The position numbers were made by a program, and so were the translations under genes. This document shows positions 1-59,142 of a stretch of DNA of 59,142 nt, one piece after another (the stretch's first letter is position 1; every line of letters starts with the position of its first letter). Under the pieces are notes generated by a model that did not search any database, was not told the origin of the DNA, and worked only from the letters and a program-made list of their open reading frames with translations. Source of the stretch: Arthrobacter globiformis (lineage in GTDB: Bacteria > Actinomycetota > Actinomycetes > Actinomycetales > Micrococcaceae). The stretch lies in contig NZ_QLNP01000088.1 of NCBI RefSeq assembly GCF_003261175.1, positions 1 to 59,142 on the forward strand, read 5' to 3'.

Positions 1-1415
1 CCGCCTTCACGGCCCAGGCCGGACTGCTTGACGCCGCCGAAGGGTGCCGCGGCGTTGGAGACGACGCCGGCGTTCAGGCCCAGCATGCCGGTCTCGAGCC
101 GCTCGCCCATCCGGATGCCGCGGTTGAGGTCCTTCGTGAAGACGTAGGCCACCAGCCCGTATTCGGTGTTGTTGGCCAGGCGCACGGCCTCGTCCTCGGA
201 GGAGAACGTGATGATCGGGGCGACCGGGCCGAAGATCTCCTCGGACAGGATCCGGGTTCCCTCGGTGACGCCCTTAAGGATGGTGGGCTGGTAGAAGTAG
301 CCCGGCCCGTCCACGGGCGCGCCGCCCACCACGGTGGTGGCACCCGCGGAGACGGCATCGGTGACCAGTTCGTGGACCTTGTCCCGGCTCTTCGCGTCGA
401 TCAGCGGGCCCACCTTGGACTCGGGCTCGGTGCCGCGGGCGGTGGTCATGTCCTTCATCTTCGCGGCGAACTTCTCGGCGAATTCGTCGGCGACGGACTC
501 GTGCACGATGAAGCGGTTCGCGGCGGTGCAGGCCTCGCCCATGTTCCGCAGCTTGGCCAGCATGGCGCCGGCGACGGCGGCATCGACGTCGGCGTCTTCA
601 AACACCACGAACGGGGCGTTGCCGCCCAGTTCCATCGAGGTCCGCAGGACCGTCTCGGAGGCGTCGGACAGCAGCCGGCGGCCCACCTCGGTGGAACCGG
701 TGAAGGAGAGCTTCCGCAGCCGGGAGTCCTTGATCAGCGGCCCGGTGGTGGCCCCTGCGCTGGAGGACGGAATCACGTTGAGCACCCCGGCTGGGAGGCC
801 GGCCTCCTGCATCACGGCGGCGAACAGCATCGACGTCAAAGGGGTGAGCTTCGCGGGTTTGAGGACCATGGTGCAGCCGGCGGCGACGGCGGGGGCAATC
901 TTGCGGGTGGCCATGGCCAGCGGGAAGTTCCACGGCGTGATCAGCAGGCACGGGCCCACCGGCTTCTTGGTCACCAGCAGCCGGGACTTGCCATCCGGGG
1001 AGACGGAGTAGCGGCCGAAGGCGCGGACGGCTTCCTCGGAGAACCAGCGCAGAAACTCGGCGCCATAGGTGACTTCGCCGCGTGCTTCGGCCAGCGGCTT
1101 GCCCATCTCCAGGGTCATGAGCAGGGCGAAGTCCTCGGCCCGCTCGGTAACCAGGTCAAAGGCCCGTCGCAGGATCTCTCCGCGCTCCCTGGCCGGCACC
1201 TTCGCCCAAGACTCCTGGGCGGTGGCAGCCGCGTCAAGAGCGGCCAGGCCGTCCTCCACCCCGGCATCGGCGATGCTCAGCAGGATCTTGCCACTGGCAG
1301 GGTCCTCGACCTCGAAGGTCTCGCGCGAGGTCGCCGGACACCATTCGCCTTTGATCAGCAGGCCGGTCGGGACAGCCGACAATATTTCATTCTCACGTTC
1401 TAAGGCCGTGGACAT
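1..1415 (-). CDS. NAD(P)-dependent succinate-semialdehyde dehydrogenase-like aldehyde dehydrogenase (3' end outside window)
   Basis: Aldehyde dehydrogenase superfamily member that would oxidise succinate semialdehyde or a similar aldehyde to the acid in the cytosol. The frame starts at an ATG at 1415, seven bases after AAGGAG, and runs off the left edge of the window after about 470 codons, so only the last residues are missing. Visible motifs are the cofactor-loop sequence TPWNFPLAMATRKIAPA, the FTGSTEVGR segment, the ELGGNAPF catalytic Glu region and the nucleophile Cys in NMGEACTAANRF. NMGEACTAANRF and the overall layout resemble the GabD subgroup. It lies downstream of the XRE-cupin gene on the same strand, about 340 bases away, so it may have its own promoter. 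The exact aldehyde is not determinable; a role in finishing the pathway of the upstream monooxygenase/amidohydrolase operon is inference. Confidence 0.9.
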   Translation of the reverse strand, partial: MSTALERENEILSAVPTGLLIKGEWCPATSRETFEVEDPASGKILLSIADAGVEDGLAALDAAATAQESWAKVPARERGEILRRAFDLVTERAEDFALLMTLEMGKPLAEARGEVTYGAEFLRWFSEEAVRAFGRYSVSPDGKSRLLVTKKPVGPCLLITPWNFPLAMATRKIAPAVAAGCTMVLKPAKLTPLTSMLFAAVMQEAGLPAGVLNVIPSSSAGATTGPLIKDSRLRKLSFTGSTEVGRRLLSDASETVLRTSMELGGNAPFVVFEDADVDAAVAGAMLAKLRNMGEACTAANRFIVHESVADEFAEKFAAKMKDMTTARGTEPESKVGPLIDAKSRDKVHELVTDAVSAGATTVVGGAPVDGPGYFYQPTILKGVTEGTRILSEEIFGPVAPIITFSSEDEAVRLANNTEYGLVAYVFTKDLNRGIRMGERLETGMLGLNAGVVSNAAAPFGGVKQSGLGREG

Positions 1416-1472
1416 GTTTCTCCTTAATAAATTCCTTGGTGGCGCCGTTGGCGCAGTATTTCGGTAGTGAGA

Positions 1473-1484
1473 CCCAGCGCTGGG
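1473..1484. promoter_or_regulatory. 12-bp perfect palindrome in the 340-bp gap before the aldehyde dehydrogenase
   Basis: CCCAGCGCTGGG is a perfect palindrome about 60 bases upstream of the aldehyde dehydrogenase start. The rest of the 1416-1755 gap shows no credible gene. The palindrome is not followed by a T-run, so an operator is more likely than a terminator. The neighbouring XRE-cupin protein is the obvious candidate binder, but nothing in the sequence proves it. Confidence 0.35.
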
Positions 1485-1755
1485 ATGGGACCACGCCGCA
1501 TGCGGGAGTTCCTGCTGGATCCGGTGGCGATCCTGCCCTACGGGAGGGCCATTAGCCGCTGCTTCAGTAGTACCCAAGGGTCACCTCCTTGCCGAGCACT
1601 CCGCGCGGGTCGCCAGCAGTATCCCCAAGCTTGGTCCACCCGGAAAGCCGGCCCAGTCAGCGACGACGAGATCCGCTCCCGGCGAGAACCAGCGCAACCC
1701 GCAGCGTCCCACGTCAGGCACAAGGCTTGTGGTGGGAACGGGAATGCGCGGGAGT

Positions 1756-2355
1756 CTAGTGCCGGTGAGCGGTCTGCGTTGCCGAGATCCAGAGCCAGCG
1801 TGCCGGCACCGACCCCGGGTTCCGGTAAGAGTGCGGCGTTCCGGGGTCGATCAGGACGGATTCGCCTGCCTGCAGGTTGTAAACGGTCTCCCCTGATTGG
1901 AGCTCGAGTTGCCCGTCCAGCATTACGAGGCATTCTTCCTCGTCCGGGTGCGCGTATGGCGCCACTCGTGAGCCTTCTCCGGGTTCGAGCACCGCTTCGA
2001 TGACCTGGATCGTTTTTGCGTTGGCGGGGGTGACGAGCCGGTCCCGGTAAACGCCGGATGGGTGCTTCACGAGCGCCCGGGGTGCGGGGCTGGCAGCCAA
2101 ATTCGTTTCATCAGACTCGGCGAGCAGCAGCGACATGGGAACATTTAGGGCCCCTGCTATCCGCAACAGTGACGAGAAGGATGGGTTGGCCTTTTGCCGT
2201 TCGACCTGGGAAATAAACCCTTCCGAAAGCCCTGTCTGGCGCGCCAGCTCGAGAAGGGTCACGTCCTTGGACCTGCGGATTCTGCGGATACTGGGGCCAG
2301 GGGATGCGGCGGCGGGGGTGCCTCCGGAGTTGACCGTAGGCTCCGCGTCTTCCAT
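1756..2355 (-). CDS. XRE-family transcriptional regulator with C-terminal cupin domain
   Basis: A 199-residue cytosolic regulator. Residues about 22-80 form an XRE helix-turn-helix (LLELARQTGLSEGFISQVER followed by NPSFSSLLRIAGAL). Residues about 120-195 form a small cupin barrel (APYAHPDEEECLVMLDG, and LIDPGTPHSYRNPG) that would bind a small ligand. This HTH-cupin architecture is common in regulators of amine, amino-acid and polyamine catabolism. The start ATG at 2355 follows AAGGAG with good spacing. The gene lies between the transporter permease (92-base gap) and the aldehyde dehydrogenase, all on the minus strand, so it probably regulates this catabolic operon. Palindromes at 1473-1484 and 8966-9017 are candidate targets. 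Confidence 0.9.
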   Translation of the reverse strand: MEDAEPTVNSGGTPAAASPGPSIRRIRRSKDVTLLELARQTGLSEGFISQVERQKANPSFSSLLRIAGALNVPMSLLLAESDETNLAASPAPRALVKHPSGVYRDRLVTPANAKTIQVIEAVLEPGEGSRVAPYAHPDEEECLVMLDGQLELQSGETVYNLQAGESVLIDPGTPHSYRNPGSVPARWLWISATQTAHRH

Positions 2356-2446
2356 GCCGATTGCTCCTTCTCCGATTATGCCTGCCCGGTGACGGCTGGC
2401 CAGTACATGACGATATCAGTGGGGTTGTGGTGGAACGCAGAGTGCC

Positions 2447-3442
2447 TCACGCCACTCTCTTGAGCCTTTCAGCCGCTACGGCGGCGATCAGGACCATGCC
2501 AATGACAAGTTCCTGGATGTAGCTGGAGACGTGGAGCAGGTTCATGCCGTTGCTCAGCACACCCAGAAAGAGGACACCGAGCACGACGCGCCACAGGACG
2601 CCTTCACCGCCGAAGAGCGAGGTGCCGCCGAGCACCGCGGCGGCGATGGACAGCATCACGAAGCTTGCACCCAGCGATGCTTCTCCGGAACCCACGCGTG
2701 CGGTGAGGAGGATGCCGGCCAGGGAAGCGAGGACGGAGCATAGGACGAAGGCCAGTATGACCGTTTTCTTCACGTTGATTCCCGCTACCAGCGCCGCCGC
2801 CCGGTTGCCTCCGACGGCGTACATGTTGCGTCCCGGTACGGTGCGCGCCATAAAGATCCCCATTCCGATGGCGATAACGGTCCCGAGGAGCACCGGCACG
2901 GGAATCCCCAGAACGGAGGATGTGGCCAGCGCGTCGGAAAAGATCATCGGGAGTCCGATGATGGGGGCGCCCTTGGAAATGATCAGTGCCAGGCCTGTCA
3001 GCACGGAGGTGGAACCGAGGGTGGCCATGAAGGATGGAACCTTCCAGAAGGCCACGATGCAGCCGTTCACCAGTCCAATCACGACGCCGAGCAGGAGCCC
3101 GGCTCCCAGTCCCAGCAGGACGCTTTCGGGCCCTCCGGAGCTTGCCGCGGTCACGGAGGCCACGACCACGCTTGTCAGTGCGACCGTTGCGCCCACCGAC
3201 AGGTCCAGCTGGGCGTTGATCAGGACGATCATCTGCCCCATAGCGATGAGGAGCAGGAAAACGGATTGGCGGGCAACGTTGAGCAGGTTTGAGCCTTCCA
3301 CAAAGCGCGGTTCCACGATGGCAAAGGCGACGCACATCAGTATCAGCAGGGCGGGCAGGAGGCCGGTGGTCAGTATGAACTGCATGCTGCGCCGGGCGTT
3401 GGCCGGGGCTGTTGTGCGTTCTGGACTAAGTGTCGTGGTCAA
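2447..3442 (-). CDS. RbsC-type ABC transporter permease
   Basis: Inner-membrane permease of the ribose/xylose/galactose (BPD_transp_2) ABC family, 331 residues with about nine hydrophobic segments. Family signatures include GQMIVLINAQLDLSVGA near residue 70 and the segment GIMARTVPGRNMYAVGGNRA-like (here GIFMARTVPGRNMYAVGGNR). The predicted start is a TTG at 3442 with an ideal AAGGAG seven bases upstream; no better ATG lies near. It is preceded by the RbsA-type ATPase (33-base gap) and works with it and the binding lipoprotein at 6624-7772. The substrate is not a standard sugar judging by the TorT-like binding protein and the oxygenase/amidohydrolase neighbours; that is inference. Confidence 0.9.
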   Translation of the reverse strand: MTTTLSPERTTAPANARRSMQFILTTGLLPALLILMCVAFAIVEPRFVEGSNLLNVARQSVFLLLIAMGQMIVLINAQLDLSVGATVALTSVVVASVTAASSGGPESVLLGLGAGLLLGVVIGLVNGCIVAFWKVPSFMATLGSTSVLTGLALIISKGAPIIGLPMIFSDALATSSVLGIPVPVLLGTVIAIGMGIFMARTVPGRNMYAVGGNRAAALVAGINVKKTVILAFVLCSVLASLAGILLTARVGSGEASLGASFVMLSIAAAVLGGTSLFGGEGVLWRVVLGVLFLGVLSNGMNLLHVSSYIQELVIGMVLIAAVAAERLKRVA

Positions 3443-3475
3443 GGGTTCTCTCCTTAGAAGATGGGAAGTGGAGGC

Positions 3476-4972
3476 TCACGCCGGGGCTGCGGCGAAGAAT
3501 GACCTCGCGATGTTTTCTTCGGTGATGTCGCCGCCGGCCAGGTGGGCGGCAATGCGGCCTTCGCGCATCACGTAGACCCTGTCGCTGATGCCGATGATCT
3601 CCGTCAGGTCGGAGGAGATCACGACCACGCCGTGTCCGGCATCGGCATAGTCGTCGATCAGACGGTAGACATCCGCCTTCGCTCCGACATCGATTCCCAC
3701 CGTCGGTTCATCGAACAGGTGGACTTTGGCCGGGCGCAGCCGGCCCCTGGCCAGAACGGCCTTTTGCTGGTTGCCACCCGAGAACTTGCCGGACGCCCGG
3801 TCAAGCTGCATGGGCCGCAGGTCCAATTCCTCGGCGATGCTGTGGGCCAGCTCAGATTCCTTCTGCGTCCTCAGGAAACCTTTTCGTGCGATCTGCGCGG
3901 GCCGGTGGGCACCCATGGTCATTGATTCGAAGAGCGGCCGCCCCAAAACGAGGCCCTCGGCCCGCCGGTCCGAAGGATAGTAGACGAGCCCGCGCTCCAG
4001 CATTCCTGCCGGTGACGGTTTGTCGATCTGCTCGCCGTCGAGCTCAATGACACCGTCCTGAACCGGGTGCAGCCCGAAACAGGCCCGGGCGAGGTCTGAT
4101 TTCCCGCAGCCGAGCAGGCCGGCGATTCCGACGACCTCACCTGCGCGCACATTCATGGAAACATCGCGCAGGGTTGCGGTGCCGAGCCCGGAAACCACGA
4201 GGAGTTCGCGGCCAGGATCCCGTCTCGAGTGCTGGTAGAGCGAGCTGGCCGGGCGCCCGATCATCTTCTCGACGATGAGGGCTTCGTCCATCGGGGCATC
4301 GAGAGTCTCGATGAACCTTCCATCTCTGAGGACCGAGACCCGGTCGGCAATGGCCTCCACTTCATGCATGCGGTGCGTGACATAGAGAATGGCGACACCT
4401 CTCCGGGCCAGCCCGGTCACGATGTTCAGCAACTGCCGGCTCTCGTTCTCGCCCAGCGAAGCCGTGGGTTCATCCAGGATCAGGAGCCGCGCGTCACCCA
4501 TCAGTGCCCGGGCGATTTCGATCAGCTGCTGGGAGGAACGCGGCAGGTCACCGGCACGGGCCTCCAGCGGCAGGTCCGCCCCCAACCGGGACAGGGCGTC
4601 GGCGGCGCGCTCGAGCATTCTCTTTCGGTCAACGAGTCCGGATTTAAAGGGCAGCGAGCCCAGGGAGATGTTCTCGGCCACCGAAAGCTGCGGAACGATG
4701 TTCAGTTCCTGGAACACCGTCCGGATCCCGCCCTTCTCGGCGTCCTGGGGGCGGTCGAACACTGCCTCGGCGCCGTCCAGTGCTACAGATCCTGTCGTAG
4801 CCTTGTGAACACCACAGAGAATCTTGATCAGCGTTGACTTGCCTGCACCGTTCTCGCCCATGAGCGCATGGATTTCGCCGCGCCTGATCTCGAAGGAGAC
4901 ATCGCTGAGTGCGGTGACACCGGGAAACTTCTTGCTCACATTACGGATGGCCACTAACGGTTTGGCGATCAT
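3476..4972 (-). CDS. RbsA-type ABC transporter ATP-binding protein (two ATPase domains)
   Basis: A 498-residue duplicated ATPase that powers import with the permease at 2447-3442. The N-terminal half has Walker A GENGAGKST (about residue 40) and Walker B ILDEPTASL. Its signature region reads LPRSSQQLIEIARAL instead of LSGGQ, as is usual in the first half of this family. The C-terminal half has GLLGCGKSDLAR as a degenerate Walker A, FSGGNQQKAVLARG as signature and HLFDEPTVGIDVG as Walker B. The ATG at 4972 overlaps the amidohydrolase stop in ATGA, indicating translational coupling. Length and architecture are normal for RbsA/MglA proteins. Confidence 0.92.
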   Translation of the reverse strand: MIAKPLVAIRNVSKKFPGVTALSDVSFEIRRGEIHALMGENGAGKSTLIKILCGVHKATTGSVALDGAEAVFDRPQDAEKGGIRTVFQELNIVPQLSVAENISLGSLPFKSGLVDRKRMLERAADALSRLGADLPLEARAGDLPRSSQQLIEIARALMGDARLLILDEPTASLGENESRQLLNIVTGLARRGVAILYVTHRMHEVEAIADRVSVLRDGRFIETLDAPMDEALIVEKMIGRPASSLYQHSRRDPGRELLVVSGLGTATLRDVSMNVRAGEVVGIAGLLGCGKSDLARACFGLHPVQDGVIELDGEQIDKPSPAGMLERGLVYYPSDRRAEGLVLGRPLFESMTMGAHRPAQIARKGFLRTQKESELAHSIAEELDLRPMQLDRASGKFSGGNQQKAVLARGRLRPAKVHLFDEPTVGIDVGAKADVYRLIDDYADAGHGVVVISSDLTEIIGISDRVYVMREGRIAAHLAGGDITEENIARSFFAAAPA

Positions 4973-6624
4973 GCCTCCCCACCTCCTGAATAAGCCAGGA
5001 CTCCGTTGACATATGTACGTTCCACGCGGATGTCCTTCAACTCCGCTTCGGTGACGGTATGGGGGTCCCTGTCCAGAACCACCAGGTCCGCGGCCTTTCC
5101 TGGTTCCAGGGAACCGGCCACAGGGTCGAGCCCGATGGCTTTCGCCGCTTCGATGGTGTGCAGTCTGAGGGCTTGCGCCACCGAGATCGATTCTTCCGGT
5201 TCGATGTGGTTCCCCCAGTAGCTTCTTCGGGACACCGCGGACCAGATGGTGTGTAAGGGATTCGTCGCTCCCGGTTCTCCGCCTAGGGTGATGTCCGAGC
5301 TGATGACGGGCGACACACCTTCGTGCAGCACGGTCCGCAGCGGAAGCCTTCCCGTGCTGCCCGTTGCGGGGAAAAGCATGGGCAGGTAGTCACCGATGAA
5401 GTTGTGCAGGAAGCCCGGTTGCATCACGGGGATCACGTTAGCCGCCCGCCATGATGCGATTTCCTCCACCGAGTCCAGCACGTTGCCAAGATGCTCGATT
5501 CGCACCGGCGGGTGGTCGTGGGCGTCGCCCACGGCGAGAATGGCCTCGATCGCTTCGCGCTGTGCCCTGGTGCCGTTGGTATGGATGGCGACCTGCACGT
5601 TTTTGTGGCGTGCAGTCCTGATGGCTTCCATCAGGGCGCCGCGGGAGAGATTGAGTTTGCCCCGGTATCCGGCGCGGGGGCTATGGTCGCGGGAGTAGTC
5701 GTCGAGGCTGGCCGCATTGCGTGCGGAGTATCCCCCGTCTGCGAACACCTTGACTCCCCGGGCCCAGACCCGCTCCGGCCCGCTGCGTGAGGAAAAGCCG
5801 GCCACCCAGTCGCACGCCGCCGCGGCCGGGAGCAGCGCCGGGGCCATTGCGTACAGCGCGATCCGTCCGTTGAGACTGCCGTCCGCGACCGCCGCGTCCA
5901 GCGCCTCCACGTTGCGTGCTGATTCGGCCATTTCGCCGATTGACGTGACGCCGTAGGCGAGGAAGTCGCTGCGGAAGGTTCCGGAGTAGAAGCGCGTCAG
6001 TTCCTCGACGCTGCTTTCCGGAATCGGCAGCAGGCCGTCGATCTCCGCGACGACGCCGGTCGGCTGGCCGGCGTCGTCAAGGTGGACCACGGGACTGCCC
6101 CACAGGCCTTCGCCGCCGGTGATGAAACGCTCCACACCGGCCAGGGCCAAGGCAGGGGTGTTGAGCACGGACACGTGGCCGCCGCAGTGCAGGACAATGG
6201 GAGTCGTCTTGCTGACCGAGTCCAGTTCCAGTCGGGTCGGCAGCCTGCGTTCTGCGATTTTCTGGTCGAAGAACAAGTTGCCGTAACCGATGAGCCAGTC
6301 ACCCACAGTCCGGCCTGCGTTCAGCCCCGTTCGCAGGGCATCGAGAACGTCCGCGATGGTTTTGCACGTTGGCACGCGGCAGTCGATGCCCCGGTGCGTT
6401 CCTGCTGCGTACTGGGCGAAATGCACGTGAGGGTCAATGAACCCGGGAAGGATCGTCCGCCCGCCCAGGTCGTGCACAGCGACTCCGTTCCGCCGCAGTT
6501 CCCTGGCGTAGACGTCGTCACCAACGCCGGCGATCTTGCCGTTTTCGACGTAGACGACGCGCGCGTTGGGTGCCGCGGTCATGGTGATGACGTTGCCGGT
6601 CAAGGCAAAGGCAGTTGCACCCAT
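4969..6624 (-). CDS. Amidohydro_3 (YtcJ-like) metal-dependent amidohydrolase
   Basis: A 551-residue cytosolic hydrolase of the amidohydrolase superfamily. The N-terminal metal motif is GFIDPHVHFAQYAAGTH, later metal positions are in VAIHTNGTRAQ and RIEHLGNV, and the C-terminal catalytic Asp lies in ISSDITLGG. The C-terminal ELKDIRVERTYVNGVLAY beta-sandwich is typical of Amidohydro_3. The start is the ATG at 6624, which shares TGATG with the stop of the upstream binding-protein gene; a start 12 codons earlier is possible but lacks that coupling. YtcJ-like enzymes cleave amides, cyclic ureas and carbamates. In this operon the enzyme probably hydrolyses the imported compound or the monooxygenase product, but the substrate cannot be read from sequence. 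Confidence 0.88.
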   Translation of the reverse strand: MGATAFALTGNVITMTAAPNARVVYVENGKIAGVGDDVYARELRRNGVAVHDLGGRTILPGFIDPHVHFAQYAAGTHRGIDCRVPTCKTIADVLDALRTGLNAGRTVGDWLIGYGNLFFDQKIAERRLPTRLELDSVSKTTPIVLHCGGHVSVLNTPALALAGVERFITGGEGLWGSPVVHLDDAGQPTGVVAEIDGLLPIPESSVEELTRFYSGTFRSDFLAYGVTSIGEMAESARNVEALDAAVADGSLNGRIALYAMAPALLPAAAACDWVAGFSSRSGPERVWARGVKVFADGGYSARNAASLDDYSRDHSPRAGYRGKLNLSRGALMEAIRTARHKNVQVAIHTNGTRAQREAIEAILAVGDAHDHPPVRIEHLGNVLDSVEEIASWRAANVIPVMQPGFLHNFIGDYLPMLFPATGSTGRLPLRTVLHEGVSPVISSDITLGGEPGATNPLHTIWSAVSRRSYWGNHIEPEESISVAQALRLHTIEAAKAIGLDPVAGSLEPGKAADLVVLDRDPHTVTEAELKDIRVERTYVNGVLAYSGGGEA

Positions 6625-7772
6625 CACTTGCCCGCTTCGACGTTGAAAGCGGGTGACCATCCCTGAGGTGCGAAGCTTCCGCTTGCGTCGAATTTCGCGC
6701 TGTTGTCGTAACCGTCCTCCTTGGGTCCGCAGATCAGGAGGGGCTCCGGGGCGTAGCGCTGGATTTCCTTGTCCAGCGGTTTATTCTCCAGCGTCCGCAC
6801 CGCGAGGTCCACGGAGATCTTGCCGATCTGGCTGGACTGTTCCGACGGAGCGCATTTCGCCTGCCCGCGCTTGATGAGTTCCACTGCCTGCGGGGTCACG
6901 TACGTGCCGTACAGTCCGATGTCCTCGGCCTTGCCCTGCTCGGCCAGGAGCGTGGCGGCGACTTCCATGGTGATCGCCGTGCCGACAATTGCATCGATGC
7001 CGGGGTTGGCGGACAGGGTGTCCTCCACGAGCTTCAGCTGGACCTCTTTGCCGGTGTCTCCGTACTTGACATCCACGACCTCCACGGCTGAGCCTGCGAC
7101 GGCTGCCTCGAAGCCCTTCCGGGACCGCTCCGTCCACCCTGCCCCGGCCGGTCCGGGCAGGAGCGCCACTTTCAGCGGCTTCTTCAATGCTGCCAGGTGG
7201 GTGCCGATCATCTTGCCCATGTCCACGTAGTCCTGCAGCACGCGGGCGTCCACTTCGGGAGAGGAAACTCCGTTCCCGACGTCGACGACCGCCACACCCT
7301 GCTTCTTCGCCTTGGCGATGGCAGGGTTCAGCGACTCATTGCTCACCGCGCTCAACAGCATCGCGTTCGCGCCGGAGCTGACACAGTCCTCCACCTGTGT
7401 CACCTGCTGGGCGACGTTTTCATAGCCCCCTGCATCCGTGGTGGTGAGGGAGACGCCCAGCTGCCGCGCCTGCGTGGCCTGACCGTAGTTCATTCCAACC
7501 CAGGTCGGGTCCTTCAGATGGGGCAGCACCGAGCAGATGCGCCAGGGCTTGGTGATCTCACTCCGGTTCAGGGACGTGTAGGTCCCGGGGGTGTTCGGCC
7601 CCGTGCAGCCACGCGGGTCCACTTTGGGGGACTTGCAGTTCGTGAGCAGCGCGGGTGCCGACCAGGATTCGCCGCTGACCGGCTCGGCCTCGGCCCCTGC
7701 GGTAGCGCACCCGGAGAGCAGCAAAAGTCCGACTGCGGCCAGGGCACCAATTTTCAGTTTCTCGGTTTTCAT
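6624..7772 (-). CDS. TorT-like periplasmic-binding-fold substrate-binding lipoprotein of an RbsABC-type importer
   Basis: A 382-residue exported lipoprotein. The start is the ATG at 7772, chosen because it opens a clean signal peptide (KTEK, then hydrophobic stretch) ending in the lipobox LSGC with Cys22. It also overlaps the monooxygenase stop in ATGA; the frame remains open far upstream but that part overlaps the monooxygenase. The mature part is a type-1 periplasmic-binding fold. The segments WRICSVLPHLKDPTWVGMN and YGQATQARQLGV resemble TorT-type sensors/binding proteins more than RbsB. It should deliver substrate to the permease and ATPase at 2447-4972. Two Cys near residue 35-50 and others late in the chain could form disulfides. 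The ligand is unknown. Confidence 0.85.
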   Translation of the reverse strand: MKTEKLKIGALAAVGLLLLSGCATAGAEAEPVSGESWSAPALLTNCKSPKVDPRGCTGPNTPGTYTSLNRSEITKPWRICSVLPHLKDPTWVGMNYGQATQARQLGVSLTTTDAGGYENVAQQVTQVEDCVSSGANAMLLSAVSNESLNPAIAKAKKQGVAVVDVGNGVSSPEVDARVLQDYVDMGKMIGTHLAALKKPLKVALLPGPAGAGWTERSRKGFEAAVAGSAVEVVDVKYGDTGKEVQLKLVEDTLSANPGIDAIVGTAITMEVAATLLAEQGKAEDIGLYGTYVTPQAVELIKRGQAKCAPSEQSSQIGKISVDLAVRTLENKPLDKEIQRYAPEPLLICGPKEDGYDNSAKFDASGSFAPQGWSPAFNVEAGK

Positions 7773-8935
7773 GCGAGCACGTCCTCCCGGAAAGCGGCGG
7801 TGTCGATGCGCCGGATCTGCCCGGCCGGAAAGCGTTCGGCAGCGAAGTTGATGGATCCCTGCACACGGCGGGACGCTGTGAGCTTCCTGACAAGGGCGGA
7901 CCGCGCGTCCAGGAAACCCTTCGGCCACATGGTGCCGACCTTGCCGTAGACGCGGGAGTAGCGCTGGACTCCTTCGCTCATCTCGCGCTGGCCTTCCTGC
8001 CACGACTTAAGAGCGAAATCGATGCTGCTGCTGTTGGTGACCGAGATGGCCAGGGCCACGGCATTGGTCATGGCAACACAGGCCGCCTGACCCAGGTTCG
8101 GCGACATGGCGTGGGCGGCGTCCCCCACCAGCGCGGTCCGGCCGCTGTACCACTGGCTGACGTGCACATCGTGGAAGGGCGCCCAGCGTCCTTCCGTGTC
8201 GAAGGGGATCCGCTCCAGCTGGGAACGGAACTCCGGGAAGGATTCGATCCATGTGGCAGCGTTGAACGGATTCTGCTCGCGGCCCGCAACGTCGTTTGCA
8301 GGGCAGCAGAGGAAAACGTACGTTTCGTCCGGTGAGCACGGGATGATGCCGATGCGGCGTCCGCCGTTCCACTGCTCGATGGTCTGGTGGACCGGATCGT
8401 CGCCCGTTCTGGGGATAAGGTGTCGGCCGCCGCCGTCACGCAGATCCACAAGTTTCCGGCGCAGGCCCAGCGAATCCCGGACCTTGGAGAATACGCCGTC
8501 GGCCCCGATGGCAAGGTCAGCCGGGTACTCCTCGCCGGCGGCCGTGGTCAGCGTCCCGTTCGGGGTGGCCCCGATAACCGGCGAGTCGGTGATGATCTCC
8601 ACACCCTGGCGGCGGGCCGCGTTGAGAAGACTCTGGTAGAGGTGCCGCCGGCCGACAGTGTAAAGGCGGTGGTTTCGCAGCCACTCGTCTTGGAGGGTGC
8701 TGCCGTCGTGGTCCCGCAGGAACGGAACTTCTACCTTCTCGGCCCGCGAGACAACTTCCTCGTAGGCCCCGATGGCTTCCAGAGCCCGGAGGCCGTTTTC
8801 CCACAGATAGATTCCAGCCCCGATCTCCCGGAGGATGGACCCTTTTTCGTGTACCCGGACCGAACACCCGGCCTTGCCGAAGGCTGCCGCTGCAGTCAGC
8901 CCCGCAAGACCGGCACCCGCGATTTCGATATGCAC
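7769..8935 (-). CDS. FAD-dependent aromatic-ring-type monooxygenase (salicylate-hydroxylase/UbiH superfamily)
   Basis: A 388-residue class-A flavoprotein monooxygenase that would hydroxylate a ring using NAD(P)H and O2. The Rossmann motif GAGLAG is at residues 7-12, followed by VHEKGSILREIGAGI. The central DLAIGADGVFSKVR is the DG motif, and TALVGDAAHAMSPNLGQ is the GD motif near residue 280. It is the first gene of a minus-strand operon whose next three genes overlap by 1-4 bases, so its product is likely made with the importer. The 5' region carries two inverted repeats (8966-8982 and 8991-9017). A hydroxylase paired with an amidohydrolase suggests degradation of an N-containing ring or aryl amide. 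This is inference. Confidence 0.88.
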   Translation of the reverse strand: MHIEIAGAGLAGLTAAAAFGKAGCSVRVHEKGSILREIGAGIYLWENGLRALEAIGAYEEVVSRAEKVEVPFLRDHDGSTLQDEWLRNHRLYTVGRRHLYQSLLNAARRQGVEIITDSPVIGATPNGTLTTAAGEEYPADLAIGADGVFSKVRDSLGLRRKLVDLRDGGGRHLIPRTGDDPVHQTIEQWNGGRRIGIIPCSPDETYVFLCCPANDVAGREQNPFNAATWIESFPEFRSQLERIPFDTEGRWAPFHDVHVSQWYSGRTALVGDAAHAMSPNLGQAACVAMTNAVALAISVTNSSSIDFALKSWQEGQREMSEGVQRYSRVYGKVGTMWPKGFLDARSALVRKLTASRRVQGSINFAAERFPAGQIRRIDTAAFREDVLA

Positions 8936-8965
8936 TTAGGTGGCTCCTTTGCCGTCCCTTATCCC

Positions 8966-8982
8966 GATCTGCATTTCAGATC
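8966..8982. promoter_or_regulatory. Inverted repeat GATCTG-N5-CAGATC upstream of the monooxygenase operon
   Basis: Perfect 6-bp arms GATCTG and CAGATC are separated by 5 bases, 31-47 bases upstream of the monooxygenase start at 8935. AT-rich sequence around it (about 8985-9050) is the likely promoter zone. The position close to the start codon suits a repressor operator. Confidence 0.45.
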
Positions 8983-8990
8983 CCTTGAGA

Positions 8991-9017
8991 TGCTAATCAC
9001 AAAAACTGTGATCAGCA
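8991..9017. promoter_or_regulatory. 27-bp inverted repeat TGCTAATCAC-N7-GTGATCAGCA upstream of the monooxygenase operon
   Basis: Arms of 10 bases match at nine positions (TGCTAATCAC against the reverse complement TGCTGATCAC), with an A-rich 7-base spacer. It is 56-82 bases upstream of the start codon and is followed at 9030-9039 by overlapping AGATCT and TGATCA palindromes. The shape suggests a dimeric regulator binding two half-sites on one face of the helix. The XRE-cupin regulator at 1756-2355 is the only regulator in the same operon block. Confidence 0.5.
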
Positions 9018-9351
9018 ATACATTTCTTAGATCTGATCAAAGTTTTTTAAGCACGCCTCTTTTTTCGCGCAGGAGTGGCTGCCCCTGAGGCAGGCAAGCG
9101 GCTCCGCGGCCGAAGCGTCCATTCCTTGCTGATTCGAGCTGGACGACCAGCTGAGGGCACAGCCGGAGCGCAGGCGCTCGGAGCCGAAGGCCAGGATTGG
9201 CCGCGCCGGCAAGGGCAGGCTTGCAGGGGGCCCCGGCCCCTCCCGCATGAGACGCTGGCGCGGCATTGCGCCATGAGGCCCGACCGCCGACCGCGAGACC
9301 TGGGACGCGATCGGGTGGCATCAACTCGCTGGATCGCGGCTATCAAAGACG

Positions 9352-9654
9352 TTAGGTGTGAGGCAGGGACTCCGTAACCACCTGGACACCGTCGCCCTCA
9401 TGGATAAGACGCCGCCCTGCTCCAGCATCCAGCCAGATCCAGAAAGCGGACCCGTCGGGCATCCATTCGTCCAAGACGCCGTCAAGCGCGGGTCGGCCAC
9501 AGCTTCGGAGGCGGACGCGACTTCCGGCCGGAACAGTGTCCGGTCCTGCAATCCACGCATCGCGCCCCTGAAAGGTTTCACCGTCATCGGGAGCGGACAC
9601 AGTCTTACCCTGAGAACTCGCAGGAAGGCCCGGGAATTTTTCTCGTGCTGCCAA
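9352..9654 (-). CDS. Small conserved-looking hypothetical protein
   Basis: A 100-residue frame of unknown function. The C-terminal half (about residues 40-98) looks protein-like: DAWIAGPDTVPAGSRVRLRS, then DEWMPDGSAFWIWLDAGAGR and LIHEGDGVQVVTE. This resembles small hypothetical proteins I associate with Arthrobacter relatives, but I cannot name a family. The N-terminal 30 residues are less convincing. It is alone between the region I promoter and a decayed resolvase, in an otherwise gene-free stretch of about 1.6 kb (8936-10593), so it may itself be a stranded fragment. The plus-strand frames across it look like shadows. Confidence 0.4.
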   Translation of the reverse strand: MAAREKFPGLPASSQGKTVSAPDDGETFQGRDAWIAGPDTVPAGSRVRLRSCGRPALDGVLDEWMPDGSAFWIWLDAGAGRRLIHEGDGVQVVTESLPHT

Positions 9655-9837
9655 CGGTCTGCCCTTCCTTCCGCCGATCGGCTAGACCGGAGGTGCACAA
9701 AAACTGTTGTTCGAGACTTGTCAGGTGGCGGACGCGGAATTGATGTGGCGGTATAAGCCGTCGCCCGCCGCACATACGCTCCGCCCGGGGTGGATTGGGG
9801 GCGCCACTCCGGGCGGAACCGAAACACTGTACCAAGC

Positions 9838-9868
9838 AATTGTTGCGCGAACAATTCGTGCACGAATT
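9838..9868. promoter_or_regulatory. Two overlapping palindromes (orphan operator-like site)
   Basis: AATTGTT-GCGCG-AACAATT (9838-9856) is a perfect 7-bp-arm inverted repeat. Its last four bases begin the perfect 16-bp palindrome AATTCGTGCACGAATT (9853-9868). Such paired palindromes are typical of LacI or TetR operators. No convincing gene starts directly beside it; the nearest candidate is the small minus-strand gene starting at 9654. Confidence 0.4.
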
Positions 9869-10123
9869 AGGTCTGCGGGACCAGCGTCACGTCTTCCATG
9901 CAAGCCAGCTGCAAGCCCTCGACGGCATCACCCGGCAGATTGGCCTTCCCTTGAGCTGGCCGCGCCGCCGCGGGTCACGCGAAGAGTAGCAATGTCACCG
10001 CAAAGCATTTTTTGGCCTGCCGACTTGAAGTACACCCCAACCTGACGTCTTTGGCTTGGTCTTGACGTTTTTCTGGGGATGCCTTAGAACTCAATCTGAC
10101 CGGCTGATGGGTTGGAGGCGCCG

Positions 10124-10311
10124 GTGGCTGGTCAGCGGACCTGGTACGTGCGCGTGAGCACGTTGGACCAGAACGAGAAACGCCAGCTCGACCGCGAGGT
10201 TCTGGATCGCGCCTTTACTGGTAAGGCCTCCGGCAGGGACACGGCCAGGGCCGCGGCTGGCCGAGCTCCTGGGTTTCGCCCGTGACGGAGATACCGTCGT
10301 GGTGCAAATGG
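10124..10311 (+). pseudogene. Decayed serine resolvase/invertase (copy 1, N-terminal part only)
   Basis: Starting at GTG 10124, the frame gives VAGQRTWYVRVSTLDQNEK, the N-terminal catalytic region of Tn3-type serine recombinases with the catalytic Ser in VRVST. Near 10248 a one-base insertion shifts the frame; correcting it restores LAELLGFARDGDTVVVQMA up to about 10311, after which homology is lost. The second copy at 38522-39087 matches closely, and the similarity extends upstream of the start codon (both have GCC(A/T)TAGAACT about 45 bases upstream). No transposase partner is recognisable nearby. The rest of the 10312-10593 stretch shows no gene. Confidence 0.8.
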
Positions 10312-10593
10312 CTACCCTGGATTACTGGCTTCCCTCCCAGAAGATGTTTGATGTGTGTGGACGCCAGAGAGCAGTACGGCGCCTTCCAGTCCCGTCAGTG
10401 AAAGGTCGCCGCAGGCAAGCCACCAACGGCTTGGGCAGGATGTCGCCGTAGCATCAACGTCGACATTGAGGGGCAAGGGACAGGTCGTGGCGGCGGTCGT
10501 GCGGCCGCTTTCCGGGGACGGGGTGGTATCAGAACCCTACGGCGCTGTTACCTGCCCGGGCTGGTCCAGCTGTGCCGATAACGGGACGCGCTT

Positions 10594-11571
10594 CTAGGCG
10601 TCCAAGACCAGTTTGGGGCACTTGGAGCGGCTGACGCAGATGAACATGGTGTCATTCCTGGCACGTTCCTTTTGGGACAGGATGGTGTCGCGGTGTTCGA
10701 CTTCACCTTCTAGGACCTTGGTTTCGCAGGTACCGCAAAATCCTTCCTCGCAGGAGGACATGAAGGAGGGGTTTACCTCGAGTACGACGTCCAGGATGGA
10801 CTTTTCTGGTGGAACGGTCAGCGTGCAGCCGGATTGCCGCAGCTCAATCTCAAATGGTGCATCTGCCGCTGCGTCCGCTGCATCCTCGGTGGGGGCCGGT
10901 GGCGTGGCGGCAGCAAACAGTTCCGCATGGAAGGCGTCTGGACCGAGTGTGGCTGCGGTGATGTCCTGAAGGTCGGTCAGGAGCCGTTCCGGTCCACACG
11001 CGTACACGGCTGTTCCGGCAGGAGCGTTCTTGATTTCGGTGAGCAGGTCGGCACGGCCGCGCTCGTCCCGGGGGTAGAGCGCGAGGGAATCTCCCATGAC
11101 CTCCTGAAGCTCCGAAATGAATGCCATGGTTTGCCGGCTGGATCCGCAGTAGACGAGGCGCATGCTTTTGCCCGCTGCCGTGAGTTCTCGCGCCATGGCC
11201 ATAATGGGCGTGATGCCGATGCCGCCGGCGACCAGAAGGTAGTGGGTTGCACCGTCCTCTACCTTGAAATGGTTGCGCGGTCGGCGCGCTGACAGTTTTG
11301 TGCCGAGGCGTGTCTGGGAGTGGAGTTCCTCCGACCCGCCGCGGCCATCGGTCTCGCGGAGGACGGCGAGACGGTAGTTCTGAAGTTCACGCGGGTCCGA
11401 GCACAGGCTGTAGTGCCGCACCAGGCCCGACGGCAGGATGACCTCCAGGTGGGCGCCGGGCTCCCATTGAGGGAGTGAGCCGCCGTCGGGAAGGGACAGT
11501 TCGAGGGACATGACGTTGGTGGATTCCTGGCGCAGGCCGCGCACTACGAGGTCTAGAGTGTCTTGGGACAT
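10594..11571 (-). CDS. PDR/VanB-family oxidoreductase (Rieske oxygenase reductase with C-terminal [2Fe-2S])
   Basis: A 325-residue class IA reductase that passes electrons from NAD(P)H through FMN and a plant-type [2Fe-2S] centre to a Rieske oxygenase. The flavin motif RHYSLCSDP is at about residue 51, and the nicotinamide domain has LLVAGGIGITPIMAMA. The C-terminal ferredoxin domain has SCEEGFCGTCETKV and a final Cys in MFICVSRSKCPKL. The FMN-NAD-[2Fe-2S] order matches phthalate dioxygenase reductase and VanB. It ends the minus-strand operon started by the oxygenase at 14594; the start lies two bases after the preceding gene's stop. It is the natural partner of that oxygenase. Confidence 0.93.
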   Translation of the reverse strand: MSQDTLDLVVRGLRQESTNVMSLELSLPDGGSLPQWEPGAHLEVILPSGLVRHYSLCSDPRELQNYRLAVLRETDGRGGSEELHSQTRLGTKLSARRPRNHFKVEDGATHYLLVAGGIGITPIMAMARELTAAGKSMRLVYCGSSRQTMAFISELQEVMGDSLALYPRDERGRADLLTEIKNAPAGTAVYACGPERLLTDLQDITAATLGPDAFHAELFAAATPPAPTEDAADAAADAPFEIELRQSGCTLTVPPEKSILDVVLEVNPSFMSSCEEGFCGTCETKVLEGEVEHRDTILSQKERARNDTMFICVSRSKCPKLVLDA

Positions 11572-11573
11572 GG

Positions 11574-12089
11574 TCAGGCTCCGGTGGTGGGGTGTTGGAA
11601 GAGTTTGCCGGGGGTGGCTTCCTTGGTTCCGCCTTTGAGGACCTCGATGAAGTCGCGTGCGAGGTCGGTTTTCCTGACGGTGACGAGCATGTCGAGTTCG
11701 CGGCGGAGTACCTTCATGGAGGTCGAGCCGGGTTCGGAATCCCAGCCGCCGACGCCGACCAGGACGCCGGCGAGGAGCGTCCCCTGGTTCCGTCCTGCTG
11801 TGGCCATGGCCTCGACGAAATCGTCGGGAATCTCCTCAAGCCGCGATCCGAGGAACACCATCATGTCCGTGCTGGCTGTGAGGTCGCTGACGGTTTCGGT
11901 GGTCGGTTGGGTCTCGGGTTCGTGGATCCCGCGCAGGAACACCCCGTCGGGGTGGCTCGCGGGGGCGGCGATCAGAACTTCGCGCAAGCCTGCGTCGGAC
12001 ATTGACGAGACGAGCGCGTCGCCCGAGTGCCCGAGGGGGACAAGAAGGATGCGGGCTTTGTAGTAGGCGCGCGACGTTAGATGTGTCAT
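11574..12089 (-). CDS. Small Rossmann-like protein of unknown function associated with a Rieske oxygenase operon
   Basis: A 171-residue cytosolic protein that I do not recognise as a named family. It has a beta-alpha pattern: ARILLVPLGHSGDALVSSM at the N terminus, ASTDMMVFLGSRLEEIP in the middle, GTLLAGVLVGVGG, then LDMLVTVRKTDLARDFIEVL. The order of strands, with an acidic residue before each hydrophobic strand, recalls the nucleotide-binding domain of FtsZ/tubulin, but the GGGTGTG loop is absent, so GTP binding is doubtful. A protein of the same size and pattern lies in the other Rieske cluster (28242-28757). It sits between the MDR dehydrogenase and the reductase, so a link to oxygenase function is inferred from context only. 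Confidence 0.75.
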   Translation of the reverse strand: MTHLTSRAYYKARILLVPLGHSGDALVSSMSDAGLREVLIAAPASHPDGVFLRGIHEPETQPTTETVSDLTASTDMMVFLGSRLEEIPDDFVEAMATAGRNQGTLLAGVLVGVGGWDSEPGSTSMKVLRRELDMLVTVRKTDLARDFIEVLKGGTKEATPGKLFQHPTTGA

Positions 12090-12117
12090 GGGCTTCCTTA
12101 GTTTGGATTGTCGCTGT

Positions 12118-13287
12118 TCAGAGCGAAGGTCGAACGACGACGTGCGGACTGCTGGGTCCTGTCCGGTCCAGAAGGGTCCGGAAGAGTTCGTCGACGCCGT
12201 CGAGCTCGACGTCGATGCTGGGGACGTGTTCCAAGCCGGTGTCTTCGGTGGCCAGAAGTTCGATGCTCCTGGTCACGGCCTGCGGTGATCGGCCCCGTAC
12301 CCCGACGACACCGGACGCCCCCCGCACCAGGGTCTTCAGGTTCACTTCTGCCACGGGGGTGTCCCCGAGTCCGGCCAGGACCAGGCGTCCCAGTTTCCGG
12401 AGGTGTTCCGTGGTTTGGAGGGCTGGTCCACCAAGGCCGACGGTATCGACGATGACATCGAATCCCGTGGCCTTGCCGTGCCGGCCCAGGGCCGCGGACG
12501 TTGATGAGGCGTCATCATTGACGACGACGGAGGCGCCCATGGCCTCGGCGATCTCCAGACGGTCGCGGCTGGTGCGCGAGTTGCGTCCGAGCACGACGAT
12601 CTCGTGTGCGCCAGCTGCCCTGGCGGCCGCCACGGCGGCGATGCCGTGGTAGCCCGGTCCGATGATGGCCACGCGCGAGCCGCTCGTGGCGCCGCCGATG
12701 TTGATGACCCAATCAACCGCGTTGGCGAACGGTTGGGTCCAGGCGGCGAGGTTCGAATCCAGGTCCCTGGGCAGCTTGTGCAGCACTGTCTGGGTCGACA
12801 GTTCCATGTATTCCGCGTTGCCGCCGTGAAGACCGGAACCTTCATGGAGTCCCAGCATTCCAACCCGGCGCTGTCCGCCCCACAGATCCGCGTCCGGGCA
12901 GAAACGGTAGATGTCCGGCTGCCGGCAGGCCGCGCAGGTGGCCCGCCCGCAGGGGAGGTACTCCTCCAGTGCCACCCTGTCGCCGACCTCGACGTCCCAC
13001 GACCACTGCATGACCGGCGTGAGGGAGACGATTTCGCCAATGACGTGGTGGCCCATCACGGTGGGGTGTCCGAGGCCGTGCTGGTACAAGTCCAGGTCGG
13101 TCCCGCACAGCGCGGAGGATTCCACCTTGAGCCAACCTGCGGCGCTTGTGGCCAGCCTCGGGTCAATCGCCCGGACGGTGGTGGTTGAATCAGGCAACGA
13201 GACAGCGGCCCTGACAGCATCGGGAAGGGGAGCTGCCAGCGTCGCGGCCGTCTCGGGAGACGCGACCGTGGAACCGTGGTCTTTCAT
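12118..13287 (-). CDS. Zinc-dependent MDR alcohol dehydrogenase
   Basis: A 389-residue medium-chain dehydrogenase. Catalytic zinc residues are in SSALCGTDLDLYQHG and MGHHVIGE. Structural-zinc cysteines are present but modified: CGRATCAACRQPDIYRFC gives four Cys. The Rossmann motif is IIGPGYHGIAAVAAARAAG. The start ATG at 13287 has AGGAG six bases upstream, 23 bases after the oxygenase stop. In Rieske pathways a dehydrogenase re-aromatises the cis-dihydrodiol, a role normally held by SDR or Gfo/Idh enzymes; an MDR here would be a substitute or would act on a side-chain alcohol. The paralogue at 32442 has the same position in the other Rieske cluster. Confidence 0.88.
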   Translation of the reverse strand: MKDHGSTVASPETAATLAAPLPDAVRAAVSLPDSTTTVRAIDPRLATSAAGWLKVESSALCGTDLDLYQHGLGHPTVMGHHVIGEIVSLTPVMQWSWDVEVGDRVALEEYLPCGRATCAACRQPDIYRFCPDADLWGGQRRVGMLGLHEGSGLHGGNAEYMELSTQTVLHKLPRDLDSNLAAWTQPFANAVDWVINIGGATSGSRVAIIGPGYHGIAAVAAARAAGAHEIVVLGRNSRTSRDRLEIAEAMGASVVVNDDASSTSAALGRHGKATGFDVIVDTVGLGGPALQTTEHLRKLGRLVLAGLGDTPVAEVNLKTLVRGASGVVGVRGRSPQAVTRSIELLATEDTGLEHVPSIDVELDGVDELFRTLLDRTGPSSPHVVVRPSL

Positions 13288-13310
13288 GCGGGACTCCTAG
13301 CGGGTTGGGT

Positions 13311-14594
13311 CTAGATGGAAACGAAGTCGGTTCCGGGAACGACCTGGATGGCTTGGTTAGCGCCCTCGTGGAACGGCACGTCCTTGGGGAGCAGCATCGA
13401 GGTCGAGCGGACACGCTGGTCCGCGGTGTCGATGCCCGGGAGCGCCTCGTTCTCCATGGAGTCCAGCGCTGCGAGCAGGCGGCGCCGCGCCAAGATGATG
13501 GCGGCGTCGGAGGTGCCCAGCCGCTCCTTGGTGCGGTCAGCGATGTCGCCCATGCTTTCCTGCAGGGAGAAGTCCTGCGCGGCGATGCCCTCGATGCCTG
13601 AGAAGGTCTTGTTCTCCTTCTGGGCCTCACGGTCCATGAGGTAGTCGTTGTCCTTGTTGGCCAGGGTTCGATACGTTCCGGGGATGTATTTGGCGTGGAT
13701 GCCGTCGCCGTTGCGCATCTGCTCCAGCTCGTCTTCCCGCAGGTCGCGGGTCGGGTGGTAGTTCCATGACCAGGCCCAGCAGGTGGTGTCGTCGATCGGG
13801 ACCCAGGCGTGGCCGCCCATGGGGTTGTGTGTGCCAAACGGGGGAATGATCGTATAGAAGGGCATGATCCATTGGGTGATGCGCCAGTAGAACTCTTCAT
13901 CGTTCGCGTTGCGCCGGGCTCCGATCAACAAGCCGCCGTCGCTTTCGGCGACCTCGAACTTCGGACGCGTGTCAGCCTTGATGTACTCATTGCCGGCCGT
14001 TCCGGAGTGCATGGGGTCGTCGTCCAGGTTGAAGCGGTGGGCGAAAGACACGTGGCTGGAATCGATGCCACCCTCCATGGCCTGGAGGTAGTTGGTTTCT
14101 TGAAGACGCTTGGAAATGAAGCGCTGGCCATCGCCGAGCAGGGCCCACTCAAGCTCCGGCAGGTCGGGCATTTGCTCCGCGGGACCCATATATGCCCACA
14201 GCACGCCGCCCCGCTCCACGAGGGGATACGACTTCTGCTTGATCCTGCACTTGAACTTCGAGTCCTCCGGCTCAGAGGGCATGTCCGTCAGGTTGCCCTC
14301 CACGTCGTATTTCCAACCGTGATACGCACACCGGAGGCCGTTTTCCTCGTTGCGCCCGAAGTACAGGGAAGCGGTCCGGTGTGCACAAAACTCGTCCAAC
14401 AGGCCCAGCCGGCCGGAGGTGTCGCGGAAAGCGATGAGCTTCTCGCCTAGCAGCTGGACGCGCACCGGCGGGCAATCAGCTTCGGGAAGCTCCTCGGCGA
14501 GGAGAGCAGGGAACCAATACCGCCGGAACAGGCGCCCCATGGGCGTTTCCGGGCCGGTCTGGGTCAGCAAGACATTCTGATCTGAAGTGAGCAC
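13311..14594 (-). CDS. Rieske [2Fe-2S] aromatic oxygenase, alpha subunit (phthalate 4,5-dioxygenase type)
   Basis: A 427-residue ring-hydroxylating oxygenase. Rieske ligands are Cys70, His72, Cys89 and His92 (EFCAHRTASLYFG and RCAYHGWKYD). The mononuclear iron site is in EGGIDSSHVSFAHRF (His-x4-His), with the acidic ligand expected in the C-terminal half. The start is taken as GTG at 14594: it gives MLTSDQNVLLTQTG, which aligns with the N terminus of the paralogue at 26958, whereas the frame stays open 18 codons further into the promoter. No beta subunit is present, as in phthalate and vanillate oxygenases. Electron supply should come from the reductase at 10594. The substrate is probably an aromatic carboxylate, but dioxygenation versus O-demethylation cannot be decided. 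Confidence 0.9.
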   Translation of the reverse strand: MLTSDQNVLLTQTGPETPMGRLFRRYWFPALLAEELPEADCPPVRVQLLGEKLIAFRDTSGRLGLLDEFCAHRTASLYFGRNEENGLRCAYHGWKYDVEGNLTDMPSEPEDSKFKCRIKQKSYPLVERGGVLWAYMGPAEQMPDLPELEWALLGDGQRFISKRLQETNYLQAMEGGIDSSHVSFAHRFNLDDDPMHSGTAGNEYIKADTRPKFEVAESDGGLLIGARRNANDEEFYWRITQWIMPFYTIIPPFGTHNPMGGHAWVPIDDTTCWAWSWNYHPTRDLREDELEQMRNGDGIHAKYIPGTYRTLANKDNDYLMDREAQKENKTFSGIEGIAAQDFSLQESMGDIADRTKERLGTSDAAIILARRRLLAALDSMENEALPGIDTADQRVRSTSMLLPKDVPFHEGANQAIQVVPGTDFVSI

Positions 14595-14639
14595 TGCGGG
14601 GCCTTCCGATGTAAGCCGAAATCTTCGTCGTATCCGATA

Positions 14640-14655
14640 TGCGCGCATTTGCGCG
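14640..14655. promoter_or_regulatory. Palindromic cluster in the divergent oxygenase/IclR promoter
   Basis: TGCGCGCA (14640-14647) overlaps the inverted repeat CGCGC-ATTT-GCGCG (14642-14655), in the 165-bp divergent gap between the Rieske oxygenase and the double IclR gene. A candidate -10 for the IclR gene (TAGATT, 14747-14752) sits seven bases before GTG 14760, which would give a leaderless transcript. Autoregulation plus control of the oxygenase operon by the IclR protein is the usual arrangement for such pairs. Confidence 0.4.
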
Positions 14656-14759
14656 TCATTCGGTCAACGAAGTGTTGCATGAGTCTCATTCGTCCGTCAA
14701 GCAATGCGCAGCGGCGGCACCTCCACTGGCCGGACGGGCGATGGTCTAGATTCGAGATT

Positions 14760-16355
14760 GTGAATGCATCAATGCCGGTCGCCGCAGAGCTCGCGGCCAC
14801 AGACCCTGACTATGTGGACTCTCTGGAACGGGGCCTCTCGGTCCTCAGGGCATTCAGTACGCGGGAAGAGGCGCTCTCCGTCGCGGACGTGGCATCGCTT
14901 GTGGGTATTACGCGGACTGCGGCGCGCAGGTTCGCCCTTACGTTGGAGTACCTGGGTTATACGGGCCAGTCGGCGGAGGGGTACACGCTGGCTCCCGGGG
15001 TGCTCGCCATCGGGGACGCCTACCTTCGCAGCAATCCACTGCCGGACGCCGCCCACCCGCATCTGGACGAGCTCGTCCGGGCTGTGGGGGAAACGGCTTC
15101 CTTGACCGTGCTCCACAAGCGTCGCGTCTACTACGCCGCCCGGGTGGCCGCCGACAGGATCGTTACCGCAAACATCACCGTAGGCACAAGCGTCGCCGCA
15201 CACAGTACGGCCACCGGCCGTGTTCTGCTGGGCGACCTCGCTCCGGACGAACTCGAGGACTACCTTTCGTCCATGGAACCCAGCCCTGCCTTCGAGCCCG
15301 GCCACGTGCGGGAGCGGGTCGAGGAAGCCCGCGGGCGTGGGTGGACGGTGGCCGATCAGGAGTTGACGCCGGGAATCCGGTCAGTGGCCGTTCCCCTGCA
15401 TGACCCGGAGGGCCGGATCGTCGCCGCCCTGAACATTGCCGCGCACGCCACGCGCGTGGACACAAAGGTACTCGAGAACGACTTCGTTCCGCTGCTCCAA
15501 TCCGCCGCGCAACGGACTGCGGCCGCCCTTTGGCCGGCTTCCGGGGAAGCTCCCGGCAGGTCCCTGATGACACCTGCCACCCCCGCTCGCCCCAAGGGGC
15601 GTCCATCGGATGTAATCCAATCGGTAGAACGAGGGTTGTGCGTCCTCACCGCCTTCGATGAAGGCAGCCCGGCCATGAATCTGGCACAGATATCCGAGCG
15701 GTGCCAGCTCCCGCGCTCGGCGGCGCGTCGCTTCGTCCTGACCTTGGCCTCACTCGGCTACCTTGAACAGCAGGGGCGCAGTTACGCCCCGACTCCCCTG
15801 GTCCTGGAGTTGGGGTATTCCCTGCTGTCCCGGCTTTCGCTCGCAGACGTGGCCAAACCCCGCCTCGAAGCATTGGCGCGAAAGCTCGGAGCCTCGGTTT
15901 CCATCGGCGTGCTGGACGGCATGGACCTGCGCTACGTAGCCAGGGCCAGTGCACCGAGTCCCTTGGTAGTGAACATTCGCCCGGGCACCCGGGTTCCAGC
16001 AGAGCGCACGGCCATGGGCCAGGTTCTCCTGTCCCTTCTGCCCGCCGCCGCCCTCAAGGACGCCAAACGTTCCGCGGGCAGGGACAGGGCCACCAATGGC
16101 TTGGCAGACCTCCAGGTCACACTGGCGGCGGTCCGAGAGCAGGGCTGGAGCTACGTTGACCAATTGCTCGAGGCCGGAATACGCGCCGTTGCGGTCCCCC
16201 TTCGGAACCGCAGAGGTGAGGTTGTAGCGGCCATGAGCGCCTCAGTCCACGAAGCCACTACCGCCGACCGGGACATGACCGCGAATTTCCTGCCGGCCTT
16301 ACGGGACGCCGCCGATGAGTTCATGATGGATTTGAGGGATGGCCTGAACATCTAA
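14760..16355 (+). CDS. Tandem-duplicated IclR-family transcriptional regulator
   Basis: One 531-residue polypeptide contains two complete IclR proteins. Copy 1 spans about residues 15-255, with a winged HTH starting YVDSLERGLSVLRAFS and LVGITRTAARRFALTLEYLG. Copy 2 spans about residues 275-525, with VIQSVERGLCVLTAFDEG and CQLPRSAARRFVLTLASLG. Each is followed by an effector domain ending in GIRSVAVPL or GIRAVAVPL. The helix RSAARRF is the PcaR/PobR-type recognition helix of beta-ketoadipate-related regulators. Upstream in-frame codons exist, but protein homology begins here; ATG 14772 is the alternative start. It diverges from the Rieske operon and precedes the MFS gene, both likely targets. 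The fusion should present two DNA-binding domains per chain. Confidence 0.9.
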   Translation: MNASMPVAAELAATDPDYVDSLERGLSVLRAFSTREEALSVADVASLVGITRTAARRFALTLEYLGYTGQSAEGYTLAPGVLAIGDAYLRSNPLPDAAHPHLDELVRAVGETASLTVLHKRRVYYAARVAADRIVTANITVGTSVAAHSTATGRVLLGDLAPDELEDYLSSMEPSPAFEPGHVRERVEEARGRGWTVADQELTPGIRSVAVPLHDPEGRIVAALNIAAHATRVDTKVLENDFVPLLQSAAQRTAAALWPASGEAPGRSLMTPATPARPKGRPSDVIQSVERGLCVLTAFDEGSPAMNLAQISERCQLPRSAARRFVLTLASLGYLEQQGRSYAPTPLVLELGYSLLSRLSLADVAKPRLEALARKLGASVSIGVLDGMDLRYVARASAPSPLVVNIRPGTRVPAERTAMGQVLLSLLPAAALKDAKRSAGRDRATNGLADLQVTLAAVREQGWSYVDQLLEAGIRAVAVPLRNRRGEVVAAMSASVHEATTADRDMTANFLPALRDAADEFMMDLRDGLNI

Positions 16356-16369
16356 ACCGTCCGTCTTAC

Positions 16370-16423
16370 GCGCAGAATGGCACTATGCGGACAAAAAGGG
16401 TTGATATCCGGTGCGCAGAATGG
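16370..16423. promoter_or_regulatory. Direct repeats GCGCAGAATGG upstream of the MFS gene
   Basis: The 11-mer GCGCAGAATGG occurs at 16370-16380 and again at 16413-16423, 43 bases apart (about four helical turns), in the 142-bp gap between the IclR gene and the MFS start. A further partial copy (CAGAATGGGAT) lies just before the start codon. Spaced direct repeats on one helix face suit a multi-HTH regulator such as the double IclR protein. That assignment is inference. Confidence 0.45.
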
Positions 16424-16497
16424 TTATATTCATCACACGCAAATTCTTGTTCTCGCGATGTCCCGCGGCAACGACGCCCCTTCAGAATGGGATACAC

Positions 16498-17790
16498 ATG
16501 ACTGCCCTTGACCCTGCCCGCGTCTCCACCGATCTCGATCCATCCAGGCGCCCCTACCGCTGGCTGGTCCTAGTCCTTTGTTGGCTGGCCTTCACCATGA
16601 CTTCCGTTGACCGTTCGACCTGGGGTCCGGCGTCGATCTTCATTGGAGACGACCTCGGCGTGCCTCTGGCAAGCCTCGGGCTTTTCGCCACCTTCTACTA
16701 CATTGGCTACGTCGTCTCGAACGCGGGCACTGGATTCCTCACCGATAGAGTTGGCGGACGCCTACTCATTTCGGTTTCCCTCATAGGTGCCGGAGCGTCC
16801 ATGATGCTCTTCGGGTCCACGACGTCCGCCTGGATCGGTATGGCCATCCAGGCGGTCATCGGCCTCTTCGCCGGAGCCGAATATGCCGCCGGCATCAAAT
16901 TGATATCCAGCTGGTTCCATCCCGAGGAACTCGGCAAGGCAATGGGGATCTACACCTCGGCAACTTCGCTGGGCGTCGTGGTGGCGAACACCGCCGTGCC
17001 ATACCTCATCGAGCACTACTCCTGGCATGCCTCCTACCTGCTTTTCGGAGCCATTTCCATCGTGGCCGGCATCGTCTGCTACCTCGCGCTGAGGCCCGGC
17101 CCGGTCGTGGCCAAGAGGGCCAACCGCTCGGAGGGCCGGTCCGTGCTTATCGAACTCGGACGCAACAAGAACCTTCTTCTCCTGGCGTTGGCCGGATTCG
17201 GCGGCTTCTGGGGGACCTATGGATTCATCACCTGGTCCAACGCCCTCATGATCAAAGGGCACGGCATCGACCCGACGGTCGCCGGCGGCATCGTGGCTAT
17301 CTATGCAGCTCTCGGCGTCCTGGGGAAACCCCTTATCGGCTGGATCGCCGACAGGTTCAACGGCGCCCGCAGGGTTCCCGCGATGGTTGTCCTCGGCTGC
17401 TTCGCCGTCATGCTCGTCGTCTTCGGCATGCTGGACAACGCAGCGGCCTTCTTCATCGCCGCCCCGCTGCTCGGACTCGGGGCATACTGCTACCTCCCGC
17501 TCATTGTGGCCCTCGTACCCCGCCTCGTGAGCAGCCGGGTTCTCGGCGGTGCTGCCGGAATAACGAACGCCATGTGGCAAATCGGAAGCGTCCTGGTCCC
17601 CCTGGCAGTGGGCGCCGTCTTCGCCGCAACCGACAATTCCTTCATGGCGGCCCTGATCACGCTCGCCGCCGGCCCCTTCCTCGGCATGATCATCATGTAC
17701 TTCGTCAACGAACGGCCCGACGACGTTGAAATCGCCGTAGCGGACCAGCGAGAATCCCAGAGTCGGTCGCGCCCAAAGTCCGTGACCTAA
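16498..17790 (+). CDS. MFS transporter (ACS/sugar-acid-like family)
   Basis: A 430-residue membrane carrier with about 12 hydrophobic segments. The conserved loop motif after helix 2 is FLTDRVGGRLL, repeated after helix 8 as GWIADRFNGARR. Such carriers import organic anions, including aromatic acids, by proton symport, fitting the neighbouring Rieske oxygenase. I place the start at ATG 16498 because MTALDPARVSTDLDPSRRPY leads directly into helix 1; an in-frame GTG at 16411 would add 29 unusual residues. Probably controlled by the IclR-double protein through the repeats at 16370-16423. The C-terminal tail is charged and cytosolic. Confidence 0.88.
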   Translation: MTALDPARVSTDLDPSRRPYRWLVLVLCWLAFTMTSVDRSTWGPASIFIGDDLGVPLASLGLFATFYYIGYVVSNAGTGFLTDRVGGRLLISVSLIGAGASMMLFGSTTSAWIGMAIQAVIGLFAGAEYAAGIKLISSWFHPEELGKAMGIYTSATSLGVVVANTAVPYLIEHYSWHASYLLFGAISIVAGIVCYLALRPGPVVAKRANRSEGRSVLIELGRNKNLLLLALAGFGGFWGTYGFITWSNALMIKGHGIDPTVAGGIVAIYAALGVLGKPLIGWIADRFNGARRVPAMVVLGCFAVMLVVFGMLDNAAAFFIAAPLLGLGAYCYLPLIVALVPRLVSSRVLGGAAGITNAMWQIGSVLVPLAVGAVFAATDNSFMAALITLAAGPFLGMIIMYFVNERPDDVEIAVADQRESQSRSRPKSVT

Positions 17791-18167
17791 ACGCCGCCAC
17801 TGCCGCTGCCACCGCAACGCGCCCCGAAGCCGGGACTAGCCCGGCACCGGCCACACCTAAGGTGGCGACGGCGGCCAGGAACCCGCAGGCCAGGATAAGT
17901 CAACCCTCGGGATGCCGGCGTCCCGCGACATAAGCTGATGCGGCTCGACGCGACCTGCTGGGCGGGGCACATGCCTAGGGGGCGTTTCTGACAGGTCTCC
18001 GGGTGGCGGCGTTCGACACAGCCGCCCCCATTTCGGCCACGTTATTAATCCGGGGCAGCAGGGATGACCCCGATTGGGCCGGCCCAGTGCTTCCAGGCTC
18101 GGCTTTCGGCAGGAGTGTTGCATCTACACACGCTCACAGACTTCCGGCGGGCCGCCCCGCGGTACCG

Positions 18168-18354
18168 TCAGTGTTGAATTCGTGCGGAGCGTGCGAGCCG
18201 CGCCATGCGCTCCTGCAGGTCTTCAGCTTCGGACCAGGCGGGGCCCAGCGTATCCAGGACGGCGCCGGGCACGGTAAGGACCTTGTCTCGTAACGCCAAA
18301 CCCTCGGGAGCCAGACTAACAATCGGGAATGGCGCCGACTTTAGCCCGATTGCG
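18168..18354 (-). pseudogene. Possible C-terminal remnant of a regulator-like gene
   Basis: The minus-strand frame ending at TGA 18168-18170 reads SAPFPIVSLAPEGLALRDK, then VLTVPGAVLDTLGPAWSEAE and DLQERMARLARSARIQH. It looks like a real protein tail, reminiscent of IclR C-terminal helices, but the frame closes after about 60 codons. The surrounding 17791-18553 stretch has no other credible gene; a small GC hairpin (GCCGGG-N5-CCCGGC, 17829-17845) lacks a T-run. Treated as decayed DNA between regions II and III. Family assignment is weak. Confidence 0.25.
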
Positions 18355-18553
18355 CTTCAGAAGGGCAGAGCCATGGCGGACTGTATCCCCTGCCCGTTCT
18401 TGCCCATGTATTCCAAACGCCAACATCGATGGCAGGAACTCCGCCCCGCGGGCTTCGATCCAGGAGGACTAGGACCTGAACTTCGCCGTAGAGCTGGCCC
18501 GCCGCGCGACCACGCAAGATGGCATTCGTATCCCGGCCCTGGAAAAAATAAGG

Positions 18554-19168
18554 TCACCCGTGGCCAGCGGAGATTCGGAGGCCCTCCATAACGTGCTTGC
18601 TCGGGGTAACCGCGCCGAAGCCGCTCGCGACCGATCTGACGGTGTTGTTGTGGGCTATGTCCGAGTAGTCTCCACAGCAGTCTTCGACGAGAGTGACCAG
18701 GAAGTCGAGGCAGGTTGCATCCCGCAGCGATGTTTCTACGCAGATGCTGGTTGCTGTCCCGCAGAAGAACAACGACGTGCGATTGAGAGATCGTAGGAGC
18801 GCTTCCAGCCCCGTATTCGTGAAGGCGCTGTAGCGTGCTTTGGGCAGCACGTGGTCCTGTGGCTGCGGTACTAGTGTGAAGAACTCTGCCCCCCACGTTC
18901 CGGGCAGGCAGGACTGTGAAGCGCGCGGCTCTAGATGACGAGCGCGCCATTCATGCGTATCACTTTCGGGATCATGCAGGTTCTGCATGAAGACGACTGG
19001 CACTCCGAGCTCCCTAGCTTCCCGTGTGAATTCTTCAATACGGCCAACGACGGATTGCACCCGCCCGACGTCCCGTCCACGTAGCCCCTGGTAGCCGCGG
19101 CTGTGACAAAAGTCGTTCTGAATGTCGATGACGACGATTGCCGCCTTCGTGGTATCAAGCCGATTCAC
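18554..19168 (-). CDS. Isochorismatase-family cysteine hydrolase
   Basis: A 204-residue cytosolic hydrolase. The catalytic triad positions are visible: Asp in VVIDIQNDF near residue 14, Lys in PKARYSAFTNTGL, and Cys in FFCGTATSICVETSLRDA. I choose the GTG start at 19168 because AAGGG lies 8-12 bases upstream and the protein then has the usual family length; ATG 19216 would add 16 residues and has no ribosome site. The family includes nicotinamidase, carbamoylsarcosine amidase, maleamate amidase and biuret hydrolase, so a C-N bond hydrolysis is most likely. It diverges from the NMT1-type importer, suggesting that it works on the imported compound. Confidence 0.85.
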   Translation of the reverse strand: MNRLDTTKAAIVVIDIQNDFCHSRGYQGLRGRDVGRVQSVVGRIEEFTREARELGVPVVFMQNLHDPESDTHEWRARHLEPRASQSCLPGTWGAEFFTLVPQPQDHVLPKARYSAFTNTGLEALLRSLNRTSLFFCGTATSICVETSLRDATCLDFLVTLVEDCCGDYSDIAHNNTVRSVASGFGAVTPSKHVMEGLRISAGHG

Positions 19169-19209
19169 GTAATGTCCCTTCAAATTGGGCGAATGGTTTG
19201 ACCATACTA

Positions 19210-19239
19210 TTGACATGCCTTCGTGATGTAAATTACTGT
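19210..19239 (+). promoter_or_regulatory. Candidate promoter of the NMT1-type importer operon
   Basis: A consensus -35 TTGACA (19210-19215) is followed after 18 bases by a weak -10 TACTGT (19234-19239), in the gap between the divergent isochorismatase and importer genes. A second TTGACC lies ten bases upstream. The predicted leader of the binding-protein gene would be about 110 bases. Confidence 0.4.
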
Positions 19240-19356
19240 CCCTTTCAACGGGCGGCGAGACTTCGCCGCTGCCTGAACAGCGTGGTTCGCCTGCTCCAAC
19301 CCTCGGTAGCAATGCGTCGAACCCGTTCGCAGCTGTCTGAACTAAGAGGAGCTTTG

Positions 19357-20382
19357 ATGTTTGCTTGGATACTGGCCAGGAAAAAGTACCGCCCCGTGCG
19401 TCTCCCCGCCTTGGCCTCAATGGCGGCAGTGACGGCGCTTGCGCTGACCGCATGCGGCGGCGGCGCCAGCAGCGCACCCAACTCTGACGGCGCGCCGGTT
19501 CAGCTTCGGGTCATCGAGTCGAACAAGCAGGATCCGACCGAGCTCGGCGCGGAAGCCGGCAACTACATCAATATTTGGTCGAAATGCTCCCCGGAGGTGA
19601 AGGTCAACCTGACTGCCGGCGAGAAGGTGGCTGAGGCGTTGGCAGCCAAGAGCGCTGACATCGGAATTACATCCCCCAACCGCGTTATCGGTGCGGTATC
19701 CCAGGGACTTAGGGGAAAGATCATAGGATCATCGATGCCGGTTTGGGATCAGTACGTGGTTGTTAGGAAGGACAGTGGGGCCAAGTCGTTTAGCGATTTG
19801 AAAGGCTCCACCTTTGCCATCAGCAGCTTCGGCTCTGCGGGGGATTACGCCACTCAGAAGATCGCTCGTGAGGAGGGCTGGGGCCCCGACGACTTCAAGA
19901 CTGTCACAATGGGCAGCCTTGATGGGATCATGGCCGGGCTCAAGAGCGGCACAGCAGACGCCTTCCTGTGGAGCGCCCAGGCGGCCTTTGGTCTGGAACT
20001 TGAAGGATCCGCAAGGGTTCTCGGCAGTGTGAAGGATCTCGTGGGACCCAACGCCATGACGGTGGTTTTCGCCACCGACGAGATCATCCAGAAGAACCCA
20101 GCGGCCGTTAAGGCCTTCGCGGAGTGCTACTACAAGGCCACCGAGGCAATCATGGACGACTCTGGCCTGGCCACGAAGATGCTGGTCGAAAACTGGGGAA
20201 TGGAGCCAGCACTCGCGTCGAAGATCATCGAAAAAGAGATACCCATGAGCTCGCGGGACGGTGAATTGAGCCCGGACCAACTGGAAGGACTCCTCGAAGC
20301 TACGCAGTTTACGATCAAATCCGCCAAGTCGCTCACCATCGACGACGTCAAGGGCATGTACAAGCATTGGAAGAGCCTGTGA
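19357..20382 (+). CDS. NMT1/SsuA-type ABC substrate-binding lipoprotein
   Basis: A 341-residue exported lipoprotein of the nitrate/sulfonate/taurine/pyrimidine-precursor binding family. The ATG at 19357 follows AGAGGAG and opens a basic signal peptide whose lipobox LTAC places the lipidated Cys at residue 33. The mature protein shows the type-2 periplasmic fold: SADIGITSPNRVIGAVSQG, then DQYVVVRKDSGAKSFSDLKG and TFAISSFGSAGDYATQ. In-frame codons further upstream do not encode a plausible leader. It starts a plus-strand operon with permease, ATPase and second permease. The ligand is unknown; adjacent isochorismatase-family amidases hint at an N-containing small molecule. Confidence 0.9.
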   Translation: MFAWILARKKYRPVRLPALASMAAVTALALTACGGGASSAPNSDGAPVQLRVIESNKQDPTELGAEAGNYINIWSKCSPEVKVNLTAGEKVAEALAAKSADIGITSPNRVIGAVSQGLRGKIIGSSMPVWDQYVVVRKDSGAKSFSDLKGSTFAISSFGSAGDYATQKIAREEGWGPDDFKTVTMGSLDGIMAGLKSGTADAFLWSAQAAFGLELEGSARVLGSVKDLVGPNAMTVVFATDEIIQKNPAAVKAFAECYYKATEAIMDDSGLATKMLVENWGMEPALASKIIEKEIPMSSRDGELSPDQLEGLLEATQFTIKSAKSLTIDDVKGMYKHWKSL

Positions 20383-20415
20383 TGACGGCTCGCCGAGGCG
20401 CAGGGAGCTGAACCG

Positions 20416-21279
20416 ATGCAGACCAATTTGTCAGCACCACCTCGCACACAACCACGACTGTCAGCTCCGAAAGTGGTGCGGACTGCCGACGTGAAAGCCC
20501 AAGCACGAATCGGTCGGGTCGCGGTGGTCGTGGCGGCCCTGATCGTCTGGGAAGTCCTAACCCGATTCGGCCTAATCGACAGCGATTTCGTTTCCACTCC
20601 GTTGGCCGTGGGCGTGGCGTTCACAGAGATGCTGCGCAGCTCGGAAGTATTGTCGGCGTTGGCCAGCACAGGGGGAAATATCCTCTTGGCATTCGTCATC
20701 GGTACGGTTATTGGCGTCATAGCCGGGACCGTGATGGGCCTGTCCAAAACGTTGTGGCAGGCCTACTCGGCCCCATTGTTGTTCCTGATGTCCACGCCGA
20801 AGTCGATATTCCTGCCGATTTTCATCCTCTTGTGCGGCATCGGTTCCACGTCTGCCGTTGTCTTCGGCGCGTTCGAAGCGGCGGTTTTCGTAACTATCAA
20901 CGTGGCCGCAGGCATGGCGCTCGTCGAGGATCGCCACATGAAGGTGGCACGTGCATTCAAAGCGTCCTGGGCCCAGACCATCCTTGCCGTGGTGCTGCCT
21001 TCTGCGCTTCCCGGGATCTTTACGGCCCTGTGGTTCGGAATCCGCCACGCCTTCATCGGGGTTCTAATCGCGGAACTGTGGGCTTCTTCGGACGGGGTTG
21101 GGGGACTGATCAGGGTCTACGCGGAACAACTCCACACTGACAAGACCCTCGCCCTAATGTTGGCAGTCACCATTCTCGCCATTATTGCGGGCACTATCTG
21201 GAATCACTTAGAAACACGGCTGACGCGATGGCGGCAAAGCTCCGCTGCCGGCGCCACAACAACAACCGCGACAAGTTAG
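20416..21279 (+). CDS. SsuC-type ABC transporter permease (first of two)
   Basis: A 287-residue inner-membrane permease with about six membrane helices after a polar 35-residue N-terminal tail. The EAA-type coupling loop is seen around RHMKVARAFKASWAQTILAV, followed by VLPSALPGIFTALWFGIRHA. It has AGGGAG eight bases before the ATG and lies 33 bases after the binding-protein gene. SsuC-family permeases normally work as homodimers; here a distinct second permease is encoded at 22099, suggesting a heterodimeric channel. Confidence 0.9.
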   Translation: MQTNLSAPPRTQPRLSAPKVVRTADVKAQARIGRVAVVVAALIVWEVLTRFGLIDSDFVSTPLAVGVAFTEMLRSSEVLSALASTGGNILLAFVIGTVIGVIAGTVMGLSKTLWQAYSAPLLFLMSTPKSIFLPIFILLCGIGSTSAVVFGAFEAAVFVTINVAAGMALVEDRHMKVARAFKASWAQTILAVVLPSALPGIFTALWFGIRHAFIGVLIAELWASSDGVGGLIRVYAEQLHTDKTLALMLAVTILAIIAGTIWNHLETRLTRWRQSSAAGATTTTATS

Positions 21280-21289
21280 GTAAACAGCA

Positions 21290-22090
21290 ATGCGAATGTC
21301 CATCAACGATGTTTCAGTCACGTTCACGCGTGCCGGATCGACGGTCGAAGCACTCAAAGATATTAACTTGTCGCTGCACGAAGGAGAATTCGTAGCCCTT
21401 CTTGGTCCAAGCGGTTGCGGCAAGTCCACGCTGTTGACTTGTTTGGGAGGGCTGATGACGCCCACAAAGGGCGAGATCATCGTCGGCGAGTCAGTTGTAG
21501 AAAACCCAGATCCCCGAAGGGCCGCCTTCGTCTTTCAAGACTATTCCCTGTTGCCTTGGAAAAACATTCTGGACAATGTCGGCGTCGGTTTGCGGTTCGC
21601 CGGAGTCGGGAAACAGGAACGGCGGGAGCGCAGTCAGGAACTGCTCGAGATGATGGGATTGTCCCAGTGGGGAGAATCGCATCCGGGACAGCTGTCAGGC
21701 GGTATGCAGCAGCGCGTGGCGGTGGCCAGAGCTTTGGCGATGGATCCGTCAATCCTGCTCATGGACGAGCCTTTCGGTGCACTGGACGAACAAACCCGGC
21801 GTTCGCTGGGCGAAAGCATCTCGACAGTTCTGACAGAGAACAAGCAGACGGTCGTTCTGGTCACCCACAGCCTTGATGAGGCCATCTACTGGGCGGATCG
21901 CGTCATAGTCATGTCCGCGCGCCCTGGCCGAATCATGGCCGAGGTCCAGATCCGGCAGCCTCGGCCACGTCCACTCGAATTTATCGCTCAAGAAGATTTC
22001 GCTCAATTGCGTTCCCAGCTCTTCTTGATGCTGAATGAGGCCATGGGGCACGACCAGCAGGCCGTTTCGCTGGAAACGCAGGGAGCATAG
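21290..22090 (+). CDS. SsuB/TauB-type ABC transporter ATP-binding protein
   Basis: A 266-residue ATPase of the nitrate/sulfonate/taurine importer family. It has Walker [10 protein letters not shown] (about residues 44-52), the Q-loop [12 protein letters not shown], the signature [15 protein letters not shown] and Walker [13 protein letters not shown], followed by the H-loop [16 protein letters not shown]. All key residues are intact. It lies between the two permease genes, with gaps of 10 and 8 bases, so the four importer genes form one transcription unit. Confidence 0.93.
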
Positions 22091-22098
22091 GGAATTCG

Positions 22099-22881
22099 AT
22101 GAAGGAACACAAAAACTCCCCGCTGGTATGGCCACTACGGGCCCTTGGGCTCGGGGCGTTGCTTGGTGTTTGGGCTTTTGGAAATGGTCCAGGTGGGATT
22201 TCGCCGCTGGTACTGCCTACTATCCCCAGGGTGGTGGAAGCGCTCGGGGAAGCACTGTCGCAGTTCTCGACATATGAAGCGGCGGCAATCACATTCGGTG
22301 AAATCCTCGCCGCATTCATCCTCGCCGCGGTGTTCGGCCTTGCAGCGGGCTTCTGGGCGGCGAGAACACCTTTGCGGATGCAGGTTTTCCAATCAATCTT
22401 TGTCTGGGGTTACCTCGCTCCATTGATCCTCTTCTACCCGATCTTTATTCTGTCCTTCGGAACGGGAGTAGGGTCCAAAATTGGTTACGGGGCAGTCAGC
22501 GCCTTCTTCCCAATCGCCTATAACTCGTTGCGGGCCTTTGCTACAGTGCAGCCTACGATGCTGAAGGTGGCCAAGGCGTTCGGCGCCAGCTCATTCCAGA
22601 CCGACTTCCTGATCAAGTTGCCCAGTGCGTTGCCGCTTATCAGTTCCGGAGTTCGCATCGGTGCCGGCGCCTCAATGATTACGGTCATTTTCGCCGAGAT
22701 GCTTGCCTCGACTGCAGGACTTGGGTACCAACTGGCTCTGAACAGTCAAACCTTCGCCGCACCCCAGGCCTTTGCCATGATCATTCTGCTCATGGCCCTC
22801 GTAGGGGTGCTTCAGGGATTGGTCAACCTCCTGCTTACGCCTAGGCGCGATCGAGGAAAAATTACCAATATCGCCCACTAA
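22099..22881 (+). CDS. SsuC-type ABC transporter permease (second of two)
   Basis: A 260-residue six-helix permease of the same family as 20416-21279 but clearly divergent from it. Coupling-loop residues are around TMLKVAKAFGASSFQTDFLI, followed by KLPSALPLISSGVRIGAGAS. It begins eight bases after the ATPase stop. Having two non-identical permeases with one ATPase suggests a heterodimeric membrane channel; alternatively each could form its own channel. Confidence 0.9.
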   Translation: MKEHKNSPLVWPLRALGLGALLGVWAFGNGPGGISPLVLPTIPRVVEALGEALSQFSTYEAAAITFGEILAAFILAAVFGLAAGFWAARTPLRMQVFQSIFVWGYLAPLILFYPIFILSFGTGVGSKIGYGAVSAFFPIAYNSLRAFATVQPTMLKVAKAFGASSFQTDFLIKLPSALPLISSGVRIGAGASMITVIFAEMLASTAGLGYQLALNSQTFAAPQAFAMIILLMALVGVLQGLVNLLLTPRRDRGKITNIAH

Positions 22882-22912
22882 CTAGAGAGCAGCGCCTAGG
22901 GGCTAACAGCGA

Positions 22913-23014
22913 GTGAATGACGGTCTGGCGGCCGGGCGAAAGGAAGATCGCAGAGCTTTGGCCGAAGCCACCCTGGACCTGGTGGATTCGGACCGACATC
23001 CGGAAACGCAATGA
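22913..23014 (+). CDS. Possible 33-residue leader ORF coupled to the MFS gene
   Basis: GTG 22913 opens a 33-codon frame (NDGLAAGRKEDRRALAEATL, then DLVDSDRHPETQ) whose TGA overlaps the ATG of the next gene in ATGA at 23011-23014. An AGGGG lies about ten bases upstream. The composition is charged and codon use resembles the neighbours. It could be a translated leader that couples translation to the MFS gene, a degraded gene end, or chance. No family is recognisable. Confidence 0.3.
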   Translation: MNDGLAAGRKEDRRALAEATLDLVDSDRHPETQ

Positions 23015-24492
23015 CTGGAAGGCTGCGGAGCATGACTGAAACCGAAGTGCAACCGACCGGGCGCCGGTCTCGGGGGGGAATGGCCAGATGGATAATTCTT
23101 TTCTCCATCACGACAGGAACGTTCATGGCCAACGTCGATGCCACGGCGGTAGTGGTGGCGTTGCCCACGATGGCCAGGGAGTTCGGCGTTGAAATCGACT
23201 CTCTCCAATGGGTGCTGTCGGCCTACCTCCTGGCCATCACCGCGGTGCTTCCTTTTTTTGGCAAGCTCTCGGATGCCATTGGCCGAAAGAGAATCCTGAG
23301 CGTAGGCCTGCTCATATTTGTCATCGCATCACTCAGTGTGGCCTTGGCGCCGGCGCTGGCGGCCATGATCCTGTTCCGGGTACTCCAAGGAATTGGAGCC
23401 GGCATGTTCATGGCCACGATCACGCCAATGGCCCTGGCGAGCTTCCCGGTGGCCCAAAGGGGTCGGATTCTCGGAATCATCGGCAGTACTGTTGCCGCAG
23501 GAACGTTGCTGGGTCCGGCCCTGGGTGGAGTCCTAACGGGAGCGTTCGGCTGGCGGGGGATTTTCCTGATAAATGTCCCGGTCGGGCTGATAGGTGCCAT
23601 CGGCACCCTCGTACTGCTCCCAAAGGACTCAAACAAGTGGAACAGGGCGCCCCAGCTGGACATCCTCGGCATGACTTTATTCATTGCATTTTCGTCCACC
23701 CTGCTGCTTGGGCTAGGTTTCGCGCCCCGCCTCGGGTGGTCGAGCGAGGTGGTGATCGCTCTTCTGGCGGCGGCGATGGTCGCTTGTGCGCTCTTCATTT
23801 TGCGCGAGCTGACCACCGCCAGTCCGCTGATCAATCTCCGGTTCTTCCGCAGACGCGTCTACGGCTGGGGGATGCTGGCGGCGTTCCTCTCGTACATTCT
23901 CATGCTGTTTCCTGCTTTTCTATTTCCCCTCTACCTTCACGACGTCCTGGGCTGGTCGATAGGCCTAACCGGATTGATGATGACGTGCCAAGCCTCCGCG
24001 ATGCTCCTGGTGTCGCCCGTTTCGGGCTGGTGGAGCGACCGCGCCGGTTCCCAACGGCCGGCCCTGGTGGCCTTGGCCGTCATGGTCCTAACGTTCTTGG
24101 CCGCGTCGTTCCTCGAGGCAGATTCCTCGCCATGGTTGGTGGCTGCTCTTCTGGTGCTTTTAGGTGTTAGCGTCGGGCTCTTCAGCTCGCCGAACATCTC
24201 GGCGGTGATGGGCGACTTAGGGCAGGACCACGCCGGAGTAGCCAACGGCACAATCGCAACTCTCCGGAACCTAGGTAGGTCCATAGGAGTGGCGCTCACC
24301 GTCTTGCTCTACCAGCTGTTTGCTGGCTCTCCCGCTACAGCCGAGATCCCGGCCGACCGCTTCCTGGCTGGCTTTCAAGGTGTCCTGTTGGTCGGCGCGT
24401 CGCTGGCGGCAATTGCCTTTCTGGCGGTCCTGTTCATGTACCGGGCGGGCAGCGCCACTCCAGAGCCTCGCTGCCGGCCATTGGTGGACTGA
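23011..24492 (+). CDS. MFS transporter, DHA2 (EmrB/QacA) family
   Basis: A 493-residue carrier with about 14 membrane helices, matching the DHA2 drug/proton antiporter layout. Visible are the motif-D-like ANVDATAVVVALPTMAREFG, motif A in FFGKLSDAIGRKRIL and motif C in GIIGSTVAAGTLLGPALGGV. ATG 23011 overlaps a short upstream frame; ATG 23032 would also give a plausible start. DHA2 proteins export amphipathic toxins or metabolites, so in this module it may remove a toxic intermediate. It follows the ABC operon by about 130 bases and may be cotranscribed. Confidence 0.88.
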   Translation: MTGRLRSMTETEVQPTGRRSRGGMARWIILFSITTGTFMANVDATAVVVALPTMAREFGVEIDSLQWVLSAYLLAITAVLPFFGKLSDAIGRKRILSVGLLIFVIASLSVALAPALAAMILFRVLQGIGAGMFMATITPMALASFPVAQRGRILGIIGSTVAAGTLLGPALGGVLTGAFGWRGIFLINVPVGLIGAIGTLVLLPKDSNKWNRAPQLDILGMTLFIAFSSTLLLGLGFAPRLGWSSEVVIALLAAAMVACALFILRELTTASPLINLRFFRRRVYGWGMLAAFLSYILMLFPAFLFPLYLHDVLGWSIGLTGLMMTCQASAMLLVSPVSGWWSDRAGSQRPALVALAVMVLTFLAASFLEADSSPWLVAALLVLLGVSVGLFSSPNISAVMGDLGQDHAGVANGTIATLRNLGRSIGVALTVLLYQLFAGSPATAEIPADRFLAGFQGVLLVGASLAAIAFLAVLFMYRAGSATPEPRCRPLVD

Positions 24493-24640
24493 CGAGTTAG
24501 TTACCGAGCCATATACGGATATCCAAATTTGACGGAGTTCTCTAAGTAGAACGCCACTGACGCTACCGCAAGGTGCCATTTTTGCGCCCTTGTTCTGCGT
24601 TGACGGCACGAAGCTCCACCCAAACTGATGAGGAACAACA

Positions 24641-25384
24641 GTGAATTCTTGGCGAGACGTTATGTCGGATGAATCTTACGAAGCTTTCGACGCGTTCCTA
24701 GATCCCACCCCCGTAGTGGGCCAGCGACCGGCGCTTTTAATTATCGATGTAGTAACCGCTTTCCTTGGTGAAGAGGGCCTCTCCCTGGCGGCCTCGCTTG
24801 CCGACCGACCCTTGAGTTGCGGGCAAGCTGGATGGTTGGCACTGCCTCGAGTTCGGGCTCTTTTGGAGTGGGCACGTGACCGGGGTTTTCCCGTCATCTA
24901 CACAGTGGGGGATTCAGATATCCTCGGTGGGGCTTTAAAAACCGCAGTCGATGACAGGCAGACCAGCCGATCAGAGATGGCCGAAATTCCGGACGCGATC
25001 ACCCCCCTCCCTGGAGAGGCTGTCATCCCTAAGGCCCGTGCCAGCGCCTTCTTCGGGACGCCGTTGACCGCACTGCTGATTCAGCAAAAGGTCGACTCTC
25101 TTATCGTCGTGGGATGCACAACGTCCGGTTGCGTACGTGCCACGGTAGTGGACGGACACTCTCTCGGATGGCCGGTCGCCGTCGCCGAAGATGCGTCCTT
25201 CGATCGCGCAAAACTAAGCCATGACGTCAGCCTCTTCGAGATGAACGCCAAGTATGCGCAAGTCCTTACCGTCAAGGACATCATTGCCGCTTATGCGGCC
25301 TCATCGGATTCCATTTCTCGTGTCCCAAGTAAGACTAAGCGGCCTCCCCTAGACAAGAGCCAGAATCTGACTACAGATTTATAG
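24641..25384 (+). CDS. Isochorismatase-family amidohydrolase (N-carbamoylsarcosine amidase/maleamate amidase type)
   Basis: A 247-residue Cys hydrolase. Triad positions are Asp in ALLIIDVVTAFLGE, Lys in VIPKARASAFFGTPL and Cys in VVGCTTSGCVRATVVDG. The CTTSGCVRAT signature is characteristic of N-carbamoylsarcosine amidohydrolase and maleamate amidohydrolase, both of which release ammonia from an amide. The GTG start at 24641 has GAGGA seven bases upstream. The extra N-terminal 25 residues and a polar C-terminal tail of 25 residues make it longer than usual. With the minus-strand isochorismatase at 18554 it frames the importer module. Confidence 0.87.
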   Translation: MNSWRDVMSDESYEAFDAFLDPTPVVGQRPALLIIDVVTAFLGEEGLSLAASLADRPLSCGQAGWLALPRVRALLEWARDRGFPVIYTVGDSDILGGALKTAVDDRQTSRSEMAEIPDAITPLPGEAVIPKARASAFFGTPLTALLIQQKVDSLIVVGCTTSGCVRATVVDGHSLGWPVAVAEDASFDRAKLSHDVSLFEMNAKYAQVLTVKDIIAAYAASSDSISRVPSKTKRPPLDKSQNLTTDL

Positions 25385-25589
25385 CGACTACTTCCCGTTA
25401 GCCTTTCCCCTCCGTGTTGGTTGCCGTAGCAACCGCGGATCAGGTGACGTCGCGACGTGCGCGGCTCCCCCAGTTGCCGGGCCCGGCGGGCAGGGACAGG
25501 ACGTCGCGTCGGTTCCCTCTAGGCCGAGGTGGATTATCGTCACAAACTGGGGGTGTGCGAGCGGGCCGCCGGCGCGCCAGGCTCCCTCT

Positions 25590-25735
25590 TTAACGAATGA
25601 GGCGGTGTTGCACCGGGCTCAGGCCCTTAGGCATTGTGGGAGTCTTTCCGTGTTATGCCAGTAGATGTAGTAGTGCAGTGCTGTTTCCAGTGCGTGGGTG
25701 TTGACGAAGCAGACACGGGAAGAATTGTTCTTAGG
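25590..25735 (-). pseudogene. IS3-family transposase C-terminal remnant
   Basis: On the minus strand, THALETALHYYIYWHNTERL is the typical C-terminal end of an IS3-type integrase core. A frame change near 25620 is needed to read on into GLSPVQHRLIR and a TAA at 25590-25592, the usual tail. Upstream sequence no longer encodes the DDE core. This marks an old insertion between regions III and IV. Confidence 0.6.
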
Positions 25736-26490
25736 TGCCAGCAGATGTTGTGGGCTCGCCGCGGATGCGACAGTGTCGTTCGAGGTTGTCGTCGCTGACG
25801 AGCTTGGTAACTTGCCCGCGGTCCGCTCGATCACAGTGGCCAGGAAATGATGGTTGGCGCCATCGAGGCCCCGGTCCGCGAACTACGCCAGAAGCAGTTC
25901 CGCGGTCATTGTAGAGTCGCGGCTGCCTGCCGGAATCACAGGAGCGACTGGACGGGGTGATGTCGTTAAGGAGCTTGTCATGTCGCAGCGTTTGATCCTA
26001 CCGACTTCCCGGCGGACCTTCACCTGTTTCGGGTAGGGCCGTCGTTCAACTAGCGGGACCGAACCGAGGACCGTTCAAAAGCCCACTCCCCCGGCACGCG
26101 GTCCGCGGTTTCCTGCAGGTGGGCGAAGGTGAGCAAGAGCTTCTCAAGCTCTTTTTATCCAGGGCGGTCGCATTGCTCATGGCCGCTGGCTATGGTCGAG
26201 GATCCTGCCTGTCGAGCCTTCGAGACGGCTGCTGACTGCGCGACAATGTCCTTACAGCCCTTATCCTCCTCCAGATCTTCCTCCAGTATGGGTCCACCGC
26301 AGCGCGCTGGCCTTGGGCGCGCTTGGCGCGGTTGATCACGGGGTCAGTCCGGTCAAAGCCCTTTCACGAGCTACGTTACGACGCGTGCGGTTTGGCTCGA
26401 CCGTCTTTCGCCGGAATTGAACGAAGGTCCACCACCCTTCCCCCTCGTCATCGTGAATATTGACGTTCGGCAACTCCGCGTCAGAAACCG
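25736..26490. other. Gene-free stretch with transposon debris
   Basis: No complete gene is visible. On the minus strand around 26056-26152 the reading KELEKLLLTFAHLQETADRV, continuing PGEWAFERSSVRSR and a stop, looks like the tail of a lost protein-coding gene, perhaps another transposase. No tRNA, convincing terminator or attachment repeat was recognised. Confidence 0.4.
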
Positions 26491-26530
26491 TTGACAGCCG
26501 CGGCTACTGAAGGGCATTATGGTTAGACCA
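26491..26530 (+). promoter_or_regulatory. Promoter and GntR-type operator (site A) of the ferredoxin/Rieske operon
   Basis: A -35 TTGACA (26491-26496) is followed after 18 bases by a -10 CATTAT (26515-26520). The 11-bp inverted repeat TGGTTAGACCA (26520-26530) begins on the last base of the -10 and covers the expected transcription start. Its TGGT-N3-ACCA form matches FadR/FCD-type GntR operators. AGGAGG at 26536-26541 and the ATG at 26547 follow at once, giving a leader of only about 20 bases. A bound repressor would block polymerase directly. Confidence 0.75.
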
Positions 26531-26546
26531 TTAGCAGGAGGTTTAG

Positions 26547-26870
26547 ATGGTCAAGATTTCGTATGTCAGTGCCGCGGGCACAACCAATGTCGTTGACGGT
26601 GAGACCGGCGACTCGGTGATGTCTGCTGCTCTCCGCAATGGAGTAGCCGGCATCATCGGCGAGTGTGGTGGGAACAACTCCTGCGCTACTTGCCACGTAT
26701 GGGTACGCGAAGAATTCTGGGACGCCGTCGGGGCCCCAGGCGACATAGAGGCGGACCTGATCGACATGGGCGTCTCTGAGCCGCGCGATTGCAGCCGCCT
26801 CGGATGCCAGATTGTGCTCGAAGAGAAACTCGACGGTCTGGTCGTCGACCTGCCCCCCACTCAGCCCTAA
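26547..26870 (+). CDS. [2Fe-2S] ferredoxin (adrenodoxin/putidaredoxin type)
   Basis: A 107-residue electron carrier. Cluster ligands are Cys40, Cys46, Cys49 and Cys87 (GECGGNNSCATCHVWV and SRLGCQIV), the C-x5-C-x2-C...C pattern of vertebrate-type ferredoxins. An extra Cys82 is not a usual ligand. It is the first gene of the operon at 26547-31125, directly under a GntR-type operator, and precedes the Rieske oxygenase by 87 bases. It should shuttle electrons from the FAD reductase at 35381 to that oxygenase, making a three-component system, since no reductase gene of the PDR type is in this operon. Confidence 0.93.
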   Translation: MVKISYVSAAGTTNVVDGETGDSVMSAALRNGVAGIIGECGGNNSCATCHVWVREEFWDAVGAPGDIEADLIDMGVSEPRDCSRLGCQIVLEEKLDGLVVDLPPTQP

Positions 26871-26957
26871 ATCTCCCACCCGGGTGTTAGGTGCACGTAA
26901 AACCCGGACAACAGTGAGTAACTCTCGACTCCGGTCAGGACGAAAGGATCCTTCGCA

Positions 26958-28238
26958 ATGCTGCGTACGGACATTAATGAATTGTTGGCCCAGACGGGTC
27001 CGCGAACTCCCATGGGCGACCTGTTCCGCCGCTACTGGCAGCCGGTGCTGCTCGCAGAGGAACTCCCTGAGAACGACTGCCCGCCGGTACGCGTGAAGGT
27101 GCTCTCCGAGCGTCTCATCGCCTTCCGTGACTCCGAAGGGCGCTACGGCCTGATGGACGAGTTCTGCGCGCACCGCGGTGTTTCGCTGTGGTTCGGTCGT
27201 AACGAAGAAGGCGGCCTGCGCTGCCCGTACCACGGCTGGAAGTACGATGTCACCGGCCAAGCCGTCGCGGTCCCGAGCGAGCCGACGACGAGCAACTTCT
27301 GCGCCAACGTCAAGCTGAAGTCCTACCCGATGGTCAAGCGAGGCGACGTGCTCTTCGCTTACCTTGGCGACCCTGCCGCTCAGCCGCCGCTGCCTGAGTG
27401 GGAAGCCTACACCGTTCCGGACGGCCAGGTCTTCACCTCAAAGCGCCTGCAGGAGTGCAACTGGCTCCAGGCTCTTGAGGGCGGCATCGACTCGAGCCAT
27501 GTCACCTTCCTGCACGGCGGCAACTTGGAAAGCGACCCGCTCTTCAAGGGATCCAAGGGCAACGAGTACAACAAGGGCGATCTCAAGCCCTTCTTTGAGG
27601 TGGTCGACTCCGAAGGCGGCCTGCTGATCGGCGCCCGCCGCAACGCTGAAGAAGGTAAGTACTACTGGCGCGTGACACCGTGGGTACTGCCGAACTTCAC
27701 GATGGTTCCCCCGCGTGGCGACCACCCCGTCCACGGTCACTTCTGGGTGCCGATCGACGACGACAACTGCTGGGCATACAGCTTCGACTACCACCCCACC
27801 CGCCAGCTCACCGAAGCCGAGGTCGCTGCGATGCGCGCCGGTAAGGGCGTCCACAGCGCGAACGACCCGTCCTATCGCCCGCTGGCGAACAAGGACAACG
27901 ACTACCTGATGGACCGTGAGTCCCAGAAACGCGGCGAAAACTACTCGGGCATCGAGGGGATCGCGCTTCAGGACTCCTCGCTGCAGGAGTCAATGGGCCC
28001 CCTCGTCGACCGGACCAAGGAACGCCTCGTCGCCACCGACGCCGGCATCATCAAGGCGCGCCAGAAACTCTACAAGGCGGTCAAAGCGCTGCAGGACGGC
28101 GTCGAGCCCACAGGCAACCGCGCCAAGGACCAGAAGGTTCGCTCGGTAGCGATCGTGCTCCCGGCCGATCAGTCCTTCGTCGAGGGCATCGGCGAAGCCA
28201 TGGTCGCCGAACCTGCCAAGCCGCACACCTCGGTCTGA
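26958..28238 (+). CDS. Rieske [2Fe-2S] aromatic oxygenase, alpha subunit
   Basis: A 426-residue ring-hydroxylating oxygenase paralogous over its full length to the one at 13311-14594. Rieske ligands are Cys70, His72, Cys89 and His92. The mononuclear iron motif is EGGIDSSHVTFLHGG (His-x4-His). The start ATG 26958 follows AAAGGATCC. No beta subunit is encoded. Electrons should come from the ferredoxin just upstream and the ferredoxin reductase at 35381, unlike the paralogue, which is paired with a one-piece PDR reductase. The family points to an aromatic or heteroaromatic carboxylate as substrate. The C-terminal third includes the shared KDNDYLMDRE segment. Confidence 0.92.
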   Translation: MLRTDINELLAQTGPRTPMGDLFRRYWQPVLLAEELPENDCPPVRVKVLSERLIAFRDSEGRYGLMDEFCAHRGVSLWFGRNEEGGLRCPYHGWKYDVTGQAVAVPSEPTTSNFCANVKLKSYPMVKRGDVLFAYLGDPAAQPPLPEWEAYTVPDGQVFTSKRLQECNWLQALEGGIDSSHVTFLHGGNLESDPLFKGSKGNEYNKGDLKPFFEVVDSEGGLLIGARRNAEEGKYYWRVTPWVLPNFTMVPPRGDHPVHGHFWVPIDDDNCWAYSFDYHPTRQLTEAEVAAMRAGKGVHSANDPSYRPLANKDNDYLMDRESQKRGENYSGIEGIALQDSSLQESMGPLVDRTKERLVATDAGIIKARQKLYKAVKALQDGVEPTGNRAKDQKVRSVAIVLPADQSFVEGIGEAMVAEPAKPHTSV

Positions 28239-28241
28239 GCC

Positions 28242-28757
28242 ATGTCTGACCACGATCACGACCACGCGACTGGTCCGCGCTCGGTGCCGTCTGGCCCGAG
28301 CTCGTGCGCTGAGGCTGCGACCGCCAAGGAAGCGGCCTACCGAATCGACTACCCTCTCTCGGCCGCGCGGAACACCCGCGTCGTCGCCCTCGACGACGAG
28401 GCGGAGCGAATCATTCGCTCCGCGGCGTTGCTTGAGTGGGGTCAGGCTCGTTTCTTCTCCATAACCGACCCGGGCGAGGTGCTGGCCGAGGTAGACGGCT
28501 CGAACGTGCCCCTGGATGAGGTCATGACCGACACCAACACGGTGGTCATGGTGGCCAGTTCCGGCGAGAACGCGACGGCGGTCGCCGCCATCGGTGACCT
28601 CGCCCGTGAACGCGGCATCATGACGGCAGGACTGGTCGTCACCCCGGGTGCGCTCACCAGTGACGCCCTCTTCCACCTCCGTCCCCACGCCCGGATTCTG
28701 CTGGTCCCGGCGGAAGAAGACGATCTGATTGAACTGCTCAGGGCCACCCGCGCATGA
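28242..28757 (+). CDS. Small Rossmann-like protein with His/Asp-rich N terminus, Rieske-associated, unknown function
   Basis: A 171-residue protein three bases after the Rieske gene. Residues 2-8 read SDHDHDH, a potential metal-binding tail. The core has TRVVALDDEAERIIRSAALL, then TNTVVMVASSGENATAVAA, IGDLARERGIMTAGLVVTPG and HARILLVPAEEDDLIELL. This alternation resembles the second half of the FtsZ GTPase domain (the region after the glycine loop) but without GGGTGTG. The protein at 11574-12089 has the same size, pattern and gene context. Because both accompany Rieske oxygenases, a shared accessory role is plausible; no activity can be assigned. The stop overlaps the next gene in ATGA. Confidence 0.78.
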   Translation: MSDHDHDHATGPRSVPSGPSSCAEAATAKEAAYRIDYPLSAARNTRVVALDDEAERIIRSAALLEWGQARFFSITDPGEVLAEVDGSNVPLDEVMTDTNTVVMVASSGENATAVAAIGDLARERGIMTAGLVVTPGALTSDALFHLRPHARILLVPAEEDDLIELLRATRA

Positions 28758-29560
28758 GCACCATGACCATCCCCCAGCTCCAAGCCATGAAGACGGCCGG
28801 CCGGAAGAGTGCGTGCATCGTCGCATGGGACTACCAGATGGCACGCATCGCCGACCGAGCTGGCGCGGACATCATTTCCGTGGGCGACTCCGTAGGCGTC
28901 AACCTGTGGGGCCAGTCCCATCCGTTGGAGATCACCATGGAGGAGATCCTCGTGGCCGCCAAGGCGGTGCGGCGTGGCGTCGACAACGCGCTCATGAGCT
29001 GCGACTTCCCCTTCGGCCCCCTTCAGGAGGGTGTCAAAGAGGCTGTCAGTGCAGCCATCCGGCTCGCGAAAGAGGCCGGCATTGATCTCGTCAAGCTCGA
29101 CGGCGCCGCCGACTTCCCCGAGGCGGTCGAGGCCGTCACACGCGCCGGGGTGCCCGTCTTTGCGCAGTTCGGTATCACACCGCAGACGGCACTCAAGTAC
29201 GGCGTCGCGTATTCACAGGCCGAAGGCGCCCTGGTCCCGGACGAGATGGTGGAGCAGTTCGTCACTGAGGCCAAGCGGCTCGAATCCGCGGGTGCCGTCG
29301 CGCTCAACTTCACGAATTCAGGTCCCGTGGTGGGGCCAGCAGTGGTAGACGCCGTTTCCGTCCCGGTGCTCGGCGGTTTCGGCGGAGGACCCTGGCTTGA
29401 CGGCCGGATCCGGATGTCCACCGCCGCAATCGGCTACAACGCCAACTGGATCGACAAGGAACCCACCACCTACGCCAACGTGGGGCGCGTTGCCTATGAC
29501 GCCCTCACCGAGTGCATCGCCGATATTCGCGGGGCGCGGCATCTCCGCGGCCAAGGTTAA
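28754..29560 (+). CDS. PanB-like (ketopantoate hydroxymethyltransferase superfamily) protein with altered active site
   Basis: A 268-residue TIM-barrel protein of the PanB/PEP-mutase group. The metal-binding motif GDSVG is intact (residues 44-48), as is the AWDY segment and VKLDGA (PanB VKLEGG). PanB's catalytic Glu in the VLE motif is replaced: the segment reads VALNFTNSGPVV. The usual GHIGLTPQ reads AQFGITPQ, losing the His. True pantothenate synthesis is therefore unlikely. The protein probably uses the barrel and metal for another C-C bond reaction, for example retro-aldol or lyase chemistry on a ring-derived keto acid. The gene is translationally coupled to the gene before it (ATGA) and lies in a catabolic operon without panC. 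Confidence 0.82.
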   Translation: MSTMTIPQLQAMKTAGRKSACIVAWDYQMARIADRAGADIISVGDSVGVNLWGQSHPLEITMEEILVAAKAVRRGVDNALMSCDFPFGPLQEGVKEAVSAAIRLAKEAGIDLVKLDGAADFPEAVEAVTRAGVPVFAQFGITPQTALKYGVAYSQAEGALVPDEMVEQFVTEAKRLESAGAVALNFTNSGPVVGPAVVDAVSVPVLGGFGGGPWLDGRIRMSTAAIGYNANWIDKEPTTYANVGRVAYDALTECIADIRGARHLRGQG

Positions 29561-29572
29561 TAGGAGCCAGTC

Positions 29573-30421
29573 ATGCCCGTTATCGAAATTGATGGAATCA
29601 CCACGCGCTACGAAACGGTGGGTGGCGGCCCGCCGCTGCTGATGTTCAGCCCGGGCGGATTCGACTCCACCCTGGAAAACTGGACCACTTTCGGCCGCTA
29701 CCGCGACCTTGGCTTCGTTGATGCACTCAAGGACAGTTACACCTGTGTGGTCTTTGACCGGCGCGAGTCCGGACAGTCCGGCGGTCGAGTGGAGCGCCTC
29801 ACCTGGGACCGTTATGTGACCCAGGCGCTGGGGCTCATCGATCACCTCGGCTACGACACCGTCCACACCATGGGCGGCTGTGTCGGATGCTCGACGGCGG
29901 CCGCACTCGCCGTGCAGCACCCGGAACGCGTTCGCAGCATGGTGCTGTTCTCTCCTGCCGGTGGACCGCAGTACCGCATGGGCCAGCACCACCGCTTCAC
30001 CCAGCACCTCGCTTTCGCGATGGAGCACGGCATGCAGGCCGTCGTCGAGTTGGCCCGTTCCAGCACCGCCGGATTCAGCAAGGACCCACGCGTCGGGCCC
30101 TGGGCGGCGCCGCTGCGCAGCAGCGAGGAGTTCGCGGCGGCTTACGCAGCCATGGACGTGAAGAAGTACGAACTGATGGTTAGCGGAACCGTGCGGGGTC
30201 TCTTCGACCGGGACACGGTGCCGGGCGTCGAGGCCGAGGATCTCATGACCCTCCACGTGCCCGGTCTGATCGTTCCGGGTCAGGACAGTTCCCACGCACC
30301 ATCCGCCGCGCGCTACCTCGAAGAATGCCTCCCCGTTCACGAGTACTGGGACGTTCCCGTTGTCGAACAGACTGCGGAAACGGCCCCCGCCCGGATTCGG
30401 GCGTTCCTCGAGCAGCACTGA
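29573..30421 (+). CDS. Alpha/beta-fold hydrolase with a Cys nucleophile elbow
   Basis: A 282-residue cytosolic hydrolase. The oxyanion region is FSPGGFDSTLENW near residues 25-36, and FDRRESGQSGG follows the second strand. The nucleophile elbow is GGCVG at residues 101-105, so Cys103 stands where Ser is usual, as in dienelactone hydrolase. The catalytic His is probably in PGQDSSHAPSAARY, about residue 243. Enzymes of this kind open lactones, thioesters or vinylogous C-C bonds. In this operon it may serve the role LigI has in the protocatechuate 4,5-route, hydrolysing a lactone before LigJ. AGGAG precedes the ATG; the stop overlaps the next ATG in TGATG. Confidence 0.85.
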   Translation: MPVIEIDGITTRYETVGGGPPLLMFSPGGFDSTLENWTTFGRYRDLGFVDALKDSYTCVVFDRRESGQSGGRVERLTWDRYVTQALGLIDHLGYDTVHTMGGCVGCSTAAALAVQHPERVRSMVLFSPAGGPQYRMGQHHRFTQHLAFAMEHGMQAVVELARSSTAGFSKDPRVGPWAAPLRSSEEFAAAYAAMDVKKYELMVSGTVRGLFDRDTVPGVEAEDLMTLHVPGLIVPGQDSSHAPSAARYLEECLPVHEYWDVPVVEQTAETAPARIRAFLEQH

Positions 30422-31125
30422 TGCCCCGCCTCGTGCTGCTGCGCCACGGTGAGAGCGTCGCGAACGCCGACGATGTATTCGCCGGTTGGCTCGACGTTTC
30501 CCTCACCGAGCGCGGCCGCACCGAGGCGCGCGCCGCCGCCGGGAGGCTTGCGGGGCTGTGTCCCGACACGGTGCACACCTCCGTTCTCGCACGTGCGGTG
30601 GAAACGGCCCGCCTGCTGATCGAGGAAGCCGGCTGGGACCTGGCGCCGAGCGCGCACTGGCGCCTGAATGAGCGGCATTATGGAGCCCTCCAGGGCCTGG
30701 TAAAGGACGAAGCCCGGGCGCACTTCGGCGCTGGAAAAGTTCAAGGGTGGCGTCGCGGCATCGACGCCCGACCGCCCCAAGCAGACGACGCCGTACTAGC
30801 CGCTCAGCGCGCCGATCCGCGCTACGCCGCGCTTCCTGAAGCGGCGGCCATTGCCGGGGAGAGCCTTGCGGATGTCGTAGAACGCATGACACCATACTGG
30901 CGCAATTTCTTGACCCCGGAACTCGCCGCGGACCGAACCGTGGTAGTGGTGGGGCATGGCAACGCGCTGCGGGCCCTGATGCACCTATGCACGGGGGCGC
31001 CCCTGGATGAGACCGGCTCCATCGAGCTGGGCACCGCGGTCCCGGTCACTATTCAGGCGCAGCTTCTAGCTCCATCCGAGTTCGCTGATCATCCCCACGC
31101 CGTCTGCGTGCTACCCGCCCCCTAA
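30421..31125 (+). CDS. Histidine phosphatase family protein (2,3-BPG-dependent phosphoglycerate mutase-like)
   Basis: A 234-residue protein starting at ATG 30421 in a TGATG overlap. The catalytic phosphohistidine motif is LRHGESVAN (residues 6-14). LNERHYGALQGL is the dPGM signature, and the second catalytic His is in VVVGHGNALRALMHLC. The mutase-type ERHYG segment suggests ancestry from GpmA, but a house-keeping glycolytic enzyme is unexpected at the end of an inducible aromatic operon. A phosphatase or phosphotransfer step on a pathway intermediate, or a domesticated GpmA copy, are the options. Confidence 0.85.
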   Translation: MPRLVLLRHGESVANADDVFAGWLDVSLTERGRTEARAAAGRLAGLCPDTVHTSVLARAVETARLLIEEAGWDLAPSAHWRLNERHYGALQGLVKDEARAHFGAGKVQGWRRGIDARPPQADDAVLAAQRADPRYAALPEAAAIAGESLADVVERMTPYWRNFLTPELAADRTVVVVGHGNALRALMHLCTGAPLDETGSIELGTAVPVTIQAQLLAPSEFADHPHAVCVLPAP

Positions 31126-31127
31126 AC

Positions 31128-31390
31128 CGTGTTTCCAGGCACAGTTCCGCCAGAGCCAGCGCTTGATCGTCGCCGAGGACTTTGCTGCCGAGGACCATGA
31201 CGTTCGCCTCATTGTTGCCCCGCGAGATCTCCACCGCGAAGCGGCTGCAGGTGAGGCCCGCGCGCACCCCCCCGAATCTTGACGACGAGGCCGGGGCGCC
31301 CGTGAGCCCCGCCGTCGAACGTTCATGGCCACGCTCGCCGAGCCACGGGAGCAGCTGAGCCTCGAGCTGAATACGTCGTGGTCGGCTTGG
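31128..31390 (-). pseudogene. Remnant of an RpiB/LacAB-type sugar-phosphate isomerase gene with internal deletion
   Basis: Reading the minus strand, QLEAQLLPWLGERGHE matches the N-terminal helix of RpiB proteins. After a short scrambled stretch, VRAGLTCSRFAVEISRGNNE, NEANVMVLGSKVLGDDQA and LALAELCLETRF match the C-terminal half (the SREHNNANVLALGARV region). The middle, with the catalytic Cys-GTG loop, is missing, and a G-run near 31268-31274 probably holds a frameshift. It lies in the gap between the convergent phosphatase and decarboxylase-like genes. It is not a copy of the intact gene at 47343, being clearly divergent. Confidence 0.6.
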
Positions 31391-31394
31391 GGAC

Positions 31395-32342
31395 TTAGCC
31401 AATGAGCCCGCGAACGGACTCCGCGAAGAGCTCCTCCACCTTCACGGGCTTGGTCAGGATGTGCTGCTTGCTTGCCTGTTCGATGAGGTCCACGAGCACA
31501 GCACGGTTGGGTTCGATGCCGTACGGGAGCGGATCGTCCCAGCCCGTGGTCTCGAGCACCTCCAGGTGCAGTCGGTCCGCAGAATCGGGCTCGGCGATCG
31601 CACCGGCCTTGAGGTCGGCCACGTACTGACGCTTGGACTCGGCAAAGGCCTCGAACACGGCCATCGCTACATCAGGGTGGGCCTCGAGGACCTCGTCCCT
31701 GATGACCACAAGGTGGTTGATCGGGTAGAGGCCTGTTTCGCGCAAGGCAGCGAGGGCGACGTCGTTCGCGTTGGGGATGAGCGGGGCAAGATCAGGGCAG
31801 TCGCTCTTGACGCCGATCGCGGCCTCGAGCTCGCCGTCGAGCACCATCTGCTCGAGAGTCTTGCCAGCGGGGGCGGAAGTGACGTTCGACGGCGGTGTGT
31901 ACGCCTCCACGTGCTCGTCGCCGGAGCGGACCCACGTGACGGAGTCGAGGTCAAGGCCGTACTGATTTTCCATAATCGAGCGGGCCCAGACGCCGGTGGT
32001 CACGGTGTAGCCGCGGTTCACGCCGACGCGCTTGCCCACGAGCTGTCCGGGATCGGTGATGTCCGAACCGCGGCGGACCACGATCGCGTTGTGGTGGAAT
32101 CCGCGGACCAGGAAGATCGGCAGGGCGGTGAACTTCACGCCGTGTTCCCTGGCGGTGAGGTAGGTGGTGAGCGCCATTTCGCTGACGTCGAAGGCAAGCT
32201 CGCGGACCATGCGGCGGAATCCCTTGACGAGGACGGGCACCTCCTCGAAGTCGAGGAAGTAGCCTTCAGGGGCAATCGTACCGTCCTTGACACGGCTGTT
32301 ATTCCCTTGGGTTCGGCTGAGAGCGGAAAGCTGGACGGACAT
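31395..32342 (-). CDS. 4,5-dihydroxyphthalate decarboxylase-like protein (periplasmic-binding fold, cytosolic)
   Basis: A 315-residue protein of the family containing Pht5, 4,5-dihydroxyphthalate decarboxylase, whose fold is a type-2 periplasmic-binding protein. Recognisable segments are FDVSEMALTTYLTAREHG, FTALPIFLVRGFHHNAIVV, LVGKRVGVNRGYTVTTGVWA and GLYPINHLVVIRDEVLEAHP. There is no signal peptide or lipobox, which favours an enzyme over a transport component. It would decarboxylate a dihydroxy aromatic di-acid to a catechol acid after Rieske oxygenation and dehydrogenation. It is divergent from the MDR dehydrogenase operon and shares operator site B (32390-32400). A substrate other than dihydroxyphthalate is quite possible. 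Confidence 0.8.
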   Translation of the reverse strand: MSVQLSALSRTQGNNSRVKDGTIAPEGYFLDFEEVPVLVKGFRRMVRELAFDVSEMALTTYLTAREHGVKFTALPIFLVRGFHHNAIVVRRGSDITDPGQLVGKRVGVNRGYTVTTGVWARSIMENQYGLDLDSVTWVRSGDEHVEAYTPPSNVTSAPAGKTLEQMVLDGELEAAIGVKSDCPDLAPLIPNANDVALAALRETGLYPINHLVVIRDEVLEAHPDVAMAVFEAFAESKRQYVADLKAGAIAEPDSADRLHLEVLETTGWDDPLPYGIEPNRAVLVDLIEQASKQHILTKPVKVEELFAESVRGLIG

Positions 32343-32389
32343 ACGGCCTCCGGTGAGGTCTAGTGAGGGTCAGTACTTGCATGGTAGAT

Positions 32390-32400
32390 TGGACTAACCA
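32390..32400. promoter_or_regulatory. GntR-type operator (site B) between the decarboxylase-like gene and the MDR operon
   Basis: TGGACTAACCA is the reverse complement of TGGTTAGTCCA. For the plus-strand operon a candidate -10 TAGATT (32385-32390) ends on the first base of the operator, the same geometry as at sites A and C; no clear -35 is seen. The site is in the middle of the 99-bp divergent gap, so one repressor could control both directions. Confidence 0.7.
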
Positions 32401-32441
32401 TTTTGCCAAGGCCTGTGGGCCGTGCTCGAGGGAGCCAGTAG

Positions 32442-33590
32442 ATGTCTGAGAAGGTGCTTGCGGCGGTCCGGGTTGCTCCGGGAACCACCGAAATGCGCGA
32501 ATTTGACCGGCCGAATATCGACGATGAGTCGGCCCTGTTGAGGATCGAGGTCGCAGGAATCTGCGGCACGGATGTGAAGCTTTATTCCAAACCACCCAGG
32601 ACCCCGGCCACGCAGGGCCCGGTGATCATGGGCCATGAAAACGTCGGCGTCATCGTGGAGGCCGGCGAAAAGTTCAAGAAGCGCCAAGGACTCGAAGAAG
32701 GCGATCGCGTCTTCGTGGAGCACTATGTTGCCTGCTTCAGCTGCGAGTGGTGCCGCATTGGTGAATACCGCCACTGTGAGGCCACTGACTGGCGCACCAA
32801 CGCGGACGCGCGCCGTTTCGGATACACCTCCGCTCACTTCCCCGGAACTCTCTGGGGCGGATTCTCGGAATACATGTATCTGCCGTGGAACGCGGTGCTC
32901 CACAAGATCCCGGAAACCGTAACCGCGGAAGAAGCCGGCTTGGTCATGCCGCTATCCAACGGCATCGAATGGGCGCTCCTTACCGCCGGTGTCGGCTACA
33001 ACGACACCGTGCTGATCCAAGGTCCCGGCCAGCAGGGCCTTGCCCAACTTGTTGCCGCGAAAACCGCCGGCGCTGCCCAGGTGATCGTCTCCGGCACCAC
33101 GCGTGACAAAGCCCGTTTCGAGCTGGCCAAGGAACTCGGCGCCGATGAGGTCATCGACGTTCTCACCGAGGACCCGCGCGAGAAGATCATGGATCTGACC
33201 AACGGCCGGGGCCTGGACTTCGTGCTCGACTGCACCTCCCGCGCCGGAACCGCTCCGGTGCTGCTCGGCGTCGACGTCCTCAAGCGCCGCGAGGGCACAC
33301 TGCTCATCCAGGGCGAGCTGGCGGCTTTCCCCGATTTCCCGGTCAAGCAGGTTACCGAGAAGGCCATCACCATCAAATCGGCCCGCGGCCACTCTTTCAA
33401 CGCCTGCGAACTTGCGGTGGCTCAGCTCGCCTCCCACCGTTATCCGTTGGAAAAGCTCGCCACGCACCGCTACGGCATCGACCAAGTGGACCACGCCATC
33501 CGCGTGCTCGCCGGCGAAACCGATGAGGATGCCATCCACGTCTCGATGATGCCCGAAATGATCGGCCAGCCCGGCGGAGCGGTGCGCTGA
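32442..33590 (+). CDS. Zinc-dependent MDR alcohol dehydrogenase
   Basis: A 382-residue medium-chain dehydrogenase, paralogous in context to 12118-13287. Catalytic zinc residues are in GICGTDVKLYSK and MGHENVG. The structural-zinc Cys cluster is CFSCEWCRIGEYRHC (four Cys). The Rossmann segment is VLIQGPGQQGLAQLVAAKTA. It heads the plus operon with LigK- and LigJ-type genes, and its stop overlaps the next start in TGATG. The likely role is oxidation of a cis-dihydrodiol or alcohol made by the Rieske oxygenase, or, less likely, the semialdehyde oxidation done by LigC in the 4,5-cleavage route. Confidence 0.88.
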   Translation: MSEKVLAAVRVAPGTTEMREFDRPNIDDESALLRIEVAGICGTDVKLYSKPPRTPATQGPVIMGHENVGVIVEAGEKFKKRQGLEEGDRVFVEHYVACFSCEWCRIGEYRHCEATDWRTNADARRFGYTSAHFPGTLWGGFSEYMYLPWNAVLHKIPETVTAEEAGLVMPLSNGIEWALLTAGVGYNDTVLIQGPGQQGLAQLVAAKTAGAAQVIVSGTTRDKARFELAKELGADEVIDVLTEDPREKIMDLTNGRGLDFVLDCTSRAGTAPVLLGVDVLKRREGTLLIQGELAAFPDFPVKQVTEKAITIKSARGHSFNACELAVAQLASHRYPLEKLATHRYGIDQVDHAIRVLAGETDEDAIHVSMMPEMIGQPGGAVR

Positions 33591-34297
33591 TGGCCGGCCT
33601 TGTTGTGACTAACCCGCCGCGTGCCGAACGGGACATTGTGGACGCCTTCGCCAGCTACGGTGTCGCCACCATTCATGAGGCCCAGGGTCGCGAGGGCCTG
33701 CTCGGCTCGCACATCAACCCGGTGCAGGCGGGAGCCCGGATCGCCGGCAACGCCGTCACCGTCACGGTCGCCCCGGGCGACAACACCACCATCGGCGTTG
33801 CGGTGGAGCAATGCACCGACGGCGACGTGCTGGTTGTCGCGCCCACCGCGCCGTGCGATATGGGCTACTTCGGCGACCTCCTTGCCACCTCGCTCAAAGC
33901 ACGCGGCGTGCGAGGACTCGTCATCGAAGCAGGGGTCCGGGATGTGGCCGATCTTCAGGAGATGGGCTTCCCGGTATGGTCCAAAGCCGTCTCGGCCGAG
34001 GGCACCGGCAAGGGAACCCTTGGCGACATCAACGTCCCCATCTCGATCGCCGGTCGGCTTGTTAACCCCGGTGACGTGGTGATCGCCGACGACGACGGCG
34101 TCGTCGTCGTGCCTCGCCACAAGGCAGCCGAGGTACTCGCCGCCTCGAAGGCGCGCGACGAGAAGGAAGCAAAGGCACGTGCGCGGTACCAGGCTGGCGA
34201 GATCGCCTTGGACGTCAACAACATGCGTCCGTTGATTGAAAAGGCTGGCGTCCATTACGTCTCTTACGAGGACTGGACCCAGGAGGCTCAGAAGTGA
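33590..34297 (+). CDS. ligK: 4-carboxy-4-hydroxy-2-oxoadipate aldolase / oxaloacetate decarboxylase (LigK/ProA, RraA-like fold)
   Basis: A 235-residue class II aldolase-type enzyme that splits 4-carboxy-4-hydroxy-2-oxoadipate into pyruvate and oxaloacetate, the last step of protocatechuate 4,5-cleavage and gallate routes. The metal/substrate motif is GDLLATSL at residues 95-102, followed by Arg117-Asp118 in VIEAGVRDVADL, the G-x-L-x(~20)-R-D signature shared by LigK, ProA and GalC. The next gene is a LigJ-type hydratase that makes its substrate, which raises confidence above a generic RraA call. Starts overlap in TGATG upstream and in GTGA downstream, so translation is coupled. Confidence 0.88.
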   Translation: MAGLVVTNPPRAERDIVDAFASYGVATIHEAQGREGLLGSHINPVQAGARIAGNAVTVTVAPGDNTTIGVAVEQCTDGDVLVVAPTAPCDMGYFGDLLATSLKARGVRGLVIEAGVRDVADLQEMGFPVWSKAVSAEGTGKGTLGDINVPISIAGRLVNPGDVVIADDDGVVVVPRHKAAEVLAASKARDEKEAKARARYQAGEIALDVNNMRPLIEKAGVHYVSYEDWTQEAQK

Positions 34298-35289
34298 TCA
34301 TCGACATCCACGGCCACTACACCACGGAGCCTGCACAGCTGTTCGCCTTCCGTAAGGCCCAGCTCGCCGGGGAGAACGGCACGCTTGCGGCGATCAGCGA
34401 CGACGAGCTTCGCGAAAGCGTTGAGCCGAACCAGCTGCGTGTGCTGCGGGAGCGCGGCGGTGACCTCATGGTCTTCTCCCCGCGGGCTTCGGGCATGGAA
34501 CATCACGTCCCGGATGCCGGGACCGCGAACGGCTGGGCGCAGGCCTCGAACGACCTGGTGCATCGAGTAAGTGAGTTGTACCCGGAGCACTTCGCGCCGA
34601 TGGCCCAGCTGCCACAGACGCCGGAGGGCAACCGTACTGGGGTCATTGCCGAGCTGCGACGCACGGTTACCGAGCTTGGCTTCGTGGGCGCGAACCTCAA
34701 CCCGGATCCTTCAGGGACCTGGGCGGGAAAGCCCCTGACGGACGAGTCCTGGTTTGACCTCTACGAGGTCATCCAGGAACTGGACATCCCCGTCATGATC
34801 CACGTTTCCACGGCATGCAATCCGAACTTCCATACGCTCGGGGCGCACTATCTGAACGCGGACACAAGCGTTTTCATGCAGCTGCTGCAGTCGGACCTCT
34901 TCCAGCGTTTCCCGGGACTGCGTTTCGTGATCCCGCACGGCGGCGGCGCCACCCCGTACCACTGGGGCCGTTACCGGGGCCTGTCAATGCGTAACGGCTG
35001 GCAGGATCCCTCCGAGCTGCTGAAGAACGTCTTCTTCGACACCGCTGTATACCACCAGCCGGGCATCGACCTGCTGACCCGCGTTGTCCCGTCCCGCAAC
35101 ATCCTCTTCGCTTCCGAGATGCTCGGTGCCGTGCGTGGCGCGGACCCGGAGACCGGGGTGGAGTGGGACAACACCCTGGTCTACGTCAAGAGTGCCGGTC
35201 TGTCTGACGAGAATGAACGCCGGATCCTTCTCGAGAACGCCCTTGAGGTCTATCCGGGACTGGCCGCGCGCGTTCCCGCAGCTTCCTGA
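34294..35289 (+). CDS. ligJ: 4-oxalomesaconate hydratase (LigJ family, amidohydrolase superfamily)
   Basis: A 331-residue metal-dependent TIM-barrel enzyme that hydrates 4-oxalomesaconate to 4-carboxy-4-hydroxy-2-oxoadipate. The HxH metal motif is MIIDIHGHY (His6, His8). The segments SVEPNQLRVLRERGGDLMVF, ELGFVGANLNPDPSG and RFVIPHGGGATPYHWGR are as in Sphingobium LigJ from memory of the family. Further metal residues are expected in VMIHVS and IPHGGG. The start is GTG 34294, overlapping the aldolase stop. A strong bidirectional terminator follows at 35311. The ring-cleavage enzymes that normally precede this step are not in the window. Confidence 0.9.
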   Translation: MIIDIHGHYTTEPAQLFAFRKAQLAGENGTLAAISDDELRESVEPNQLRVLRERGGDLMVFSPRASGMEHHVPDAGTANGWAQASNDLVHRVSELYPEHFAPMAQLPQTPEGNRTGVIAELRRTVTELGFVGANLNPDPSGTWAGKPLTDESWFDLYEVIQELDIPVMIHVSTACNPNFHTLGAHYLNADTSVFMQLLQSDLFQRFPGLRFVIPHGGGATPYHWGRYRGLSMRNGWQDPSELLKNVFFDTAVYHQPGIDLLTRVVPSRNILFASEMLGAVRGADPETGVEWDNTLVYVKSAGLSDENERRILLENALEVYPGLAARVPAAS

Positions 35290-35310
35290 GCCGAGAATCC
35301 CGACAATAAC

Positions 35311-35348
35311 GACGGGCCCCTCACCTCCGCGGAGGTGAAGGGCCCGTC
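35311..35348. terminator. Strong bidirectional terminator hairpin
   Basis: A 38-base palindrome with arms GACGGGCCCCTCACCTCCGC and its complement GCGGAGGTGAAGGGCCCGTC, containing one C-A mismatch. It sits 22 bases after the LigJ stop and 33 bases before the end of the convergent ferredoxin reductase gene. The following CTTG is only a weak T-tract, but stem length and position make termination of both operons likely. Confidence 0.85.
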
Positions 35349-35380
35349 CTTGCTGAGTGGCGCACAGGCTGCCGGGTGGA

Positions 35381-36643
35381 TCAGACTGCCGGGGCCGCCA
35401 CGAGGTCCTTGAGCGATATGTTCGTGTCTCCGGCGAGCTCAGCGGGAATGGTGCCGCCGGTGCCGAGGAGTTTACGGACCGCCATGTAGTCACGCGGGGC
35501 ATTGATGGAGTCGATCGCGATCAGACGTCCGGCAGTGTAGTAGAGAACCGAGAACTGCTCCGTGTCCGGCTCGCCACGGACAACGACTTCGTCGTATCCG
35601 GTGGAGAGGCCGGCGATCTGGAGCTTGAGGTCCGCCTGGTCTGACCAGAACCACGGCACGGCGGCCTGGCCCTGCGGGCGTCCCACGAGCGTTGCTGCGG
35701 CGATCTGCGCCTGAGCAATCGCGTTCTGGACCGACTCAATGCGGTGGCGGCCCTCGCCGGTAAGAGGGTGAGGAAGCGTGGCGCAGTCACCAGCGGCCAC
35801 GATGTTCGGGTTGCTCGTGCGTGCCAGCGCGTCCACGACGATTCCGCGATCAATCTCCAGGCCGAGCTTCGCGGCGAGATCGGTATGCGCCGCGAGTCCG
35901 ATGCCCACGAGGACGATGTCGGCTGGCAGCACCGTGCCGTCGGTGATGCGGACGCCGGTCACGGTGTTCTGCGCGTTGCCCTCGATGGCGTCGATGCCGG
36001 TGGACAGGAGCACCTTGGTGCCGCGGCGCTGGTGCGCTGCCAGGTAGAACGCCGAGACCTCCGGGGCCACGGCTCGGCCCAGAAGCCGATCGGCGACGTC
36101 GACCACGGTTACGTCCTTCCCAGCAGCCGTCGCGGCGGCAGCCGCCTCTAGCCCGATGAACCCCCCACCGATGACGACGACATTCGACGCCGCCTCCAAG
36201 CGGCTACGCAGATCATCAGCGTGCGCAATATCGCGCAGCACGCAAACGCCGTCGAGATCGGCGCCGCGAATCGGGAGCCGGCGCGGCGTGCCACCCACGG
36301 CGAGTGCGAGTCGCCCGAAGGGGATCTTCTCTCCCGTGCTGGTGACGGCGGCGCCGCTGCCCGAGCCTGGGGCGTCAAGCTCGATGTTCTCGATGTGGGT
36401 GGAGAGGCGTAATTCGATCCGCTTCTCGGTGTACCAGTCCAGTGAGCGGAAGCCGAGGGACTCGACCGTTGTCTTGCCAGCCAAGTAGGCCTTGGAGAGT
36501 GGCGGGCGCTGATACGGGGCGATGTCTTCGTTGCCGACCAGGATGATGGGATCGATGTCACCGAATTCGCGCAACGACGTTGCAATCTGCAAGCCGGCCT
36601 GGCTGGCGCCGACGATGAGGGTTCCGGAAGCGGAGATGGTCAT
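35381..36643 (-). CDS. FAD-dependent ferredoxin reductase (putidaredoxin/rhodocoxin reductase type)
   Basis: A 420-residue flavoprotein that transfers electrons from NAD(P)H to a [2Fe-2S] ferredoxin. The FAD-binding motif is VGASQAG at residues 11-17, the NAD-binding motif is VVVIGGGFIGLEAAAAA, and the second FAD motif is NIVAAGDCATLPHP. The C-terminal reductase domain begins near WFWSDQADLKLQIAGLS. It is the missing third component of the system whose ferredoxin and oxygenase are at 26547-28238; it is transcribed separately but from a promoter with the same operator (site C). AGGAGG precedes the ATG. Confidence 0.92.
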   Translation of the reverse strand: MTISASGTLIVGASQAGLQIATSLREFGDIDPIILVGNEDIAPYQRPPLSKAYLAGKTTVESLGFRSLDWYTEKRIELRLSTHIENIELDAPGSGSGAAVTSTGEKIPFGRLALAVGGTPRRLPIRGADLDGVCVLRDIAHADDLRSRLEAASNVVVIGGGFIGLEAAAAATAAGKDVTVVDVADRLLGRAVAPEVSAFYLAAHQRRGTKVLLSTGIDAIEGNAQNTVTGVRITDGTVLPADIVLVGIGLAAHTDLAAKLGLEIDRGIVVDALARTSNPNIVAAGDCATLPHPLTGEGRHRIESVQNAIAQAQIAAATLVGRPQGQAAVPWFWSDQADLKLQIAGLSTGYDEVVVRGEPDTEQFSVLYYTAGRLIAIDSINAPRDYMAVRKLLGTGGTIPAELAGDTNISLKDLVAAPAV

Positions 36644-36654
36644 TTAGTCCTCCT

Positions 36655-36670
36655 TGGTTAGTCCATTATA
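36655..36670 (-). promoter_or_regulatory. Promoter -10 and GntR-type operator (site C) of the ferredoxin reductase gene
   Basis: On the minus strand a perfect -10 TATAAT (36670-36665) ends on the first base of TGGACTAACCA (36665-36655), the reverse complement of TGGTTAGTCCA. AAGGAGG and the ATG at 36643 follow within 12 bases. The geometry is identical to site A. No good -35 is visible, which suggests a weak or activator-free promoter relying on its consensus -10. Confidence 0.75.
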
Positions 36671-37238
36671 CCTTACCGGCGCTGGGTCCCCTTGGCGAGA
36701 GTCGAGTGCATCGAGGTGCAGACTTTTGGGAACGTTAGGGGGTGGCCAGTGCCTGAATTTATGGCTGCGGCCAGGTGTTCGTATGAGAATGCAGATTGAG
36801 AAGTTCTGAGGGCTCGCACTCGCGCGACCCTTGCTTGCGGCGAGTTCGTGGAATTGGGCCAGACGCGACGGGCTACACGGCACTTACGATCTTCGGAAAA
36901 AGAACGTCCACTTGGTGGTCTTCTCAAGAGCACGGGGGGCACGTGGCCTATACCGGTTTGAGCTGGTTAGCCTCCGGCGCCGTTGGCCCGCCGATCTCGA
37001 ACACGGTTCCACAATGGGCGCACGACGCGGCCCGCTGGAAGATATCGGGGGATGCGTAGACGTGCCGGCCGAGGCCACGGCACCGACATAGACCCGCCTG
37101 GGGGCGATCTTCCCCGCCCCGACTCGCAGCACTCATCAACAGCGCCTATCGCGCCTGGGCCCCCTGGTAATACCCGGTGCGGTGACTTTCCCTGCTCACC
37201 GTTAGGATTCCAGGGAAGATTCTTTGTCCGGCGCCGCC
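36671..37238. other. Gene-free gap between ferredoxin reductase promoter and GntR gene
   Basis: No credible gene was found. A short minus-strand frame around 36948-37139 contains a CAHCGTVFEIGG segment that looks vaguely like a zinc-ribbon end, but it has no convincing start or extent. No terminator with a T-run is visible after the GntR gene stop at 37239. Confidence 0.4.
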
Positions 37239-37958
37239 TTAGGGGGTGGGTGTGCGAACGCGCTCGGCAGTCCGGCTGAGGTGCTCAGTCATGACCGTCC
37301 GTGCCGCTTCCACGTCGCGAGCTTCGATGGCCTCGGCAAGCCTGCGGTGCTCTGCAACGCCCTGCTGGCCCATGGGCGCGGAAATGTGCGATTCCTCGAG
37401 CGACATTCGCATGGGACCGTTGAAGCTCTGCATCAGCATCTCGATCGCTGGGTTATGGGTGCACTGTGCGATCCGGGTATGGAACGCCGCGGAGTGCTCC
37501 ACATTGTACTGACCCGCCTTAACAGCCTGCTCGGCCTCCTCGACCATCGCAAAAAGAGCCCCGATGTCCTCCTCCGTAGCTCGCTCAACCGCCAGGGGCA
37601 GGGTACCGAGCTCGACGATGAAGCGCGCTTCGGTGACGTTGTGCGCCGTGACAGGCGCGAGCGAAATGAGGTCGGCCAGGCCCACGCCGAGTCGCTCGGC
37701 AGTAGGGCTGGTGAGGAAGGCGCCGCCATGAGAGCCGACGCGGATGGTGAGGAGCCCGTTAGTCTCAAGCACCCGTAATGCCTCGCGGACAGTCACACGA
37801 CTGACGTTAAAACGCTGGCACAACTCGCGTTCACTGGGCAGCCGATCGCCCGGCTGCAACTTACCCCCACGAATGAGAACTTTGATCTGGTCGACTATGA
37901 CCTGGGAAGCCCGGTCAACGCTGACGGGGAGGAACATGTCCGAGGTGTTGGTGGCCAT
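37239..37958 (-). CDS. GntR-family transcriptional regulator, FCD (FadR) subfamily
   Basis: A 239-residue repressor. The N-terminal winged HTH (about residues 20-80) has GGKLQPGDRLPSERELCQRF, NVSRVTVREALRVLETNGLL and a wing in RVGSHGGAFL. The C-terminal FCD ligand domain has EARFIVELGTLPLAVERATE and HSAAFHTRIAQCTHNPAIEM, including the His residues that usually bind a metal and a carboxylate ligand. I prefer ATG 37958 (AGGGGAAC upstream) to an earlier in-frame start at 37979. The operator type TGGT-N3-ACCA found at three nearby promoters matches this subfamily, so this protein is the likely regulator of region IV. The ligand is probably an aromatic or pathway acid. Confidence 0.9.
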   Translation of the reverse strand: MATNTSDMFLPVSVDRASQVIVDQIKVLIRGGKLQPGDRLPSERELCQRFNVSRVTVREALRVLETNGLLTIRVGSHGGAFLTSPTAERLGVGLADLISLAPVTAHNVTEARFIVELGTLPLAVERATEEDIGALFAMVEEAEQAVKAGQYNVEHSAAFHTRIAQCTHNPAIEMLMQSFNGPMRMSLEESHISAPMGQQGVAEHRRLAEAIEARDVEAARTVMTEHLSRTAERVRTPTP

Positions 37959-38059
37959 TGTTCCCCTGTCGACCGTCAATCAGACGGCTTGGCGTTTGGC
38001 GATGCGATCAGAACAAAAAACTCGGTCTCCCGAGTTAACGACGAGATAAAAAGCTTTGG

Positions 38060-38071
38060 TGTAATGATACA
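38060..38071. promoter_or_regulatory. Inverted repeat TGTA-N4-TACA-type site upstream of the GntR gene
   Basis: TGTAATGATACA (arms TGTA/TACA) lies about 100 bases upstream of the regulator start in AT-rich sequence with TATCAT on the minus strand as a possible -10. It differs from the TGGTTAGWCCA operator, so autoregulation through it is uncertain. The rest of 37980-38521 shows no gene. Confidence 0.35.
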
Positions 38072-38521
38072 ACATTGGAATAATGGACAGACTCTTCTCG
38101 CACCAGCAGTCTTCCACCTCGCGCCGAGACTTATCAATCGGACGGACACCAGGGCGCGTCCAATCCGCTTCCTTCCTTACCGCTGGCCGGTGCGGTTAGT
38201 GATCCCCGCACTGTGGTGCTCTACACAATCCTTCAATGCAACCAATTCGCCAAGCACCACTAAGCAACGCACAGAATTGTCCGCCACCCGTGTCATATCC
38301 TTGGTGTTTAACCCCAGGACCGATGGGCGCGTCTAACAGATGCTGGCTGCTTTCCCTCACCGATGCAGTTCGATCGCGGTGCAATGGCGATTCGACCACA
38401 AGGCTGGCCGCTTCTCTGTTCAGCTTCCGGTTGGACTACGCCCACCCTGACATCACTCTTGACCTGCTCCACTAGAGGCCATAGAACTTAGGCTGACAGC
38501 TCGACGAGTTTAGAGGCATCA

Positions 38522-39087
38522 GTGGCTGGACAGCGAATCGGCTACGTGCGGGTGAGCACCCTCGACCAGAACGAGAAACACCAGCTCGAAGGCCAGGTTC
38601 TGGATCGGGTCTTCACGGACAAAGCCTCGGGCAGGGACACGTCCAGACCGGAGCTAACGGAGCTGCTGCGGTTCGCCCGTCACGGGGACACAGTCGTCGC
38701 GCACACCATGGACCGGCCCGCCCGCAACCTCGATGGCCTACGCGCCCTCGTCCAAGGCCTCACCCGCAAATGAGTGCGGGTGGAGTTCCTCAAGGAGAAT
38801 CTGGTGTTCACCGGCGAGGACTCCCCCATGGCCAACCTCATGCTCTCCGTCATGGGGCCTTTGCCGAATTCGAATGCTCCCTGATCCGGGAGCGGCAGCG
38901 GGAAGGCATCGCCCTGGCCAAGCAGCGCGGCCCCTACAAGGGACGGAAAAAGACGCTCACCCCGGAACGGGCGGCCGAGCTGGTGCAGCGGGCAGCAAAT
39001 GGAATTCCCAAATCCGTCCTCGCGACCGACTACGGCATCAGCCGGGAGACGGTGTACCAGTACCTGCGCCAGGCCAATCTTCCCTAA
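38522..39087 (+). pseudogene. Decayed serine resolvase/invertase (copy 2, nearly full length)
   Basis: GTG 38522 begins VAGQRIGYVRVSTLDQNEK, the N terminus of a Tn3-type resolvase with catalytic Ser in VRVST. An in-frame TGA at 38771-38773 replaces the expected Gly codon after GLTRK. A one-base deletion in the G-run near 38856 then shifts the frame, after which AFAEFECSLIRERQREGIAL and the C-terminal HTH (PKSVLATDYGISRETVYQYL) run to 39087. About 190 residues would be restored, normal for the family. The upstream 45 bases resemble those before copy 1 at 10124, perhaps a res-type site. No cognate transposase is seen. 39088-39326 holds no gene. Confidence 0.85.
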
Positions 39088-39326
39088 AGCCCTCCCCTGC
39101 CAACCCGGCCAGCCACTAGCACATAGCTGGGAGGCGCAGGTTTACGGAATCACGATTATCGGCGTTCAATCAACGGGAGTAGAAGTACCTGCAAGAACTC
39201 CCGTCCAGTGCAGAGTCTTCGCGCATAGATCGCGGCCGCAGAGTTGAGGTGGATGAGAGCCGATATTATGACAAGCTGCACACTGCGTATCTCATGAGAT
39301 GAGTCATTCAGACGCACTCCCGCGAA

Positions 39327-40730
39327 TTAGAGGAGCTCAGAGCCGTAAAGGGCTGCGCCGGTTGACTTGTGTCTGTTTCTGACGTCTCCGGCCCATTCAA
39401 CATCTTCTGACGGATCCAGGAAGGTACGTTTAGGACGGGGCCAGTCGGGTAGTTCGCCTGTGAGTGCCCATGCTGCCTGCCGCGCGGCTCCCAGGGCTGC
39501 GTATTCGCGAGGTTCGGGCCAGCCAACCTGCCGGCCCGTCAGATCAGAAACCGCCTGTCTTAGCGCCATGGAGCGTGACCCCCCACCGATGAGGGTGACA
39601 CGCTGAACGCTAAGGCCGGCCCGGGCCAGGTCATCAATGGCATCAGCGATAGCGCAGGCAAGACCGAGCACGGCGGCGCGGGCTAGGTTCTCTGGGGTCA
39701 TGGATTGGCGGGTGAGCCCGACCAGGGCACCTCGCGAGGCCGGAAACAATGGAGTTCGTTCGCCATCCAGGTAGGGCAAAAAGCACAGTCCCTGGGCATC
39801 TGGGGGGGCCCCGGCGGCGAGCATGTCCAGTTCGTCAAGGCTTAGACGGAGCATTCTGGCGGTGGAGTTAAGTGTCCGCGCTCCGTTTAGGGTCGCGACA
39901 ATGGGCAATTGGGCGCCGGCAGCGTCCGCCATGTCTGCGACGTGCCCGGCAGGGTCGGTAACGTGCATGGTGTCGGACATGGACACGGTCATGCTTGTGC
40001 CAATAGACACCACCGCTTCACCTGGCTCCGCGCCAAGACCGAACACGGCCGCTGCATTGTCCCCACAGCCGGCACCAACGACCACCCCGGACCTGGTGAT
40101 GCCCGCACGCTCGCCGGGTTCCAGAACGCGCGGCACTTCCGGCGCCCTCCCGAAGGCGAATTCCATGATGTCTTCGCGGTAGCCAGCGCCGGTTGAGGTC
40201 CAGTATCCGGTTCCCGAGGCATCGGAACGGTCCGTAGTCGGCTCGGCTTTTGCCCCCAGCAGCTGCCAGGTCAGCCAGTCGTGGGGAATCATGACCTTCC
40301 GGAGCCGGCCGGCGGTCTCCGGATGAGCGCGGGCGAGCCAGCGCAGCTTTGACACCGGGTGAGCCGCGGTGGGGACCAGGCCCAGCTCTCTGACCCATCG
40401 TTCCTGGCCGTATTCGTGCCGGAGGTCGAGTGCGGATTGGGTGGCTCGGTGGTCGTTCCACAGGATCGCGTCGTACACGGGCTCATTGTCTTTGTTCAGC
40501 AGAATCGTCGAATGCTGCTGAGCGGTAATGGACACGGCTTTGACGCCGCGCAGGGACGCCGCGCCGACGCCCGTGAAGGCGTCCCACCAGTGGCGGGGGT
40601 CGAGGGCGGTTCCATCGGGATGCGGCAGAGCCGTGGATCTGCGCACTTCCCCCGTCGTCACATCGACGGTGATGTACTTGCAGCTTTGCGTCGAGGAGTC
40701 GACGCCGGCCACGAGGATTGGTCTCGCCAT
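39327..40730 (-). CDS. FGGY-family carbohydrate kinase (xylulokinase-like)
   Basis: A 467-residue sugar kinase. The N-terminal phosphate-binding segment is VAGVDSSTQSCK, the substrate region has ITAQQHSTILLNKDNEPVYD and AILWNDHRATQ, and the C-terminal ATP domain has GCGDNAAAVFGLG, SIGTSMTVSMS and LIGGGSRSMALRQAVSDLTG. These are closest to xylulokinases. I start it at ATG 40730, one base after the SorC gene stop; a TTG four codons earlier would overlap. It is cotranscribed with the SorC regulator and faces away from the ABC/dihydroxyacetone-kinase-type operon. It may phosphorylate a ketose derived from the imported polyol. Confidence 0.88.
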   Translation of the reverse strand: MARPILVAGVDSSTQSCKYITVDVTTGEVRRSTALPHPDGTALDPRHWWDAFTGVGAASLRGVKAVSITAQQHSTILLNKDNEPVYDAILWNDHRATQSALDLRHEYGQERWVRELGLVPTAAHPVSKLRWLARAHPETAGRLRKVMIPHDWLTWQLLGAKAEPTTDRSDASGTGYWTSTGAGYREDIMEFAFGRAPEVPRVLEPGERAGITRSGVVVGAGCGDNAAAVFGLGAEPGEAVVSIGTSMTVSMSDTMHVTDPAGHVADMADAAGAQLPIVATLNGARTLNSTARMLRLSLDELDMLAAGAPPDAQGLCFLPYLDGERTPLFPASRGALVGLTRQSMTPENLARAAVLGLACAIADAIDDLARAGLSVQRVTLIGGGSRSMALRQAVSDLTGRQVGWPEPREYAALGAARQAAWALTGELPDWPRPKRTFLDPSEDVEWAGDVRNRHKSTGAALYGSELL

Positions 40731-40731
40731 C

Positions 40732-41673
40732 TCAGCCGCCAAGGAGTCGTTCAGCAGTGGCGCTGTCGGTCACCAAACCGTGAAGGAGCCCGGAAGCCAA
40801 CACCGCGCGGATCGCACGGGTCTTCGTGGCGCCGCCGGCGGCCGCAAGGACGGTAGGTATGGCACGCCATTGCTGCTCGGAGATCGCGATGCACCGGTCA
40901 TCAATGTCGTGGATGACGTCACCCGTATCGGTAATCAGTGTTGCACCGAATTCTGCGACAACCCCTCTGGCCAGCAATTTTTCGCGGTCGGCAGGATCCA
41001 GTGCACGGTTCTTCATCATCTGGGAGTTTTCCGGCTTCCACGAACCGATCGCCCCGACCGCGATGGTGACGCGCGGGAACTGTTCAAATGTCTGGCTCGT
41101 GTCCGGCTGTCGGCGCACTCCCAAGGCGGTCTGGGCATCGCTCATCACCAGGGGTGAATAGATGGTCCAGGGCCGGACTCCTGCAATGGTGCTGATGCGG
41201 CGCATGATTTCGAGCCCAGTCTCCTGGATGGGACCTGCGACTCCTGCGAGCTGCACAACGTCGCATTTCGGCAAGCTGGACAGTGAACGCGCCATAGCGC
41301 TGAGGGTGCGCCCGGAGGTGAGACCGAGAACGTCGTTGTCGGTGAGGATTTCGCTCAACAAATCCCCGGCAGTGGCGCCCAGCTTCGCCTGGAGGACGTC
41401 ATCCGCTTCCGAGGGTACGTCGACCACTATCGAATGCTGCAGAGCGAAACGCTCTTTCAACTGAACGGAGAGGTCCAACCGCACACCTGATGGACTCTGG
41501 ATGTCGATGCGAACAATCCCTGAACTCATCGCTTCATCCAGCAGCCTGCCGACTTTGAAACGGCTCAGGCCAGTTTCGTTGGCTATTTCGACGCGGGTCT
41601 TGTTCTGCAGGTAGTGCTGCGTCGCTATATAGGCGATCTGCACTTGCCTGCCCGGGCCTGGGGCCTGTGCCAT
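40732..41673 (-). CDS. SorC/DeoR-type sugar-binding transcriptional regulator
   Basis: A 313-residue regulator. The N-terminal HTH is in QIAYIATQHYLQNKTRVEIA and ETGLSRFKVGRLLDEAMSSG. The C-terminal part is the sugar-phosphate-binding SorC domain, with DNDVLGLTSGRTLSAMARSL and GVVAEFGATLITDTGD. The start at ATG 41673 has AGGAGGA about seven bases upstream; the frame is open ten codons further but lacks a site. It diverges from the importer operon across a 195-bp gap containing two copies of GCTCWTSTGAGCA, the likely operators. The inducer is probably a phosphorylated tetrose, tetrulose or pentulose. Confidence 0.9.
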   Translation of the reverse strand: MAQAPGPGRQVQIAYIATQHYLQNKTRVEIANETGLSRFKVGRLLDEAMSSGIVRIDIQSPSGVRLDLSVQLKERFALQHSIVVDVPSEADDVLQAKLGATAGDLLSEILTDNDVLGLTSGRTLSAMARSLSSLPKCDVVQLAGVAGPIQETGLEIMRRISTIAGVRPWTIYSPLVMSDAQTALGVRRQPDTSQTFEQFPRVTIAVGAIGSWKPENSQMMKNRALDPADREKLLARGVVAEFGATLITDTGDVIHDIDDRCIAISEQQWRAIPTVLAAAGGATKTRAIRAVLASGLLHGLVTDSATAERLLGG

Positions 41674-41727
41674 GAACATCTCCTCCTGGATCGATTTGAG
41701 CACAGTTTCCCCTCAAATGTTAGGGAC

Positions 41728-41777
41728 GCTCTTCTGAGCAGACCTATTACTTTTTTACGGGACCGCTCATGTGAGCA
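41728..41777. promoter_or_regulatory. Two 13-bp repeats GCTC-N4-GAGCA in the SorC/importer divergent promoter
   Basis: GCTCTTCTGAGCA (41728-41740) and GCTCATGTGAGCA (41765-41777) are imperfect palindromes in the same orientation, 37 bases apart start to start. They lie 55 and 92 bases upstream of the SorC and importer starts respectively. Paired sites of this form fit a tetrameric SorC-family regulator. Confidence 0.55.
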
Positions 41778-41868
41778 CGTTGTATTCACTTCTGCGCAAG
41801 TTCATCGTAGAGTGATTACGCCCACTCCCCCGTGGCGATGAGACGGCAAGCAAAGGAGCTCGATACAG

Positions 41869-43428
41869 GTGTCGACCGTCCAAACCGACGACAGAACTAC
41901 GGTCGTCCCCATGCTCGAATGTTCGGGCATCACCATGTCTTTTGGAGGTATCCCCGTCCTCAAAGGGATCACCTTCACCCTGGAGCCGGGAACCGTCACC
42001 GCCCTCGCCGGCGAGAACGGAGCAGGCAAGTCAACACTCATGAAGATCGCCTCGGGTCAGTACCGCCCTGACAACGGTCAGGTTCAGGTCCGCGGCCAGC
42101 ACCTGCCAAGCGGCAGCGCGCAGGCCGCCTATTCCTTGGGTGTGGCTATTGTTCCGCAGGAACTCGCGTCAATCCCCGAGATGATGGTCTATGAAAACCT
42201 GTTCATCGGACGGGAGCTGAAGAACGGATTCGGAATTCTCGACCGCGGCGCAATGATCAAGGCCGCCAAAGGTTACCTTGAAGAATTCGGCCTGGAAACA
42301 GACCCGAAAACACCGATGAAGGCACTGCCCGTGGGCGTGCGACAGATCATCGAAATCATCAAGGCAACCCATCGCGGGGCTCGTGTGCTGCTGCTGGACG
42401 AACCCACCAGTGCCATCGCAGAACGCGAAGTCGCGCGCTTGGCCGGGATCGTCCGGACGCTACGGGACCAAGGCGTAGCCATCCTCTTCACCACACACAA
42501 GATGGAAGAGATCCGGGCGATGGCCGACCGTGTCGTCGTACTCCGTGACGGCAAACTGGTCACCGACACACCACTCGGCGAGATCACGGACGACGGCATC
42601 GTCACCGCAATGATCGGTCGCGAACTCGATCAGCTGTTTCCGGACAGGCCGGACGCCGGTGCCAGCACAGTGCTCGAAGTCGACAACCTCGTCATCGCAC
42701 CCGGTGCTGACCCGATCAGTTTCACGGTCAGGAGTGGTGAAATCCTCGGTCTGGCCGGACTCGTCGGTGCCGGACGAACCGAGCTCATCGAATGCATCTA
42801 CGGCATCCGCAAACCCTTATCCGGGACGGTGCGGGTCTCCGGCAGCACGCTGAAGCCGGGAGCCCCGCTCAGCTCCATCGCCCGGAATCTGGCGATCGTA
42901 CCGGAGGACCGAAAAGGCGCCGGCGCCGTCCTGTCCATGAGCGTTCTGGACAACGCAACCCTTCCTAGAATCGCAGCGTTCTCGAAGTTCGGTATCCTCA
43001 GCCGCCGCAAGCGCCAGGGGACCATCGGCACGGTCATGAAATTGATGCGGCTCAAGAGCAATGGCCTTGACCAGCACCTCGAAAACCTCTCCGGCGGCAA
43101 CCAACAAAAAGTCGTCTTCGGCCGATGGCTCACCGGCCAGGTCGATGCACTGCTGCTCGACGAACCCACACGGGGCGTCGACGTCGGTGCAAGGAGCGAA
43201 ATCTACCGCATCATCACAGAACTCTCGTCCGCCGGGATGGCTGTCGTCATGGCTTCCAGCGATATGCCCGAGATCCTCAGCCTCTCCCACCGCGCGTTCG
43301 TGATGCGCGAACTCGGTGTCGTCGGCGAACTCACCCGCGCCCAACTTGACTCCCCGACAGTTCAGGACACCATCTTCCGACTCGCCTCCGGTCAGAACAC
43401 CGCACCCGTGAAAGACACCACATCATGA
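41869..43428 (+). CDS. RbsA-type sugar ABC transporter ATP-binding protein
   Basis: A 519-residue double ATPase for sugar or polyol import. The first half has Walker A GENGAGKST, LPVGVRQIIEIIKA in place of LSGGQ, and LLLDEPTSAI. The second half has the degenerate Walker A GLVGAGRTELIE, the signature LSGGNQQKVVFGRW and LLLDEPTRGVDVG. The start is GTG 41869, nine bases after AAGGAG. The stop overlaps the permease ATG in ATGA. Partners are the permease at 43425 and the lipoprotein at 44467. Confidence 0.93.
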   Translation: MSTVQTDDRTTVVPMLECSGITMSFGGIPVLKGITFTLEPGTVTALAGENGAGKSTLMKIASGQYRPDNGQVQVRGQHLPSGSAQAAYSLGVAIVPQELASIPEMMVYENLFIGRELKNGFGILDRGAMIKAAKGYLEEFGLETDPKTPMKALPVGVRQIIEIIKATHRGARVLLLDEPTSAIAEREVARLAGIVRTLRDQGVAILFTTHKMEEIRAMADRVVVLRDGKLVTDTPLGEITDDGIVTAMIGRELDQLFPDRPDAGASTVLEVDNLVIAPGADPISFTVRSGEILGLAGLVGAGRTELIECIYGIRKPLSGTVRVSGSTLKPGAPLSSIARNLAIVPEDRKGAGAVLSMSVLDNATLPRIAAFSKFGILSRRKRQGTIGTVMKLMRLKSNGLDQHLENLSGGNQQKVVFGRWLTGQVDALLLDEPTRGVDVGARSEIYRIITELSSAGMAVVMASSDMPEILSLSHRAFVMRELGVVGELTRAQLDSPTVQDTIFRLASGQNTAPVKDTTS

Positions 43429-44417
43429 ATACAACCATCGAAGCCCTCCCCGCCGTGCAACGCCGGGACTGGAAAGAATTCGCCAGCGCCTTCCTCATCC
43501 GCCACATCATGGTCGTGGTGATGCTGCTCATCGTTGCTTTCTTCGCCTACCGCAGCGCCCGCTTTGCCACGCCGGATAATTTGACCAACATCCTCATCGC
43601 GGCGGCACCTTTCGCGCTCATCGCCCTGGGGCAGACGCTCGTGATCCTGACCGGTGGCATCGACCTCTCCGTCGGCAGCGTCATGGCCGCCAGCGCCATG
43701 GCGGCCGCCTGGACCGCTAAGAACGCAGGCGACAACGCCATGCTGCCGTTGGTGGCAGCCGTGATCACCGGCCTGCTCGCAGGGTCCATTAATGGGCTGA
43801 TCGTCAGCAAATTCGAAGTGCCTCCGTTCATCACCACACTCGGCATGCTGACCCTGGCATCCGGCATTGCCTATGTCATTGGCAACGGCGCTCCCATCAA
43901 CGGGTTGCCCGCCAGCTTCGGCTCCTTCGCCAACACCCAGATCCTCGGCCTGACCCTCCCGGTCATCCTCATGATCCTGGCGATCCTGGTTCTGGCCTTC
44001 GTAATGAAACGCACAAACTATGGCCTGCGCGTTTATGCAATCGGCGGCAACCGCCTGGCCGCAGAAATCGCGGGCGTTCGCTCCCGCAACATCCTCTTCA
44101 GCGTCTACGCCATCAGCGGCGTACTCGCCGGCCTGTCCGGGCTCATGCTCGCCTCCCGGGTTATCACCGGCGCCCCCAACCTTGGCCAAGGTTACGAGCT
44201 GGACGCCATCGCTGCCGTTGTCATCGGTGGAGCGAGCCTCATGGGTGGCCGGGGAACCATCTGGGGCACGGCAATCGGGCTGCTGTTGATCCAAACCATC
44301 AACAACGGCCTGGATCTGCTGCTCGTACCTGCGTACTGGCAGAACGTCATCAAGGGCGTAATCATTGTCGCCGCCGTCGGCGTCGATGTATGGGCCGCCC
44401 GCCGCGGCAGCCGCTGA
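43425..44417 (+). CDS. RbsC-type sugar ABC transporter permease
   Basis: A 330-residue membrane protein with about nine hydrophobic segments. Family landmarks are GQTLVILTGGIDLSVGSVMA near residue 70 and MKRTNYGLRVYAIGGNRLAA near residue 195, followed by GGASLMGGRGTIWGTAIG. It forms the channel with the ATPase at 41869. It is translationally coupled upstream and followed after 49 bases by the binding-protein gene. Confidence 0.93.
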   Translation: MNTTIEALPAVQRRDWKEFASAFLIRHIMVVVMLLIVAFFAYRSARFATPDNLTNILIAAAPFALIALGQTLVILTGGIDLSVGSVMAASAMAAAWTAKNAGDNAMLPLVAAVITGLLAGSINGLIVSKFEVPPFITTLGMLTLASGIAYVIGNGAPINGLPASFGSFANTQILGLTLPVILMILAILVLAFVMKRTNYGLRVYAIGGNRLAAEIAGVRSRNILFSVYAISGVLAGLSGLMLASRVITGAPNLGQGYELDAIAAVVIGGASLMGGRGTIWGTAIGLLLIQTINNGLDLLLVPAYWQNVIKGVIIVAAVGVDVWAARRGSR

Positions 44418-44466
44418 CAGCCAGAAAACCACCCTCCACTAACCCAAACCAATGAGAAGGAACATC

Positions 44467-45534
44467 ATGAAGAAAGCATCCTCAGTGACGAAGAAGCTGC
44501 TCGCCGGCACGGCGATGGCCGCCATCGCCACGCTAGGGCTCACGGCCTGCGGCGCCGGAGACCCCAGCGCGAGTGGCGGTGACAAGACAATCACTGTCGG
44601 TGTGACCGTGTACGACATGTCCTCGTTCATCACGCAGGGCAAGGAAGGCATGGAGGCTTATGCCAAGGCCAACGACATCAACCTTCAATGGAACTCGGCT
44701 GGTGGAGATGTTTCTACCCAGGCGAACCAGATGGACCAGTACATCAACAGCAAGGTCGATGCCATCATCATCGTCCCGGTCCAGGCCGACTCCCTGCAGC
44801 CGCAAGTTGCTGCTGCCAAGGCGGCAAATATTCCCGTCATTGACGTCAACACCGCACTCTCCGGCGCTGATCTGAGCGCCAGCGTGCAGCCCGATGACGT
44901 GGCAGCAGGCGAACAGGAAGCAACGATGATGGTCGAAAAGCTCGGCGGCAAGGGCAACGTCGTCGTCCTCGAGGGACCCATCGGCTCCTCCCCACAGATC
45001 AACCGGGGCAAGGGAATCCAGAACATTCTGGCTAAGAACCCGAATATCAAGGTCCTGGCCAAGGACACCGCCAACTGGAAGCGCGACGAAGCCGTCAACA
45101 AGATGAGCAACTGGGTGTCCGCCTTCCAGGGCGAGATCGACGGCGTGATCTCCCAGAATGACGACATGGCGCTCGGTGCGATCCAGGCACTGCGCGAAGC
45201 AGGCGTCAAAAACATACCCGTCGTAGGCATCGACGGCATCGAAGACGGACTCAAGGCCGTACAGGCCGGGGACATGATCGGCACTTCGCTTCAGCACGGG
45301 ACAGTCGAGCTCGCCGCAGGCCTCGCCGTCGCTGCAAAGATTGCCCGCGGCGAGGACGTGAACAAGAAGCCCCTCTACACGATGCCCGCCATCACCGCCG
45401 ACAACGTCAACGATGCCTTCAAGAACGTCGTGACCGGGCGGGAAGCATTCCTCGAAGGCCTGCCCAAGCTCATCGACGAAAACCTCAAGAGCGGCAACAT
45501 CGCCTACGAAGGCCTGCCCGGCCAGACGAAGTAG
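44467..45534 (+). CDS. RbsB-type sugar/polyol-binding lipoprotein
   Basis: A 355-residue exported lipoprotein. The ATG at 44467 follows AGAAGGA and opens a signal peptide with lipobox LTAC (Cys28); an ATG five codons earlier is less well placed. The mature protein has the type-1 periplasmic fold: [40 protein letters not shown] and [20 protein letters not shown]. The ligand is probably a linear polyol or tetrose, judged from the kinase, isomerase and dehydrogenase downstream. Confidence 0.9.
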
Positions 45535-45618
45535 TCCCTCATTCACGCAGCCGGGGTCCGACCATGACGGGCCCCGGCAAGCACTCTCAGCAAACCTTCC
45601 GACCGGAGCGCTCCACCC

Positions 45619-47346
45619 ATGACTGTCCTCTATAACGACCCCGCCGATTTCGCCGAAGATCAGTTCGCCGGCTTCCTCGACCTCTATTCCGACCGCCTGC
45701 GAGGTGTCCCTGGCGGGGCCGTCGCCCATCGCTCTGAGACGCCGCAGGTAGCGGTCGTCGTCGGCGGAGGCTCAGGACATTACCCCGCGTTCTGTGGCAT
45801 CGTCGGTCCCGGCTTCGCTACCGGAGCCGTCGTCGGCAACGTCTTCACCTCCCCCAGCGCCGCCCAGGTCTATTCCGTAGCCAAAGCAGCCCACCAGGGC
45901 CAAGGCGTTGTCCTCACCTTCGGTAACTACGCCGGCGACAACATGAACTTCGGCATCGCCGCCGAACGTCTGCGCAAGGAAGGCATCGACACACGCATCG
46001 TCGTCGTCACCGATGACATCGCCTCCTCGCCCACGGAATCTGAACGCCGTGGCATCGCGGGGGACTTCACCGTCTTCAAGGCCCTCGGCGCCGCCGCCGC
46101 ATCGGGGCTGGACATCGATGAAGTGGAACGGATCGGCCGTGCAGCGAACGCCGCGACCCGCACCTTCGGTGTCGCGTTCTCCGGCTGCACCATGCCGGGA
46201 GCTACCTCCTCTTTGTTTACCGTGCCCGAACAGCACATGGGCGTGGGACTAGGCATCCACGGCGAACCCGGCATCCGGGACGAGCCCCTCAAGACTGCGG
46301 ACGAACTGGCGCGGCTCCTCGTGACCGATCTACTGGCCAGCGCACCCGCCCGCAAGTCCTCCCGCGTGGCCGTCATCCTCAACGGTCTCGGCACCACCAA
46401 ATACGAGGAACTCTTCCTCGTCTGGAAGACCGTGGCCCCGCTTCTGCGCGAGGCCGGTTTGGAAATCGTCGAACCCGAGGTAGGGGAGCTCGTCACCAGC
46501 CTTGATATGGGCGGCCTGTCCCTGACCCTGATGTGGCTCGACAAGGAACTCGAGCACATGTGGAAGGCCGACACCTACACACCGGCCTATCGCAAGCAAA
46601 ACGCACTCCTAACCGGCCTGCGCCCCGCCCACACCGGCCATGACTCCGCTGAGGCACATGACGACGCCCCCACACCACACACGTCTGCCCTGCCCGTCGC
46701 CCGGCTCGTCCTCGACGGCCTCCGCACCCTGGCACGCACCATGCACGACAACGCGACCGAACTGGGCCGCATCGACGCTGTTGCCGGCGACGGCGATCAC
46801 GGCCGTGGCATGGTCAAAGGCGCCGACGCAGCCCTCGCCGCGGCGGAAAGCGCAGCCTCCGCCTCCGCGGGACCCTCCTGGATCCTCCGGAAAGCCGGGC
46901 AGGCCTGGGCCGCCGCCGCGGGCGGAACCTCCGGCGTGCTCTGGGGCGCAGGGCTGGAAAGCGCCGGAGCAGCGCTGGACGACCAGGCAGCCAAGTTCGG
47001 CCGCGGCGAACTGGCCGCAGCTGTGCACGCCTTCGCCAGCGCAATCACGGACCTCGGTCGTGCGACGCCGGGCGACAAGACACTCGTCGACGCGCTGCTT
47101 CCGTTCGTGGACAGCCTCGAGCTCTCACTCATGAGCAGTACGGACCCCGCTGAAGCCTGGTCGACAGCAGCAGCTACGGCCACGGCTGCCGCCGAGGCAA
47201 CCGCGGCCCTCACACCAAAGCTTGGACGGGCACGCCCTCTGGCCGACAAGAGCGTCGGCACGCCGGATGCCGGCGCGACCTCGTTCAGCATGATCGTCCG
47301 CGCCCTCGAGACACTTGCCCCCGCAACAGAAAGGACCCAGCCATGA
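45619..47346 (+). CDS. Dihydroxyacetone kinase-family protein (fused DhaK-DhaL), probable erythrulose kinase
   Basis: A 575-residue ATP-dependent ketose kinase. The DhaK domain (about residues 1-325) has [19 protein letters not shown] and the substrate-binding His in [12 protein letters not shown]. The DhaL domain (about 360-575) has [16 protein letters not shown] and [13 protein letters not shown] for Mg-ATP binding. Single-chain DhaKL kinases phosphorylate dihydroxyacetone or erythrulose. The adjacent RpiB-type isomerase and GolD/DthD-type SDR are the set described for D-threitol and related tetritol use in mycobacteria (DerK, DerI, DthD), so D-erythrulose is the favoured substrate by inference. 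The stop overlaps the next ATG in ATGA. Confidence 0.87.
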
Positions 47347-47804
47347 CCAACACCAAATGGCGCATCGTCGTCGGAAGCGATGAAGCAGGATACGACTACA
47401 AAGAAGCCCTCAAACGTGACCTTGAAGCCAACGGGCTCGTAGCCTCGGTTGTTGACGTGGGTGTTCCTGCTGACGGCCATACCGCCTACCCTCACATCGC
47501 CGTCGACGCCGCCCGCATGGTTGCCGAGGGCAAAGCCGACAGGGCACTGCTGGTCTGCGGCACGGGCCTTGGGGTCGCCATCACCGCCAACAAAGTCCGC
47601 GGCATCCGCGCTGTCACCGCGCACGACTCGTTCTCCGTCGAACGGAGCATTCTCAGCAATAACGCCCAGGTGCTGTGCTTCGGCCAGCGCGTTGTCGGCC
47701 TCGAACTGGCCCGCAGGCTGGCCAAGGAATGGCTGACGTACGAATTCGATACCAGCAGCCCCTCGGCCGAAAAGGTCCAGGACATCTGCGCTTACGAAGG
47801 ATAA
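47343..47804 (+). CDS. RpiB/LacAB-family sugar-phosphate isomerase, probable erythrulose-4-phosphate isomerase
   Basis: A 153-residue isomerase. The catalytic Cys72 is in [20 protein letters not shown], and the C-terminal part has [20 protein letters not shown]. The N-terminal segment reads [11 protein letters not shown], where family members usually have DHAG, so a conserved His is replaced by Glu; this change may mark a substrate shift. Together with the upstream ketose kinase it would convert D-erythrulose 4-phosphate to D-erythrose 4-phosphate. It is translationally coupled to the kinase and precedes the SDR by five bases. Confidence 0.88.
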
Positions 47805-47809
47805 GAGCA

Positions 47810-48553
47810 ATGGAACAGAACTTGGAAGGCCGCACCGCCGTCGTGACCGGCGCTGCCAGCGGCATCGGCTACACCGTCGCTCACCATTTCGCCTCCCATG
47901 GAGCCCGAGTAGTCGGCGTCGACCTCTCGGACCGTGTCGGCGCCCTCATGGCCGAACTTCCCGGCTCAGGTCACCACGGTATCGCCCGCGACCTCACCGC
48001 TCCGGAGGCAGCAACCGAGGTCATTGCCGAAGCCGTCCGCGTTGCCGGCACACCCCACATCCTGGTCAACTCGGCAGGCATCGCCCTGCTTGACCCGGCA
48101 GTGGACGTACCGGCCGCCCGCTGGCAGGCGACGCTGGACGTCAACCTCAGCGCCAGCTTCTACATGGCACAAGCCGCGGGCCGCGTCATGATCGAAGCCG
48201 GCTACGGCCGCATCATTAACCTCGCCTCTCAGGCAGCGGTCATTGGACTCGACCAACACGCAGCCTACTGCGCCTCAAAGGCCGCAATCGTGGGTCTCAC
48301 ACACGTCCTCTCGCTGGAATGGGCACCCAAGGGTGTCACCGTCAATGCAGTGTCACCTACCGTTGTTGAGACCCCGCTCGGCAAAAAAGCCTGGGCCGGA
48401 GAAAAAGGCGAGAAGGCCAAGCGCGAGATTCCCGTGGGCAGGTTCGCCCAGCCCGACGAGGTCGCGTCCCTCATTGCCTACCTTGCCAGCGACGTGGCCG
48501 CGATGATCACCGGCAGCAACGTCTTGATCGACGGCGGCTTTACCACCGTCTAA
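47810..48553 (+). CDS. GolD/DthD-type short-chain dehydrogenase (probable polyol dehydrogenase)
   Basis: A 247-residue SDR. The cofactor motif TGAASGIG is at residues 13-20, NSAG follows the fourth strand, and the catalytic Ser-Tyr-Lys is in NLASQAAVI and YCASKAAIVGLTH. The start ATG 47810 is five bases after the isomerase stop; the frame is open further upstream but overlaps it. In the proposed pathway it oxidises a tetritol such as D-threitol to D-erythrulose, the substrate of the DhaKL kinase. Galactitol-type activity is an alternative. It ends the operon before an inverted repeat at 48564. Confidence 0.85.
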   Translation: MEQNLEGRTAVVTGAASGIGYTVAHHFASHGARVVGVDLSDRVGALMAELPGSGHHGIARDLTAPEAATEVIAEAVRVAGTPHILVNSAGIALLDPAVDVPAARWQATLDVNLSASFYMAQAAGRVMIEAGYGRIINLASQAAVIGLDQHAAYCASKAAIVGLTHVLSLEWAPKGVTVNAVSPTVVETPLGKKAWAGEKGEKAKREIPVGRFAQPDEVASLIAYLASDVAAMITGSNVLIDGGFTTV

Positions 48554-48563
48554 TCAGTCATCG

Positions 48564-48608
48564 CACAACAGCGGAGCACGCTGCATCATGAGATGTTCCG
48601 CTGTTGTG
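48564..48608. terminator. Long inverted repeat after the polyol operon
   Basis: Perfect 12-bp arms CACAACAGCGGA and TCCGCTGTTGTG enclose 21 bases, starting 11 bases after the SDR stop. There is no T-run, so Rho-independent strength is uncertain, but the position fits a terminator or RNA-stabilising stem. Confidence 0.6.
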
Positions 48609-48631
48609 TGAGGCCCGAAGGTCAAGAGGCG

Positions 48632-48787
48632 TCATGGGGTCGACTCGTTTTCTGGGACGCCATGTGTTGCCAAGGCATGGCGGCCCCAGCGGTCCTTCTC
48701 CAGAGTGGTGCCGGAAGGGACGTCTTTGCTGGCCTCTACGGTGAACAGTTTGCGTGATTTACCAGTGACGACAAAACCGCAGCCCAT
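48632..48787 (-). pseudogene. Possible 51-residue SAF-like gene remnant
   Basis: The minus-strand frame from ATG 48787 reads MGCGFVVTGKSRKLFTVEAS, then KDVPSGTTLEKDRWGRHALA and THGVPENESTP before the stop. The phrase KDVPSGTTLEKD resembles SAF domains (ASRDIPAGTVLT-like), often found at the C terminus of homoserine-dehydrogenase-like proteins. There is no good ribosome site, so it is more likely a leftover C-terminal end than a gene. Nothing else was seen in 48554-48928. Confidence 0.3.
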
Positions 48788-48928
48788 CCAGTTGCAGCTA
48801 GAAGCTGACTTGTCGCGCCACTACCGCATGTGGCACAGGACACCAACTCGTCCGAGGGGCCAGAGGCAGGCAAGCTTGCCATGGGGCCTTCCCCAATGGA
48901 GGGGCCGGCGTGAAACGTCCCAACACTT

Positions 48929-49330
48929 TCACATCGGTGCGAGGGAGGCTTTTTTATCGGCAAGTCGCGAGCCGAACGAGTCTAGGTCAACGACGAAACG
49001 CTCATGGGTGCTGGTGCCGATCGTCTCGATATCATCCCTGACGTCAACTTCGAAGGTAACCTTCCGACGATCAATTTCCCTCACCGTGGCGACAGCTGAG
49101 ACCTTCTGTCCCAGCAGCGTCGGTGCAACGTGGGCGACCGTTATCTTGGTTCCCACGCTGGACTGATGGCTCGGGAGATGAGAAGCCAGGGCGGCAATCG
49201 CGGTCTCCTCGATGAATAGAACCAAATCGGGAGTGGAAAAAATCTGGTACTCGCCGCGGCGGGTGCAGTACTTCTCCTCGACGGTTCGGGTGAGGGTAAA
49301 GGTGTCTCCGATTTGTAGGTTATCGAGCAT
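48929..49330 (-). CDS. FlK-like hotdog thioesterase
   Basis: A 133-residue hotdog-fold acyl-CoA thioesterase. Thr33, Glu41 and His67 (FSTPDLVLFIEETA and VAHVAPTLLGQ) have exactly the spacing of the catalytic Thr42/Glu50/His76 of fluoroacetyl-CoA thioesterase FlK. The FlK lid Phe36 position is Glu27 here, so fluoroacetyl-CoA specificity is unlikely. The segment HERFVVDLDSFGSRLADKKA ends the fold. It is the last gene of a minus-strand operon with an acyl-CoA ligase and a MaoC hydratase, so it would release the product acid from CoA or protect the CoA pool. Confidence 0.82.
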   Translation of the reverse strand: MLDNLQIGDTFTLTRTVEEKYCTRRGEYQIFSTPDLVLFIEETAIAALASHLPSHQSSVGTKITVAHVAPTLLGQKVSAVATVREIDRRKVTFEVDVRDDIETIGTSTHERFVVDLDSFGSRLADKKASLAPM

Positions 49331-49369
49331 TGGAATCCTATCTGTCGATTTTGCGCAGTTGGGCGGATA

Positions 49370-50305
49370 TCAAAAAATTGCAATTGGATTGACCGGTGAG
49401 CCGGTCGCTCCTACGAAACGCAGCGGCGCGAGAGTGAAGAGGAACTCCCAGACGCCCAATTCGCTGCACGTCATGGAGAGTTGCTCAAGGTACATGTTGT
49501 CGATGAGGGGCATGCCCATCGCATTCAACGCCAATGCGTGAATCGGGGAGTCGACACCCGGAACAGGACTTGGCCGGCAATCGCTGTCCCCGTCAGATCC
49601 AAGCACGGCAACATTGTGGCTCCCCAGCCACTTCATCGCATCTGGCAGAAGGCCAGCGCTGAAATTGCTTGGATCCCAAGGACCTAGAAAATTACGTCGG
49701 CGTCGGTGCCCGGTGCGGACCAGGACCACGTCGCCCGCACGCATTGTCAGGTTCGCGTCTTCCGCCGTCCGTTCGAGTTCAGCGGCACCCACTCCAGTAC
49801 CAGGTTCCAGCCACTCCGCTTTGCGCAGAAGGGGCAGGTCCAGCAAGACGCCCCGTCCGGTAATGCCTTCCGAAGCCGCCATCACCGATCCGAAGGATCC
49901 TCCTGCGCTGGTAACTGCTTCGGCTGATTCCACTCCGTTATAGAGCTTTCCTTTGTAGTTGCAATGACACAACGCGTCGAGATGGGTCACAGACTTGCCA
50001 TGGAAATCCATGCCAACAAAGTCTGTATTCACGCGCGGCTCGCTGGAACAGGAATCACTTAGCTGGCTCATGTAATGCAGTGCTGGTTTCGAGTTGTCTG
50101 GAGCAGGCTGCTGATCCAGATTGTGAGCCAAGCTGACCGTGCGACCGATCCTCACAGCAGATGCGGCTTGGACGACTGACTCAGCGGTAAGGAAATTGAG
50201 CGTGCCGCGGTCATCGTCCTCGCCCCAGCGGCCCCAGTTGCTCAATTCTGTATACAAGGCGTCGAAGCCGGACTGGGCAAGTTGCATTGAGGGTGAGTGG
50301 CTCAA
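49370..50305 (-). CDS. Cyclase-family (kynurenine formamidase-like) metal-dependent hydrolase
   Basis: A 311-residue cytosolic hydrolase of the cyclase superfamily (PF04199). The metal motif is DFHGKSVTHLDALCHCNY, the longer-form counterpart of HGTHxDAPxH, and an additional segment AGDVVLVRTGHRRRRNF precedes the C-terminal half with DNMYLEQL. Longer members of this family hydrolyse cyclic amides, lactones or formamides and include isatin hydrolase-like enzymes. It starts seven bases after the MaoC gene stop, so both are coupled. The natural substrate is unknown. Confidence 0.85.
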   Translation of the reverse strand: MSHSPSMQLAQSGFDALYTELSNWGRWGEDDDRGTLNFLTAESVVQAASAVRIGRTVSLAHNLDQQPAPDNSKPALHYMSQLSDSCSSEPRVNTDFVGMDFHGKSVTHLDALCHCNYKGKLYNGVESAEAVTSAGGSFGSVMAASEGITGRGVLLDLPLLRKAEWLEPGTGVGAAELERTAEDANLTMRAGDVVLVRTGHRRRRNFLGPWDPSNFSAGLLPDAMKWLGSHNVAVLGSDGDSDCRPSPVPGVDSPIHALALNAMGMPLIDNMYLEQLSMTCSELGVWEFLFTLAPLRFVGATGSPVNPIAIF

Positions 50306-50312
50306 GACTGAT

Positions 50313-50789
50313 CTAGCTCTCGATCAAGGAGCGTTCTTCTGACGGTTCCGTGAACCGCTCTTCCAAACCGTCTTCAATCCGGAATATGAAAAGCTCGGCC
50401 TCGCCTTCCAACGCGACAATGCCGTCATTTCGTGTCACCGTGGTGTCGACCCAGATACGGGATCGTTTCGTGTCAATAGACGTAACTGCCGTCGTCACGG
50501 TTATCGTGTCGCCCAACAAAACTGGAGCTGTGAACCTCAGGTTTTGGGATACGTATGCACTGCGGACACCTAATAGCTGTGCAAGAGTGGCGCCAATGTA
50601 GCCGGCGCTGAGCATGCCGTAAGACACCCGCTTACCGAACCGGGTCGACTTGGCAAATTCCTCGTCTAGGTGCAGAGGTCCGCGGTCACCGATGAGACCG
50701 GCATAGACGACTACGTCGGTCTCGGTGATTGTGCGAGTCCATTTTTCCGTATCTCCAACGGAAATATCCTCAATAGCTTTGAACTGCAT
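50313..50789 (-). CDS. MaoC-like (R)-enoyl-CoA hydratase
   Basis: A 158-residue hotdog hydratase. The hydratase-2 motif is YAGLIGDRGPLHLDEEFAKS, with the catalytic Asp and His four residues apart (D-R-G-P-L-H). The N-terminal VGDTEKWTRTITETDVVVYA and SYGMLSAGYIGATLAQLLG are typical. It would add water across an enoyl-CoA double bond. Between the acyl-CoA ligase and the cyclase-family hydrolase it provides the hydration step of a CoA-dependent pathway. Confidence 0.88.
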   Translation of the reverse strand: MQFKAIEDISVGDTEKWTRTITETDVVVYAGLIGDRGPLHLDEEFAKSTRFGKRVSYGMLSAGYIGATLAQLLGVRSAYVSQNLRFTAPVLLGDTITVTTAVTSIDTKRSRIWVDTTVTRNDGIVALEGEAELFIFRIEDGLEERFTEPSEERSLIES

Positions 50790-50840
50790 TACTACAACCC
50801 TTTCGTATGGTGCTGAACGTCACTCGATGAGAAATGGTAT

Positions 50841-52460
50841 TTAGCCTGAAACCAGTTCGCGAAGAGAGATTCCAGCTGTGGCTCGGTCCCAGGAGGACGC
50901 TGTTACCCCGGCGTCGCGTAGCAGCGACTTCTGCGGTTTGCCCGTGGGCGTCCGAGGAAGATCATCGACGAAGGTTATGTAGCGCGGGACCATGAAATGC
51001 GGCAGCCGCGTAGCCAGATACCGCAACAGCTCCGGGTGACTCAGATCTGCCCCGTTTCTCCGGACAGCGTAAAGCATTACGTCATCATCGCCATCGAGTC
51101 CGGAAGGGACGCCAACGGCTGCGCAGGCGGCAATGTCTTCGTGCGTCAGCGCAGCGGACTCAATCTCATACGACGAGATGTTCTCCGCTCGGCGCCGAAT
51201 CCGCTCCTTCGCTCTGTCCACGAAGTACACGTATCCGTCTTCCGTGATGTAGCCCAAATCTCCTGAGTGAAACCAGAGGTTCCGCCAGGCGCTAAGGGTG
51301 GCCTCCGGCATGCGAAGGTAACCCTGGGCGATGGTCCAAGGCTGCTTGGGGCGCAGCGCGAATTCGCCAATCTCGCCCCTGGGCATTTCGATGTCGGTGT
51401 CTGGGTCCACCACGCGGAAATCGAAATAGTCCGTCCTTGCTCGTCCGCACGACCCGATACGGGTCGCTTCGTCAAATGGTTGCCAAACTGGCACCGCAAC
51501 CTCGGTCATCCCCCACGTTTCAATCCCGCGAAGGCCAAAGCGCTTCTCGAAGTCTGTCGCAATTTTTGCCGGGAAGGGCGATGCGATCAGCCGGGTCATC
51601 GGATTGTCAGCATCGTCCGGCAAGGGGGGCAACTTGTGAACCATCTCTACCAATGGCCCGTGCGCGAGTGCTACAGTCACGCCGTACTCACGGATCCTCT
51701 GGAGCCAGGTGTCGGCCGAAAACCGAGTGTCTAGGATGACCTTTCCGCCCGCGATCATGCTGCCGTAAATTGCGATGAACTTCCCTGCGACGTGGAACAG
51801 CGGGATGAAGCAGTACCAGACGTCATCTTCGCTCAGTCTCACTCCCTCAAGCCCGAGAGTTGCAAACAAGGTGATGTGTCCGTGCGGCATCATCACGCCC
51901 TTGGCTGGGCCGGTAGTTCCAGAGGTGTAAACCACTGAGGCGAGGTCAGATGCCCATATCGTCCTTTCTGGAATGCCTTTCGACGCATCGAGCACGTTCC
52001 GAAACGACGTAACACGTATCTTCTGAAAGTCAGGCCGCTCGATCGGTTCCGCTCCGGGAAGAACCACAATCGTGGCCAGGTGGGTCAGCGACTCCTGGAT
52101 TTCGTGGACTCTAGGGAGCAGCTCCGGTTCGATGAACATGACCCGCGCCTGCGAGTTTTGAAGGGCGTGTTCCAATGAGTGCGCCCTATATCCGGTGTTG
52201 ATTGCCACTTCCACAGCGCCGGCAAGGGTGATGCCCAGCCAGGTGCAGACAGAATCGATCGTATTGTCGGCCATAATGACAACGCATTCACCCTTTGCAA
52301 CGCCAAGCGCCGCCACCCCGCCGGCAATGGTGCCGGCATAGTCATATACCTCTTTGTATGAAAGGGCATTCCCGCCGACCATTTGAAGGAAGGGCTTATG
52401 GCCGGACGTCAGCGCCCGCTCCCGCAAGACATCAGGAAGCTGTTGGTTTCTACTCGCCAT
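50841..52460 (-). CDS. AMP-forming acyl-CoA synthetase/ligase
   Basis: A 539-residue ANL-superfamily enzyme that activates a carboxylic acid to its CoA thioester with ATP. The P-loop is VVYTSGTTGPAKGVMMPHGH, the A5-type motif is GIETWGMTEVAVPV, the hinge region is FHSGDLGYITEDGYVYFVDR and the C-terminal catalytic Lys is in RTPTGKPQKSLLRD. It resembles carnitine/crotonobetaine or long/medium-chain ligases (CaiC-like) rather than benzoate-CoA ligase, but the acid is unknown. It is separated by 51 bases from the hydratase gene and 45 from the reductase gene on the same strand. Confidence 0.9.
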   Translation of the reverse strand: MASRNQQLPDVLRERALTSGHKPFLQMVGGNALSYKEVYDYAGTIAGGVAALGVAKGECVVIMADNTIDSVCTWLGITLAGAVEVAINTGYRAHSLEHALQNSQARVMFIEPELLPRVHEIQESLTHLATIVVLPGAEPIERPDFQKIRVTSFRNVLDASKGIPERTIWASDLASVVYTSGTTGPAKGVMMPHGHITLFATLGLEGVRLSEDDVWYCFIPLFHVAGKFIAIYGSMIAGGKVILDTRFSADTWLQRIREYGVTVALAHGPLVEMVHKLPPLPDDADNPMTRLIASPFPAKIATDFEKRFGLRGIETWGMTEVAVPVWQPFDEATRIGSCGRARTDYFDFRVVDPDTDIEMPRGEIGEFALRPKQPWTIAQGYLRMPEATLSAWRNLWFHSGDLGYITEDGYVYFVDRAKERIRRRAENISSYEIESAALTHEDIAACAAVGVPSGLDGDDDVMLYAVRRNGADLSHPELLRYLATRLPHFMVPRYITFVDDLPRTPTGKPQKSLLRDAGVTASSWDRATAGISLRELVSG

Positions 52461-52505
52461 GTGAATCTCTCCAAGTATGCAAAGGTATGGATATGGGTGA
52501 CCGTT

Positions 52506-53480
52506 TCAGATAACCGCCGACATGTCCCCGTAGCGGTCTCCTGCGGCCACGCCGAGAGGTGCGATCTCGTTAAGTCGCGCTAATTGCTCCGCCGTCAGTT
52601 CAATCTTTTCGGCGGCGGCATTCAGCTCGAGGTTCACCCGCCGTCGAGTACCCGGGATAGGTACGATGTCGGGGCCCTGTGCCAACACCCAAGCCAGGGA
52701 CAGCTGCCCCGCCGTGCAGCCGATTTCATCTGCCACTTCGCGGACTCGGGCCACCAATTCCAAGTTCCGGTCAAACGCTTCACCTTGGAATCGCGGCGAG
52801 TGCCGCCGGTAGTCATTGCTGGCCATGTCGCTTTTCTTCTCGATGGCGCCCGTCAGGAATCCACGCCCCAGGGGGCCATAAGCAACCATTCCGATTCCGA
52901 GTTCACGGGTAGTCTGCAAGACGTCAGTCTCAATATCCCGACTCCAAAGGGAGTACTCGTTCTGCACCGCGGCGATCGGATGAACAGCGTTCGCCCGTCG
53001 AATCATCTCTGAGGATGCCTCAGACAGGCCGATGTACCGGACCTTGCCTGCTGCTACCAGTTCCGCCATGGCTCCGACAGTTTCCTCTATCGGCGTATCA
53101 GGGTCCACTCGGTGCTGCCAGTAGATGTCGATGTTGTCCACGCCCAGCCGCTGCAGGGAAAGGTCGCAGCTGCTCCTGACATACTCGGGCGTGCCGTTGA
53201 CTCCTAGATGCTGCCCGGTCGATGATCGCACAAGACCAAACTTTGTAGAAATGACTATGTCTTTCCGATGAGGCGCTAGTTCTCTACCCACTAGCGCCTC
53301 ATTCGCGAAAGGCCCGTACACGTCAGCGGTGTCGAAAAGCGTGATGCCGAGTTCTACGGCGCGGCGCAGCGTTGCTCGAGATTCGGCATCGTCACGGCCG
53401 CCATATGCCCCCGACATGCTCATGCAGCCCAGGCCCAGGGCAGACACAGCCAATTCGCGGCCGAGGTTTCTCTTTTCCAT
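52506..53480 (-). CDS. Aldo/keto reductase
   Basis: A 324-residue NADPH-dependent reductase. The catalytic tetrad is visible: Asp and Tyr in [14 protein letters not shown], Lys in VISTKFGLV and His in [14 protein letters not shown]. The C-terminal cofactor loop is [15 protein letters not shown]. It matches YakC/AKR13-like oxidoreductases. I use ATG 53480 (GGAG five bases upstream; the adjacent ATG 53483 is equally possible) rather than an in-frame start 30 codons upstream that runs through a palindrome. It is the first large gene of the minus-strand operon and would reduce an aldehyde or ketone of the pathway. Confidence 0.87.
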
Positions 53481-53525
53481 CATGACTCCGTTGTCTATTC
53501 GTTCGTGATATCCGCTACCTGCCTG

Positions 53526-53558
53526 GCGCATTATGGCCGGCTTATCTGCATCATGCGC
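53526..53558. promoter_or_regulatory. Inverted repeat GCGCATTATG-N13-CATCATGCGC upstream of the reductase operon
   Basis: Ten-base arms match at nine positions, 46-78 bases upstream of the aldo/keto reductase start. A similar CATCATATGCATA sequence occurs at about 53970-53982 in the divergent NIPSNAP/kdgK promoter. Both may be sites for the IclR-type protein at 55018, an inference from proximity. Confidence 0.4.
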
Positions 53559-53603
53559 ACTCGATATGCCCATTTCGCACGCTATAGGAGCGCGGGGTGC
53601 TGG

Positions 53604-53906
53604 TCAACCCGGAAATGCTTTCGCCACGACCTGCACCTGCATGTTGAGAATAAACTTCCTTGGTTCGTCGCCGATGACCTCAGCCCGCTCAGGGGAAGCC
53701 CTGTAGCGCGCCTCCTGTTCGGCCAGGGTCCCCGAACCAATAAATTCCCTCACCCAGATGAATTGGGACCGGCCTTCATCGACCCAGGCGGCCCGAACGG
53801 GCATCCCGAACTTCTCATGCATAGGGACAACTTTCCCCGCGAACAGAGTTAGCCAGTCCTGCATGCCGCCCGCAATGATGTCGTAGGTTCGCAACTCGAA
53901 ACGCAC
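53604..53906 (-). CDS. NIPSNAP-family protein
   Basis: A complete 100-residue dimeric alpha-beta-barrel (ferredoxin-like) protein. MRFELRTYDIIAGGMQDWLT at the N terminus and QFIWVREFIGSGTLAEQEAR in the middle are characteristic of the family. Small NIPSNAP proteins often sit in catabolic operons and some related folds are cofactor-free oxygenases or EthD-like proteins; the function of this family is not established. It is 123 bases upstream of the reductase gene on the same strand and is divergent from kdgK, so it could be the first gene of the operon or separately transcribed. Confidence 0.85.
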   Translation of the reverse strand: MRFELRTYDIIAGGMQDWLTLFAGKVVPMHEKFGMPVRAAWVDEGRSQFIWVREFIGSGTLAEQEARYRASPERAEVIGDEPRKFILNMQVQVVAKAFPG

Positions 53907-54067
53907 TATTTCTCCTGTCGGCCGCGGCGAAGCGGCAATTTCCCAAGCAAATGTGTATGTCGCCCTTCATCATATGCATAGGCGCTGCGTAAAATGAAGA
54001 GCTGTGTTAAGATTGGGGCAGAGGTTCAGTTCGGGCAACAGTGCCGGCGAGAGGAAGGCGGTTTATC

Positions 54068-55021
54068 GTGGAGGATGATCCCATCTTTGACGTCATTACG
54101 TTGGGCGAGACGATGGCCGCCATCCACAAGCAACCCGAATCCGATCTCTACCGGGTCTCTCCCGCCGGAGCGGAATCCAACGTGGCGATCGGCCTGGCGC
54201 AACTGGGGTGTTCAACGAGGTGGGTGTCCCTCCTTGGCGGCGACAACTTCGGCGAACTTGTGCACGATGCTATTGCCAGCCACGGAGTCGATGTCCAAGC
54301 GCCTCGTGACGCCCGGCATCCCACCGGCCTCATGGTCAAGGAAATCAATAGAGGCCGCTCCCGCGTCATTTACTACCGCAGCCAGAGCGCAGCCAGGCAC
54401 ATGGATAAAGGCGTATTCGCTCACCTCGCGGGCTCACGCTGGCTGCACCTGACGGGCGTCACACCAGCGCTCTCTGCCAGCACAGCGGACCTCACGGCCG
54501 CTATCATTCAGGGAAGATCCGGCCACAATTACAAGGTCAGTTTCGATGTGAACTACCGACCCGGACTTTGGCCTGATGAGACGACGGCAGCGAGATGCCT
54601 GATCGACCTTGCCCGTCACGCCGACCTTGTTTTCATCGGAGACGACGAAGCCGAACAGCTCCTGGGCACCACCGACGCTTCTGATATTGCCGCCCAATTA
54701 TTGCGAGACAATCAGGAATTAATTGTTAAGCGCGGAGCGGGGGCAGCGACTTACATCGGCCGTACCACCGTCTCGGAACCCGCGAAGCGCGTGAAGGTGG
54801 TCGATGTCACTGGTGCAGGTGACGCTTTCGCGTCCGGGTATCTCGCTGCTGACTGCTGGGGCTGGAACCCCAGTGCACGACTACGTATGGGGCACTTCAT
54901 GGCTGCCAGAGTCGTTGGGAGCCTCAGCGATCTGGGTCCCGCAGTCGATCCGAGTAAGATTGCAGCTTTAGCCGGTTCTGAATCTTCGCAACCGACTAGC
55001 GAATGGAGCAAACCCAAATGA
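54068..55021 (+). CDS. kdgK: PfkB-family 2-keto-3-deoxygluconate-type kinase
   Basis: A 317-residue sugar kinase. The N-terminal segment DVITLGETMAAIH and the early GAESNVAIGLAQLGCSTRWV loop are typical of KDG kinases, and the ATP/anion-hole motif DVTGAGDAFASGYLA (catalytic Asp in GAGD) is near residue 245. KDGK would phosphorylate 2-keto-3-deoxygluconate or -galactonate. The start GTG 54068 is chosen because GAGAGGAAGG lies 11-20 bases upstream; an in-frame GTG at 54041 would put that site inside the gene. The gene overlaps the IclR gene and is followed by a KDPG-type aldolase that would split its product. Confidence 0.85.
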   Translation: MEDDPIFDVITLGETMAAIHKQPESDLYRVSPAGAESNVAIGLAQLGCSTRWVSLLGGDNFGELVHDAIASHGVDVQAPRDARHPTGLMVKEINRGRSRVIYYRSQSAARHMDKGVFAHLAGSRWLHLTGVTPALSASTADLTAAIIQGRSGHNYKVSFDVNYRPGLWPDETTAARCLIDLARHADLVFIGDDEAEQLLGTTDASDIAAQLLRDNQELIVKRGAGAATYIGRTTVSEPAKRVKVVDVTGAGDAFASGYLAADCWGWNPSARLRMGHFMAARVVGSLSDLGPAVDPSKIAALAGSESSQPTSEWSKPK

Positions 55022-55767
55022 GCCAGACCCTCGACCGAGCACTAAGCATTCTCTCGATCGTCGCCCAGAAGCCGTGCCACATCAATGAAATCGCGGTTCA
55101 GCTTGGCGTCCACCACTCGACAGCTTTACGTTTGCTCCACACACTGCGCAAACACGGCTTTGTCTTCGAACTGCCCGACCACAGATACCGGCTCGGTTCA
55201 GCCACCTTCCGTCTGGGATTTCAGGCGCTGGAAGGGATTGACCTGCGGTCGTTGGCACGTCCTGCCATGCAGCGTTTGAATGACATCACGGGTGAAACCG
55301 TTCATCTGGGAATCCTCGAGGACAACGACGTCTTCTACGTGGAAAAGATTGAAGCTGTACACCCCGGCATTCGCATGCACTCTCTAATTGGTGCAGCAGC
55401 ACCGCTGCATTGTACTGGGGTCGCCAAAGCCATCCTTGCTTATCTAGCCCCAGAACGTCGACAGGACCTGCTGAAGCAGCACGAACTCCATCGCTACACC
55501 GAGCACACGCTCACGAGCATCGACGAAGTGGAACGCGACCTAGCCTTGGGCGTGGAGCGCGGCTACGTCCTGGACGCGGAAGAACATGACCCTGGAGTAC
55601 ACTGCGTCGCCGCTCCCATTTTCTCTGGCAGCGGCGAGGTGGCAGGAGGCATGAGCATCTCAGTTCCCGTTAGCCGTGTTGACCGAGAAACCCTTTTAGG
55701 GTTCGCTCCGGCTCTCCTAAAAGAGAGTCATGAGATCTCGAAGTTACTGGGATGGAGTAAAACATGA
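55018..55767 (+). CDS. IclR-family transcriptional regulator (KdgR-like)
   Basis: A 249-residue single-unit IclR protein. The winged HTH is in LDRALSILSIVAQKPCHINE and LGVHHSTALRLLHTLRKHGF; the effector domain has EDNDVFYVEKIEAVHPGIRM and AAPLHCTGVAKAILAYLAPE. ATG 55018 overlaps the kinase stop (ATGA) with GGAG upstream; ATG 55003 is the alternative. Placement between a KDG kinase and a KDPG-type aldolase suggests a KdgR-type repressor responding to a keto-deoxy acid. Its stop overlaps the aldolase ATG in ATGA. Confidence 0.9.
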   Translation: MSQTLDRALSILSIVAQKPCHINEIAVQLGVHHSTALRLLHTLRKHGFVFELPDHRYRLGSATFRLGFQALEGIDLRSLARPAMQRLNDITGETVHLGILEDNDVFYVEKIEAVHPGIRMHSLIGAAAPLHCTGVAKAILAYLAPERRQDLLKQHELHRYTEHTLTSIDEVERDLALGVERGYVLDAEEHDPGVHCVAAPIFSGSGEVAGGMSISVPVSRVDRETLLGFAPALLKESHEISKLLGWSKT

Positions 55768-56390
55768 GTTACAGAAGCATCGCCATACTCCGAGGCCACA
55801 GCGCGGAGCGCACTGCCGACATCGCGGAACAGTGTTGGGCAATAGGCATGGATCTTGTGGAGGTTCCCGTCCAAGGAGCGCTGGGCTGGGACGCGCTGGA
55901 AGCGGTGGCTAACTGTGCCAATGGTCGAGCATTCGGAGCGGGCACAGTCCTCAGCCCCGAGGGCGTCACCCGCGCGGTCGGCCTCGGCGCGTCGGTCATC
56001 ATTAGTCCCGGAATCGACGCCGAGGTCGTCAGGGCCACCCAAGATAGGGGAGCGCTCCCGCTCCCAGGCGTTATGACCCCGACGGACCTTTCTCTGGCGG
56101 CCAAGCTCGGCCTAACGGTTGGCAAGCTTTTTCCGGCTGATGTAGTCGGCACCAGTTGGATCAAAGCATTGAAAGGCCCGTTTCCTTCTATGGCAGTGGT
56201 CGCCGTGGGTGGAGTCAATGCCACCAACGCTGCCAGTTGGATTGCCGCGGGGGCGAGTGGTGTTGCCTTCGGGAGCAGTATCACTGAGCTACTGGGGCTG
56301 AGTAACGCAGAGAATCGGATCAGGGACCTGCACGAACAAATCGCCAGCCGGACCTCGAACACGACGTACGAAGGGGCCGGCCCGGCCTAG
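55764..56390 (+). CDS. KDPG/KDPGal aldolase family protein
   Basis: A 208-residue class I aldolase that would split a 2-keto-3-deoxy-6-phospho-sugar acid into pyruvate and glyceraldehyde 3-phosphate. The Schiff-base Lys is in GKLFPADVVGTSW, and the early segment is SIAILRGHSAERT. The catalytic Glu is at residue 33 in LVEVPVQGALG, where KDPG aldolases have EVTLR; the Arg is missing, and the sequence is nearer to the IEVPLN form of KDP-galactonate aldolases (DgoA). A galactonate-type or other substrate is therefore likelier than KDPG itself. It ends the kinase-regulator-aldolase operon. Confidence 0.87.
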   Translation: MSYRSIAILRGHSAERTADIAEQCWAIGMDLVEVPVQGALGWDALEAVANCANGRAFGAGTVLSPEGVTRAVGLGASVIISPGIDAEVVRATQDRGALPLPGVMTPTDLSLAAKLGLTVGKLFPADVVGTSWIKALKGPFPSMAVVAVGGVNATNAASWIAAGASGVAFGSSITELLGLSNAENRIRDLHEQIASRTSNTTYEGAGPA

Positions 56391-57000
56391 AGACGTAGCC
56401 CAGGGGTGGTGGCTACCGACGAATCTCCTGGCTGGTGTCGGGCCTCCTTCCCGAGAGTCCTTTCGGGAGGAAAACGGATTGATAGGCAGCGCCGTTGTGG
56501 GATCCAAACGCTAGGCCTTTGATCCTCCCGCCGGCTGCCTCAAAATTGCCAGTGATGACCCTGTCATGATGGGCAATTATTCGACCCAAGCACTCTGGCT
56601 CGAGTCCCGAGACGACACTTTAGTCCCCGGCTGGGACTGGCATGACGTCTCTTCCTGCTAGGCCCAAACACTGCTGATCCTGAGTCTGAATCTGCGGGGC
56701 GCACAGGGAAGAGTTGTTTGGTGACTGGGGACTCGCATCCCTCGTAAAGCCTATGCGTTAATCCACGACGTGGCCTAGTAGGTTACATGAAAATACTGCC
56801 CATAGATGGCCACTGAATCACCTGCTAATGACCACGGGGGCTGCCCGCATATCTCCATGACATCTGCCCAGATGTGACCGTTTGGTTTGCCCACATTCTT
56901 CACAGGCCCGCCGTGCCGCAGGAAGGCGGGGCCACTTCCCGTTTGGATGCCGGTGTAGGGGACAACAGTAAGAGGCTTGAAGGACAGAATTTCCGCGGGG
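56391..57000. other. Gene-free gap between the aldolase and the IS21 element
   Basis: No credible gene on either strand. A hairpin-like stretch (TCCTTCCCGA ... TCGGGAGGA, about 56450-56471) 60 bases after the aldolase is followed by AAAACGG rather than T, so termination is uncertain. The right boundary is sharp, at the left inverted repeat of the insertion sequence. Confidence 0.5.
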
Positions 57001-57052
57001 TGTCGGTGACGGTCGAAAACTGAACCATTGTGACGGTTGAAAACTGAGCCAC
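57001..57052 (+). repeat. IS21 left terminal inverted repeat
   Basis: The 52-base end begins TGTCGGTGACGGTCGAAAAC. It holds two direct units TGACGGTYGAAAACTGARCCA at 57007-57027 and 57031-57051. It matches the reverse complement of 59091-59142 at most positions. Confidence 0.9.
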
Positions 57053-57073
57053 CCGTTTCAAACGATTGGGTGG

Positions 57074-59079
<2,006 letters not shown>

Positions 59080-59090
59080 CCAACGTCAAA

Positions 59091-59142
59091 GTGGCTCACT
59101 TTTCCACCCGCGAAACGGCTCACTTTTCGACCATCGCTGACA
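59091..59142 (-). repeat. IS21 right terminal inverted repeat
   Basis: Reverse complement of the left end with mismatches: reading inwards it begins TGTCAGCGATGGTCGAAAAG and repeats GGAAAAGTGAGCCAC. It ends on the last base of the window. Confidence 0.9.

Follow-up and report, generated by a model that had tools for sequence, protein, structure and literature searches.

A Rieske oxygenase–LigJ/LigK gene module of Arthrobacter globiformis and a possible route for acidic isophthalates without a ring-cleavage dioxygenase

Gene content of the module

The window analyzed here (59,142 nt of Arthrobacter globiformis contig NZ_QLNP01000088.1) holds a module of aromatic catabolic genes, a regulator gene and an ABC importer, together with four operator-like sites (Table 1). 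The genes named in a preliminary description of this DNA correspond to open frames at or near the positions proposed for them, and two further genes, for a ferredoxin and a ferredoxin reductase (FdR), belong to the set. The importer is the probable uptake system of the module, and the GntR-family regulator is a candidate for the protein acting at the palindromes. A second, isophthalate-type Rieske and MDR module also lies within the window, and its MDR protein is only 30% identical to that of the module described here.

Table 1. Genes and operator-like sites of the module and its surroundings (fractions refer to related loci)
Feature	Position	Strand	Remarks
Operator-like palindrome ATGGTTTGACCAT	19193..19205		Upstream of ABC importer
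ABC importer (substrate-binding protein, permease, ATPase, permease)	19312..22881	+	Open frames named by eye; start of substrate-binding protein uncertain (19312 or 19357)
Operator-like palindrome ATGGTTAGACCAT	26519..26531		15 bp before ferredoxin gene
Ferredoxin, 2Fe-2S	26547..26870	+	Named by eye; homologue in 30/80 loci
Rieske oxygenase alpha subunit	26958..28238	+	Isophthalate-dioxygenase relative; R at position 249 of that enzyme
Small protein	28242..28757	+	Weakly FtsZ/SIS-like; companion of isophthalate-dioxygenase-type Rieske genes
PanB-like protein (PanBL)	28754..29560	+	Ketopantoate hydroxymethyltransferase (KPHMT) superfamily; catalytic-site changes
Alpha/beta hydrolase (ABH)	29573..30421	+	C103 invariant where Ser expected
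Phosphoglycerate-mutase/histidine-phosphatase-like (PGM-like) protein	30421..31125	+	Optional part
4,5-Dihydroxyphthalate-decarboxylase homologue (DHPdec-like)	31395..32342	-	114 bits to PDB 9jp7
Operator-like site ATGGTTAGTCCAA	32389..32401	-	Between DHPdec-like and MDR genes
Zinc MDR dehydrogenase	32442..33590	+	Probable dihydrodiol dehydrogenase
LigK	33590..34297	+	RraA-type 4-carboxy-4-hydroxy-2-oxoadipate aldolase
LigJ	34294..35289	+	4-Oxalomesaconate-hydratase-type amidohydrolase
Ferredoxin reductase (FdR)	35381..36643	-	Named by eye; homologue in 28/80 loci
Operator-like site TTGGTTAGTCCAT	36654..36666		10 bp before FdR gene
GntR-family regulator	37239..37979	-	Named by eye; homologue in 35/80 loci

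Operator-like sites and the regulon

A. pascens and Arthrobacter AZCC_0090 carry the palindrome before the ferredoxin gene unchanged. The operator pattern, WTGGTTWGWCCAW, occurs five times in the 4.88-Mb genome, four of these being the site upstream of the importer and those at the three module promoters; no catabolic gene was seen in the 3 kb surrounding the fifth (contig C42). Since only one other site exists in the genome, the module and its importer look like a closed regulon. Against this reading, the count is partly circular, because the pattern was derived from the window's own sites; two of the four differ from the first palindrome by two mismatches, a distance at which the window holds no more matches than shuffled sequence does (16 versus 14.2 expected). 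Three of four pattern sites fall inside the cluster in both A. pascens (the fourth lies 11.5 kb off on the same contig) and AZCC_0090, and in other genera related sites are found upstream of MDR, ferredoxin, FdR or Rieske genes.

The Rieske oxygenase and its probable substrate

The best PDB match of the Rieske protein is isophthalate dioxygenase (IPDO; 432 bits, 47% identity). It keeps the IPDO residues R234 and H257, which bind the two meta carboxylates (PMC12445078). Position 249 is F in IPDO and two isophthalate-type relatives. The nonpolar F249 pocket is missing from the module protein, and position 249 is R in 56 of the 58 Rieske proteins from the window and related loci (the other two belong to second Rieske genes) and in all three from Rhizobiales, i.e. 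in 59 of 59 examined overall, second Rieske genes aside. As the meta-carboxylate residues are kept and F249 is replaced by arginine, the substrate is probably an isophthalate bearing a third acidic group. In docking into an F249H variant, residue 249 lies near a carboxylate ortho to the one bound by R234 and para to the one bound by H257 (PMC12445078). Read together, R234, H257 and residue 249 perhaps describe a 1,2,4 carboxylate pattern, which trimellitate (benzene-1,2,4-tricarboxylate) may fit best.

Enzymes of the lower pathway

LigJ finds its best PDB matches in 4-oxalomesaconate hydratases (380 bits), followed by a structure at 166 bits that we take to be LigY. It differs at 43 of the 159 positions that are otherwise invariant in seven reference LigJ proteins, the remaining 116 being kept in at least 90% of 38 cluster LigJs. 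The changed positions include W19, replaced by F in 37 of 38 proteins, and T190, replaced by L in 31 of 38, and do not include H6, H8, H178, H223 and E284, presumably the catalytic histidines and glutamate of the solved hydratases. The protein is thus predicted, from its sequence, to be a LigJ orthologue with conserved catalytic residues. LigK scores 325 bits against NF006731 (cut-off 179) and 304.3 bits against TIGR02798, just below the cut-off of 304.5. Acids of the 4-oxalomesaconate type were suggested earlier for the pathway; given the altered LigJ positions, the exact product may or may not be 4-oxalomesaconate itself. The DHPdec-like protein is a distant homologue of the solved 4,5-dihydroxyphthalate decarboxylase (aligned over 269 residues), in which the family-conserved R80, H84 and H210 align. 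A PhtC orthologue is present in a Nonomuraea locus (306.6 bits, cut-off 200).

The altered PanB-like protein and the Cys-nucleophile hydrolase of the preliminary description are borne out by the sequences. PanBL shares the TIM-barrel family of PanB (198 bits to Pfam Pantoate_transf) and differs from it in the catalytic Glu/His set: T187 replaces E181 (which we take to be E. coli numbering), Q138 the His of HxGxTPQ and D116 E114. It keeps D45 and D84, presumably the metal-site aspartates of PanB. A true KPHMT is rejected by these changes and by scores under both NCBIfam cut-offs (176.5 versus 272 and 140 versus 207.55 bits). ABH carries Cys103 at the nucleophile position, and alignments of 22 and of 27 proteins show no His conserved close to the C-terminus, which makes its chemistry uncertain; a Ser-His-Asp hydrolase of the PcaD/BphD type was therefore rejected. 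The PGM-like gene is optional, with a HisP-like gene in 14, an RpiB-like gene in 24 and both in 9 of 80 loci.

Conservation and comparison with known systems

PanBL and all six other core genes occur in 27 of 39 well-flanked loci, while the other 12 are without one to four core genes. Full sets are found in Actinomycetota, Proteobacteria and Acidobacteriota, and because the gene arrangement recurs across phyla, it is far beyond chance. Isolates with fuller clusters are A. pascens DSM 20545, Nonomuraea jiangxiensis and Massilia niastensis. PanBL is missing in three of three Rhizobiales loci; these share the Rieske signature and have genes for the Rieske, ABH, MDR, LigJ, RraA and DHPdec-like proteins.

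The last enzymes are those of protocatechuate 4,5-cleavage (lig/pcm) encoded on pRE1 of Arthrobacter keyseri 12B (LigJ 58%, LigK 52% identical), where genes for an ABC importer and an isochorismatase-like protein lie nearby, as they do upstream of the present module. Unlike that pathway, the module has no LigAB, LigC or LigI and has MDR, ABH, PanBL and DHPdec-like proteins and a single-subunit Rieske system. With isophthalate catabolism (iph of Comamonas testosteroni; the Rieske2-type module of Arthrobacter p2MP and Rhodococcus pN1) it shares an IPDO-family single-subunit Rieske protein and a dehydrogenase, but R249 replaces F249, ferredoxin and FdR take the place of a PDR-type reductase, and a lower pathway is attached. 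A gene weakly similar to that of the small protein is present in the p2MP and pN1 modules.

The missing ring-cleavage enzymes

In the usual description of aerobic aromatic breakdown, the ring is first hydroxylated and then cut by a dioxygenase. As first described, the module has LigJ and LigK, and its genes gave no match for a ring-cleavage dioxygenase, LigC or LigI. The suggestion that the missing enzymes are encoded elsewhere found no support in this genome: it has no match to PF02900 (LigB), the family of gallate dioxygenases, and no other catabolic operon bears the operator pattern. Queries with the A. keyseri proteins, LigI at a threshold of E<=1e-5 and LigC at E<=1e-30, gave no match in six genomes, this one included; those searches yielded no hit that could serve as a control, but the same queries do match Streptomyces NBC_00046 (73% and 69%). 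Among 80 related loci, queries with LigAB (also from A. keyseri), LigC and LigI likewise found none.

Proposed route and alternatives

We tentatively read the observed gene set, conservation, operator-like sites, Rieske signature and absence of LigAB, LigC and LigI as a closed regulon for the uptake and complete breakdown of an isophthalate-like acid with a third acidic group, in which a module protein opens the ring. The enzyme steps that we infer are as follows. Electrons would pass from FdR and ferredoxin to the Rieske enzyme, which would dihydroxylate the ring. The MDR enzyme would oxidize the diol and the decarboxylase homologue would remove one carboxyl. Instead of a ring-cleaving dioxygenase, the module's own protein, most likely ABH, would open the ring by hydrolytic (retro-Claisen) C–C cleavage of the MDR-made ketone. 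PanBL, where present, may act on the alpha-keto-acid or alpha-hydroxy-acid part, by isomerization or C–C cleavage. The 2-oxo-3-enoate so formed would be hydrated by LigJ, and pyruvate would then be released by LigK or, in some betaproteobacteria, by an HpcH-type aldolase. For trimellitate the carbon balances by arithmetic: C9 would give CO2, pyruvate (C3) and 2-oxoglutarate (C5).

Several points count against this route. A ketone beside a carboxylated carbinol would be expected to decarboxylate and re-aromatize to protocatechuate, as in the terephthalate and isophthalate pathways, and the lack of a conserved C-terminal His in ABH weighs on its assigned part. The role that the preliminary description gave to PanBL is weakened by the three Rhizobiales loci without it, the PGM-like gene being optional as well, and core genes are missing from the incomplete loci. 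The undescribed route proposed there fits the conservation across phyla and the empty searches of the 80 loci, but PcaGH cleavage of protocatechuate remains a rival.

In this main alternative, which is possible though rather unlikely, the module supplies no more than an upper pathway. A benzene tricarboxylate (e.g. trimellitate via 4,5-dihydroxyphthalate) would be converted by the Rieske, MDR and DHPdec-like enzymes to protocatechuate for cleavage by housekeeping PcaGH, with ABH, PanBL, LigJ and LigK serving a side product or second substrate. This matches established phthalate-pathway chemistry, into which the DHPdec-like and PhtC homologues fit, and an isophthalate-type Rieske and MDR module occurs both within the window and, on plasmid pN1, next to terephthalate-type genes. 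Intradiol genes are present in six of six genomes tested, and PcaGH-type genes in 4 of 80 loci, which belong to three classes; the one scanned, in locus L081, passes the PcaH cut-off (303.6 versus 296.4). The present genome has four PF00775 (intradiol) matches outside the module, including an adjacent pair on contig C31 beside genes that by eye resemble the beta-ketoadipate pathway. However, the whole-genome pattern scan found no module operator at any of these intradiol genes, the C31 pair included, and PcaGH cleavage leaves LigJ, LigK, ABH and PanBL without a role despite their shared operator-like sites and conservation.

We regard it as unlikely that an unlinked ring-cleaving partner (LigB-family, bicupin or VOC enzyme) varies by species, the module being the rest of a conventional pathway. 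Some LigB-family gene is found in 37 of 40 other cluster genomes and five of six in the first genome set, a bicupin at least 74% identical occurs in 22 of 46 genomes, and in four loci of other species operator-like sites lie 24–42 bp upstream of bicupin genes, which could be dioxygenases there, against the dioxygenase-free route. Yet no LigB-family gene was found in this genome, A. pascens or two cluster-bearing MAGs; the bicupin at that identity is absent from this genome, A. pascens and AZCC_0090, two bicupin queries having no match in this genome; and no gene of the three kinds is marked by the operator pattern in Arthrobacter.

A ring-oxygenated substrate of the 5-hydroxyisophthalate type is distinctly unlikely. 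An unlinked dioxygenase, intradiol or other, would cleave its gallate-like product to 4-oxalomesaconate or the lactone of that acid, or PanBL would open the dihydrodiol in a retro-aldol reaction, with ABH as lactonase before LigJ and LigK. Although gallate cleavage reaches 4-oxalomesaconate without LigC, Caballeronia and Burkholderia operons annotated with gallate dioxygenase carry a LigJ–LigK pair, the NCBIfam models nearest to ABH are PcaD-type enol-lactonases (53 bits, far under cut-off) and PanBL keeps its presumed metal-site aspartates, this genome has no LigB-family gene, an arginine at 249 should suit a carboxylate better than a phenol, no decarboxylase would be needed, and PanBL is not universal.

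Implications

In its boldest form, which we consider improbable, the dioxygenase-free reading describes an aerobic route, shared across phyla, by which benzene tricarboxylates or isophthalates of similar acidity are degraded. A single dihydroxylation by the Rieske enzyme and a single dehydrogenation would be enough for a Cys-type ABH to open the ring hydrolytically; decarboxylation and LigJ/LigK conversion to pyruvate and 2-oxoglutarate would follow, and PanBL would represent a new type of C–C lyase or tautomerase within the KPHMT superfamily. Charcoal, humic matter and plastics are sources of benzene polycarboxylic acids, and among the benzene-tricarboxylate literature matches listed, no title concerned catabolic genes. 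If true, a widespread regulon ending in LigJ and LigK without a ring-cleaving dioxygenase would represent a new way of opening the ring or a new funnel for these acids, and it would offer hints to the functions of the PanB-like family, the Cys alpha/beta hydrolase family and the small Rieske companion.

Gene content of the module

The module lies in a genome of 4.88 Mb that is 99.98% complete. LigJ scores 380 bits against solved 4-oxalomesaconate hydratases (next family, 166 bits), and LigK 325 bits against NF006731 (cut-off 179), falling 0.2 bits short of the TIGR02798 cut-off. The homologue of 4,5-dihydroxyphthalate decarboxylase (DHPdec-like protein) reaches 114 bits against PDB 9jp7, and the zinc dehydrogenase (MDR) is only 30% identical to its parallel in a second Rieske module of the same window. 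The PanB-like protein (PanBL) retains the family fold and the metal-site aspartates; E181 is replaced by T, E114 by D and the histidine of the HxGxTPQ motif by Q. In the Cys-nucleophile alpha/beta hydrolase (ABH), Cys103 at the nucleophile elbow, D238 and H241 are invariant; no conserved His close to the C-terminus was found in the alignments.

Features of the module, the window and related loci (the names of the ferredoxin, Fdx, the ferredoxin reductase, FdR, and the GntR regulator were assigned by eye)
Feature	Position	Content or remark
Module	26547-36643	Fdx (2Fe-2S), Rieske, small, PanBL, ABH, PGM-like, DHPdec-like, MDR, LigK, LigJ, FdR
Rieske oxygenase		single-subunit; LigXa_C domain present
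Small protein	between Rieske and PanBL genes	171 residues; no Pfam match above threshold
DHPdec-like gene		strand opposite to neighbouring module genes
GntR regulator	37239-37979	beyond FdR
WTGGTTWGWCCAW sites		upstream of ABC importer; 15 bp before Fdx; DHPdec-like/MDR gap; 10 bp before FdR
Second Rieske module	10594-17790	PDR-type reductase, small ORF, MDR2, Rieske2, double-length IclR-type regulator, MFS transporter
Isochorismatase-like gene	24641-25384	
Gap before module	25388-26520	about 1.1 kb without convincing gene
Substrate-binding domain-containing genes	L004:11727-12428, L001:15921-16619, L114:6726-7433	beside LigJ/LigK
Phyllobacterium module version	L119:1-28837	two EutA-like genes, two bicupins, TPP enzyme, tripartite transporter, nickel/cobalt transporter with NikR
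Diaphorobacter locus	L121:12219-21209	LigJ, HpcH aldolase, two DHPdec-like proteins, amidohydrolase weakly lactonase-like
Bicupin examples	L048:3728-4873, L073:6809-7855	

The small protein weakly resembles FtsZ/SIS proteins. Its profile detects, at 11-12 bits, very distant relatives adjoining Rieske2-type genes (those like the oxygenase of the second module) on p2MP and pN1, and within the window it picks up a 6-bit match around 11.6-12.1 kb. With its distant relatives adjoining Rieske2-type genes, the protein seems to accompany this type of Rieske enzyme. As a candidate ring-cleaving enzyme it was rejected: few residues are invariant (5 columns in 30 sequences), and its weak relatives sit in Rieske2-type modules, which presumably make protocatechuate.

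The genes of the second module were named by eye and from annotated relatives. Rieske2 is of the isophthalate dioxygenase (IPDO) type and is 96.5% identical on Arthrobacter p2MP and an A. crystallopoietes plasmid; a relative adjoins terephthalate-type genes on Rhodococcus pN1. This module probably serves isophthalate degradation. The isochorismatase-like gene found no support as a pathway component, having no match in the region from genome G180 and being present in three of the best 80 of 198 loci; the gap between it and the main module possibly consists of decayed DNA.

In gallate and protocatechuate operons, LigJ/LigK are accompanied by a gene for a "substrate-binding domain-containing protein", much as DHPdec-like proteins stand beside LigJ in the module. 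Such binding-protein folds may serve as tautomerases beside LigJ.

Literature searches paired Rieske enzymes with LigJ or KPHMT and dihydroxyphthalate decarboxylase with oxalomesaconate, and also covered hydroxyisophthalates, dipicolinate and benzene tricarboxylates. Within the part of the matching literature covered, by title or abstract opening, no description of the module was found, and section 2.3 of a phthalate review describes no such route (PMC13040137).

Conservation and variation

The closest named relatives of PanBL are Arthrobacter proteins with 96 and 93% identity, from which we place our genome in or close to that genus. Counting our own genome, orthologues occur in 2 of 197 family genomes (E<=1e-60) and 5 of 396 phylum genomes (E<=1e-55). 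A collection scan yielded 198 relatives, of which the loci of the best 80 were compared; these span Actinomycetota, Alpha-, Beta- and Gammaproteobacteria, Acidobacteriota and Eremiobacterota. Among them, with many loci ending at contig boundaries, ABH is present in 69, the DHPdec-like gene in 62, Rieske in 59, MDR in 57, the small gene (either form) in 56, LigK or HpcH in 52 and LigJ in 51. At least 8 kb on each side of PanBL is available for 39 loci: 27 carry all six other core genes and 12 lack one to four, five of these 12 having Rieske, PanBL and ABH but lacking the DHPdec, MDR, LigJ and aldolase genes. L037 is the most complete locus from Acidobacteriota, and the eremiobacterial locus holds PanBL and a DHPdec-like gene only. 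An HpcH/HpaI aldolase gene (5 of the best 80 of 198 loci) may replace LigK in some betaproteobacteria. The PGM-like protein (HisP) and RpiB, which accompanies some loci, were considered interchangeable until they were found together in nine of the same 80.

On three Rhizobiales plasmids there are genes for Rieske (67-70%), ABH (54-57%), MDR (58-60%), LigJ, RraA and DHPdec-like proteins, with the small gene detected in two; PanBL had no match in the 45, 29 and 31 kb examined. More broadly, the cluster type of PanBL was not found among 398 plasmid records, all below 60% identity (best listed 33%, mostly annotated panB).

Several further genes lie near the module. A CobW-type metal chaperone gene and a small conserved gene (sequence cluster c19) each occur at eight proteobacterial loci (L041, L055, L086 and others). 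Bicupins of two families adjoin the module in 19 and 14 of the best 80 of 198 loci, next to EutA-like, class II aldolase and HIBADH-like genes in several; one family has a member of at least 74% identity in 22 of 46 genomes. In the Diaphorobacter locus, a protein annotated "protocatechuate 3,4-dioxygenase" is instead similar to class III extradiol enzymes, at a sub-threshold 57 bits.

Operator-like sites

A palindrome that precedes the ferredoxin gene recurs unchanged in A. pascens and Arthrobacter AZCC_0090. In our genome its exact form, ATGGTNNNACCAT, is found three times, twice inside the window; the third copy (contig C31, position 128352) was set aside as an operator, as it falls within what by eye looks like the gene for ribosomal protein S6. 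Against the operator reading, two window sites deviate from this palindrome by two mismatches. Two-mismatch matches are not enriched in the window (16 vs 14.2 in shuffles), and a longer form with three mismatches gives 16 vs 11.4. The pattern WTGGTTWGWCCAW, derived from the window sites themselves, occurs five times in 4.88 Mb against 0.7 expected from window base composition, with no match for its reversed control. The fifth site, on contig C42, has no catabolic genes within the 3 kb examined. A. pascens has four sites, three within the cluster and one 11.5 kb away on the same contig; in AZCC_0090 three of four fall in the cluster (reversed-control matches per strand, 0 and 1). Across the best 80 of 198 loci, TGGTNNNACCA matches 74 times vs 37 for its reversed control; among the 60 matches listed, several lie upstream of MDR, Fdx, FdR or Rieske genes in other genera, and five upstream of bicupin genes in four loci. 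We infer that the GntR protein binds these palindromes. From the distribution of the sites, the Arthrobacter regulon therefore seems complete within the window, without a recognisable ring-cleaving dioxygenase.

Substrate class of the Rieske oxygenase

Among PDB entries the nearest is isophthalate dioxygenase from C. testosteroni KF1, at 47% identity, in which R234 and H257 bind the two carboxylates of isophthalate and are both essential (PMC12445078). At ten pocket positions, 56 of 58 Rieske proteins (loci and window) agree, barring V/I exchanges at two positions and a single F at the final one. Loci L031 and L042 supply the two exceptions, in each case a second Rieske gene. The three Rhizobiales proteins share the same pocket residues. 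Rieske2 and the pN1 protein beside terephthalate-type genes keep F249, whereas the module group has R249, the residue that, by alignment, is what sets this group apart from the isophthalate-type proteins compared. In the published docking of the V178A/F249H variant, residue 249 comes close to a carboxylate that is ortho to the one bound by R234 in phthalate and para to the one bound by H257 in terephthalate (PMC12445078). Extrapolated from this docking of a different enzyme, three basic residues would match benzene-1,2,4-tricarboxylate. A polycarboxylate substrate would also fit the decarboxylase homologues, among them a PhtC orthologue in the Nonomuraea locus. Dipicolinate, lutidinate and chelidonate were weighed on paper and put aside: only 2,4-pyridinedicarboxylate leads to a branched C7 acid by simple steps, with no decarboxylase needed, and nothing relevant on dipicolinate was found among the papers listed.

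Ring opening and the proposed route

The preliminary description had the module lacking LigAB, LigC and LigI, and this holds more widely: none of the best 80 of 198 loci matches the A. keyseri queries (E<=1e-8). Its suggestion that the missing genes lie elsewhere in the genome fails, there being no LigB-family, LigC or LigI match in our genome. The LigB-family search was positive in 4 of 14 known genomes used as controls; a LigB-family gene of some kind is present in each of five other cluster-bearing genomes and in 37 of 40 further ones, the three without being A. pascens and two MAGs. The LigI and LigC queries matched none of six genomes, with a control external to those searches: A. keyseri LigAB, LigI and LigC find the lig operon of Streptomyces NBC_00046 at 71, 73 and 69%.

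The main rival, which we rate only a little below our preferred reading, is a protocatechuate route. The strongest objection to ring opening by ABH is that the product of the MDR enzyme should lose CO2 to give 4,5-dihydroxyphthalate, with protocatechuate and PcaGH cleavage to follow. PF00775 has four matches in our genome, two of them forming an adjacent intradiol pair on contig C31 whose neighbours by eye resemble the beta-ketoadipate pathway. PcaGH-type intradiol genes occur in 4 of the best 80 of 198 loci, these loci coming from three classes. This rival gives no role to LigJ, LigK, ABH and PanBL, despite their common promoters and conservation. Glyoxylate as a product, which a glyoxylate carboligase and tartronate-semialdehyde reductase in Rhizobiales loci would imply, found no support: for the TPP enzymes other models score far higher, and no model cut-off is reached.

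We tentatively prefer a closed regulon with hydrolytic ring opening, a reading to which we give appreciable weight though less than an even chance; everything in it beyond the Rieske reaction is hypothetical. Import would be followed by Rieske dihydroxylation and MDR oxidation, after which ABH would open the ring and the DHPdec-like protein would decarboxylate the product. LigJ hydration and LigK aldol cleavage would complete the route, by which the nine carbons of trimellitate would all be recovered as CO2, pyruvate and 2-oxoglutarate.
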